A DNA stretch of 46,831 nt from positions 1-46,831 of IMG/VR virus record IMGVR_UViG_3300035698_005979; one strand, given 5' to 3'. Below are positions 1 to 46,831 of this stretch, piece by piece (the stretch's first letter is position 1; every line of letters starts with the position of its first letter). The notes under the pieces are model-generated. The model saw only the letters and a program-made list of their open reading frames with translations, searched no databases and had not been told where the DNA came from. The DNA is from a virus. The position numbers and the translations under genes were made by a program.

Positions 1-296
1 ACTCGGTCTCTTTGGGTTGGTTTGTCGTTTCGTTCATGCCTCATAATACCACAAAAGGGGTATCTACGTTGGGAGCAACTAATTTAGGGGCGCTAAATCC
101 AAATAACCCCCTAAAACCAGCGCAGACCACGATATAATCGTGGGGGGGGTGCCCCCGACCCTGTGTGGTACCCTCTCCCAGATTTTCTACACCCCCAAAA
201 ACCTTTACCTGCGGGGTATTTGCACACCGTTATATATTTTACTATAATCTGGCATCAGTATAATCTAAACTTCTAGCAGACCTAGCAGAGGACGCT
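1..296. other. Left-end non-coding region with hairpins
   Basis: No convincing gene is seen before position 297. The region has an inverted repeat at 127-143 (7-bp stem, CCACGAT/ATCGTGG) followed directly by a G8 run and a C5 run. It also has a TTAGGGG/CCCCTAA inverted repeat at about 84-113 and a promoter at 220-248. It lies just before a small-terminase-like gene, the usual place for a pac or cos site, but no such site can be proven from sequence alone. Confidence 0.5.
220..248 (+). promoter_or_regulatory. Sigma70-type promoter for the rightward left-end genes
   Basis: TTGCAC (220-225) and a perfect TATAAT (243-248) are separated by exactly 17 bp of AT-rich spacer. Transcription would begin near 255, about 40 bp before the first gene at 297. 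It is well placed to drive the small genes and terminase. Confidence 0.75.
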
Positions 297-512
297 ATGG
301 CATTCGAATTTGATGGTATACCTGGGCCGGAGTTCTCCTTTACTCTTGGAGGATTATGGCTTCATCACCGCTCGGTAAACTTTTGCCTGATCACTATTGA
401 GGATAGATCCTTCATCGGATACGACTATCTGAGTTACGTTGACCACGAGGGCGAGCGCGTGATTCGTCACATGATTGATTTCTTATTCTGCAGGTTCTCA
501 TGGGGGACATAG
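297..512 (+). CDS. Hypothetical protein, 71 aa
   Basis: First gene after the promoter. Its start has a good ribosome site (AGAGGA, 4 nt before ATG). The end overlaps the next gene by 13 bp in another frame, a tight phage-operon arrangement. The product is a mildly acidic, aromatic-rich small protein with no motif I recognise. Its position beside terminase suggests a packaging accessory, but this is only context. Confidence 0.6.
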   Translation: MAFEFDGIPGPEFSFTLGGLWLHHRSVNFCLITIEDRSFIGYDYLSYVDHEGERVIRHMIDFLFCRFSWGT

Positions 513-1150
513 GAGCGGCTGACAAATTGATAGCCTCTAACACCACGTTCAAGTTCGAAGATCGTTTGAGGGCGTGTCTTCTATTCTTGGTCGGACTTTC
601 GTATGATCAGATTGCGCCTGTGATTGGTGCTTCCTCTCGAACCATTGCATCCTGGGCAAAGGACGGAATGGTCACAAATGGGGAACGATGGGTTGTGGTA
701 CGTCAATCTGTGCAGCCGATGATAGATGTAGCGAAAGGCACTGTCAAATCTACTGGCGGGAAACGAGCACGCAATCTTGATCGTATGGAAGGTGAGTTGG
801 ACAGAGTGTTTGAGGCTGCGGTGAACGCGATTGAGTCGGCGGCTGCTAACGATGAACTGGCGGTCAAGTTGGATCACCTCCCAATGCTTGCGCGTGCACG
901 TATGCAGATCCAAGAGTATCACCAGCGCGAGATTCTTGCAGCACGTAGAGCGCAGGAGCGACTGGCAGATGTATTGTTGGGCTTTAGTAATGAGATCGGT
1001 AAAACCGTCATGGAGCGTATTGCCGTGGCACTAGACAGGGTATTTGCAGATGTTGTCACTGAGAACGAAGGTGAACTCGCTCATTACAGCGAAGTCCCAA
1101 ACAATCGAGCAGTACTTCTGCAACCAGCAGTGGTTCAGGAAACTGGTTAG
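500..1150 (+). CDS. terS: Probable terminase small subunit
   Basis: 216 aa. Residues about 20-55 look like a helix-turn-helix: LVGLSYDQIAPVIGASSRTI matches the pattern seen in small-terminase DNA-binding domains and in resolvase-type HTH regions. The remainder is helical and charged, with little detectable similarity to anything else, as is usual for the oligomerisation part of TerS. It lies 1.6 kb upstream of the large terminase on the same strand. Start ATG has AGG five bases upstream. The family call rests on HTH, size and position, so another HTH regulator is possible. Confidence 0.55.
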   Translation: MGDIGAADKLIASNTTFKFEDRLRACLLFLVGLSYDQIAPVIGASSRTIASWAKDGMVTNGERWVVVRQSVQPMIDVAKGTVKSTGGKRARNLDRMEGELDRVFEAAVNAIESAAANDELAVKLDHLPMLARARMQIQEYHQREILAARRAQERLADVLLGFSNEIGKTVMERIAVALDRVFADVVTENEGELAHYSEVPNNRAVLLQPAVVQETG

Positions 1151-1249
1151 GGGAACTTGGTACTGCATTAAGCGTAAAAACAACGTACATTATTGGATGC
1201 GGGATATTCCTGTATTTAAAGGACTACTTGGCATCACCAAAATAGAAAG

Positions 1250-1819
1250 ATGGTAATGAGAGCAAACACAATAGCATTCATACGAACACTTGACACAAAA
1301 CTGTCTTCGTTCGACGTGTCGAAGAATATCAATCACTGGCTTGATCTTGCGCTACCAGGCAGGGAGACTCGATACTCTCTACAAGCAGGGTTTGCTATGG
1401 GTGCAGAAACGCAGTACATGGTCAAGATCGTGATCGAAATCAAACAGGGTGAAGGCGCTGACGACTTCACTAACATGATTGATATGCTTGTGACCCTCGC
1501 AAACGTGGAACCAAGTCCATCATGCAGCATTGCTGACTTCTTGCCGCCAGTTGCAACCCCTGCTCACGGCGATATGGTGACAGAGATTGCTGGTCGGCAT
1601 CTCTCACCAAGTGGCCAGGAAACGTTCATGGCGTTGACTGGCGAGAAGACGCGCTCATACAACTACTGGTGTGGGGGCATGACTTTTGAGGGTGCTCTTG
1701 CGGTACGGGTTTTGCCCAACGGTACACACAAGGTGATCGACGTGGAGTACGCCCTGCATGTCATCAAGCCGTCCGCCTGGGACACCCTGGTAATCAGGAT
1801 GGAAGAGGATGCTTCCTAG
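1250..1819 (+). CDS. Hypothetical protein, 189 aa
   Basis: A well-formed open frame between the small and large terminase candidates. There is an in-frame second ATG at 1256, so the start may be two codons later. The sequence is a mixed alpha/beta soluble protein without a motif I can place. A 99-bp stretch before it (1151-1249) shows nothing convincing. The 3' end overlaps the start of a 33-aa membrane ORF. Confidence 0.6.
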   Translation: MVMRANTIAFIRTLDTKLSSFDVSKNINHWLDLALPGRETRYSLQAGFAMGAETQYMVKIVIEIKQGEGADDFTNMIDMLVTLANVEPSPSCSIADFLPPVATPAHGDMVTEIAGRHLSPSGQETFMALTGEKTRSYNYWCGGMTFEGALAVRVLPNGTHKVIDVEYALHVIKPSAWDTLVIRMEEDAS

Positions 1820-1910
1820 TCTGACACAACTACTTGCACTCGCGGCTATATTCCTCATACTATTTGTATGGGGGATATTGTCGCATAAATACTGGAGTCG
1901 AAATGGTTAA
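1809..1910 (+). CDS. 33-aa single-span membrane peptide
   Basis: A very short ORF starting at ATG 1809 behind GGAAGAGG. It overlaps the stop of the upstream gene (1817-1819) by 11 bp and the start of the downstream gene (1903) by 8 bp. Residues 8-24 (LLALAAIFLILFVWGIL) form one clear hydrophobic segment, followed by a short basic tail (HKYWSRNG). Double overlap suggests translational coupling. It could be a small holin-like or regulatory peptide, but function is unknown. Confidence 0.55.
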   Translation: MLPSLTQLLALAAIFLILFVWGILSHKYWSRNG

Positions 1911-2103
1911 GGTCGGTAACGTCGCAGTAGATAGGCGCGGTGCAATGGGTATTGTATCTCGCGTCGATTCGGAGGGAGTGTATCATGGTCAACGCCTTGG
2001 CACCAATGCCAGGTGGCAGACCTGTGACCCCCGCATAGTGGACGACCAACAACTTAGGTTGTTGATAGGATGCCACACGGAGCGGGTAGTTGACGGAGAG
2101 TAG
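1903..2103 (+). CDS. Hypothetical protein, 66 aa
   Basis: Start chosen at ATG 1903, because GGAG lies five bases upstream and the longer reading to 1834 would run back through the 33-aa membrane ORF. The product begins MVKVGNVAVDRRGAMGIVSR, a beta-rich pattern like small SH3-like phage proteins. It ends three bases before the large terminase start. No function can be given. Confidence 0.55.
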   Translation: MVKVGNVAVDRRGAMGIVSRVDSEGVYHGQRLGTNARWQTCDPRIVDDQQLRLLIGCHTERVVDGE

Positions 2104-2106
2104 AGT

Positions 2107-3693
2107 ATGGGCAGTATTATAGGCGACAAGATCCGCCAGCGACTATCCCCTGAACTCAAGGATCCGTGGGATCCTAAATACTTTGGATTGAAGCCGGATG
2201 GAACGGGCGCGACAGTTACCCAGAATAAGATTAGAGACATTTATCGGTCTGGACCTAGGATGCGGGTTGCGGCTATTGGCGCAAAGGGTAGCGCAAAGTC
2301 TATGGCCCTTAGTGGATTTCACTTGGTCGATGTATGTCAAAGGTTCCCAGGCAGCAAGTGGGGGATTGTGGGAAACTCGTATGCTCAAGCCTATGGGTCG
2401 GGTGCTCAGAAGTTCGTGGATGTATGCAATGGTCTTGATATACCGTTCACTTTTCGCTCTGAATCAACGATTGATGGCGTTCGACATTACAATGTCTACT
2501 ACCTACCAGAATACGGATCCACTGTCTGTGTGCTATCATTCGACAATATGACATTGATTGAGGGAACCGAGTGGGACGGGTTCTCTTTTGAGGAGATACA
2601 AGACTGTGAAAAACTACCAGTACAAACCGCTATATCTCGAATTCGTCGTGGCGTGGGAGACCACTCTGTCGCAGCATCCGGTATGCCTGATGACGAAGGA
2701 CACTGGATGTACGAATGGCTCCCTAAGTGGGGATTTGCCCCTCCAACTGGAAACTTCTTTGAGCCAGCGGTGTCAGAGAACGAGGCAAATCTACCCTCTG
2801 ACTACATACCCAACCTCAAGTCTCTCTACACGGGTAAGGATGCCGAGCGTTACATAGATGGTCACAGGGTTGCCCTGTTCAAGAACAGACTGTTCTATAA
2901 CTTCAAGTATTCGTTGCATGTCGGGCATGAGAACTACTCGCGCCTGACTGAATACGACGCGGCACTTCCTATAACCGTTGTCTTCGACTTTAACGTCGCT
3001 CCTGTATCAGTTGCGGCGTTCCAGAAGAAGAAGGTACCGGCGGAATGGTCGGTGACAAAGGAACCCTACCAAATATGGGCACAGATAGGCGAGTGGGAGA
3101 TTTGGGGGCAAGGTACCGGGGCGGCTTGCGTAGCGATCAAGGAGAAGTGGCCAGACCATATTATGGGAGGCACTATTCTTGGTGACTCGTCAGGTAACGC
3201 GCGTGACACAAGAACACCTGGGCGAACTGACTGGTCGATCATTGCGAGCCACTTTGTCAGGTGGGGGAACGGTTTTCGTATCGTTCGAGGCTTGCGTGTC
3301 AATCAGAGCACAAGGGTGTCTGGCAAGAGGACCACTTCTGCACCCAAATACTCAAACCCGCCAATCAGGGAGACCTTGGCTGCTGCCAACAAACTATTGG
3401 TGCGACCTGACGGGAACCCCGGTGTCGTCTTTCTCCCCTACTCCAAGTTCGAGAGCGGAGGGGTTGCTCGATCTGTCGGGAACGCGGTTGCGACTCCAGA
3501 AGGAACTGTAGACAAGAAGAATGACAGGCGCGAGGGACGGCACATTACGCGGTCTCACTTTGGCGACGACTTCCGGTACTTTGCATACTTTACCGTTGGC
3601 ACACATGCAAACACAGATGCTTTGAGGGGTGGGGGCATAGTAGCCCCTGGACGCACGATTGGCAAGAAGAGGATGAGATTCAACACCCGCTAA
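2107..3693 (+). CDS. terL: Terminase large subunit
   Basis: 528 aa, normal length for the packaging motor. The N-terminal ATPase has a Walker A-like loop GAKGSAKS (residues 58-65) and a Walker B FSFEE with catalytic Glu (159-163). The C-terminal RNase H-like nuclease shows acidic clusters: VVFDFN (Asp294), ILGDSSG (Asp360) and FGDDF near residue 490. It cuts concatemers and pumps DNA into the prohead through the portal. Its stop codon overlaps, tail to tail, the stop codon of the minus-strand gene at 3690, so the portal is not in the same operon as in most phages. Confidence 0.92.
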   Translation: MGSIIGDKIRQRLSPELKDPWDPKYFGLKPDGTGATVTQNKIRDIYRSGPRMRVAAIGAKGSAKSMALSGFHLVDVCQRFPGSKWGIVGNSYAQAYGSGAQKFVDVCNGLDIPFTFRSESTIDGVRHYNVYYLPEYGSTVCVLSFDNMTLIEGTEWDGFSFEEIQDCEKLPVQTAISRIRRGVGDHSVAASGMPDDEGHWMYEWLPKWGFAPPTGNFFEPAVSENEANLPSDYIPNLKSLYTGKDAERYIDGHRVALFKNRLFYNFKYSLHVGHENYSRLTEYDAALPITVVFDFNVAPVSVAAFQKKKVPAEWSVTKEPYQIWAQIGEWEIWGQGTGAACVAIKEKWPDHIMGGTILGDSSGNARDTRTPGRTDWSIIASHFVRWGNGFRIVRGLRVNQSTRVSGKRTTSAPKYSNPPIRETLAAANKLLVRPDGNPGVVFLPYSKFESGGVARSVGNAVATPEGTVDKKNDRREGRHITRSHFGDDFRYFAYFTVGTHANTDALRGGGIVAPGRTIGKKRMRFNTR

Positions 3694-4517
3694 ATTTGAT
3701 ATATCACGTTGCCGCGTCTGGTACGAACGCCAGCAAATCTGCCGTTATTCATACCTGTGACTCCTGCCTTCTGCGCTCTGCCGAGCCAGTTGCGAACGTA
3801 CTTGCGAAGCCACTCGTTATCCTCTGGTCCTAGTTCGACGAATCTTCGGATCTTTCTGTTCCCCATACCACGCTGGTGCCATTCCGCTATGTTAGCGGAT
3901 TCCTGCGTAGAGAAGCCCACCTTGAACTGTAGAGGCGACGAACTTGTCTCAGTAGCATGGCGAAACATTTTCGGTTGATCACGAGAGGCAAGAGTGCTGC
4001 CAGTAGTAAATCCAAATTCGTAAGTGCCATTGTCTTGCTTTTTGCCCATGACTGGCTTGACCCAGAAGTCGTTCATCATCTTGCCAGTGAAGTTCATGTC
4101 AACCGCGCCGGTTCCCCTACCAGCCTCTGACCTGAATTGTCGGTATCCGCCCTTGAACCGCATCCATCTGCCTGACGGCTTGAACGCCACGCCAATCTCT
4201 GCAGACGATACATCGCGCGACTTACGCCCTGTCTTGCGTGCTTGCGCTGTTTCTCGCTTTGTCACGATCCTGTCCATCACTCCTTCCATGATAGAGGTTC
4301 TGTTCTTCCCATACCACGGCCCAGAAACAGAGACACGAAGATTGCGTGTCGAATAAGATCCGGCTCCAGGGTAGATTCCGTTCTCTATATTATTCCGCAT
4401 ACGGAACTCAAGTGCCTCTGCACCCATCTTTCCGACCTTGCGGAGGAGTTGGTATCCGACTACTTGGTCCTTCCTGATCTTAACCTTGATATGTGAGACG
4501 CTCGCTACGTAACTCAT
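3690..4517 (-). CDS. Probable tail-completion / virion morphogenesis protein (Mu gpG-like)
   Basis: 275 aa, basic. The C-terminal half has the pattern of head-tail completion proteins: a 'fried' stretch NIAEWHQRGMGNRKIRRFV followed by ELGPEDNEWLRKYVRNWL, like the R/P-R-x-F-L...L...D motif near the end of Mu gpG/HK97 gp10-type proteins. It is longer than the usual 150-200 aa. Start ATG overlaps the lysozyme stop by ATGA, so it is the last gene of the inverted portal operon. Alternative: another minor head protein. Confidence 0.45.
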   Translation of the reverse strand: MSYVASVSHIKVKIRKDQVVGYQLLRKVGKMGAEALEFRMRNNIENGIYPGAGSYSTRNLRVSVSGPWYGKNRTSIMEGVMDRIVTKRETAQARKTGRKSRDVSSAEIGVAFKPSGRWMRFKGGYRQFRSEAGRGTGAVDMNFTGKMMNDFWVKPVMGKKQDNGTYEFGFTTGSTLASRDQPKMFRHATETSSSPLQFKVGFSTQESANIAEWHQRGMGNRKIRRFVELGPEDNEWLRKYVRNWLGRAQKAGVTGMNNGRFAGVRTRRGNVIYQI

Positions 4518-5035
4518 CTGAACCCATTCGTGATCATTTGGGTCGCAAGTTCGACAGCCCTACGGCCAACCTGATCCGCCCACCTGCTCTCAAGCATTTC
4601 ATGCGCGGCCCTGCTCCAGTCATTGGTTGCCAGTGCCTTGTGCATCTTCTTGAACCCACGAAGGCGTGACAGGCCCATGTTAAAGTGCATATTGACCAGC
4701 ACCCCTCTTTTTGTGTCGCTCATTCGGTGCCAAATGAACGGAAACGCCGTCTTTAGGCATAGAATTGACTGATTTGTGGCCATTTCGAGCCAGAATGACG
4801 CAGTTTCCTCCGAAACGCCCCCCAAAGCGGTAATTTCGTGTATTTGGAGGCTTTTAATAGGGAATCTACCCTTATGACCCAACATCAGCCAATCAGCGGG
4901 TGTAAGGGGGTTGGCTTCTATATTCCGACCATACCCGACAGTCCATTTACCGGCAGAGCATTTGTAGGGGAACCTACGATACCCCTCATGCCTTTTCAGT
5001 TGGCTTATTAGCCTTTTTCGGCTCATTTCCTGCAT
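4514..5035 (-). CDS. T4-type lysozyme (GH24 muramidase)
   Basis: 173 aa with start set at ATG 5035, which has AGAGG seven bases upstream; upstream codons would lie deep in the portal gene. The catalytic region reads HEGYRRFPYKCSAGKWTVGYGRN. This is Glu, eight residues, Cys, five residues, Thr: the E-8-D/C-5-T pattern of phage lysozymes, with Cys at the usual Asp position. It hydrolyses the peptidoglycan glycan strand. No signal sequence is visible, so release needs a holin, or the enzyme is virion-borne. Its place between portal and a tail-completion gene is unusual for an endolysin. Confidence 0.85.
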   Translation of the reverse strand: MQEMSRKRLISQLKRHEGYRRFPYKCSAGKWTVGYGRNIEANPLTPADWLMLGHKGRFPIKSLQIHEITALGGVSEETASFWLEMATNQSILCLKTAFPFIWHRMSDTKRGVLVNMHFNMGLSRLRGFKKMHKALATNDWSRAAHEMLESRWADQVGRRAVELATQMITNGFR

Positions 5036-6395
5036 CTTTGGCCTCTTTTCCGTTTTGACGGGGTTCGGTCTTGTCCGGGGGTGAATCAGATGAAGATTCA
5101 TCCTCTTTTACGCCCATCGGATCGGGAAGTTCCGGCTTTTCGAGCAGTTCTTCACCTTCTCGTGGCTCTGGGATCGAGAGTACGTCCCTTGCGTGAGACA
5201 TCGGCACTGGCAAATACTTGCGTATAATGTCAAGTGCTTCAGCGGTAACTTTCACGTCGCTTGGGCGATTGGGTACGATCTTCGCTTTCGGGTAAGCGGC
5301 TCTTGGTAGGGAGTCGCCCCAGTTAAACATCACGAAGTATCTTGCAATCTGTCGCAGTGCGCTGTTTACGCTTGTGATAATGGATTTGATAACTTCGTAT
5401 CGAACCCCGGCGTGGATGTTCGCCTTAGCGAAGGACCCACCAGACCCACCATCTACTGCTTGTGTTGAACCAAAGAATGCAACAGCCATCTCCGCATTTG
5501 CGAAGGACATCAAGTCTTCATACGTTTTGATCGTGCCGTGTCGAGAAGCCTCAATCAACTCAACGCTGGTGCCAGTAGGGAACATACCATACATAGACTG
5601 CCCCAGTTCTTCGAGGAATGCGGCTATTGACCGTTTTGTGGGGTCATCGACCTCATCATAGTAGGCAATCCGCATGGGTTCGCCGTAGACCTCGTTGAAT
5701 TCTGCCCAGTACTTCTGCGTGTAAACCTTCGCAATGTACCACGACAGGCAACGCCTGGCCGCACCGGACATGTCGTGAAAGCCGTCCTCTGACTCGTGCT
5801 GAAACACGATCTTGCCAGCCGCGAATTTGGACAGTGGCGACCCTTGGGTGTCTGTTCTCGAAGTAATTAGGACTTGGCCGTATGTATTCGAGTCCTGCAT
5901 CGTGTCCATAATGAGACGTGTGCCGGGGATCATGCGAGACTTCGTTACCATAGCGAACGGCCCTTCGTCTGTTTCGACCATCTCCCACAGCAATTCTGTG
6001 AGGGACACGCCACGGACGTAGAAATTGACCAGTTGTTTTACCAAGTCTGCCTTCCCCAACTCTTCGAGCATGAAGTCCAGCGCGACAGCCGCCTTTGTAG
6101 CCTCTGGTGACGTATCGCCAGCAATTACGCGCAAGGGGTATTCTGCAACGGAAGACTTGGTAGAGTTGATCAATCCAGAGAACCTGGCGTCAGTACCCTC
6201 CATCTTCAGGTATATCTCCTGCAGTCGGCCAATACGACCCGCCGCCGCCTCAGTAACCGCACTGGCGATTGTATCTGGCGACACCTCGCTCTGTAGGATG
6301 CCAAGACGATCTTCTGTGTTCTTGGAAACTAGCCAGCGCTCGATGACTTTGCGTACATCAAACTTCTCCTTCTGAGTGCTTTCTTTAACAGCCAT
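4986..6395 (-). CDS. Portal protein (Mu gp29-like, DUF935)
   Basis: 469 aa. The family is recognised from the body of the protein: MSGAARRCLSWYIAKVYTQK, then EVYGEPMRIAYYD, GTSVELIEASRHG and FANAEMAVAFFGSTQAVDG, all typical of Mu-like portal proteins. It forms the dodecameric ring at one vertex through which DNA enters. The C-terminus (last about 50 residues) is a low-complexity Pro/Glu/Lys/Ser tail that overlaps the lysozyme start by 50 bp. The gene is on the minus strand, opposite to terminase and all other head genes. Confidence 0.85.
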   Translation of the reverse strand: MAVKESTQKEKFDVRKVIERWLVSKNTEDRLGILQSEVSPDTIASAVTEAAAGRIGRLQEIYLKMEGTDARFSGLINSTKSSVAEYPLRVIAGDTSPEATKAAVALDFMLEELGKADLVKQLVNFYVRGVSLTELLWEMVETDEGPFAMVTKSRMIPGTRLIMDTMQDSNTYGQVLITSRTDTQGSPLSKFAAGKIVFQHESEDGFHDMSGAARRCLSWYIAKVYTQKYWAEFNEVYGEPMRIAYYDEVDDPTKRSIAAFLEELGQSMYGMFPTGTSVELIEASRHGTIKTYEDLMSFANAEMAVAFFGSTQAVDGGSGGSFAKANIHAGVRYEVIKSIITSVNSALRQIARYFVMFNWGDSLPRAAYPKAKIVPNRPSDVKVTAEALDIIRKYLPVPMSHARDVLSIPEPREGEELLEKPELPDPMGVKEDESSSDSPPDKTEPRQNGKEAKDAGNEPKKANKPTEKA

Positions 6396-6479
6396 TTTGG
6401 GCGAATTGTTTAATTAAGGAATGCAGGAAATATACGAATAGACCTCTGGCTTTGTATATTCACGACAAACCAATTACGC
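6396..6479. other. Divergent intergenic region between portal and connector genes
   Basis: This 84-bp AT-rich gap separates the leftward portal operon from the rightward head-tail genes. It must contain start signals for both directions. TATA-like boxes are seen (TTAATTAA, TATACG, TATATT), but none has a convincing -35 partner at 16-18 bp, so no single promoter is called. Confidence 0.35.
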
Positions 6480-6920
6480 ATGGCTCTCTATTATACCACA
6501 TCTGCGGACCTGCTTGACCTCCTGACTACGGAGGAACAGGCAGAGATCACTACGGAATCTGGTGCTGTTCCAGATGCCACAATTATCAACAACGCTCTAC
6601 AGGACGCCGAAGGTATAGTGAATAGTAAGTTGGGCGTGGTATATGCTGTGCCGGCTTTGACATCTGCTGGAGGTGTTCCGGCAGAGATTAGACGTGCGGT
6701 ACTGATAGTGGCCCGTATGCTCTTGTTTTCTCGCCGTGTCCCTCCAATGCATGTTGAGGCAGAGTATGAGGCTATATTGGTATGGCTCGATGAGGTCTCA
6801 GGTGGTCGCGCGGCAATTAACCTGATGGTTGACGGTGTGTCCGAAAACAACGAGGGAACAGCCGCGTCAAACGGTGTCGCTACGCGAAGCGGTCTCACCT
6901 TTAGCAAACTTGTACCGTAA
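6480..6920 (+). CDS. Head-tail connector protein (Mu gp36-like, DUF1320)
   Basis: 146 aa. The start MALYYTTSADLLDLLTTEE and the middle GVPAEIRRAVLIVARMLLFS fit the gp36/DUF1320 family of small helical connector proteins that dock under the portal. A conserved central pattern (AEGIVNSKLGVVYAVPAL) matches the family's 'A..I..YL..RY.LPL' core. The stop overlaps the next start as TAATG. Confidence 0.7.
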   Translation: MALYYTTSADLLDLLTTEEQAEITTESGAVPDATIINNALQDAEGIVNSKLGVVYAVPALTSAGGVPAEIRRAVLIVARMLLFSRRVPPMHVEAEYEAILVWLDEVSGGRAAINLMVDGVSENNEGTAASNGVATRSGLTFSKLVP

Positions 6921-7384
6921 TGTCTATAGTGAAGGGTTTGGCAACCAATCTTATCTCATGGGCCACTGGAGGCATTTCGTCCCCTGCGGTTGCGGAACGC
7001 TATAAGAATCACTTTGGTTCCCCTGACAGTATCCGCACAATGGAGGGGAAGTCGCGCAGAACGCCATATGTATTGGTACAGTATGCGTCCGGCCAGTTCA
7101 CGCCAGAGGACACTACGTCATTTGTCACGAGGGACAGGGAGTCGTTTACTATTTTGGTATGCGTATCGGACTTTGTTTCGGACGAGAACGAAGAGGACGA
7201 CGTTCTCACCCTCATAGATCAGGTAAGGGCCGCTATTCAGGGACAGCGCTCTACTGGTACGGGATTTATAGCCGAACCGTGGAATATAGAGTCTGCGGAA
7301 CTAGAGTTCCAGACCGACATGATGACGGTATATTCAATGACAACCACAGTCGTACTAATAAGAGAGCACAATGAAGCATCCTAA
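6920..7384 (+). CDS. Gp37-like protein, probable tail terminator/connector
   Basis: 154 aa with alpha/beta layout: an N-terminal helix, then RRTPYVLVQYASGQFTP and an Asp/Glu-rich hinge (DENEEDD) followed by LTLIDQVRAAIQ. This resembles the gp37/DUF1834 family that follows gp36 in Mu-like clusters. Its overlap with gp36 (TAATG) and with the protease gene (14 bp) supports co-translation in the head-tail operon. Family call is moderate. Confidence 0.5.
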   Translation: MSIVKGLATNLISWATGGISSPAVAERYKNHFGSPDSIRTMEGKSRRTPYVLVQYASGQFTPEDTTSFVTRDRESFTILVCVSDFVSDENEEDDVLTLIDQVRAAIQGQRSTGTGFIAEPWNIESAELEFQTDMMTVYSMTTTVVLIREHNEAS

Positions 7385-8690
7385 TATTGCCGGTCGATTC
7401 TTCAATCAACCGCTTATGATTACTGAAGGTGCGGCTGAAGATATTCGCGCAATCCTTCTTCGAAGCGAGAATGGTGTATCTCTATCGAAAGCCGAGTTGA
7501 CCGAACTTAGGGACTCTGACAGAGTGAACCCTATGGCATTGGATTTTAAGGGGATTGACGCAAACGGACAGGAAACATCTGTGCGCCAGATTGGTCTTCA
7601 GGGTCCATTGGTGAACAGGTTATCCCTATTTACGAACATTTCTGGAATGACTTCGTATCAGGCGTTTGCCTCTCAAATGCAAGAAGCGACACATGATGAT
7701 ACTGTAAAGGGCATCATTGTGGACGTTGACTCACCGGGGGGCGAAGTTGGCGGGTCAGACGTTGCTATGCAAGCCGTTCGCAATGCGGCGGCGGTTAAGC
7801 CCGTACTCGCTGTCGTGAACTCAACTATGGCGTCTGGGGCGTATCTGGTCGCTTGTGCTGCTACGGAGATCATAGCATCTCCGCTTTCGTCAATCGGATC
7901 TATTGGTGTTATCGCCACCGTAACGGATGATTCAAAAGCAGAAGAAGCCGAGGGAATTAAAACCACTTACATTCATGCTGGCAAAGCAAAAACAGATGGA
8001 AGGGGTCCTTTGACAACCGAAGCGGAAAAGCGAATTAAAGAGCGAGTTGATGCGACCTATGGTCTATTTGTACAAATAGTTGCGGATAATAGAGGAATCG
8101 ACATATCTTCGCTTACAGGTAAAGACCAAGACGGTATTGCAGACGGCTCTACGTACCTGGGAAACGAAGCACTCGAATTGGGACTCGTTGACCGCGTTGG
8201 AGACACCGTTGAATTCAGCCACCAGTTTATCAAAGACACTATGGCCGACAAAGGAACCAGCACTCTGACTGCCTCTACAACCGCAGACACAGTGATCAAG
8301 TCTGACGAAGATTCAGAACTCCTTACCGCACAATCGGAGATCGAGAGATTGCAGGGAGAACTGGACGACCGGAATATCCGCATCCAAGAGTTTGAGGTCC
8401 ACATGGACAAACTCGAAGACGAGCGTGCTCTCGAAGCCGCAACATCGTTTGTTGTACAGGCTATCTCGAATGGCCAGATTGCCAGCCAACTGAAGGACGA
8501 AGCCATTGAGAAGGCACTTGCCAACTTTGACGGCTTTAAGGCAGCAATCGACATGGTTCCCAAGAACGCAATTGCGCCACTTGGCGAAGACCTTGCACTC
8601 ACTCACGACAGAGACCCTGATAACGGTGAAGTTGTCGAGACCCCGGAACACATTAGAATCCGCAAACAACTCCGAACTGGAGTCGCGTAA
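7371..8690 (+). CDS. Head maturation protease (S49/SppA-like) with scaffold domain
   Basis: 439 aa. Residues about 70-290 form an S49/ClpP-fold serine protease: DVDSPGGEVGG (119-128), nucleophile Ser155 in TMASGAYLVA, and candidate general-base Lys205 or Lys207 in HAGKAKTDGRGPLT. Residues about 300-400 are a charged coiled coil, typical of a capsid scaffold fused to the protease. It cleaves scaffold and probably itself during prohead maturation. ATG has AGAG upstream and overlaps the previous stop by 14 bp. Confidence 0.88.
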   Translation: MKHPNIAGRFFNQPLMITEGAAEDIRAILLRSENGVSLSKAELTELRDSDRVNPMALDFKGIDANGQETSVRQIGLQGPLVNRLSLFTNISGMTSYQAFASQMQEATHDDTVKGIIVDVDSPGGEVGGSDVAMQAVRNAAAVKPVLAVVNSTMASGAYLVACAATEIIASPLSSIGSIGVIATVTDDSKAEEAEGIKTTYIHAGKAKTDGRGPLTTEAEKRIKERVDATYGLFVQIVADNRGIDISSLTGKDQDGIADGSTYLGNEALELGLVDRVGDTVEFSHQFIKDTMADKGTSTLTASTTADTVIKSDEDSELLTAQSEIERLQGELDDRNIRIQEFEVHMDKLEDERALEAATSFVVQAISNGQIASQLKDEAIEKALANFDGFKAAIDMVPKNAIAPLGEDLALTHDRDPDNGEVVETPEHIRIRKQLRTGVA

Positions 8691-8714
8691 ACACTGTAAT
8701 TAGAGGTTTATGAT

Positions 8715-9686
8715 ATGGCTGCTACAACCACAGACCGAATCATTCAAGTAAAAGACAACCCTACTCCATTCAGCGAAGAGTATCCGCTGGCTGCTACTGA
8801 AGTGCTCTATGCGAGTACTTTGGCTGCCATCGACTCTGACGGTCGCCTTACGGCTGCTACCGGAAGTGGAGAGGTGGCTGCAAAGATCGTGTGGGTGCCG
8901 GAACAGGTATCTAACGCCTCCGGGCTGGACGACGCGGTTGACGGAAAGGTTCTGTCGAACATTATCGTCAAACTCGTGATTGCCGGTGCGACTGTTGCTG
9001 ACGTTGGCAAGTCGTGCTACGCCACGGATAACCAGACTGTGACCCTCACTGCTGACGGATCCGACGGATACGTTGGTACCGTTACCAAGGTAAATAGCGC
9101 CACTTCGGTTGATGTGTTTATCCCTGGAAACCTCAGTGCTGGACACCCTGTCCTGACCTCTGCACAGATCGCATTCTTGAGTGGTGTTGGTGCTGGTACA
9201 CTAACTGCCTCTAAAGCAGTTGTGGTGGACGGATCTGGCACTATCAACGAACTGGACATCGACGCTCTGTCTACCAACGGAGTTTTGATTACGGCAACTT
9301 CTGCGGAACTAAACCTCGTAGACGGCCAACTCGCCGGATTTACGATTGTTGTAGGGGCAGATGGTGGTGGAAGCGCACCAGTTACCGTACAATGTGTCGA
9401 CGCTGCTGGAGCAGACATGGCGGTTCGCTCGTCATTCTTCTGCTACCTGTCAGACGACGCGGCTGGCGACTCTGTTACCGGAACCGCTCCTGACGGTGGA
9501 GTTGCTGTGACTGCGGACGGTGTGGCAATCCCAGTGGTTGCTGGAAAAGCATTCCAGTGCATCAGTGAAGCGGACGGCGACTTCGACCTTACAATCACTG
9601 AATCTGGGACGGACTCTTGGTACTTGGTCTGCGTCCTTCCAACGGGACTCTTGGTTGTTTCCGACGAAATCGCAATGACAGCGTAA
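8715..9686 (+). CDS. Capsid decoration protein with C-terminal Ig-like extension
   Basis: 323 aa. The N-terminal ~130 residues (low Cys, Ala/Val/Thr/Gly-rich beta pattern, DNPTPFSEEYPLAATEVLYA) fit a DUF2190-like head-decoration fold, the gene usually placed just before Mu-like capsid genes. Residues about 135-210 are a linker of Ser/Ala-rich repeats (LTSAQIAFLSGV, SAELNLVDG). The last ~110 residues are beta-rich and Ig/adhesin-like. Good ribosome site (AGAGG). Likely exposed on the head surface. Confidence 0.6.
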   Translation: MAATTTDRIIQVKDNPTPFSEEYPLAATEVLYASTLAAIDSDGRLTAATGSGEVAAKIVWVPEQVSNASGLDDAVDGKVLSNIIVKLVIAGATVADVGKSCYATDNQTVTLTADGSDGYVGTVTKVNSATSVDVFIPGNLSAGHPVLTSAQIAFLSGVGAGTLTASKAVVVDGSGTINELDIDALSTNGVLITATSAELNLVDGQLAGFTIVVGADGGGSAPVTVQCVDAAGADMAVRSSFFCYLSDDAAGDSVTGTAPDGGVAVTADGVAIPVVAGKAFQCISEADGDFDLTITESGTDSWYLVCVLPTGLLVVSDEIAMTA

Positions 9687-9699
9687 ACTAGGAAGTAAA

Positions 9700-9719
9700 A
9701 TGGGGGCGCAAGCCCCCAT
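9700..9719 (+). terminator. GC-rich hairpin before the capsid gene
   Basis: A perfect 8-bp stem (ATGGGGGC/GCCCCCAT) closed by a GCAA tetraloop lies 14 bp after the decoration gene stop. There is no downstream U-run, so full termination is doubtful. It may instead be an RNA processing or stabilising hairpin that sets the level of capsid mRNA. Confidence 0.5.
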
Positions 9720-9746
9720 ATAACCACAATACAAAGGAACATAGAT

Positions 9747-10676
9747 ATGGCTACTATTAGCAGGTCAAAACTGACTGCCGTGCGAGACGAACTTCGCAAA
9801 CTGGCGATGGACTCGTTCAAGGCGTATGAGCGGTTTGGCGGACTTGAGCCACTGACGATGATGGTTCCGACGAGCGTTGCTACAGTCAACTACAAATGGC
9901 TCACCCGTATCGGTGCCGTTCGTGAGTGGATTGGTGAGCGCGAACTTGGAAATTTTGAAGCCCACGACTTCAGCATGACAGCGAGGGATTGGGAAATGTC
10001 AATTGGCATTGACCGCTACGAGTTGGCTGATGACAACTTGGGCGTGTATACCCCACAGATCCAGGCGATGTCGCAGGACGGAGCCGAGCACGCAGGGCAG
10101 ATTCTGGCCGGGTTGCTTAACGATGGATTTGCTGACCTGTGTTACGACGGTCAGTTCTTCTTCGACACGGATCACGCGAGTCGTCTGTCTACCGGACTGA
10201 CAACGAACTACAGCAACCATGGGACAGGTGCCCTGACGGAAGCGACCTTGCTTGCGGCCTTGCTGGTTCCCCGCTCGTGGAGAACGTCTGTTGGAACAGT
10301 GATGAACGTGCGTTACGACACTATCATCGTTCCTCCAGAACTGGAGACTACAGCGTTGAAACTGCGCGACCAGCCTACGTTCCTGCACTCTGGAGACACA
10401 GTGCCCGACTACAACGCCGCATACCAGCGCGTTCGCAAGATCGTCGTGAACGAGTATCTCACGAGTGCCACTGCGTGGTTCTTGGCCGACACTCGCCATG
10501 CGGGACTCAAGCCCCTTATCTTCCAAGAGCGTCAGCCTTGGTCATTTGACATGGTGACTGATCCGAACGACTCGCATGTCTTCAAGACACGTGAGTTCCT
10601 CTTCGGGATGGACGCTAGATACGATGTTGGCTACGGAATGTGGCAAACAATGTTCGGGTCAACCGGAGCAGCGTAA
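9747..10676 (+). CDS. Major capsid protein (Mu gpT-like, HK97 fold)
   Basis: 309 aa. Strong family features: AVREWIGERELGNFEAHDFS, then MSIGIDRYELADDNLGVYTP and the diagnostic LCYDGQFFFDTDHA, all as in Mu major head subunit gpT. Good ribosome site (AAGGAA). It is flanked on both sides by strong RNA hairpins, which fits high, separately tuned expression. It forms the icosahedral shell with the decoration protein and is processed with the S49 protease-scaffold. Confidence 0.9.
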   Translation: MATISRSKLTAVRDELRKLAMDSFKAYERFGGLEPLTMMVPTSVATVNYKWLTRIGAVREWIGERELGNFEAHDFSMTARDWEMSIGIDRYELADDNLGVYTPQIQAMSQDGAEHAGQILAGLLNDGFADLCYDGQFFFDTDHASRLSTGLTTNYSNHGTGALTEATLLAALLVPRSWRTSVGTVMNVRYDTIIVPPELETTALKLRDQPTFLHSGDTVPDYNAAYQRVRKIVVNEYLTSATAWFLADTRHAGLKPLIFQERQPWSFDMVTDPNDSHVFKTREFLFGMDARYDVGYGMWQTMFGSTGAA

Positions 10677-10686
10677 GATCATGGGC

Positions 10687-10708
10687 TAGGGGGTCTTCGG
10701 GTCCCCTA
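10687..10708 (+). terminator. UUCG-capped hairpin after the capsid gene
   Basis: A 9-bp stem (TAGGGGGTC/GGTCCCCTA, two G-U pairs) with a very stable TTCG loop starts 11 bp after the capsid stop. No clear T-tract follows. It is likely a partial terminator or 3' stabiliser for the capsid message. The rest of the 118-bp gap (10677-10794) has GC-rich repeats but no gene. Confidence 0.55.
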
Positions 10709-10794
10709 CCCACTTATTCCGTCCTCCCGGCGGGTCGTGAGATTCGTCTAACGCCTGTCGGGGGGATTTATTTTGGACCTTGAGGACTACTGAA

Positions 10795-11007
10795 ATGCCG
10801 ATTAAATACCTCCTAAAGCCACAGCCGATTCGTAAGAAATTCAATGGGATATGGGTGCTATCGCGCTTTATTCCAATGGAAGGAGTCGAGATGGTCCTGA
10901 ATCAGGAACAACTGGCACTGGCGAAGCAGAAGGAACGAATTGGCCTGACAATCACACGAGTAAACCCGCCCAAGACAGAGGCGAAACAAGATAAGCCAGA
11001 GGAATAA
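10795..11007 (+). CDS. Hypothetical structural-cluster protein, 70 aa
   Basis: Start set at ATG 10795 (MPIKYLLKPQ), nine bases after AGGA; an upstream ATG five codons earlier lacks a ribosome site. Short basic protein with a Lys/Glu-rich C-terminus. Small proteins in this position, between capsid and tail tube, are often connectors or capsid-stabilising proteins, but no motif proves this. Confidence 0.55.
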   Translation: MPIKYLLKPQPIRKKFNGIWVLSRFIPMEGVEMVLNQEQLALAKQKERIGLTITRVNPPKTEAKQDKPEE

Positions 11008-11010
11008 CAA

Positions 11011-11490
11011 ATGGCACTAACAGATTTCGCAAAGGCAATCGCAGAAGTGCAGGGACGGGCTGGTAACTGCTTTGTGTCTACAGACGCATCAACGTGGTAT
11101 CATCTGGGGATCATCAAGAACCTCAAGATGACCGCAGAGCCGTTGGTAACTGAAAAGGATACCGCAGGTCGCGTATTCCAGTATGGATATGATATTCAGG
11201 TTGAAGGATACCTGATGCAGTCACAATGGGACAGGTTGGCCGACATCTCGTCAGTCATGTCTGTAGCCGCAAATGGTATCTATTGCAAGTTGACTGACAG
11301 ACCTGCCGCGACTGCGGGTGCCGCTGCAGCAAATGGCATTCGGTTCGACGATGCAATCTTCCAAATGTCACCAGACGTGTCCTTTAGTGACGCCGAAAGT
11401 GGTGTTTCGTTCAACTTTGGCGGTCACGCTACCAAAAGCGCATTTGACGCATTCACTACTGCTGGTGGAACAGTCGTATTTGACCTGTAA
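11011..11490 (+). CDS. Tail tube-like protein, copy 1
   Basis: 159 aa. Close paralogue of the next gene: both start MALTDFAK and share MTAEPLVTEKDTAGRVFQYG (here) / FTAEPLVTEKDTAGRVFQYG, later the core DVSFSDAESGVSFNFGGH / EVSFSDAESGISLKFGGH, and both end GGT..FD(L/V). The beta-rich pattern and the place before the tail chaperones and tape measure fit a major tail-tube subunit. Start has GAGGA seven bases upstream. Assignment rests on synteny and fold pattern. Confidence 0.6.
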   Translation: MALTDFAKAIAEVQGRAGNCFVSTDASTWYHLGIIKNLKMTAEPLVTEKDTAGRVFQYGYDIQVEGYLMQSQWDRLADISSVMSVAANGIYCKLTDRPAATAGAAAANGIRFDDAIFQMSPDVSFSDAESGVSFNFGGHATKSAFDAFTTAGGTVVFDL

Positions 11491-11495
11491 GAATT

Positions 11496-12014
11496 ATGGC
11501 ACTAACAGATTTCGCAAAGAGTATTTCTGAAATTGTTGGGCGTGCTGGCAATATGTTCGTGTTGGACACTGTGCAGACGCCAGACTTCTGGAACCATCTT
11601 GGCATTATCAGGAATCTCAAGTTCACCGCAGAACCACTCGTAACGGAGAAGGATACGGCTGGACGTGTATTTCAGTATGGCTATGACCTCCAGGTCGAGG
11701 CCATGCTGATGCAATCGGATTGGGACATCTTTGGTGATCTCTCGTTTCTGATCGACGATGCGGGAAACGGAATCACTGTCAAGGTTACTGATCGCCCCGC
11801 AGAAGAAGGAGACTGGGTTACTTCATGGCCATCTGGTGATAAAGCCAACCTAGCAAGTGGTGTTGTGTTCGAAAACGTTATATTCAATGTAACACCTGAA
11901 GTGTCGTTCTCTGACGCAGAGAGCGGAATTTCGCTCAAGTTTGGCGGACACCTCCCCAAAGACGCATTCGACGGTTTCCTTGTTACTGGCGGCACAATCA
12001 CATTTGATGTGTAA
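11496..12014 (+). CDS. Tail tube-like protein, copy 2
   Basis: 172 aa, tandem paralogue of copy 1, beginning five bases after it. It differs mainly by an insertion in the middle (about residues 105-120, EEGDWVTSWPSGDKANLAS) and by a weaker ribosome site, which may give a lower dose. Two tube paralogues could build a mixed tube, or one could be an initiator or terminator ring. Its stop overlaps the next start as TAATG. Confidence 0.6.
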   Translation: MALTDFAKSISEIVGRAGNMFVLDTVQTPDFWNHLGIIRNLKFTAEPLVTEKDTAGRVFQYGYDLQVEAMLMQSDWDIFGDLSFLIDDAGNGITVKVTDRPAEEGDWVTSWPSGDKANLASGVVFENVIFNVTPEVSFSDAESGISLKFGGHLPKDAFDGFLVTGGTITFDV

Positions 12015-12463
12015 TGGCCTGGTATGACTTTGTATCTAAAACAAGTGTCCTGATAGACGCTGTGGAGTACACAATCCCCGCATCGTCTGTCAGGATTTCT
12101 GCTTCTCCGTATATGGGTGGTGGGGCCGCTGTATTGACAGACATTTCCGGTGAGCGATTCTCCCGCTTCAGCGAGGTCCTGTATCATTTTGACATCGAAC
12201 TGTCCAGCCCGAACGTCTCAAAAACGGCATGGCCAGATTTTCGTACATTCCTAAATGCTCTTGCATCGAACGCAACGCAGTCATTTATCCACTTCTGCCC
12301 TGTGTCTCCCTATGACGCATCGAAGTCGATTAATGTTGTTCCCGTATTCGACAAGGACATTTGGACGCTCAATTGGAAGAAGAATATCAGGAGTAGACCC
12401 CTGAGCCTGAACTTCAGTGGAAGGACTACTGCTACATCAATACCATCGTGGATGGCGGTTTAA
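12014..12463 (+). CDS. Tail-region structural protein, 149 aa
   Basis: Starts by TAATG overlap with tube copy 2, so it is translated with the tail genes. Predicted beta-rich soluble protein with MAWYDFVSKTSVLIDAVEYT at the start and SLNFSGRTTATSIPS near the end. I do not recognise the family. The position before the chaperone gene suggests a tail-tube-related or distal tail component. Confidence 0.55.
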   Translation: MAWYDFVSKTSVLIDAVEYTIPASSVRISASPYMGGGAAVLTDISGERFSRFSEVLYHFDIELSSPNVSKTAWPDFRTFLNALASNATQSFIHFCPVSPYDASKSINVVPVFDKDIWTLNWKKNIRSRPLSLNFSGRTTATSIPSWMAV

Positions 12464-12465
12464 GA

Positions 12466-12786
12466 ATGACGGACCAGAAGACGTACAACACTCAAACAAA
12501 GCAGTTCAAACTGAAACCCACGACACCACGTGTTCGGAGGGAGGTGCGCGAACTCGAAGTTAGACAACAGGCCGAACTCGACATCCCGCGCGAAGACTAT
12601 ACGTCTGCGAAGGCTTCCGAAATCAAGGACAGGCACATCGTTGAACTCTTTTGCGAGATTACCGAAGGGCCGCACGAAGAATTGGACCTCGACGAGATTG
12701 ATCTGCATTTTGCAGAGGAGGTAATCAACGATTTTTTGCCAGAACACGAGAGGATACTGAAACGGCTAATGGCCTCCTACGGATAA
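12466..12786 (+). CDS. Tail assembly chaperone (gpG-type short product)
   Basis: 106 aa, start at ATG 12466 just after the preceding stop (12461-12463). Acidic, helical C-terminal half (EITEGPHEELDLDEIDLHFA) as in gpG-type chaperones, and it sits directly before the tape measure. The zero-frame product ends at the TAA of 12784-12786. Near its 3' end lies a heptanucleotide slip site that links it to a longer product (next entry). It binds the tape measure and recruits tube subunits. Confidence 0.75.
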   Translation: MTDQKTYNTQTKQFKLKPTTPRVRREVRELEVRQQAELDIPREDYTSAKASEIKDRHIVELFCEITEGPHEELDLDEIDLHFAEEVINDFLPEHERILKRLMASYG

Positions 12787-13013
12787 CGGATTCCGGGGAT
12801 AAAGGGAAATCGAGACCCCCGATATGGGGTCCTATGCTTGAGGGCAAGTTGACGGAGGTTTGGCCAGATGCCGACATTGTCTGGATGGTAAGCCGTTTGA
12901 CAGGATATAACCCTCACGAAATGCAGATAATTATGGACACATGCACAATCGCAGAGATTGCCGCCGCCGTGTCTATACAGAAATACGACAACTCGTTCGA
13001 GCATGGGAAGTAA
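12466..13013 (+). CDS. Tail assembly chaperone fusion (gpGT-type) by -1 frameshift
   Basis: Read through T TTT TTG at 12732-12738 and then in the -1 frame, the frame stays open for 91 more codons to TAA at 13011-13013, giving about 182 aa. The extension runs ARTREDTETANGLL... then GPMLEGKLTEVWPDADIVW and ends NSFEHGK. It overlaps the tape-measure start by 11 bp. The layout is exactly that of lambda G/GT. A separate start at ATG 12834 in this frame is possible but has a poor ribosome site. Confidence 0.75.
12732..12738 (+). promoter_or_regulatory. Slippery heptamer TTTTTTG for -1 frameshifting
   Basis: In the zero frame of the chaperone gene the codons are TTT TTG preceded by T, which matches X XXY YYZ. 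Slippage by one base puts the ribosome in the frame that stays open to 13013. The zero-frame stop comes 48 bp later. Downstream sequence 12793-12830 is GC-rich (CCGGGG... GACCCCCGATATGGGGTC, a 6-bp hairpin), which may assist. Confidence 0.75.
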
Positions 13014-16000
13014 CGCTCAAAATACCGTAGAAGTCGGGTTTACCTTTGACAAGGCAAGCACCGCTGCCCTTGATCAGCAAATTTCCCAGTCACACCAGCG
13101 CTCCCTGAAAGGCATTGAGGCCCAAAAGCAGGAGACAGAAGCGCTCAAAAGGGCAAAGTTGCAGATAGAGGCCACAAATGCCAGTATAATCTCGAAGGGG
13201 ATTGACGGGGCGAAGCGAATTGAGATTAGGCGACAGCAGATTCTCAAGGTTGACAAGGCCATCCTAAAGATTAAGCAGGATGGGGTAAGGGACTCTAAGG
13301 AGTATGTGAAAATACAGGGCGCCGCGCTTACCTCCATCACCAAGCAGAAGGTACTTGTAGATAACTCCAAGAAGACAGACAAGGAGAAGAATAAGGCCCT
13401 TGACGGACAGATCAAGGCGCTCAAGGTGCTCAACAAGGAGTCTGATAAACTCCGTAAGAGCGGCGAGATTACACAGATCCAATATGACAAACTCGTTATT
13501 TCCGCTACCAGACTTGAGGCGACAATCAATAAGGCGAGGCCGAAGGTTGCGACAGGTAAAGACCCGGCGGTAAAGGTCCAAGAGGACCACCTAAAGACTG
13601 TAAAGCGGATCAATGCGGCGATCACCGAGACCTCTGCAAAGCACAGTAATATTCTGCGCGTGATGAAAGCGGAGAAGGCAGAGGCAGATGAAATACGCAT
13701 AGCCTTCCAAGTTGGCGAAGACGCTTTGGAAGAACTAAACGTCGAAGCGACCAAGTTGTACAAGACTGCCGATCTTACCGCAGCCGAGTACGAGCAGATG
13801 TCCAATGCCGTCACAAAGGGCACTACAGGGATAGCGAAGGCCGGTGGCGTTCAAAAGGCTAGTGGCGGAGCGTTCCGTAGGGGGAAGAGTGACCAGCGTG
13901 CCATGAAGCAGTGGGACGAGGGTACAATAGACGCCTTTGCTGTAAACCTTGAACTATCAAGGGTTCTCGAAGACGTTCAGTTCGGTGTAATGGGAATTGC
14001 GAACAACCTTCCGATGCTTACGCAAAGGTTGGGCAATGCTACCGCTGGCATCAAGAACGCGAGAAAGGAGGGCAAGAAGGTTCCTGGCATGTTTAGGCAG
14101 ATTGGCGCATCCATGCTGACATCTCAAGGTCTAATGCTATGGACTGCTGGTGCTGCTTCTATTGCTATGATGCTTACAACTTCAACTCCACTTACTCGCG
14201 GATTGAAGAAAATGATGGCTGCGTTCGAAGGCACTGCGGCTGAAGGCGAAAGATACCTTGACACGCTGAAGGAGATTGTAAAGAAGCAGGAGGAGGTTGC
14301 TGCAGGATTTAAGGGGATGTTTAGCCTTAAAGACGTTTCCGCAGTAGCCCTAAAGGCGGGTTTGTTGGAGGCGGCGGACATACAATTGCGTCTAAAGGAT
14401 GCACTTGAGAGCCAAGAAGCCGCAAGGAAAGGCATTCTTAACACAATAAAGTATACAACGGATCCTGATCCCGGTCTTATTAATAGACTTAAAGAGGAGA
14501 ATCGCCTCATTGAGGACACCGAAAGGACGTTGAAAAGACACGTCGATCTTGAATTAGAAATTGCCAAGGAGGTGTACAGGCGCGTAGGTATTACCAAGGC
14601 TCTTACTCATACATATGACAACATGACCCAGTTGATGAAAGATCAGCAGGGATTGAGAGAGGCGCAGTTTGAATTTGACGAGGCGACCCTTGAGACGTAT
14701 GACGACGAGTTGATCAGGATGAAACACGCAGAGGTGCTGCGGAAAAAGAGATTTGATCACACACAGGCGATCTTGGTTATCGAGGGTCAGTGGCTTACTG
14801 TCGAAAAGAATATCGCAACAGAGGCGATGCGTTCTCTTCATATAGAGATGGAGAGAGATAAACTAATCGCGGCCAGATACGCCGCCGCAAAGCAGCGTGA
14901 CATAGATCAGGAACGTGCAGAGGCTGAAATAAGAGACCCTCGTAGAAATTACGGCAAGGATAGCAAAGGTAGGATTCAGGCAAAGAGCGGCATTCCTGCT
15001 CAAATGCAAGCATTGAAAGATGCCGAAGCAATAGCAAACGCAAACCAAGAAGCACTAAAGGCGGAAAAGCATGAACTTGAAGTGAAACTAATGCTCTTGG
15101 AAGTTGCGGGTGACCTGGGAGAGCGGGATGAACTTCGTCACGAGATTCTAACAAATGAACTTGAGATACTAGAGTCACAGAACGACGCTATTGAGGCGCG
15201 TCTTTCTCTACAGGCGGCTGTAGCAGATTCGCTAAGGGAAATTGAAGAGGCCCAGAAGGAAGCGTTTGACGCCCTCCGAATCGAAATGGCAAAGGGTGAC
15301 GTGGTTGATATTACTGGTAGCACATATGATGCTATGACGGGGATCTATACGCGCAACAAGGTGGAGCGCTGGCAGATCCCCGAAGACATGCTGAAGGAAG
15401 CGGCCAAGATAGACCGTGACCTTCTGGCTCAATTCGAGAAGGACGAGAACGAGTTTAGACAAAAGCAGGAACAGGCTGCCCAATGGGAACTCAACCTCCG
15501 CAAACAAGTGGAGAATAGGGTTGATATTGTTGAGGCAGAGTACGACCAGCGCATGAAGACGGCAGATGCCTTTTACGAGCAGGGGGTAATCTCTGCACAG
15601 CGATATGCTGACGACATTGAACTTATCGAAACGCAAAGATCAGACGGGCTTAAAAAAGCAAAGTTGGCCAATGCACAAGACCTGCTACGCATCACGACTA
15701 AGGTTTTTGGCGACCTCGCGTCAATGCAAAGGGATTCTTACAAGAAGTGGGAAACCGCACGTCTACGAGACCTTGCTTCGGAGGGCAAAACGAGACAGGA
15801 AGCGACCGCTATTATACAGAGGGAGGGTGCCAAGAAGATAGCGGCTCAACAAAACCTTGCTCGTGTTATGGGGACGCTCAACGCGTTCTCAGCCGCCAGT
15901 GCTATGTTCTTGAACGTTATTAGGCTAAAGTCCAAGTTCCTTGGTCCCGTAGCCCTACCCATTGCTATTGCCGCTGCCGCTGCAACATTTGCAGCCGGGG

Positions 16001-16284
16001 TAGCCGCCGCTGGACAAAAGGCTTCTTCTATTGGTCCAAGGCCGACGTTCTCCAGAGGTGGTTCATCTGGCGCATCAAGTGGATACGGGATACAGGGTGC
16101 CGCTACAAGTAGCAATACCTCTCCAGCGTATTCATACGAGGGCGCGAGTGCCGCACTGTCACTATCGCCAGCCAATAACACCCCTACCCTAATGGTTGAG
16201 GAGGTTCACGTTACCTTCACTGACAAGATGTCGGCACAGGCTGTACAACGCGGAACAGCGTTTATCCAGCGTACCAGTAGATAA
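13003..16284 (+). CDS. Tail tape measure protein
   Basis: 1093 aa with start set at ATG 13003, 10 bp before the fusion chaperone stop; the open frame extends 15 codons further upstream inside the chaperone region. Long charged helical/coiled-coil protein with two hydrophobic stretches (around residues 375-400, MLTSQGLMLWTAGAASIAMM, and around 980-1010, PVALPIAIAAAAATFAAG), and a Gly/Ser-rich end, all typical of tape measures. At about 0.15 nm per residue it predicts a tail of roughly 160 nm. No lysozyme or peptidase motif seen. Confidence 0.88.
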   Translation: MGSNAQNTVEVGFTFDKASTAALDQQISQSHQRSLKGIEAQKQETEALKRAKLQIEATNASIISKGIDGAKRIEIRRQQILKVDKAILKIKQDGVRDSKEYVKIQGAALTSITKQKVLVDNSKKTDKEKNKALDGQIKALKVLNKESDKLRKSGEITQIQYDKLVISATRLEATINKARPKVATGKDPAVKVQEDHLKTVKRINAAITETSAKHSNILRVMKAEKAEADEIRIAFQVGEDALEELNVEATKLYKTADLTAAEYEQMSNAVTKGTTGIAKAGGVQKASGGAFRRGKSDQRAMKQWDEGTIDAFAVNLELSRVLEDVQFGVMGIANNLPMLTQRLGNATAGIKNARKEGKKVPGMFRQIGASMLTSQGLMLWTAGAASIAMMLTTSTPLTRGLKKMMAAFEGTAAEGERYLDTLKEIVKKQEEVAAGFKGMFSLKDVSAVALKAGLLEAADIQLRLKDALESQEAARKGILNTIKYTTDPDPGLINRLKEENRLIEDTERTLKRHVDLELEIAKEVYRRVGITKALTHTYDNMTQLMKDQQGLREAQFEFDEATLETYDDELIRMKHAEVLRKKRFDHTQAILVIEGQWLTVEKNIATEAMRSLHIEMERDKLIAARYAAAKQRDIDQERAEAEIRDPRRNYGKDSKGRIQAKSGIPAQMQALKDAEAIANANQEALKAEKHELEVKLMLLEVAGDLGERDELRHEILTNELEILESQNDAIEARLSLQAAVADSLREIEEAQKEAFDALRIEMAKGDVVDITGSTYDAMTGIYTRNKVERWQIPEDMLKEAAKIDRDLLAQFEKDENEFRQKQEQAAQWELNLRKQVENRVDIVEAEYDQRMKTADAFYEQGVISAQRYADDIELIETQRSDGLKKAKLANAQDLLRITTKVFGDLASMQRDSYKKWETARLRDLASEGKTRQEATAIIQREGAKKIAAQQNLARVMGTLNAFSAASAMFLNVIRLKSKFLGPVALPIAIAAAAATFAAGVAAAGQKASSIGPRPTFSRGGSSGASSGYGIQGAATSSNTSPAYSYEGASAALSLSPANNTPTLMVEEVHVTFTDKMSAQAVQRGTAFIQRTSR

Positions 16285-16319
16285 TTACGTATATTCCGGC
16301 TCCTAACCGGGGAACATGA

Positions 16320-19300
16320 ATGCTACTCTATCGTATCTGGCACAGATCCGCCACAGAAGAACTTCACACACGTGGTAGTGGTGCGTACACAGTTGATGAC
16401 ATTACAGAACACTTTTCACAGTTTCAACTTGACAACCTCGACGAGACGGATGACAAAAACGGCCTAACTATACATAAGACGGGGATAGTCAATCGTGTAG
16501 CATGGATGGGTGGGGCAGAGTGGGCAAAAGACTTCCCTAACACGACAGGAGATTACCACAGCGAAAACACGGTTGCGAACCTGCCTGATCTTTCTGATTC
16601 GTTTTGGGGCAAGGCACACGTGCACATAAACACCCTGAATGAGTATCTTGGCATACGGCTGGAATATTCCGCCAACAGGCTGTTCGACCTATATGTAGGC
16701 GCTGATGGGTCCATATCGTCTATAATCAGAGACTCCTCCGGCGTAGAGCGCAACAAATCAATGTCTGACCCCGGTGCAGTTTCTGTTGGGGGGGACTACC
16801 TGATCCAGTATTGGTGGGACGCCGAGAACCTGATCGTTGGGTTGCGGATAAAAGACGTAACTGGTTCCACCGGAGTAACGGAAGAAAACGACTGGGCGTA
16901 TGTCCCGTCAGCCGAACCAAGTGCAAGGATGGTATACGGAAGGTTTACCGATTCTCACATAAGGGACGTGTGGCTTTCGACAGGACACGTTCCTAGTTCT
17001 AACGACGTACTCGCTGTGGAGGCTGCTGGTCTTTCGGCGTGGGCTACGTTGAAGGACGTTGAGTTGTCACAGGGCTTTCGTGTCACTTCCATCTCACCCA
17101 TAACGCAATCTGTCGATATAGCCGCTGGAGAGTTTAAGTATGGCGACATGAGTGTCACATGCTACGGCATCGACGAGACCTATTTTGTAAAAGACCTGTT
17201 CACGAACTTCTTTATGTTTGAGGTACAGGACCCCGTTGCTGGTGGATGGGTAACTACCGGAAGCAGTACGCTGTTTTGCGGCATGATAGACGAGGCGTCC
17301 GTTTCGTATGACTACAAGACGAAGCAGTGCAACTTTACGGTCTGCTCTATCGACAAGATGCTCGATACGGATGTAGACCCAAGAACAATTGCCACTAGCG
17401 AACTGTCAAGCGATTTTACTATCACGAAGACGATCAATCCCAAAGTCAATATTCGCGGATATAACTACGGGTATGTTCAGAACGATATTGCTGTTCTAGA
17501 CTTCGTTGACTCCGCAGATGTATGGGATGAGGGATCGACTGTTATAATTGAGGGCAAGTCTATCAATGACAAGCCGGTAGAGTGGAGGTTCTTGATCTCT
17601 ACCCTTCAGGCTACTGGGGACGTGAACGGCCACTCTTCATTGAAGGGCCGCGCAACAACTATTGGCGAGATACCAAATCCAGGGTTTGGCCCATTCACCG
17701 ATTGGTATGACGAGGATATAAATTGGCCTACAAACGCTCCTTGGAACCCCCCCGCAGCCACCGGAACAGTACAAGGCTTCTTCGTGCCACGGTCGGAGTT
17801 TAACGGCGATTACACACAGTTGATTGGATCAACGCTCAGGATCAGGGGTGACGACGGGAAAGATTATTACTTCGCCGTAAGTGACGCAAGAGAGCATCAG
17901 TTGTACACCGCGTGGACCGTGGCTGGACAGACCGAACAGAACTGTGTCTATCTAATGTTTGAGGGGAATTATCCACACCAAAATTCACACATCGACAGCA
18001 ATTACGTAAGTAGGGAGTATGAGTTTTATCTTGACGTGAGTATTCCCGCAGGGTCAAAGGTTACGATCTTGGATGGGGAGGTTCACGGTGCTGGTGATGG
18101 AGTGATAACAGACTTCACTGCGGTAGAGTTGGTGACAGGACTACTTGATGTGTCCCCCATATCGTCCCTAATCGCAAGCATAAATGTGCTTGGCACGGAT
18201 CCACTTGGAATGAGGGTGTCGAAGTCGGCAGACTTCCCATCTAATTTGGCAGATTTGCTTAGTCAGGTGCAGAGACATTGTGTCATGTCCCTCATGTTTC
18301 TGCCAGGGACGGACGCGGTTGGGCGCGGGTTTAATGTATATATTGCCAGTGCGGAATATCTACCAGAGGCTGGTCCAATTGCGATTGACGTTCCATTTGA
18401 GTATGACACGCAAATGCTCCAGCCTGACCCGATTGTTGTATTTAAGGGACACAAGAACGTAAACGCACTGACGGTAGAGAAGGGGTCTATCGGGTGGTAC
18501 AGTACGCTTGTTTCCGACTATAAGTTTGACCCAGAGAACCCTGGCGACAGGCGTATCTACGAAATCGACTCACCCCTAACCATTCCTTCTGGAACGGGCA
18601 TCTACGTCGCACCTACATCTGGCGTATATCTGAACGACAACAAACTCAAGGGGTTTGCGAAGCGCTACTACGACATGTTGTCCCAGTTCAACAGAACCGC
18701 AACCGCGCAAATCAGCGGACACATTGCCGCAGCAATACCAGGATACTTGGTGTCTGAGGCGGAAACAGGAACAACTGGTTGGGTCACAGAGGCGTCGTAT
18801 GACGCAGTGCAGAAGATCACCACGCTGCAAATGCGCGTGTCAGACAACTATGTTCGAGGAGCGGAGGTGGCACCAGTCGCACTACTTGGCGGAAACAGCG
18901 AAGTCTACGAAGACTCTCCTGGTGGCGGTGCCTCATATGTCGTATTCAGCGCCGGATCGTCGTATTCCCCAAGCGGCTTTACTCTACAATACGCATGGTA
19001 TGTGAAGGCATCTGGAGGGGCGTTTGTTCTTCAGGCAGACGAGACTGGCTCAATATTTGAGCACAACTGCACCACTGCGGACACGATAAAGGTAGAGGTA
19101 ACGGGCCTACTGCTCACGGACGATGCGGAGATTGTGGTAACGGTACTTGCACAGGCCGACTCTGCCGCAGGCGACTGGTCAACGTTTGTAAAGGATTTGT
19201 ACACAGATGTTGAAATCCTGTCCAGTACAGACACAACCGTGACTGTGGGTGTTATTACACGCCAAAAGAAACGCAACATTCGATTCGACTACAAGGTCAT

Positions 19301-22300
19301 CGAGGATGGGCAAGAGGACGCTCCCGCCGGAGGCTCGTCAGCGACCGTATACGAGTACATAGGGTCAAGCCTGGTGATAGACCGCCCAACTGGCACCTAT
19401 GGCACCAGGACCCCTCTGAGGCATTTGTGGGTAAGAGGGGTAAACGTTGATGACAATTACGCAACCGGATGGGTGAAGGTAAATATTGAGAGGTGGCAGA
19501 AGGCGCAGGTACTAAACGCATCGTTTGCCGTGAACCGTGACGAACTATTTGTGTATGGCATAGAGGTTGATAACGATACGGCAAGTATTATTATAACGCT
19601 GTATAGTCTTGATGGCACTATACTTGGTGTATCCGGCTCGATTGTGACGCCATTTCCAGATGAAACATTCGACATAGGGCCATTCACGGACGTGGTAGAG
19701 GGATGGAAGATTCTTATCACCCCCTACGACAGTGATGCTGTAGCGGGTGAAGCGTATTGGATTGGGGGGAATGACTTTCCTCCCGTAGTGGTTGGCGTTC
19801 CGTCTCTTGGGACAGAGTATCCAACAACTGGCTTTTACCCTATCATATCTGTTGAACTTGGTGCGTTCTGTGAATCATTTGAGATAGCAGTTACGACAGA
19901 CACGTCTGTTCCTGGCGCATATAATTCGACGGTAAACGTTGCGGCTCCCCTAAAGAACACTGTGTATCAGGGAGCACCTGCGGCATATGGTTCTACTATA
20001 TACTGGCATCTCAAGGCATGGACGACTGCAGGGGGAACCGGACGAGCCAACACTGACATTTACTACAAGCAGGAGATTCCAAACGGCAAAGGTGACGTTA
20101 GTGCACGCGCTGGATCACTAGCACTGGATTATGGGGCATTGACTGTGCTTGCTGGCGTGCACACGCTTGACTGCGGATCGGGCGATGACGTCGGGCTGTT
20201 GAAAGAGATAGACACGAATACTCCTGTCGTACTTTATGACAGAGTTACCGGTCTGCGGCTAACTGACGAAACGGAGTTCTTCCGCCCAACAAGATATTAT
20301 ATCAAGGGCGAGACAACCATTGCTCTTAACTCGACAGATAGCGCAGACTACGCGGCTGCGAATGGTGTGTTTATGGACATTGATCCATACGAAACCGCTC
20401 GTAGGCAAGCAGAGATGGAGCACGCTGCGATGCTTCGTGAGGCAGAGACGATTCACCCAAGAATAAGAAACCACGCGGCTGTACAGGCCGTATTTCTTGG
20501 AAAGCCGAACGGTACCGATCATCAGTGCTCTGCGCATATGCAGCCAAATGGTGACTCAAGGATAATATTTGTTGACGACGGAGCGGCAAACCCATTTGTT
20601 GATACGGTGTATTCTGTATACGGAATAAAGCAAGACGATGCTGGACTAGCCGACTGGAGGACCACATGGGACAACTGCCCATTTTATGACGTACTAAACC
20701 CGTACGGCGAAGTAACGTATTTCACTGTTATGAGGTGTGATACTGACGCAACGTGGTACTTCAACCCCTACAGTCAAGACGCGAATAGAATTCTTGCTAA
20801 CGCCCTAAAGGAGTCAACTTGTGAGTTGAAGGTAGAGTTTGGTGATTCGGGAGTGCTGACTCCTACGGATCCCTATTGCGAGACCGGTAATGAGCAGCAA
20901 TGGGTACTGATCTCCGTGTCAATGAAGCCATCTATTGGACAGGCCGTTTGGAGATGGGTTGGCGAAGATGGGTCCACCGGGGAATACGAAGTGAACTGCA
21001 CGCCATTTGTGTGGGCCGATAAGTCAGCCGAGCCGGTGTTTTATGGAAAGGCGGAGGCGGCTGCGTGGATGTTTACACTCGACTGGTTGCCTATAGACGA
21101 CGATCCGTCAGATCAGATATTCAAGGCCCTCGCATATGGTCTAAAGGAGACAGTCAAGAGTAGGGGTATTGAGATTGCCAATCCATTTCTTACGTGGAAG
21201 CATGAACATGAACTAGATGAAATTACACAAAGGGGCAAAGACAGCGATCAATCACGCAGGTTGAGGGGCGTTCCTTCTTCTGTTCCTCCTGGCCTTGTAT
21301 ATGCGACGGACTTCAAGAAGAACAAGGTTACTGGAGAAGTAACAAACCTTGCCACAGGAGCCGAACTGGACTACGGTGGCCACAAGATTAGCCAGACATA
21401 CGGATTGGAGTTGAGTAACTCCGACCCCCTAGACACTCTTGATACAACAATGTTCGATGGGGACTTCTCTATCGGTGGAATGATCAAGGGCGCGTCATCT
21501 TTTGCCGCCGAACTTGTCACTGTTAAGTGGAAGTCTCCGGTGTCACGCTTTCTAACTTCGCACCATACTCTGGGCGAAGCAACAGGCGACATGGTAGCCG
21601 ACATCGGTGAAGACATTACTGAAGTAGGCACGGTGCCACAGAGGGCATGGCCCAGTGGTGGATTCGGAAGGGAATTTACGGGAGGGACGACAAATTACTT
21701 CAGAAAGAGCATAACCTCACCAATTACATTTAATGACAAGTTTTGGATAGGCGTGTGGTACAGTCCGGACTATGCCTCAACCGATGGCACCGCAGTGGCA
21801 TATCTCATAAAGCAGGTTATTGGCAGTCGTTATGTTGGTATTTACACAATTGCGTCAAAAGTTGGAATACTCATAACTACCTCCGCTGGTAACAAGACGA
21901 AGAACATAACAACAACGTGGGCCGCTGGAGACGAATTGTGCATACAGGCCGTATTTGATCCTATTGCCGATACGGTTCGGATTAAGGTAAATAACATTAC
22001 GAGTGCTAGTGTCGCATACGTTGGGACTCCGTGGGATACTGGCACGACGGGAGACCTGAACGTCGGATTCGACGTTGACGTTGACGGTGTTGCGAGAAAC
22101 TATTTCACCACCGTTGGATACGAACCAACGGAAGACGACATGGATCTGGTGTACAATAGTGGCACACCCCTTACATACTCTGAATTATCAGCCCTTGAGA
22201 TTGAGGGATTGTCGAAGTTGGAGGCCACTGCCTATTCGGGAGACCTCCCAACTTTGCTGTATACGGATCCCGCCGGAAACTATGCATATTCCGGGGCGCT

Positions 22301-25300
22301 TGAGAGTGGACCCTCAACGTCTGACGGATCGGTGCCGCAGTTTTGGGGCATTGGGTTCGACCCTTCGCTGCCGGGAGGTGAGATTATATTGGTTAGCCAG
22401 GAAGACGAGCAGATACTTGTTACCGGAGGGTGCTATCAAAATACGGGAAGAACCGCGTTTCTTGAGCCTGTCGATGGCCCGTGCTATGCGGTGTCTGTTC
22501 CGACCCTTGGTGGCACGGTTACAACAGAAACATATCTGCAGTGGCTATTGGTGCATGATTTCCGATTTCACTGGCAGCATTGGTTCCAGTTGTACCACGC
22601 ACTGGTACCCTCGCAACAGTATAATGGTTCGCGGCAATTGTCAAACGTTCCGACTCCTGACGAATATGCCCAGAAGCGACCAGAGGGAGGTGGTGCTTTG
22701 GGGCTATGGGATTGGTACTATGTTCCACCGGGGTTCTCCCTCCAGGTGGCATATATTGACAGGCCAGAGCAATACGTAGAGACGGGCCAAGAACTGTACA
22801 TCGTGAATACGGCTGGAGAGATTCAGGCTGTCACGTGTTCAATGACGGCGAAGCCACGGCAACAGGGCGATGAGCACGAATTTGGCGATATATATGTGTA
22901 TATCGTTAGGAAGTATATTGACATGGAGATTGACGAAGGGTCCATCGTCTTTACCAGCAAGAAGGATGCGGAGTTCTATGCAAAGACGGCGAAAGTAGGC
23001 GAGGGATGGGATCCCGCAACTGCACCCATAACAGCCGTTATTCCAGACCCGTCAGACCACGGAGTTGTGGTTGATTCCGAGACTGGGATTGCCAAGAAGA
23101 CCCCCTATAAATCAATTGGCGTTGGAGGTGTATTTGCCGAAGACGAAGATTCTGCTATGGATACTTTCATGTCATTCAAACTGTCGAAGACGACAGGCAA
23201 ACTCACCCTTGCGATGGGTGACGGTACGGAAGTCGAGTTCACAGGCTCTGTGACTACCCAGGGAGAAGACCCTGTTGGTATGGGCCGCGCCTTCGACGAC
23301 CTCGTGGAACACTGGGAGTTGACGGGGCCTGCCGGAGACGAAACCGGCTTGTACAATAAATACGTAATGACCGAAGTTGGCACTGTCGGACTGCGCGATT
23401 TTGTCCGTGGGAAGGCTAGGGACTTTAGCACTGGAAACTATTTCTCTTCCGCAGACACTGCAGGGAGATACCCGTCACTTGACGAAGACTTCTGGTTTAG
23501 CACATGGATCCATGTTGACACGATTGGCGACATAAACAGGATCGTGTCCAAGGGCGAGACTGCTACTACAGATTCGGAATACTACCTATTTAAAAGTGCG
23601 GGTGACGTTGCCAACTTTACCGTGCGCAACACAGCGGCAGGTAGCGCAAATGCAGCCTCTACGGTTGCTCTTGTGGTTGGTGGAGACTACAATGTTCAGT
23701 GTTGGTGGGACGCTTCTACTCAAACCCCATACATATCTGTGGACAATGAGGCACCCGTGCCCTCCGCTGCTGCACTTACTGGTACTCCGCAGTCTGGGTC
23801 GGACGCATTGTATATCGGCTCACTTGTGGCAACACTTGAGCACGACGGGCTTATCCAGCGGGTTACGTGTTGGAGAAGAATGCCTGACGATGCGACGGAA
23901 TATACATGGCACTTCGCGGCTGGTGTGCCGCGCGACTTTAGCGAGTATGGCGACTATATCAGCGCTGACCCTTCGGAAGCAACCATAACATCATACCCAT
24001 CTCAAAGTGCCGACGACGCAGAAGAAGATACAACTGTAATGAACATTGACAGGGGTAGCGCAACTAAGGCCGCTACTGGTATTCGTGTTGGATATTCTTC
24101 TCAAGAAGCGGCAATGTTTAGGTTCCCGGAAATAAACATTCCGCAGGGATCTACTATAACATCTGCGTACCTAACACTCTATACGCACAAGGCTACGGCT
24201 GGCACACCTGCCACGGCATGGCCAATCTATGGAGAAGACCACGACAACTCTCCGGTTGCCTCGAGTGTGTTGTCAAACATAACAAACAGAACCCGTACTA
24301 CGGCAACAGTAGCATGGAACGGAGCGAGCGACGGTGCACAGGGCACTGCCCTTGTGTCTCCAGACATGAAGACTATCGCACAGGAGATTGTTGATCGTTC
24401 TGGGTGGGAGTCTGGAAATGCAATGACGTTTATATGGTACGAGGTCGCCGGGGGTGCAGCAGGAGAGCGGAATATAATGGGGTGGGATCACTGTGACTAC
24501 ACTGTCCTTCCTCAATACCTCCCCAAACTTGTTGTCGAGTATGAGGCAGGTGGAGGGGGAACACCTCCATCATACGACGACATTGATCAGTCTGTTGCCG
24601 CAAGCGGTGACGACGGAATGTGTCATGCGGTTGACATCGGTGCGGGGCTATATTCAGACCTCGACGCAACGTCTATAGTACTTGGCGACATTGATGGTGG
24701 GGGTGTTGGATGGTTCCGGTTCCCAACAATTGGCATTCCGCGAACATCGCTTGTGACAAGCGCGATCTTGGAACTCGAAGCCGTTGTCTCTAGAACCGAC
24801 CACTTCGAGGTGGACATCTTTGGGGTAGAGCAGTCGAATCCCCTAATACCCACTACGGGAGAGAATTTGTGGTATAGGCCGCGATTCAATACCGGCACGA
24901 GGTTCGTGTCAGACACAAGCGTTGCTATAGGGGACAAGATTTACATAGACGTTACCAGCGTGGCGCAACAAATGGTGAATCAGACAGGGTTCGACGAGAC
25001 CTCTGCCATGATGTATCTGGTTGGAGTGTCACAGGCGGGGCGCATTGGACAGAGAACCGTCGCCGCGTTTGACCACGTCACCGCTACCGCTCCTAGACTG
25101 CGCATCAACTATACCTACGCCGCAGACATTGAGCCTCCAACTGGTACGTCATTCGTTCCCAAGTGGGACAACGTTGGTGGCAACTTCGTTGATCAGTTCA
25201 CTGGAGGCCGCCCAACGTATGACCCACGGGACTTGACACGAGACCAATATGTTCTTGTCAGTCACAACGCGCTTGATAGGGATTATGACAACGTGATGGC

Positions 25301-26525
25301 GGCTGTGACAAACGCAGACAATCCGCCTCCGGGCAAGAGCCTGTCAGAATACCCGCGTAGTCGCACGAGAACTATTGTGGTTGACTATGCGAACGGCGAC
25401 CCCTATCCAATCCGTCATACAATTAACTGGCTTGATTGGCCAGGTGGCGGTGGTCCGCTGATTCTCGCTGGCAACGTTCCGTCTGTTGGCGTTCAACTGC
25501 AGGGTGACGCGCGATACGGATTCGTGAACGACAAGTGGGAGATACGCGATACCAATGTCATGTTCGCCAACTTGAAGTGGAACGACATTCGCGGCTTTCG
25601 TGGAGTTGGCGGAGTGCGCTCAATCTTCCTCAACAACCAATTCATGGACACCTACGGTGACATCATTATGATGGCTCGCGGTTCCCTGGTTGCATCAACG
25701 GGTGATAACGACGGCTTCCACGCTATCGTAGGCAACACGGTTTGGAGGGGACACAACAGGTATCAATCTGGTGGAGTAAAAAATGTTGGGCAGCATCTGT
25801 TCTACTGTGAGGTGGGTGCCGACAGGGACAGTGCGTCTCAAATCATTGTTGCGCACAACGCCTCATTCCAGCAATCCGGGTCACTCTGTCAACTCTTGAC
25901 ATACGGCACACCTTCGACATCGTTCGGTGACACGACGTATGACAACCCGATCATTGACAACAATTTTATGTGGAACACATACAGGTGGCTCAATATCGAG
26001 CGTGCCGGTATGGTGGACCCGGAAGTGACAAATAATACATTCCTTTGCGGAACGAACTGGGACCCCGAACTACGAGAACTTGTATATGTCGGAGTGCCTA
26101 CCGACTTTACGGGTCTTGATCCGTATGAATACCGGATCGCAGAACCGCGTACTGGTACATGGAAACTGGTTGATGGGGGAACGTTTGACGACAACCTAGT
26201 CATTCATGCGCATACCTCTGCCGACTGGTTTAACATCACGAGCACAACTGGCGACCAATTTCCAACAGTAAAGAGTGGCAACCAAGTGGCAATGGAGTCG
26301 GGGGCAAAGTACTGGTACAACACCGCTACCTATCTGCTCGATGCTACATTCGACACCAGATGGGGAACAACAAGGTTCGCCAGATCAACACTATCTGACC
26401 CACTTGGAAACTGGAGCAACAACCCAATCAATGAGATCCAAGCGAAGATCGACGAACTACAGTCCGATCGTGGGAATGTAGGGACTGGACACACAGCCGC
26501 GTTCGGCACAGCATGTCACAACTGA
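16320..26525 (+). CDS. Giant multi-domain tail hub/fibre protein, 3401 aa
   Basis: One uninterrupted frame of 10.2 kb, about 22% of the window. Approximate domains from sequence patterns: a concanavalin/LamG-like region (25-215); a hub-like beta region with INYGYVQND- and DTDVDPR-type segments (245-830); Ig/fibronectin-like repeats (855-1060); LamG-like at 1780-1955 and 2360-2535 (the pattern 'DFWFSTWIHV...' recurs in the first copy as 'DSFWGKAHVHI'); two tandem DNRLRE/CBM96-like carbohydrate-binding domains (2557-2745, 2752-2937); and a right-handed beta-helix with NNQFMD, VGNTVWRG, HNASFQ and DNNFMWN rungs (about 3015-3260). It probably forms the tail tip and binds or degrades surface glycan. 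Start ATG 16320 has GGGGA upstream. Confidence 0.8.
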   Translation: MLLYRIWHRSATEELHTRGSGAYTVDDITEHFSQFQLDNLDETDDKNGLTIHKTGIVNRVAWMGGAEWAKDFPNTTGDYHSENTVANLPDLSDSFWGKAHVHINTLNEYLGIRLEYSANRLFDLYVGADGSISSIIRDSSGVERNKSMSDPGAVSVGGDYLIQYWWDAENLIVGLRIKDVTGSTGVTEENDWAYVPSAEPSARMVYGRFTDSHIRDVWLSTGHVPSSNDVLAVEAAGLSAWATLKDVELSQGFRVTSISPITQSVDIAAGEFKYGDMSVTCYGIDETYFVKDLFTNFFMFEVQDPVAGGWVTTGSSTLFCGMIDEASVSYDYKTKQCNFTVCSIDKMLDTDVDPRTIATSELSSDFTITKTINPKVNIRGYNYGYVQNDIAVLDFVDSADVWDEGSTVIIEGKSINDKPVEWRFLISTLQATGDVNGHSSLKGRATTIGEIPNPGFGPFTDWYDEDINWPTNAPWNPPAATGTVQGFFVPRSEFNGDYTQLIGSTLRIRGDDGKDYYFAVSDAREHQLYTAWTVAGQTEQNCVYLMFEGNYPHQNSHIDSNYVSREYEFYLDVSIPAGSKVTILDGEVHGAGDGVITDFTAVELVTGLLDVSPISSLIASINVLGTDPLGMRVSKSADFPSNLADLLSQVQRHCVMSLMFLPGTDAVGRGFNVYIASAEYLPEAGPIAIDVPFEYDTQMLQPDPIVVFKGHKNVNALTVEKGSIGWYSTLVSDYKFDPENPGDRRIYEIDSPLTIPSGTGIYVAPTSGVYLNDNKLKGFAKRYYDMLSQFNRTATAQISGHIAAAIPGYLVSEAETGTTGWVTEASYDAVQKITTLQMRVSDNYVRGAEVAPVALLGGNSEVYEDSPGGGASYVVFSAGSSYSPSGFTLQYAWYVKASGGAFVLQADETGSIFEHNCTTADTIKVEVTGLLLTDDAEIVVTVLAQADSAAGDWSTFVKDLYTDVEILSSTDTTVTVGVITRQKKRNIRFDYKVIEDGQEDAPAGGSSATVYEYIGSSLVIDRPTGTYGTRTPLRHLWVRGVNVDDNYATGWVKVNIERWQKAQVLNASFAVNRDELFVYGIEVDNDTASIIITLYSLDGTILGVSGSIVTPFPDETFDIGPFTDVVEGWKILITPYDSDAVAGEAYWIGGNDFPPVVVGVPSLGTEYPTTGFYPIISVELGAFCESFEIAVTTDTSVPGAYNSTVNVAAPLKNTVYQGAPAAYGSTIYWHLKAWTTAGGTGRANTDIYYKQEIPNGKGDVSARAGSLALDYGALTVLAGVHTLDCGSGDDVGLLKEIDTNTPVVLYDRVTGLRLTDETEFFRPTRYYIKGETTIALNSTDSADYAAANGVFMDIDPYETARRQAEMEHAAMLREAETIHPRIRNHAAVQAVFLGKPNGTDHQCSAHMQPNGDSRIIFVDDGAANPFVDTVYSVYGIKQDDAGLADWRTTWDNCPFYDVLNPYGEVTYFTVMRCDTDATWYFNPYSQDANRILANALKESTCELKVEFGDSGVLTPTDPYCETGNEQQWVLISVSMKPSIGQAVWRWVGEDGSTGEYEVNCTPFVWADKSAEPVFYGKAEAAAWMFTLDWLPIDDDPSDQIFKALAYGLKETVKSRGIEIANPFLTWKHEHELDEITQRGKDSDQSRRLRGVPSSVPPGLVYATDFKKNKVTGEVTNLATGAELDYGGHKISQTYGLELSNSDPLDTLDTTMFDGDFSIGGMIKGASSFAAELVTVKWKSPVSRFLTSHHTLGEATGDMVADIGEDITEVGTVPQRAWPSGGFGREFTGGTTNYFRKSITSPITFNDKFWIGVWYSPDYASTDGTAVAYLIKQVIGSRYVGIYTIASKVGILITTSAGNKTKNITTTWAAGDELCIQAVFDPIADTVRIKVNNITSASVAYVGTPWDTGTTGDLNVGFDVDVDGVARNYFTTVGYEPTEDDMDLVYNSGTPLTYSELSALEIEGLSKLEATAYSGDLPTLLYTDPAGNYAYSGALESGPSTSDGSVPQFWGIGFDPSLPGGEIILVSQEDEQILVTGGCYQNTGRTAFLEPVDGPCYAVSVPTLGGTVTTETYLQWLLVHDFRFHWQHWFQLYHALVPSQQYNGSRQLSNVPTPDEYAQKRPEGGGALGLWDWYYVPPGFSLQVAYIDRPEQYVETGQELYIVNTAGEIQAVTCSMTAKPRQQGDEHEFGDIYVYIVRKYIDMEIDEGSIVFTSKKDAEFYAKTAKVGEGWDPATAPITAVIPDPSDHGVVVDSETGIAKKTPYKSIGVGGVFAEDEDSAMDTFMSFKLSKTTGKLTLAMGDGTEVEFTGSVTTQGEDPVGMGRAFDDLVEHWELTGPAGDETGLYNKYVMTEVGTVGLRDFVRGKARDFSTGNYFSSADTAGRYPSLDEDFWFSTWIHVDTIGDINRIVSKGETATTDSEYYLFKSAGDVANFTVRNTAAGSANAASTVALVVGGDYNVQCWWDASTQTPYISVDNEAPVPSAAALTGTPQSGSDALYIGSLVATLEHDGLIQRVTCWRRMPDDATEYTWHFAAGVPRDFSEYGDYISADPSEATITSYPSQSADDAEEDTTVMNIDRGSATKAATGIRVGYSSQEAAMFRFPEINIPQGSTITSAYLTLYTHKATAGTPATAWPIYGEDHDNSPVASSVLSNITNRTRTTATVAWNGASDGAQGTALVSPDMKTIAQEIVDRSGWESGNAMTFIWYEVAGGAAGERNIMGWDHCDYTVLPQYLPKLVVEYEAGGGGTPPSYDDIDQSVAASGDDGMCHAVDIGAGLYSDLDATSIVLGDIDGGGVGWFRFPTIGIPRTSLVTSAILELEAVVSRTDHFEVDIFGVEQSNPLIPTTGENLWYRPRFNTGTRFVSDTSVAIGDKIYIDVTSVAQQMVNQTGFDETSAMMYLVGVSQAGRIGQRTVAAFDHVTATAPRLRINYTYAADIEPPTGTSFVPKWDNVGGNFVDQFTGGRPTYDPRDLTRDQYVLVSHNALDRDYDNVMAAVTNADNPPPGKSLSEYPRSRTRTIVVDYANGDPYPIRHTINWLDWPGGGGPLILAGNVPSVGVQLQGDARYGFVNDKWEIRDTNVMFANLKWNDIRGFRGVGGVRSIFLNNQFMDTYGDIIMMARGSLVASTGDNDGFHAIVGNTVWRGHNRYQSGGVKNVGQHLFYCEVGADRDSASQIIVAHNASFQQSGSLCQLLTYGTPSTSFGDTTYDNPIIDNNFMWNTYRWLNIERAGMVDPEVTNNTFLCGTNWDPELRELVYVGVPTDFTGLDPYEYRIAEPRTGTWKLVDGGTFDDNLVIHAHTSADWFNITSTTGDQFPTVKSGNQVAMESGAKYWYNTATYLLDATFDTRWGTTRFARSTLSDPLGNWSNNPINEIQAKIDELQSDRGNVGTGHTAAFGTACHN

Positions 26526-26569
26526 TCGACATAATGGAACCACCTATTGCCTAAACGCCCATTGAATAT

Positions 26570-26797
26570 GTGACCCTCAAGTACCGCGTTAGGAAGGACG
26601 CATTTAAGGAGATCATGGATGCGATATATGAACAAGAAAGGGATGACGGGCAGATTAATTTCACCGTTGCCCAGAAGCACATGTTCGCCAAGCGCTGCTT
26701 GAGACAAACGCTGCATCGGTATGTAAAAAGTGCCGTACTGGAATGTCGCTTGCGTGACGCAAGGGACGTGACAGACGTAGACTTGCTGGAAGGATAA
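26570..26797 (+). CDS. Hypothetical protein, 75 aa
   Basis: The longest frame begins with GTG at 26570; an ATG at 26615 behind AAGGAG is an alternative start, though only three bases away. Basic, helical protein (RVRKDAFKEIMDAIYEQERD) with an alternating charge pattern. It ends one base before the next ribosome-site-bearing gene. Function unknown. Confidence 0.5.
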   Translation: MTLKYRVRKDAFKEIMDAIYEQERDDGQINFTVAQKHMFAKRCLRQTLHRYVKSAVLECRLRDARDVTDVDLLEG

Positions 26798-26798
26798 T

Positions 26799-27482
26799 AT
26801 GTGGCTTAAATTGGGACTTTGGCTATTAAAGGCTAGTGCTGGCTTCCGGTCAGCATTCACGTCGCTTAGGGGAAAAAGGGTGTCAGCAATATGGATCCCC
26901 GGCGTGTCTATCCCTGCAGTAATTGCAGCGATATTCATAACCATGTCGTTGACATCCCCCCAAGCACCTCAATATACGTTGAACCTGGAACCCACGCATC
27001 CACCTGTATCACAGTGGTTGAAGGAGAGACCTATCCCACCGAGAATCATAACGGAATATCTTCCGGGCGAAGTAGAGACACGAGAGTGCACGGTGCCTGT
27101 CGGATTTGACGGATACTACACGTCACCGGTGTCTGCCAAGGGCCTAGTCTTGTCACGCCAAACTCGCAACACCCTTACAATTCCTTTCGCTGATATGCAA
27201 GGGCGGTTTCGTGAATTTACGTGGGAGTTCGACATCCCCCGACTATCTGGCGTGTACGGTGGATCGTTCATTATCGTACACAACGATCCTTATGACCGCT
27301 GGACCGTACACAAAATGTATGGGGTTCAGGTTATGGGCCTGATCAAGTACAAGAAATTGCTTGTTGGAGTGACTGGGCGTTATTTTCTCTCCCCCACCAC
27401 GAGGATTGGTGCCCCAATTAACAGTGTACCTAACGCGAGAAGAATCAGCATATTGGCTCACGCTAATTACAAGTTCTGGTAA
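26799..27482 (+). CDS. Membrane-anchored hypothetical protein, 227 aa
   Basis: Good ribosome site (GAAGGA, 4 nt). The N-terminus has an amphipathic stretch and then one transmembrane segment, about residues 33-50 (GVSIPAVIAAIFITMSL). The rest is a Pro-rich linker and a beta-rich domain, probably outside the cytoplasm. It follows the tail fibre and precedes a second membrane protein, the usual place for lysis or superinfection-exclusion genes. No family recognised. Confidence 0.6.
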   Translation: MWLKLGLWLLKASAGFRSAFTSLRGKRVSAIWIPGVSIPAVIAAIFITMSLTSPQAPQYTLNLEPTHPPVSQWLKERPIPPRIITEYLPGEVETRECTVPVGFDGYYTSPVSAKGLVLSRQTRNTLTIPFADMQGRFREFTWEFDIPRLSGVYGGSFIIVHNDPYDRWTVHKMYGVQVMGLIKYKKLLVGVTGRYFLSPTTRIGAPINSVPNARRISILAHANYKFW

Positions 27483-27515
27483 TCTTCTTCTGATAGGCGT
27501 ATCTTCTCAAACCTC

Positions 27516-27836
27516 ATGGATGAGCCTACCACACTTACCAGCCTTTTGTGGATTATACTTACAGTGTTGGCTGGTGTGGTCGCAACTCTGAGCGGAGCGT
27601 ATAACAAGTTTCTTCTTGACAGAGTGAAGTCCGAAAGGACAGACAAGGAAAAATGGGAACAGAAGTCTAACAACCTTGAAGTTGAAGTTCGGTCAATCCT
27701 CCGCGAGAAAGCCGCCGACGACAAGGAACAGGCACTTGCCCTACAGGGGGTTGTAGATATGGTTCGTCGCAACATGGATAATCCTACCAACGCAGACCTC
27801 GCAGACACGCTGAAACGTATTGAGGGGAAATGCTAG
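27516..27836 (+). CDS. One-span membrane protein with coiled coil (spanin- or DUF2730-like)
   Basis: 106 aa. Residues 8-28 (TSLLWIILTVLAGVVATLSGA) are a transmembrane helix and the remainder is a charged coiled coil (DRVKSERTDKEKWEQKSNNL). This N-in, coil-out layout fits an inner-membrane spanin or the DUF2730 proteins of Mu-like phages. No classic holin with two or three spans is seen next to it. The stop overlaps the next start. Confidence 0.5.
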   Translation: MDEPTTLTSLLWIILTVLAGVVATLSGAYNKFLLDRVKSERTDKEKWEQKSNNLEVEVRSILREKAADDKEQALALQGVVDMVRRNMDNPTNADLADTLKRIEGKC

Positions 27837-28255
27837 TGACTACTGAACATACGATCAGTCGAAGACAAGCAGTGACAGACCTGCGTGCGATGGTTGGGCA
27901 CGACTTCCATAACGGAGAAGCGTGGGAGATGGACCTTGGCTCTATGAGGATGGATGAGTGGGTTGTAAGTAACAAGATTGTGGGTTTGTCCTTCAGGAAA
28001 AGGCACGAAGGAACAGACTGGGTGCAGTTGGACTTTAAGTCCACGTGCCCCGGAGAGATACCTGAACACTATCACACTCAATGGACAGAGTTGATGGTGC
28101 AGACGGAGGGAGGTTTGACTTGTACGACGGGGGGGAAAGAGTATCCCCAAGAACCGTCTTCTGTATTTGTGGTAAAACCATTCATTCGCCATGCCGTGCG
28201 TTGGGAATCCAGTGCCCGTGGCGTACTATTCCTGTTCAGAAACAAGAGACAATGA
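27836..28255 (+). CDS. Cupin-fold protein, 139 aa
   Basis: Two cupin motifs are visible: GEIPEHYHTQWTELMVQTEGG (H-x-H, then Glu) and, about 30 residues later, PSSVFVVKPFIRHAVRW with the second His. These residues normally bind a metal in small dioxygenase or isomerase-type proteins. Start is taken as GTG 27836, eight bases after GAGGGG and overlapping the previous stop as TAGTG; ATG 27830 is the alternative. The substrate is unknown. Confidence 0.7.
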   Translation: MTTEHTISRRQAVTDLRAMVGHDFHNGEAWEMDLGSMRMDEWVVSNKIVGLSFRKRHEGTDWVQLDFKSTCPGEIPEHYHTQWTELMVQTEGGLTCTTGGKEYPQEPSSVFVVKPFIRHAVRWESSARGVLFLFRNKRQ

Positions 28256-28509
28256 ACCAGACGCTAAGAGACGGTAGCACGACACTTCAATCATTGATTC
28301 ATATCATTCGTACATGCGCAGACGGGCGTACAGGTACTGTGGTTCTCCATCGGGATGTGACAGAAAGCGTCGTTATTGACGATGCGTTTGTGACACTCGT
28401 TCCGTATGACGAGGCGGTCGAGGTTGACGGCACAGTTGAATTGCGCAATGGAGCCGAGATTGCCTTCGACCCTGACGTTGCCTTTGTTGGCCGTGTTAGA
28501 TGTGCGTAG
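28252..28509 (+). CDS. Hypothetical protein, 85 aa, last rightward gene
   Basis: ATGA overlap with the cupin stop and GAGAC upstream support the start. Acidic, beta-rich C-terminus (VDGTVELRNGAEIAFDPDVAF) suggests repeats of a small beta fold. The stop codon is immediately followed by the 3' end of the leftward tRNA array, so rightward and leftward transcription meet here without a visible terminator. Confidence 0.65.
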   Translation: MNQTLRDGSTTLQSLIHIIRTCADGRTGTVVLHRDVTESVVIDDAFVTLVPYDEAVEVDGTVELRNGAEIAFDPDVAFVGRVRCA

Positions 28510-28602
28510 AGGAAGGAGGAGGACTCGAACCCCAGACACACCGAGTGACCCGCCAGGTTTTCAAGACCTGTCGCGGCTCCAATGCCGCTGCTTCACCTTC
28601 CT
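28510..28602 (-). tRNA. tRNA-Ser(TGA)
   Basis: Anticodon arm CAGGT-CTTGAAA-ACCTG gives TGA. A long variable arm is present, as expected for serine. T-loop TTCGAGT is canonical. Acceptor pairs as AGGAAGG/CCTTCCT or GGAAGGT/TCCTTCC, so ends may be off by one. No CCA is encoded. It is the last tRNA of the array. Confidence 0.85.
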
Positions 28603-28629
28603 TGTGTCATGCAGTACGAAGTGAATTGT

Positions 28630-28869
28630 TTAGTTTTTGTCCTGCAGCGCTGGCCACTTCAAAACGTCGATGGTTTTCCCTTCGTCATTCATGAAGTAAA
28701 TCTCATTAATAGCCTTGTCAATTCGGATTGACACAGGTGTAATATTCTCAAACTCAAGGTTAAGGAATAGAACCTCCTCCCCCTTATGCTCAACTGTTTG
28801 AAGTTGAGTGCGCACGCACTCATGCAATGTTTCAATCTTTCTGTCGGTTCTGGTTACTTTCACAAACAT
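28630..28869 (-). CDS. Hypothetical protein, 79 aa, inside the tRNA array
   Basis: A clean ORF between two serine tRNAs. Begins MFVKVTRTDRKIETLHECV; ribosome site GAAAGA is weak but present. The second half is beta-rich (EEVLFLNLEFENITPVSIRI). No family recognised. Placing a protein gene between tRNAs makes it a possible moron carried with the array. Confidence 0.6.
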   Translation of the reverse strand: MFVKVTRTDRKIETLHECVRTQLQTVEHKGEEVLFLNLEFENITPVSIRIDKAINEIYFMNDEGKTIDVLKWPALQDKN

Positions 28870-28911
28870 GTCTTTCTACCTTTTATTTTGCCGTGCTGCA
28901 TGACAACTGTG

Positions 28912-28999
28912 CGGTAAGAGCGAGATTCGAACTCGCGGAACCTTTTAGGGGTCCACTCCCTTAGCAGGAGAGCGCGATAATCCGCTCTGCCACCCTACC
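28912..28999 (-). tRNA. tRNA-Ser(GCT)
   Basis: Anticodon arm CTCTC-CTGCTAA-GGGAG gives GCT. Long variable arm and discriminator G both fit serine. Acceptor GGTAGGG/TCTTACC has two G-U pairs. Reads AGC/AGU codons and complements the Ser(TGA) gene. Confidence 0.9.
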
Positions 29000-29072
29000 G
29001 AAAACTTGCTCCATAGCCCCTCCACGCTATGTGCCTTGACCTACGCTCGTGTGCCGTAGGTCCCCATTCTGG
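29000..29072. other. tRNA-sized spacer with two hairpins
   Basis: Exactly 73 bp between two tRNAs. It holds an 8-bp stem (GACCTACG/CGTAGGTC, 29038-29062, loop 9) and a 6-bp stem CATAGC/GCTATG (29012-29031). No cloverleaf or anticodon can be assigned. It may be a decayed tRNA or a processing element. Confidence 0.4.
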
Positions 29073-29145
29073 AGGAGCCAGTCGGATTTGAACCGACATA
29101 ACAGGGGTTGCAACCCTGCGCCTTGCCTGATTCGGCCATGTCTCC
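29073..29145 (-). tRNA. tRNA-Cys(GCA)
   Basis: Anticodon arm CAGGG-TTGCAAC-CCCTG gives GCA. T-arm GTCGG-TTCAAAT-CCGAC is perfect. Acceptor GGAGACA/TGGCTCC carries one A-G mismatch. Discriminator T fits cysteine identity. Confidence 0.9.
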
Positions 29146-29229
29146 TGATTAGGGGCAACACAACCCTCTAAGTTGTACATCCATGCTAGCATTCTCGGTG
29201 GACTTAGATAAAGTCATGCATACCCCGTA

Positions 29230-29305
29230 GTGCGGATACCAGGATTCGAACCCGGACGAGCGACTTGGAAGGCCGCCATGCTGTCCGTTAAACATCACAC
29301 CCGCA
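29230..29305 (-). tRNA. tRNA-Gly(TCC)
   Basis: Anticodon arm GCGGC-CTTCCAA-GTCGC gives TCC. Acceptor TGCGGGT/ATCCGCA pairs fully with one G-U. T-loop TTCGAAT canonical. Its 5' end overlaps the last 11 bp of the HNH gene on the same strand. The 84 bp between it and tRNA-Cys (29146-29229) hold no clear gene. Confidence 0.88.
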
Positions 29306-29609
29306 TATTCTTATGTAGCGTCCTGTGGCAGTTGGCGCACATCGGAACGCACTTGCGTATCTCAGTTTTAATCTTGCCAATACTAACATAAATGCCATTA
29401 GACACACTAAATTCTTTGTTCCCGTTGTGATGAAAATCGCAACATTCTTCTTTCCCCTTGAACGACATGCCACATGTTGCACAGGACAAGAGTGACTTGT
29501 ATCTCGCAACAAAAGATCGACGCTTCGCCCTAGCAATCTTGCTCCTTAATATTTGTTCCGACTTATTGCGCTCGTACCAACGCCGCTGTGCGACTGATTG
29601 TTTAGCCAT
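29295..29609 (-). CDS. HNH endonuclease, free-standing
   Basis: 104 aa with start set at ATG 29609 (MAKQSVAQRRWYERNK). A basic N-terminus precedes a zinc-bound HNH core: CATCGMSF, CCDFHHNGNKEFSV and the C-terminal CVPMCANCHRTLH with the paired Cys and His ligands. Such genes nick or cut DNA and are often mobile (homing). The 3' end overlaps the neighbouring tRNA-Gly by 11 bp, which fits insertion next to a tRNA. The tRNA itself is intact. Confidence 0.85.
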   Translation of the reverse strand: MAKQSVAQRRWYERNKSEQILRSKIARAKRRSFVARYKSLLSCATCGMSFKGKEECCDFHHNGNKEFSVSNGIYVSIGKIKTEIRKCVPMCANCHRTLHKNMRV

Positions 29610-29720
29610 ACATCCAATATACACCGCTGGTTGGACAAGTATAAATAAAGTGCAACAGTTTCCCCACCGAAATCAAGTTGCGTGTTGTCCCAAGCCTGAC
29701 GGACAACTCCCATCTTACTG
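29610..29720. other. Spacer between HNH gene and tRNA-Tyr
   Basis: About 110 bp upstream (leftward sense) of the HNH gene, without any tRNA arm or long ORF that I can support. It may hold the leader of the HNH gene. Confidence 0.3.
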
Positions 29721-29804
29721 TGACGTGTCATGGAATCGAACCACATAGCCATAAGGCATCTGCTTTACAGGCAGCATAGTATCCCAGTATCTTCTTCACA
29801 CGCC
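29721..29804 (-). tRNA. tRNA-Tyr(GTA)
   Basis: Anticodon loop CTGTAAA gives GTA. The extra-long variable arm is the bacterial type expected for tyrosine. Acceptor GGCGTGT/ACACGTC pairs with one G-U; discriminator A. Confidence 0.85.
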
Positions 29805-29812
29805 ATATATCG

Positions 29813-29885
29813 TTGCCTCCTTGGGAGTCGAACCCAAATCTCACGGTTCGTAGCCGCGAATACTCTCCAGTTGTACTAAAAGGCA
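29813..29885 (-). tRNA. tRNA-Arg(ACG)
   Basis: Anticodon arm CGCGG-CTACGAA-CCGTG gives ACG, normally edited to ICG to read CGN codons. Acceptor TGCCTTT/GGAGGCA pairs with two G-U. T-arm TTGGG-TTCGACT-CCCAA is perfect. A 25-bp near-copy of its 5' end recurs at 31268-31292. Confidence 0.92.
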
Positions 29886-29920
29886 GTGTGTATAATAAAC
29901 TCAACAGTCTGATTAAAGTC

Positions 29921-30004
29921 AACAGGACATTACCCGGACATTTATCCGGACATTGTGTCCGGATAGAGCAGTTAGTGCTAGTTTAGCGGACATACCCGGA
30001 CATT
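29921..30004. repeat. CCGGACATT repeat cluster with hairpin
   Basis: The 12-bp word TACCCGGACATT occurs at 29931-29942 and again at 29993-30004. Between them lies a 21-bp palindrome (29944-29964, ATCCGGACA-TTG-TGTCCGGAT). Four or five copies of CGGACA occur in 84 bp between two tRNAs. It could be a processing hairpin, a protein-binding array or a recombination trace. Confidence 0.65.
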
Positions 30005-30005
30005 G

Positions 30006-30090
30006 TGGTATCTGTGGGACTTGAACCCACACCCCCTTGCGGAGACTGGATTTTGAATCCAGCGTGTCTACCAGTTCCGACCACGATAGT
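30006..30090 (-). tRNA. tRNA-Leu(CAA), acceptor stem imperfect
   Basis: Anticodon arm CTGGA-TTCAAAA-TCCAG gives CAA, with a long variable arm and a perfect T-arm GTGGG-TTCAAGT-CCCAC. The acceptor 5' ACTATCG against 3' AGATACC pairs only in the middle (A-C, C-C and G-A mismatches). It may be poorly charged, edited, or decaying. Confidence 0.75.
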
Positions 30091-30154
30091 ATTTGAGAGT
30101 TGCCCACCCATAACCGGAGCAACCCGGACAGCGGGGTGGGTCTCTTCAGCGCCG

Positions 30155-30239
30155 TACTCACCGAGGGAGTCGAACCCTCACACCCTTTCGGATACTAGAT
30201 CCTAAATCTAGCGCGTCTACCAGTTCCAGCCAGGTGAGC
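30155..30239 (-). tRNA. tRNA-Leu(TAG)
   Basis: Anticodon arm CTAGA-TTTAGGA-TCTAG gives TAG, reading CUN codons. Acceptor GCTCACC/GGTGAGT, T-arm GAGGG-TTCGACT-CCCTC, long variable arm and discriminator A all fit. Confidence 0.92.
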
Positions 30240-30247
30240 TTTTGTTG

Positions 30248-30320
30248 TGGAAACGGAAGGATTCGAACCTCCAGCGCGTGGTACTTCACACCACCGTTCT
30301 ACCATTGGAACTACATTTCC
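30248..30320 (-). tRNA. tRNA-Phe(GAA)
   Basis: Acceptor GGAAATG/CGTTTCC, D-stem GTTC/GAAC and anticodon stem GTGGT/ACCAC are clear. The 7-nt loop is GTGAAGT, giving anticodon GAA with U33, but with unusual G32 and G37/T38. Histidine (GTG) was considered and does not fit the stems. Confidence 0.78.
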
Positions 30321-30416
30321 AAAGCGGACAGATTACACGCTGTCGCACCGTGACCCCTAACCACCTTCTTCCCGCTATTAACGGGGGCATGTTCATGTAG
30401 GGCTGCATGGTCGTTG
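30321..30416. other. tRNA-sized spacer with stem-loops
   Basis: A 96-bp gap. On the minus strand it has CCCG-TTAATAG-CGGG (a 7-nt loop like an anticodon loop) and a 5-bp GACAG/CTGTC stem. No acceptor pairing is found. It may be a decayed tRNA. Confidence 0.35.
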
Positions 30417-30491
30417 TATAAGCGACAGGATTCGAACCTGCGTAATCCTTGGTCCCAAACCAAGTGCTCCTGCCATCTGTGCTACGCCTAT
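30417..30491 (-). tRNA. tRNA-Pro(TGG)
   Basis: Anticodon arm CTTGG-TTTGGGA-CCAAG gives TGG. Acceptor ATAGGCG/CGCTTAT pairs with one G-U. T-arm GCAGG-TTCGAAT-CCTGT. Discriminator A. All four CCN codons could be read by wobble. Confidence 0.88.
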
Positions 30492-30541
30492 ATATTATGT
30501 ATTGTTCTTTTGTGCATTTGTACTATGACGGCGTTTTATTG

Positions 30542-30615
30542 CGGTGGCGAAGGGACTCGAACCCTCATTCCCCAGACTGACAATCTGGTAACTTATCCAA
30601 TTAGTCTACATCACC
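30542..30615 (-). tRNA. tRNA-Asp(GTC)
   Basis: Anticodon arm CCAGA-TTGTCAG-TCTGG gives GTC. Discriminator G fits aspartate. Acceptor GGTGATG/CGCCACC has one A-C mismatch and one U-G pair. T-loop TTCGAGT. Confidence 0.88.
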
Positions 30616-30620
30616 GATTG

Positions 30621-30692
30621 CAGTGAAGGTAGGATTCGGACCTACATTTCCACGCTTAACAGGCGTGTGTCTTACCGTTAGACGACAACACT
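30621..30692 (-). tRNA. tRNA-Asn(GTT)
   Basis: Anticodon arm CACGC-CTGTTAA-GCGTG gives GTT; discriminator G fits. The T-loop is TCCGAAT, with C at the normally invariant U55, and the acceptor AGTGTTG/CTTCACT has two T-T oppositions. Recognisable but atypical. Confidence 0.8.
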
Positions 30693-30719
30693 ATGTACCC
30701 CCCGATTATTTATACACGT

Positions 30720-30810
30720 TGGAGGGATCTACCTCTCCGAAGAAAGGGCACCACGTGTCCGCATTTGGAGTGCGGTACTCTTGGCGAGGTCTTCTAGAGA
30801 GTCTTCCTCG
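30720..30810 (-). tRNA. Degenerate tRNA-Trp-like (CCA) sequence
   Basis: A perfect anticodon arm CCGCA-CTCCAAA-TGCGG gives CCA, and a D-stem CTCT/AGAG precedes it. The T-arm is replaced by a 6-bp hairpin with TTCG loop and the acceptor pairs only partly (GAGG/CCTC plus a bulge). It is probably a non-functional or very unusual tRNA; an orthodox Trp gene lies at 32163. Confidence 0.4.
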
Positions 30811-30814
30811 TTCG

Positions 30815-30886
30815 TTGCGGCAGCAGGAGTCGAACCTACAGATACGTGCTTATGAGACACGTGAGTTACCATTACTCAATACCGCA
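30815..30886 (-). tRNA. tRNA-Met(CAT)
   Basis: Anticodon arm CGTGT-CTCATAA-GCACG gives CAT. Acceptor TGCGGTA/TGCCGCA pairs fully, so this is not the C1-A72 mismatch of a bacterial initiator. It is elongator Met, or an Ile2 tRNA if C34 is converted to lysidine. Confidence 0.88.
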
Positions 30887-30894
30887 TTGTTTGG

Positions 30895-30967
30895 GGTGAA
30901 CGTCGGGACTCGAACCCGAACCAACAGAGTCACAGTCTGCCGTGCTACCGATTACACTACACACACC
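30895..30967 (-). tRNA. tRNA-His(GTG)
   Basis: Anticodon arm GCAGA-CTGTGAC-TCTGT gives GTG. The extra 5' G (-1) opposite discriminator C is encoded, the hallmark of histidine. Acceptor GTGTGTG/CGTTCAC has one T-T. T-arm TCGGG-TTCGAGT-CCCGA perfect. Confidence 0.9.
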
Positions 30968-30990
30968 GAGTTTCTTGTGCAAGATATTTG

Positions 30991-31063
30991 TTGTCACAAA
31001 AGGATTCGAACCTTTGTCGTCGGTGTATCAGACCGATGCACTGACCAGTTGTGCTATGTGACA
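30991..31063 (-). tRNA. tRNA-Ile(GAT)
   Basis: Anticodon arm TCGGT-CTGATAC-ACCGA gives GAT. Acceptor TGTCACA/TGTGACA is perfect and discriminator A fits. T-loop TTCGAAT. Confidence 0.92.
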
Positions 31064-31068
31064 ATGGT

Positions 31069-31145
31069 ATGCCGATGCCGGGGGTTGCACCCGGACTTCC
31101 CCTGCCGTAACGCAGGAGCGTGCTTGTACTAACACCACATCGGCA
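31069..31145 (-). tRNA. Atypical tRNA-like element, possible Val(TAC)
   Basis: Acceptor TGCCGAT/ATCGGCA is a perfect 7 bp and a D-stem is present. The anticodon region is a long stem CTCCTGC/GCAGGGG with a 6-nt loop GTTACG (TAC if U33 is the first T). The T-loop is TGCAACC (no TTC). Discriminator T. Function doubtful. Confidence 0.45.
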
Positions 31146-31155
31146 TGTAAAATGG

Positions 31156-31252
31156 GAGAGGTCGTCAGGACTCAAACCTGCTATTCAAGACATTCCACCA
31201 AATCGTCATCCGGCGTAGAGGTCGAGCGTGATAATCTATTCACTACGCCCCT
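31156..31252 (-). other. Degenerate class II-like tRNA sequence
   Basis: 97 nt. Ends pair as AGGGGCG with CG(A)CCTCT, one bulged base. A D-arm GTG...CAC and a T-arm CAGG-TTTGAGT-CCTG are visible, with a variable segment of nearly 30 nt. The anticodon arm does not pair cleanly, so no anticodon is assigned. Confidence 0.35.
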
Positions 31253-31267
31253 CATGTTGAAGCCCCC

Positions 31268-31292
31268 TGTACTCTCCGGTTGTACTAAAGGC
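31268..31292 (-). repeat. Copy of the 5' end of tRNA-Arg
   Basis: On the plus strand TACTCTCCGGTTGTACTAAA matches TACTCTCCAGTTGTACTAAA of the tRNA-Arg gene (29862-29885 region), differing at one base, plus a flanking GGC. Only the acceptor 5' strand and D-arm are present. It is likely a remnant of a tRNA duplication. Confidence 0.65.
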
Positions 31293-31299
31293 CCATTTG

Positions 31300-31375
31300 T
31301 GGGGACGGTGGGGCTTGGACCCACTTGTAACCCGTTACCCTTTCAACCGCTTATAAGACGGAGGGGATACGCCCC
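31300..31375 (-). other. tRNA-like element without a D-arm
   Basis: 76 nt. Ends pair GGGGCG with CG(T)CCCC plus one bulge. T-arm GTGGG-TCCAAGC-CCCAC (C55), a variable hairpin GTAA/TTAC, and an anticodon-like arm with loop CTTATAA (TAT) are seen. Only about 8 nt lie where the D-arm should be. It may be decayed or a truncated tRNA. Confidence 0.4.
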
Positions 31376-31384
31376 GATGTATTG

Positions 31385-31456
31385 TAGGAATGGTGGGATT
31401 CGAACCCACACGCGCTTGTTTGTAGGACAAGTGCACAGCCGTCGTGCTCCACTCCT
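31385..31456 (-). tRNA. tRNA-Val(TAC) with C33
   Basis: Acceptor AGGAGTG/CATTCCT, T-arm GTGGG-TTCGAAT-CCCAC, and anticodon stem CTTGT/ACAAG are good. The loop is CCTACAA: anticodon TAC preceded by C instead of the near-universal U33. Confidence 0.8.
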
Positions 31457-31480
31457 GTGTCACCGCCTGAATTTCCGACC

Positions 31481-31531
31481 TAGGACCGGTGGGACTTTGT
31501 ACCCAACGTCGTGGCGATGGACGACGGCCTA
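31481..31531 (-). other. Two-hairpin RNA-like element between tRNAs
   Basis: 51 nt. Ends pair TAGGCCG with CGG(T)CCTA. Inside are a 6-bp hairpin CGTCGT/ACGACG (loop 8) and a second arm with GGG-loop-CCC like a T-arm (loop TACAAAG). No anticodon can be assigned. It may be a decayed tRNA. Confidence 0.35.
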
Positions 31532-31532
31532 G

Positions 31533-31605
31533 TGGAAGATCACGGTTACGATCCGTGGACTCCTGCGTGCAAAACAGGTGTGTTACCGATTAGCACCAAT
31601 CCCCC
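31533..31605 (-). tRNA. tRNA-Ala(TGC)
   Basis: Anticodon arm CCTGT-TTTGCAC-GCAGG gives TGC. Acceptor GGGGGAT/ATCTTCC contains G3-U70, the alanine identity pair. T-stem CACGG/CCGTG is perfect, but the T-loop ATCGTAA is non-canonical. Discriminator A. Confidence 0.82.
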
Positions 31606-31621
31606 AAGTGTTTCATATCAT

Positions 31622-31643
31622 AGGTACTTATACACAAGTACCT
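31622..31643. repeat. 8-bp inverted repeat between tRNA-Ala and tRNA-Lys
   Basis: AGGTACTT and AAGTACCT flank the 6-nt loop ATACAC. It is the only structure in the 47-bp gap, and may guide RNase processing of the tRNA transcript. Confidence 0.55.
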
Positions 31644-31652
31644 TGGTTGTTG

Positions 31653-31727
31653 TTGACCGAGCGGGACTCGAACCCGCATTTCCCGGCTTAAAGGGCCGGT
31701 GCCTCAATCCAATTCGGCCACCGGCCA
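31653..31727 (-). tRNA. tRNA-Lys(TTT) with C33
   Basis: Anticodon stem CCGGC/GCCGG is perfect and the loop CCTTTAA gives TTT preceded by C rather than U33. Acceptor TGGCCGG/TCGGTCA, D-stem GCC/GGC and T-arm GCGGG-TTCGAGT-CCCGC are good. Discriminator A. Confidence 0.82.
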
Positions 31728-31731
31728 AGGT

Positions 31732-31815
31732 AAAATGGTAGCCTTTGTGGGATTACCATACCCACATTTCCCGCTGGACGCGGGTGTCCTTTGTCTTAGA
31801 CGATCAGGCCATTTT
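31732..31815 (-). other. Atypical tRNA-like element (84 nt)
   Basis: Ends AAAATGG/CCATTTT pair perfectly, then CCT pairs with AGG across a CTA bulge. A D-stem GTC/GAC, an anticodon-like hairpin CCCGC-GTCCA-GCGGG (5-nt loop) and a T-like stem GTGGG/CCCAC (loop TATGGTAAT) follow. Not a normal cloverleaf; could be decayed. It abuts tRNA-Thr exactly. Confidence 0.4.
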
Positions 31816-31890
31816 GAGCCAGTAGCAGGAGTCGAACCCGCATGATCCTGATTACAAATCAGGCACTTAGCCATTTCAGTCACACTGGCT
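31816..31890 (-). tRNA. tRNA-Thr(TGT)
   Basis: Anticodon arm CCTGA-TTTGTAA-TCAGG gives TGT. Acceptor AGCCAGT/ACTGGCT perfect, T-arm GCGGG-TTCGACT-CCTGC. The discriminator would be C, which is unusual for threonine. Confidence 0.88.
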
Positions 31891-31895
31891 TATTG

Positions 31896-31975
31896 TGGAG
31901 TAGCAGGGGATCGAACCCTGGTCCAGACCATTCCGCCGAGCGGACTTAAAGCCTGTCGAATCCAATCTCTACCCC
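31896..31975 (-). ncRNA. 80-nt tmRNA-like tRNA domain (no reading frame)
   Basis: The acceptor GGGGTAG/CTACTCC includes G3-U70, the alanine mark, and discriminator A. The 5' strand continues AGATTGGATTCGACAGG; GGATTCGAC is the most conserved 5' word of bacterial tmRNA. T-arm CAGGG-TTCGATC-CCCTG is perfect. There is no 5-bp anticodon stem with 7-nt loop; instead a TCCGC-TCG-GCGGA hairpin. Length 80 nt leaves no room for a tag-coding region. Alternatives: a decayed tRNA. Confidence 0.5.
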
Positions 31976-31980
31976 ATTTG

Positions 31981-32051
31981 CTGTCAGGACGGGAATCGAA
32001 CCTGTATTACGAGAGTCAAAGTCTCGTGTGATGCCTTTACACTACCCGACA
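31981..32051 (-). tRNA. tRNA-Gln(TTG)
   Basis: Anticodon arm CGAGA-CTTTGAC-TCTCG gives TTG. Discriminator G fits glutamine. Acceptor TGTCGGG/CCTGACA pairs with one G-U; the T-stem ACAGG/CCCGT has one A-C mismatch. Confidence 0.88.
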
Positions 32052-32081
32052 GAGAACCACAGTACGTCACAGAACATGCTG

Positions 32082-32156
32082 TATCGCCGACGGGCATCGA
32101 ACCCGCAAAATTCCGGCGTGAAAGGCCGACGACTTTACCAATTTGTCTACGGCTAC
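32082..32156 (-). tRNA. tRNA-Glu(TTC)
   Basis: Anticodon arm TCGGC-CTTTCAC-GCCGG gives TTC. Acceptor GTAGCCG/CGGCGAT has one A-G mismatch. T-loop TTCGATG with stem GCGGG/CCCGT. Discriminator A. Confidence 0.87.
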
Positions 32157-32162
32157 AGTTTG

Positions 32163-39290: not shown

Positions 39291-39421
39291 TACCTATCCT
39301 CCAGTAGTTTTACTTTGGTCTGTTCTTTTAGTCGTTCATGCTTTGCAACGTCATACGCACCAACCAGTAGTGCGAGTGCAAACACGCAGGCACTCAACCA
39401 TGCCAGATACATTGCTGTCAT
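39290..39421 (-). CDS. 43-aa one-span membrane protein
   Basis: Coupled at both ends: ATGA overlap with the primase-helicase stop and TAATG with the exonuclease start. Residues 5-22 (YLAWLSACVFALALLVGA) are a single hydrophobic segment, followed by a charged cytoplasmic-type tail (KHERLKEQTKVKLLEDR). A very tight fit into the operon argues for a real gene. Function unknown. Confidence 0.65.
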   Translation of the reverse strand: MTAMYLAWLSACVFALALLVGAYDVAKHERLKEQTKVKLLEDR

Positions 39422-41601
39422 TGTCTTGGCTCAAATGGGTCAGTGAATCTTACAAATTGTGGCTCGAACTGCATCTGCACCATGTCGCCCTTGCGCCCAC
39501 CTCTGTTTTTTGCGACCAAGAACCAACACTTACCTTCGTTCGTTGGATCCCAATCAGGAACAGACTCTACCCCATAACCCATACTTTTCAGTGCATAGGG
39601 AGCGTGTAGGAGGACGATTGCATACGACTCGTGCTCTATCTTCCCGCTGTATCTAATGTCAGATGTGCGCGGACCTCTTGGCTGCCCACCTTTGAAGCAG
39701 TCACGATTAAACTGTGACAGCAAGACGCCAGCGATACCCAACTCCTTACAGATGGAACCGAAACCTCTTGCGATCTTGGAGATACGAATCTCTTCAGTAG
39801 ATCCGTTTCCGCCAGCGAGTTCGACGTAATCCAACCCGATCATCTTGAGGTCTGTCATGGCTCCGACCTGGATTGCCTTGGCCCTCATGTACTCAACAGA
39901 TGGTCTGGGGTGAGTGTCGATGTAGATGGCAGCGTTCTTCAAGTCCTTGATAGCCTGACGATGCTTCTCGTATTCCGGCACCGACGACCTCATTGCCCTC
40001 AATTCCAACAGGTTTACACCTGAACGTGCAGAGGCAAGCCTGTCGTAGCATTCTTCGCGGTCCATTTCCGCCGAGAAGATCAGTACCGCTCCACCATCCT
40101 GCTTGCGTCGTGCCACTTGGTCAGCGACGTTCATCAAGAACACCGTCTTGCCAGCGCCGGAGTGAGCAGCGAACGTGGTCATACGCCCCATCCTCAGACC
40201 TTCCATCCTTTCGTCCAGGTTGCAGAAACCCGTGGTGAGATATTCATCTCGCACGCCTTCCATCCAGCGCTCCAGTCGTTCGAGTGCTGCACCCTCGTCA
40301 TCCTTCACATGTCCGATCTTGATCGTCTCTTTCTTGGCAGTCACAAGGTTCTCAATGACACGTCCAAGAATCTCAGTAGGTGACAAATCCTCCTCCTCCA
40401 GATTGACTACCAATTTTTTGAGACTTTGGAGGATCTCGCGTTTCTCAGCACCGTCGCGGAGACGTTCCGCCCATGACACTATGCGTTGGTGAGGGATCGA
40501 CTTGTATTCGCCAAAGTCAATGCCTTTTAGAACCTTATTGAACGATTCCGATGCTCTGACTGCGGCAATGTCCAGCCCATCCTTGTCAAAGTTGCGCATA
40601 AATGTCCACCATAGGTGGTCGCCATGAGGCGAAGGCCACTGCATCCCATTGATAATCTCGTAGAGCGTGGGGATGACCTTTGGCCTGACATATGCGACAG
40701 CCAGTAGCGAACGCTCAAGACTCGTGTGCTTGATGTCGTCGCGCTTCTCGTATCGAGTACTGCACTTCGACTGTGCTTCTCGAATGGTGGCCTGTCCATA
40801 CGTTCCGCCACTTGCGAACCGCTTTTCATCCCACTTGGGACGATACAACTGCGATTGCCTGAATATCTGGTCGATCACAGCCGCGTCATCAGTCCAGAAT
40901 GCCATTGCCGTGCACAAACCGGCGTCAGCCTCAGATTGTGAGGGGTAATTGTGCATCTGCCAGCGACCTTCGTACAAGTCTTTCGCCTTGTCTCCGTTGG
41001 TGGCCTTGAACGCCTTCTCAAGGATAGCGACAGCCGTATCGACCTCCAGTACCGAATTGCCAGTATCGTCGCTTGTAGCGAGTCTGGGAGCCGCTGGCAT
41101 GTCTTCTGGGAAGTACCTACGGTACATGCCAGCCATCGCCTTGTTGCGCTCCTCAACCTCTTTCTGTTTGCCGAATATCGTTCCGGTCAGCGCGAAGTAT
41201 CGTGAGGTGAGGTACACTTCGATTCCCATCCCTTCTTGCGGGGAAATCCTGCGCCTTGCGCCGGGGAGAGAGTCACAACGTATGATTACGTGGATACCTG
41301 TACCCGATTGTGACACTTCGGTGTACGAATCTAGACTGTTCACAATCCAGTCAGCGTATTCGGCCAGTTCGCCGTTGTCGTCGATAACGTGATCCAAATC
41401 TACTCCAGCGAAACCGTCTCCAAGTACAAATCCTACTCCGTCTGCGTTGATTGCCGACATTCCGCGCAAGGCGTCGTCGTATGATGACCATGTGTCAGGG
41501 TCTGTGCTCTTGGCGCGATCCCCGTTGATTTGTAGGGGAATCTTGTCTGCGCGTTTCCAGCAAACCCATCGCTTCTCTTCTCGAATACTGTGTGGAATCA
41601 T
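39418..41601 (-). CDS. Primase-helicase fusion (prim-pol N-terminus, DnaB C-terminus)
   Basis: 727 aa. N-terminal ~200 residues: GVDLDHV (Asp68-x-Asp70) and SQSGTGIHVI (~98-106) as in archaeo-eukaryotic primase/prim-pol domains. C-terminal ~270: DnaB-type RecA fold with Walker A AAHSGAGKTVF (~residue 480), Walker B-type MIGLDYVEL, and VLLSQFNRD. The middle (~200-420) is helical. It makes primers and unwinds the fork. No other primase or helicase is present. Confidence 0.88.
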   Translation of the reverse strand: MIPHSIREEKRWVCWKRADKIPLQINGDRAKSTDPDTWSSYDDALRGMSAINADGVGFVLGDGFAGVDLDHVIDDNGELAEYADWIVNSLDSYTEVSQSGTGIHVIIRCDSLPGARRRISPQEGMGIEVYLTSRYFALTGTIFGKQKEVEERNKAMAGMYRRYFPEDMPAAPRLATSDDTGNSVLEVDTAVAILEKAFKATNGDKAKDLYEGRWQMHNYPSQSEADAGLCTAMAFWTDDAAVIDQIFRQSQLYRPKWDEKRFASGGTYGQATIREAQSKCSTRYEKRDDIKHTSLERSLLAVAYVRPKVIPTLYEIINGMQWPSPHGDHLWWTFMRNFDKDGLDIAAVRASESFNKVLKGIDFGEYKSIPHQRIVSWAERLRDGAEKREILQSLKKLVVNLEEEDLSPTEILGRVIENLVTAKKETIKIGHVKDDEGAALERLERWMEGVRDEYLTTGFCNLDERMEGLRMGRMTTFAAHSGAGKTVFLMNVADQVARRKQDGGAVLIFSAEMDREECYDRLASARSGVNLLELRAMRSSVPEYEKHRQAIKDLKNAAIYIDTHPRPSVEYMRAKAIQVGAMTDLKMIGLDYVELAGGNGSTEEIRISKIARGFGSICKELGIAGVLLSQFNRDCFKGGQPRGPRTSDIRYSGKIEHESYAIVLLHAPYALKSMGYGVESVPDWDPTNEGKCWFLVAKNRGGRKGDMVQMQFEPQFVRFTDPFEPRQ

Positions 41602-41606
41602 ATTAA

Positions 41607-41801
41607 TTATCCTGCTTCAAGTGTTCGGTTTTGTTCACAGAAAAGGTCGTCACTTGAGCGCCGCCATTGGGGTTTGTCTAGGTTTGCCAGCGTAACAATG
41701 CGAATCAAACCTTCGCACTTGTCTTCTACCACCCATTCCAAACAGGAGTGAGGCGTTGGCCTAAAAACGTCTCCAACATTGATTCTACTAAATGGCATCA
41801 T
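41607..41801 (-). CDS. Hypothetical protein, 64 aa
   Basis: Start set at ATG 41801, overlapping the previous stop by ATGA (MMPFSRINVGDVFRPT), with GGAGAG upstream. Its opening FSRINVGDVFRP resembles the paralogue-like next gene (MSGDVFVADK), a small beta fold. Function unknown. Confidence 0.6.
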   Translation of the reverse strand: MMPFSRINVGDVFRPTPHSCLEWVVEDKCEGLIRIVTLANLDKPQWRRSSDDLFCEQNRTLEAG

Positions 41802-41980
41802 ATCTCTCTCCAGGTTTTTGCGTTTTCCACCCAACTTGCAGGAATCCACTCAACGCTAATTACGCTGTCGTAAGTGGTGTATGTTCCGTGGTACATTTTG
41901 ATCCCGTACCTGCGCTCAATCTTGTCCGCCACAAATACGTCACCAGACATAATGTGTTTGAAGTTCATTTTGGTCTTCAT
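41798..41980 (-). CDS. Hypothetical protein, 60 aa
   Basis: Overlaps the initiator stop by 4 bp and the next start by ATGA. Both it and its neighbour contain 'GDVF' followed by a W-V strand (here SVISVEWIPASWVE), suggesting a common small fold. Function unknown. Confidence 0.6.
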   Translation of the reverse strand: MKTKMNFKHIMSGDVFVADKIERRYGIKMYHGTYTTYDSVISVEWIPASWVENAKTWREI

Positions 41981-42627
41981 TTGTACACACTCAATGTTTC
42001 GCCGTAGTCCACAACGTCGCGTGATTCACGTGTATAGACTTTCAGCATTGCAGGAACCGACGTTCCTTTCCAGTTATTCGCTGCCCAATCCTGACAGACT
42101 GCGTTCCAGACTCTTCGGTGGTTTGCCGACCGTTTCACTCCTTCCCTAATCAACTCCTTCGCCTTCCGTCCCAATCGTATCTTCGGGAAGTGTTCGTGGT
42201 GAATTACGATAGGGTCACTTGCCAGCATTACGCATTGTGTCTCTCTCATGGATTTTGGCACATCTCCAACCAACGTTCCACCCAGGTTTGGGGAGGGGGA
42301 AAGGGGGACTATAGGGGGTATGGGGAGAGGGGGAAGAGTCCGAGAAGGGGGAGAGGGGTTTTTGTCGGGGTTCGATGAGAGGCAGAGGGTGATGCTTTGT
42401 GGTAGGCCGTTGACGACTTCGCGCTGAATAGCACCAATCCCCTCACACTCCACCAGATGCCGCTCAACCGACCTGACGCTTCGGAGGCATCTCCGGGCTA
42501 GGTGATCAATTGAGTCGTGGTAGGCACCACTGTGGTCGCATGTGTCGGCAATCGCCAACAATAGCAAGCGTTGTTTGGGATCTGTCGTCTCGTAGCACCA
42601 AACCCTCTCCGTCCATCGTGTGCTCAT
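41977..42627 (-). CDS. Replication initiator-like winged-helix protein
   Basis: 216 aa. N-terminal winged helix: LLLLAIADTCDHSGAYHDSIDHLARRCLRSVRSVERHLVECEGIGAI shows the HTH/wing pattern of phage O-type initiators. The middle is a Pro/Ser-rich linker (PPSRTLPPLPIPPIVPLSPS), encoded by a G-run tract, and the C-terminus is helical. Lambda O carries its origin inside its own gene in the same way. Start TAATG with the previous gene. Confidence 0.6.
   Translation of the reverse strand: MSTRWTERVWCYETTDPKQRLLLLAIADTCDHSGAYHDSIDHLARRCLRSVRSVERHLVECEGIGAIQREVVNGLPQSITLCLSSNPDKNPSPPSRTLPPLPIPPIVPLSPSPNLGGTLVGDVPKSMRETQCVMLASDPIVIHHEHFPKIRLGRKAKELIREGVKRSANHRRVWNAVCQDWAANNWKGTSVPAMLKVYTRESRDVVDYGETLSVYK
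42290..42358 (+). other. G-run tract inside the initiator gene, origin candidate
   Basis: The plus strand has eight runs of four or five G in 69 bp, separated by 2-13 nt, in the Pro-rich linker coding region. It could form G-quadruplexes or act as an unwinding or binding element. It is the only such tract in the window. Origin function is inferred from position. Confidence 0.5.
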
Positions 42628-42896
42628 TACACTTTCCTCCAGACCTTTGTTGCGACTACGACTTGTTCAACCTCCGCACACTCGATTTCGTCTTCGTCGT
42701 ATTCGTAGGGGGATTCGTCTTGTTGTTCCGTGGCCCCAACGCTATACGAGGACTCGTAGAATTTGCCGTCGAAGGAAAATACGACATCGTGTATTACCGA
42801 CCATCTTGAGTGGTCAACGATTTCGTCTTCCTGTTTGATCATTGCGGGGGAGTCTTCCCATGCCATTTTTTGGAGTTGTTGTTTGGTAAACTTCAT
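42627..42896 (-). CDS. Hypothetical acidic protein, 89 aa
   Basis: Lies between the frame-disrupted gene and the initiator. Very acidic C-terminal half (YEYDEDEIECAEVEQ). Start overlaps the alternate frame end (42893) as ATGA, and the stop overlaps the initiator start as TAATG. No known motif. Confidence 0.65.
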   Translation of the reverse strand: MKFTKQQLQKMAWEDSPAMIKQEDEIVDHSRWSVIHDVVFSFDGKFYESSYSVGATEQQDESPYEYDEDEIECAEVEQVVVATKVWRKV

Positions 42897-43093
42897 CCTG
42901 TACCTCTCAAATCGAATGCGTTCCGAATCACACCACGTAGGCGGAGTTTTTCGGAAACAAGGTCTGTGATAATAGTCAACTGTCTCGCATTCTTGGCGTC
43001 AACAACCGCGATCCGTTCCTTTTTCTCCAGTAGTTCGCGTCCCAGTGATGCGGCCCGTGTATTTGCCTCAATACGTTCAGTATCAAGGATTTT
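42893..43093 (-). other. Alternate-frame continuation of the 43494 gene
   Basis: From the A4 run at 43090-43093 (minus sense) the -1 frame reads KILDTERIEANTRAASLGRE, then a Lys/Glu coil LLEKKERIAVVDAKNARQL, ending TGA at 42893-42895 that overlaps the next start by ATGA. It has no start codon of its own. One extra A would join it in frame, so this is a frameshift mutation, sequencing error or recoding. Confidence 0.55.
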
Positions 43094-43494
43094 GGCGGCG
43101 TGTTGCCCATATCCTCTAACTCTTTCTCAAGGTGGGCGATTCTGGGGCGAGCATCCAGGAATCGCACCCAATAACCATTTTCTTTGGAGAGCGTTCCGCC
43201 ATAAGATCCATCTTGGTTGATTGTGACACCGTGTCGTTCAGGTTTGCTTAAAAGTATCCCCGCTTCTTCAGCGTCTTTTTGCATGGCGACTCCGAGATCG
43301 GTAGTCGTAGGGGTGGAGTTGAGTATACGGATACAATCTATAATAAATCGCAGATAATTCTCTGCCATTTGTTCCAGATTGCTCACGTCATCTGCGTCAC
43401 AGAACTCCCCGCATGGTGTGGGAACAGTGTCTGGACCGCCGACCGACACTGATCCTTCAGAGGTCTCAATGTCGTACCGTTGCAAAAGTTTCAT
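42976..43494 (-). CDS. Hypothetical protein with probable frameshift
   Basis: Zero-frame product of 172 aa, with start set at ATG 43494 coupled as TAATG to the preceding gene. The first ~130 residues look genuine (EQMAENYLRFIIDCIRILNS, coiled LEKELEDM). The rest (IHGPHHWDANYWRKRNGSR) looks out of frame. See the next entry for the frame that continues plausibly. Function unknown. Confidence 0.6.
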   Translation of the reverse strand: MKLLQRYDIETSEGSVSVGGPDTVPTPCGEFCDADDVSNLEQMAENYLRFIIDCIRILNSTPTTTDLGVAMQKDAEEAGILLSKPERHGVTINQDGSYGGTLSKENGYWVRFLDARPRIAHLEKELEDMGNTPPKSLILNVLRQIHGPHHWDANYWRKRNGSRLLTPRMRDS

Positions 43495-43712
43495 TAGTCG
43501 TTCTCCTCCCAATCGTTAAGTGAAGATACGTGTTCGGTACAGGGTGTATACCCATCAAATGCAAGGTAATCCACCAGTGCGTCCTGTACAGTGCCAAGTA
43601 GTGTGGGGTTGACCTCTTCTCCGGTCGAGAGGTATGCGTCAACGACGAACTCTCCGCAATGTTCCACGGAGACTTCGCCAATGCCCTGTATTTTCAGATT
43701 AGTAGTTGTCAT
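43494..43712 (-). CDS. Hypothetical protein, 72 aa
   Basis: Start set at ATG 43712 (MTTTNLKIQG), nine bases after GGAG; an ATG five codons upstream is possible. Beta-rich and acidic (VEHCGEFVVDAYLSTGEE). The stop overlaps the next start as TAATG. No function known. Confidence 0.6.
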   Translation of the reverse strand: MTTTNLKIQGIGEVSVEHCGEFVVDAYLSTGEEVNPTLLGTVQDALVDYLAFDGYTPCTEHVSSLNDWEEND

Positions 43713-44187
43713 TCGGATAGTCTCCATTGTCCATCCAGTTACAGTGCCACCCGTTTTTGAGTGTCACAAGTCTCATGGTTCGTAGTGTGCTTTTACTCTG
43801 CACCGCGTTGTCACCGTTGATATTGCGCTGTGTCTTTCGCGTAAACCAGGTTCTGATGTGATTCTCATCACAGAAGCCTAGCGTAGGGAACCCGCAAGAG
43901 TGCAATATATCTTTGTAGGTATAGGCCCGTTTGTCCGCCGGTTCATACGGCAGGTTGTAGGGTACCTTGATGATAAACTCGTACTTGATTCCAGCAGCAG
44001 CAGCCACGCTTTCCAGCAGGGGAAACGAGTGCTTTCCACCACCAAAGACGTTGTATAATGCCTGATCGGTTACACCGGCCTTTTCCCCATAGTATTTTAG
44101 GGGTTTATGATTGCGTTCTGCCACGGTTCTGACAGCCGCGATCAGCCTGTCATAGATCGCATCTTGAATGCCTGATTCGATTTTCAC
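43699..44187 (-). CDS. XRE-like helix-turn-helix protein, about 162 aa
   Basis: Start is best taken as GTG 44187, overlapping the previous stop as GTGA behind GGGG; ATG 44217 or 44238 are possible. Residues about 15-75 contain YYGEKAGVTDQALYNVFGGG and a following helix, fitting a Cro/XRE fold. The C-terminus (FCDENHIRTWFTRKTQRNIN) is unassigned. Possible early regulator. Confidence 0.5.
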   Translation of the reverse strand: MKIESGIQDAIYDRLIAAVRTVAERNHKPLKYYGEKAGVTDQALYNVFGGGKHSFPLLESVAAAAGIKYEFIIKVPYNLPYEPADKRAYTYKDILHSCGFPTLGFCDENHIRTWFTRKTQRNINGDNAVQSKSTLRTMRLVTLKNGWHCNWMDNGDYPNDNY

Positions 44188-44420
44188 AGTGACCCCGTAG
44201 TGTATTCCAGCATCCATACGTCGGCGGTGAGATCCCATATAGACTCATCCATCTTGATATGCTGTGGACTTTTGAACATGCGCAACTCAATGTCTTCGAG
44301 TGCGCACCCCTGATCGACGTACTCGTCAATCCAAAGGCAAATCTGTGGCTCTGGGGGATCGTTGAGTATGGTTCCGACTTCCTTGCCGCGAACTATACAA
44401 CTGATTTCAAGAACATCCAT
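44184..44420 (-). CDS. Hypothetical protein, 78 aa
   Basis: Acidic small protein (NDPPEPQICLWIDEYVDQGC). Stop overlaps the HTH gene by GTGA and its start by TAATG with the 30-aa ORF, so all are co-translated. No family seen. Confidence 0.6.
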   Translation of the reverse strand: MDVLEISCIVRGKEVGTILNDPPEPQICLWIDEYVDQGCALEDIELRMFKSPQHIKMDESIWDLTADVWMLEYTTGSL

Positions 44421-44512
44421 TAGACTTCCTCAAATACGTGTTTGACCATCGTGCCCTTGGCGAACAGTGCGGTGGCCAAAGCCCTGTCAAGAAAGTCTTT
44501 TGCTTTGCGCAT
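44420..44512 (-). CDS. 30-aa mini-protein
   Basis: ATG 44512 (MRKAKDFLDRALATALFAKG) to TAA at 44420-44422, which overlaps the next start as TAATG. Amphipathic helix-like and basic. Its start lies 26 bp inside the upstream gene with only a weak ribosome site, so it is a tentative call. Confidence 0.4.
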   Translation of the reverse strand: MRKAKDFLDRALATALFAKGTMVKHVFEEV

Positions 44513-44774
44513 GTTGGTCTTGTTTAAGCAGTGAGAGTTGATTAGGATCCGTCGCGTAGTCTTCACACAGTGTGCGGTATTCCATGACGATACCTTCAAG
44601 CACTTGCACTGGGACGACCGCGCAGAGTGACCCAAGAGTATAAACGATCAGTTCAGGGCCGTTTAGGGGGTCTTCCGTGACAGCCATTCGAAGACTGGAC
44701 GGCTTGCATCCCGTCTCCGTTCCTAACTTCACCACGCAACCATCCCGTGGATTACCTGTAGGGGGGATAAGCAT
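44487..44774 (-). CDS. Hypothetical protein, 95 aa
   Basis: Good ribosome site (AGAGGTAGAG). Contains GPELIVYTLGSLCAVVPVQV, a semi-hydrophobic stretch, and an acidic middle. No family recognised. Confidence 0.6.
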   Translation of the reverse strand: MLIPPTGNPRDGCVVKLGTETGCKPSSLRMAVTEDPLNGPELIVYTLGSLCAVVPVQVLEGIVMEYRTLCEDYATDPNQLSLLKQDQHAQSKRLS

Positions 44775-44780
44775 GTGTCT

Positions 44781-45038
44781 CTACCTCTTAAATTTAGCGT
44801 AGGGAAGGTCGTAGCCGCGACAGTACAGTTCGAACCCATCCATAACTTCCTGTAAAACCTGGACTGAGGTAGCCCCATCCAGCGTGAATCGTACCGTTGG
44901 CCGCTCTGTGTCGATGTCGTAGAACGTGCAAACGTTGAACATCTGATTACACGCCTTCACCCTGCACTTCACAGCAACCGTCTTGCCGTTTGTGCGCGTG
45001 TCGAATCTGTATTCGTACTTCTGTGTTTCATGAATCAT
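44781..45038 (-). CDS. Hypothetical protein, 85 aa
   Basis: Start set at ATG 45038 (MIHETQKYEYRF) with GGG upstream. Three Cys residues and a beta pattern (KCRVKACNQMFNVCTFYD) may form a small zinc or disulphide site. It shares the layout of the 44487 gene product (VQVL.E...M.....LC..Y), hinting at old duplication. Confidence 0.6.
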   Translation of the reverse strand: MIHETQKYEYRFDTRTNGKTVAVKCRVKACNQMFNVCTFYDIDTERPTVRFTLDGATSVQVLQEVMDGFELYCRGYDLPYAKFKR

Positions 45039-45228
45039 TTTCCCAACCCTCAAGTTGTTGTTTCAGATCGTTGATCTCCGACTGTAAATCCAGCAGCCGA
45101 GTCGCTATGTCTAAGAACGCTTCGCTGGCAACCCTGTTCCCCCTACCAAACAATACACCTGCCATCTTCTGGCATTGTCTCGCATAGTAGGATGTAGGGG
45201 TAAAGTCGCCGGTTTTTTTACTTGGCAT
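45028..45228 (-). CDS. Hypothetical protein, 66 aa
   Basis: Overlaps the next gene by 11 bp and the upstream membrane ORF by 11 bp. Basic N-terminus, then a coil (SEINDLKQQLEGWEND). Function unknown. Confidence 0.6.
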   Translation of the reverse strand: MPSKKTGDFTPTSYYARQCQKMAGVLFGRGNRVASEAFLDIATRLLDLQSEINDLKQQLEGWENDS

Positions 45229-45385
45229 TGTTCCCTCTCTTGTGATACCTGAATGCGTCGAACATGGCTATTCCGCCAATTAGTAGAAATACGACTCCGA
45301 CTTGGAGTCCGCCAGGTTTTCGCGGCACCTCTCCAAGTGCCCACGTTGCCACCGCAAGACAGGCCACGGCAAGCAGAAAGCCCAT
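45218..45385 (-). CDS. 55-aa two-span membrane protein
   Basis: ATG 45385 behind AAGG. Two hydrophobic segments, residues 2-17 (GFLLAVACLAVATWAL) and 28-41 (QVGVVFLLIGGIAM), around a Gly/Pro/Lys turn, with a basic tail (RYHKRGNNAK). It fills an otherwise empty 177-bp gap. Function unknown. Confidence 0.6.
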   Translation of the reverse strand: MGFLLAVACLAVATWALGEVPRKPGGLQVGVVFLLIGGIAMFDAFRYHKRGNNAK

Positions 45386-45405
45386 TACCTTGTCTTCTAG
45401 TTTTA

Positions 45406-45618
45406 TTACTTTCTCGCTTTTGTTTGAATCATTGCCTGTACAATTTCGGCCCCGTATGCCCAGTCCGAATCTTCTATGCCTTCGAATCTGTCGCCAGACG
45501 GAAACGGAACCCCTAACAAGTGGTATCCGTTGTCCATCGCTTGGTGCACATTGACTTGTAGGGAAAGTACCGTTCCCCTTACAAGAATATAGGGTGCTAG
45601 ATGTTCTTTTTTGGGCAT
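45406..45618 (-). CDS. Hypothetical protein, 70 aa
   Basis: Starts MPKKEHLAPYILVRGTVL, beta-rich. No motif recognised. Short gaps to both neighbours place it in the same leftward operon. Confidence 0.6.
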   Translation of the reverse strand: MPKKEHLAPYILVRGTVLSLQVNVHQAMDNGYHLLGVPFPSGDRFEGIEDSDWAYGAEIVQAMIQTKARK

Positions 45619-45622
45619 CGTG

Positions 45623-45823
45623 CTACAGATTGAACGGGTTTGTAATAAAGGACAATCCTTGTCTGAGAGTGGCGAGTTCTTCGCGTAACTTCTCGTTTTC
45701 TCTCGTTACCCTCTCCAGTTCTTGCGTCGTGTCCCATTGTGCAAATTCGGCGCGTATCTTGCCAGCAACGTATCCATCGACACGTCTTTTGATAGTCGCG
45801 CGGCTTCCGTAGGTGCGTTCCAT
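45623..45823 (-). CDS. Coiled-coil protein, 66 aa
   Basis: Start set at ATG 45823 (MERTYGSRATIKRRVD), overlapping the previous stop as TAATG with GGAGG upstream. The upstream part of the longer frame is a shadow. The C-terminal half is a coil (LERVTRENEKLREELATLRQ). No function known. Confidence 0.6.
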   Translation of the reverse strand: MERTYGSRATIKRRVDGYVAGKIRAEFAQWDTTQELERVTRENEKLREELATLRQGLSFITNPFNL

Positions 45824-46125
45824 TAGTAATCCTCCGGTAGTAATATTGTGGTTATATTGACCTCTTGGCCCTCTTCCCATCCACCTTCTGCCAGCATTGC
45901 AGGAGTCACGGCGTCGATGACCCATACCGTGTCACCTTCGTTAGACTTGTATATTTGCAGGTAGTCGAGTCCGACATCTATGCCCGCTCGCCATTTCACG
46001 TGCTCCTTTATAAAGGCTATTTCGTATGGATCGAGAAGTGCCAATGCCGTGCGAGTAATTACGTATCTACCATTGAACACGTAGTCACCAGACGTTTCTT
46101 GGGGTTGTGCTGTCCATAGTCTCAT
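45823..46125 (-). CDS. Hypothetical protein, 100 aa
   Basis: Start set at ATG 46125 (MRLWTAQPQE), with GAGGG upstream and ATGA overlap to the previous stop. Acidic, alpha/beta (GDTVWVIDAVTPAMLAEGGW). No family recognised. Confidence 0.6.
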   Translation of the reverse strand: MRLWTAQPQETSGDYVFNGRYVITRTALALLDPYEIAFIKEHVKWRAGIDVGLDYLQIYKSNEGDTVWVIDAVTPAMLAEGGWEEGQEVNITTILLPEDY

Positions 46126-46385
46126 TGGATTACCCTCTTCAATGGTCCAAATTCTTCGGGGGGGATAAATGCACGCCACACGCCACCACCAAGTGACTGG
46201 AAGTGTACGGTAACAAAGGTCCCGTGCATTACCAGTCGGCCTTGATGATCGCCAAGTAAGAATGCGTTTCTGATCTTTGTTGTAACGTTGAATCCACGAA
46301 GAAGCGAATCCATATGTGCCGGATTGTTTAGAAGACGAAAGAATGAGTCGATAAACTCGTTTTCGTCTAGTATGATATTGCTCAT
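46122..46385 (-). CDS. Hypothetical protein, 87 aa
   Basis: ATG 46385 behind GGAGAG. Helical N-terminus (ENEFIDSFFRLLNNPAHMD), then beta strands. The upstream 112 bp (46386-46497) hold GC-rich sequence and an AT-rich TATTAT-like box near 46410, but no promoter that I can support fully. Confidence 0.6.
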   Translation of the reverse strand: MSNIILDENEFIDSFFRLLNNPAHMDSLLRGFNVTTKIRNAFLLGDHQGRLVMHGTFVTVHFQSLGGGVWRAFIPPEEFGPLKRVIQ

Positions 46386-46497
46386 AATCTCTCCGTTAAT
46401 ACAAATACATAATACTTTGTGCTAGTAGCCCCAGATCATCGCGCCCTAGCAACCGACTGCTGCGTCCTACCGTCAGCAACCCCCCACACTTGTTTAA
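46386..46497. other. Leader/intergenic region of the leftward operon
   Basis: No ORF is supported. On the minus strand there is a TATTAT box (about 46413-46408) and a ribosome site for the next gene, but no clear -35 at the right distance. Confidence 0.35.
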
Positions 46498-46773
46498 CTA
46501 GACCGATACAAAATACACTTCCCTTCCGTCAACGAAGATCCGCGATATGCGGTCCAACTTAACGTTGCGAAATTGCGTGTCTTCTCCCACGATCTCCAGC
46601 AGGTTCACCATGCGATGACCCTGTGTCAGGGGCTTGAGGGATTCGGCGTGGAACTTGGCACCAAACTCTCGTTCGTCGCCATTTGCCTTGGTATAGGTAA
46701 GTCCGAAGAATCGCCCTTGTGAGGTGATCAGATGCGTGAGTGCGATGGTTTCGCGGTCATTCAGTTGCAGCAT
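46498..46773 (-). CDS. Hypothetical SH3-like protein, 91 aa
   Basis: First leftward gene at the right edge. Pattern GRFFGLTYTKANGDEREFGAKF, then LDRISRIFVDGREVYFV is a small beta fold seen in many phages without known function. Its promoter is probably outside the window or in the 58 bp at the edge (46774-46831), where none is clear. Confidence 0.65.
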   Translation of the reverse strand: MLQLNDRETIALTHLITSQGRFFGLTYTKANGDEREFGAKFHAESLKPLTQGHRMVNLLEIVGEDTQFRNVKLDRISRIFVDGREVYFVSV

Positions 46774-46831
46774 GATGTTTACTATTTGTTGGTTGATGCC
46801 GTGTTTTGCAATAACGTATATGTTTAGGGGA

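Follow-up and report, generated by a model that had tools for sequence, protein, structure and literature searches.

A phage-encoded tag-less tmRNA, likely an inhibitor of host trans-translation, and its relatives in other phages

The locus described here raises the question of which RNA a phage encodes between two ordinary tRNA genes at a place where ARAGORN makes no call, and what such an RNA might do during infection. Our window is the complete 46,831-nucleotide stretch of IMG/VR record IMGVR_UViG_3300035698_005979, whose genes include those for a portal, a protease, a major head protein, and a primase; the portal is nearest to those of Salinibacter phages (~32%). An array of 20 tRNAs called by ARAGORN occupies positions 28509-32233 on the minus strand. 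It holds, on the same strand, an 80-nt element that extends to A73 (31896-31975) and is located 4 nt after tRNA-Gln(UUG) (31980-32051) and 6 nt before tRNA-Thr(UGU) (31816-31889). A first-pass annotation made from the letters alone had proposed that exactly these 80 nt resemble the tRNA-like domain of tmRNA without a tag region, and its coordinates are borne out.

The Element Has the Anatomy of a tmRNA without a Tag

The acceptor 5' strand GGGGUAG (31969-31975) contributes G3 of a G3-U70 pair and forms seven pairs with the 3' strand CUACUCC, which is followed by A73 (31896-31903). A linker, AGAUU, leads to the tmRNA D-loop word GGAUUCGAC (31955-31963), which we take to have the same bases and numbering as positions 13-21 of E. 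coli tmRNA and thus to include the equivalents of U17 and G19. Helix P2 is formed by six base pairs between CAGGCU (31950-31955) and GGUCUG (31924-31929), as concluded from the fold and from covariation in the class described below. It encloses an internal loop and a closing hairpin, UCCGC-UCG-GCGGA (31932-31944; five base pairs and a 3-nt loop in the fold), which takes the place of tag and pseudoknots. GGAC (31921-31924), with the equivalent of A334 from the SmpB Trp-122 pocket, precedes the T-arm CAGGG-UUCGAUC-CCCUG (31904-31920); the positions of the T-arm and of G3 are also given by alignment to a covariance model, R1, introduced below. The features listed in the first-pass annotation, namely a GGGG acceptor start with the tmRNA 5' word, G3-U70, A73, a perfect T-arm, and a 5-bp hairpin in place of an anticodon arm, are thus all present in the sequence or its fold. 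Inside the sixth P2 pair there are 20 nt, made up of the hairpin and the internal loop, which leaves no space for a tag frame. We found no tag reading frame, resume or stop codon, pseudoknot, or helix 5 in the 80 nt, in agreement with the tag-coding segment having been reported as absent. CCA is not encoded at the 3' end, where the next bases are CAA. In the minimum-energy fold of the single strand (z -2.07), the D-loop pairs with the T-arm and no cloverleaf top is formed. Because the energy calculation misplaces the T-arm, the tRNA-like fold of the element rests on homology and covariation rather than on energy.

We compared the element to RNA family models. The Rfam tmRNA model RF00023 matches it with 59.6 bits (cut-off 47, E 6e-21) in an alignment that spans all 374 model positions, and all other places in the 46,831-base record score 14.5 bits or less. 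R1, for which 18 elements other than that of the window were used, assigns 60.3 bits (E 1.8e-13) to the element, and the runner-up in the window is a tRNA at 27.0 bits; a score of this size from a held-out model places the match beyond chance. In the covariance comparison that the first-pass annotation had suggested, the tmRNA model is above its cut-off and beats the tRNA model of the same clan, and the well-scoring tRNA with a normal anticodon arm that it had named as the contrary outcome did not appear. Membership in the tRNA family (RF00005) is not supported by the element, which has no anticodon arm with a 7-nt loop but a hairpin loop of 3 nt. We rejected a permuted two-piece tmRNA (RF04321), since that model reaches 29.7 bits, below its cut-off of 47, and the element is a single piece in 5'-to-3' order. 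A degraded tRNA was rejected as well, given that the tmRNA model wins and that 107 distinct elements among the matches listed carry compensatory changes. Judged from its sequence, the element is almost certainly a phage tag-less tmRNA, in which a hairpin closes off the tRNA-like domain and the first part of P2. The reading as a reduced, tag-less tmRNA thus holds at the sequence level, where the RF00023 score, the anatomy, and the conserved class agree.

Tag-less tmRNAs Recur among Phages

The first search pattern allowed no more than 40 nt between the tmRNA D-loop and the T-arm and matched five IMG/VR contigs, all of which exceed the Rfam tmRNA cut-off (58.6-76 bits, 81-90 nt). Two wider patterns, in which UCCA was also fixed, matched 17 and at least 120 IMG/VR stretches; 14 of the 17, and 118 of 120 stretches of the second pattern, passed a filter under which an element had to form 6 or more of its 7 acceptor pairs and 4 or more of its 5 T-stem pairs. 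In a control with the same D-loop words and a gap of 41-71 nt, 4 and 16 stretches were matched, and the small number that passed (1/4 and 7/16) indicates that most of the class falls within 63-84 nt. Of 157 places pooled from the scans, 140 passed the filter; the window itself accounts for 5 of these. Together, the IMG/VR scans and the named phages yield at least 147 loci with at least 107 distinct elements of 63-108 nt. This set includes the window and four named phages and leaves out Pontimonas phage phiPsal1, whose T-arm does not fit the pattern and whose element was found by Rfam and R1. A lack of conservation in related arrays had been named as grounds for giving up the reading; the element proves to be strongly conserved elsewhere. 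Linked at 80% identity, the 107 distinct elements listed form 31 groups. ACCA is encoded in 26 of 101 elements, a set that could contain stray alignment rows. A BLAST search of the phage collection with the window element gave no full-length relative (0/70 records with 80% cover), and when relatives of the primase encoded in the window were sought, one contig was recovered, whose examined stretch contains no tRNA. At the 147 loci listed, ARAGORN calls a tmRNA in two, both hundreds of nucleotides too long, and one element is called a tRNA. In a shorter form of 63-70 nt (L035, L082, L053, and others), a tetraloop or another short loop caps P2 directly, as in CGAGAC-GCGA-GTCTCG of L082; elements of 70 nt or less are found in 25 of the 147 loci listed, 22 of them without another tRNA in the locus.

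Five cultured phages carry the element above the Rfam tmRNA cut-off: Streptomyces phages LuckySocke (57.1 bits; recorded host Streptomyces lividans), BRock (64.5 bits), and pSt2308 (61.0 bits), Pontimonas phage phiPsal1 (54.6 bits), and Stenotrophomonas phage Jojan60 (61.8 bits). R1 locates it in all five whole records, and the record stretches inspected hold no tmRNA feature annotation at these elements. GiJojo and Alone3 match the element of LuckySocke along its full length. In a collection of 84,980 species genomes, 2 of 11 matches to the A-form pattern pass the filter; of the 17 matches that this pattern has in the viral collection, 14 pass. Both passing cellular elements are in metagenome-assembled genomes, each with a separate tmRNA match of 371-391 nt, and one is, by our reading of the translations, just upstream of terminase and portal genes. 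The T-form pattern is found in none of 396 Actinomycetota genomes. Among the cellular genomes sampled, such elements are nearly absent. When RF00023 was run on 49 carrier records, the element was over the cut-off in 44, the other five scoring 43.5-46.4 bits. Neither an SmpB family member nor a full-length tmRNA of the standard, non-permuted form was detected in any of these 49 records, which are mostly fragments and include four named phages titled complete genome.

Base Pairing Is under Selection

The D-loop, the T-arm, and UCCA were fixed by the search patterns, and their conservation therefore proves nothing. Helix P2 played no role in picking elements. Among the 107 distinct elements listed, its pairs 2-6 are formed in 496 of 535 cells, versus 177-211 when the partner strand is slid, and every P2 position tested shows several Watson-Crick types. 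Opposite U70, which the pattern had set and which could have paired with A or G, all 107 carry a G. Since MAFFT misplaced the acceptor in an alignment of 39 elements because of the variable linker, we built R1 from 18 elements with a 3-nt linker. In this 18-sequence alignment, 96.6% of cells are paired (72.7% shuffled, at most 52.0% slid), 14 of 21 pairs have changed on both sides, and the covariation score is 0.638, compared with 0.142 after shuffling and no more than 0.140 after sliding. R1 scores the elements of the five named phages with 78-88 bits and stretches of four records with a full or permuted tmRNA with no more than 31.8 bits.

The Element Is a Candidate Decoy of Host Trans-translation

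In E. coli tmRNA, a pocket formed by A15, U17, and A334 holds Trp-122 of SmpB, and G19 packs on SmpB (PMC8363625). The base in the A334 position was left free in the wide patterns and is an A in 105 of the 107 distinct elements listed. In our own placement on the E. coli numbering, the window element has the equivalents of A15, U17, A334, and G19. The element has thus lost its coding portion and retained the portions predicted to serve alanine and SmpB. With no SmpB and no full-length standard tmRNA in the 49 carrier records, the partner would be the SmpB of the host.

A molecule of this kind has been studied before. Mycobacteriophage DS6A encodes a "TLD only" tmRNA, and an RNA similar to it strongly inhibits endogenous tmRNA in E. 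coli, perhaps by titration of SmpB, according to PMC4131195 and PMC11915505. The inhibition by a DS6A-type RNA makes a decoy that blocks host trans-translation the best mechanism for the window element. The element would be excised from the tRNA transcript as a tRNA would be, would receive CCA and then alanine by virtue of G3-U70, and would bind host SmpB and EF-Tu. As it has no tag frame, the ribosome could not be restarted; titration of SmpB, or dead-end entry into stalled ribosomes, would then inhibit host trans-translation during infection. By our analysis, SmpB titration, with or without dead-end entry into the A site, is the most likely route. The decoy mechanism, for which the DS6A-type molecule provides a published experimental precedent, appears moderately probable to us, and we consider a tag-less tmRNA that inhibits host trans-translation a likely explanation of the locus as a whole.

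The element could also act for the ribosome rather than against it. The RNA and SmpB might help stalled ribosomes by alanine transfer followed by drop-off or hydrolysis, as suspected for mitochondrial tmRNAs, and a mitochondrial tmRNA without a tag frame does persist alongside SmpB (PMC11915505). The SmpB contact bases and the alanine identity pair, both kept in the window element, are in line with such a role. However, an RNA that has no frame offers no stop codon at which release could occur, and the inhibition of tmRNA by the related DS6A-type RNA is seen even with an unchargeable form (PMC4131195). We consider tag-less rescue unlikely.

A further possibility is a role outside translation, in which the RNA, alanylated and lacking an anticodon, would supply alanine to a phage or host enzyme that depends on aminoacyl-tRNA. 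The G3-U70 pair present in all 107 distinct elements listed would, together with the missing anticodon, suit an alanine carrier. Such a carrier would have no need to keep the tmRNA D-loop and the SmpB pocket, and no shared transferase gene was recognized among the neighbor clusters inspected, so that we regard this role as very improbable.

Genomic Setting

Among the 147 loci listed, 113 have no other tRNA and 28 are within 500 nt of one; the array in our window is therefore one setting among several unrelated ones. In 27 of the loci listed, a major capsid (head protein) gene follows on the same strand, starting 111-377 nt after the first base of the element; a head protease is found in 22 loci and a portal in 21. 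Pontimonas phage phiPsal1 has the same gene order. Placement just before the capsid gene would suit high late expression. A DnaB-like helicase gene is near 12 of the loci listed and a PhoH-like gene near 11, the latter with the short class; neighboring open reading frames were called mechanically, and family names stand for one representative per cluster.

Location between tRNAs in the window, and between protease and capsid genes in up to 27 loci listed, might suggest that the RNA is mainly a cutting signal for RNase P/Z in late operons and arrays. An ordinary tRNA would suffice for this purpose, and the tmRNA-specific bases would not persist; a mere spacer or processing unit is thus, in our view, even harder to credit than an alanine carrier. 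Least probable of all is a remnant, meaning a tmRNA or tRNA gene in decay or the end of the host tmRNA copied as an attP site. In several phages (TPA4, Yeezy, and Validus), the T-arm end of tmRNA alone does lie next to an integrase, and no element was found in these three. Against a remnant, the element has retained its two ends, every helix, and compensatory changes, the window element sits within the array 4 and 6 nt from its neighbors, and large sets occupy fixed places without tRNAs.

The window holds further tRNA-like stretches on the minus strand. The one at 31299-31379, without an ARAGORN or Rfam call, shares ~78-82% identity across most of its extent with unannotated sites in Streptomyces phages (79 records) and one Rhodococcus phage; judged by eye, it resembles a tRNA that has a UAU loop and an unusual D region. 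Two more uncalled stretches are in the array, at 31063-31147, which folds well beyond chance (z -3.36), and at 31728-31806, identified by eye. At 30006-30090, a tRNA match of 27.1 bits, below the cut-off of 29, is possibly a further tRNA. On the plus strand, 16320-26525 is one open frame of 3401 codons.

Comparison with Known Systems

The window element is a further member of a kind already known from DS6A. The novelty lies in the wide spread of the class. A single phage, DS6A, stood for the kind in the literature searched, and in the PMC open-access full text covered by that search, we found no report of a wide phage class of tag-less tmRNAs. Set against DS6A alone in those sources, at least 107 distinct elements and cultured phages of Streptomyces, Stenotrophomonas, and Pontimonas are now known. 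A 2025 tmRNA database contains 9 'standard, no CDS' genes among 97,179 (PMC11915505). A survey of 18,146 phage genomes reports tmRNA in 402, as one or two pieces by ARAGORN (PMC9004378); annotation by this program overlooks the tag-less form at the loci listed here. If the elements are decoys, blocking ribosome rescue would be a common phage strategy, and the cultured phages, which have laboratory hosts, make this reading testable. It seems to us evenly balanced whether tag-less tmRNAs, including the 63-70-nt short-loop and the late-operon, pre-capsid forms, are a large, mostly unannotated class of decoys with which many unrelated phages shut down host trans-translation.

Going by its published description, the DS6A RNA is likewise phage-encoded and comprises little beyond the tRNA-like domain of tmRNA, with no tag. 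The phage is a different one, and the window element is set in a 20-tRNA array. For DS6A, inhibition was shown with a similar molecule (PMC4131195). With standard tmRNA (RF00023), our element shares the acceptor with G3-U70, GGAUUCGAC, GGAC, the T-arm, and the start of P2, but it has 80 nt as compared with a 374-position model and contains no tag frame, resume or stop codon, or pseudoknots. The CDS-less tmRNAs of plastids (Mallomonadaceae, about 65 bp) and mitochondria have also kept the tRNA-like domain and lost the tag; in contrast, both kinds are organellar, the mitochondrial RNAs are usually permuted and co-occur with SmpB, and the available text of PMC11915505 reports no inhibitory role for either organellar form.

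Phage-borne tmRNAs of full length are known as well. With reference to Mao et al. 2009, PMC5648845 suggests that host tmRNA tagging may be countered by the one tmRNA of Sphingobium phage Lacusarx. In Gordonia phage GMA2 (L168), we located a full-length tmRNA at 2621-3032 (94.6 bits), which heads a large tRNA array and is without tmRNA annotation in the record stretch inspected. Pistol ribozyme matches above the cut-off are found near tmRNA-type genes in L006 (5916-6012) and in GMA2 (3342-3398), in the latter inside the tRNA array. Like the window element, the tmRNAs of GMA2 and of mycobacteriophages such as Bxz1 are phage-borne, and that of GMA2 is also beside a tRNA array. Unlike the window element, however, tmRNAs of this type are of full length, 412 nt in the case of GMA2, and have space for tag and pseudoknots, and such full tmRNAs in other phages indicate that opposite strategies exist.
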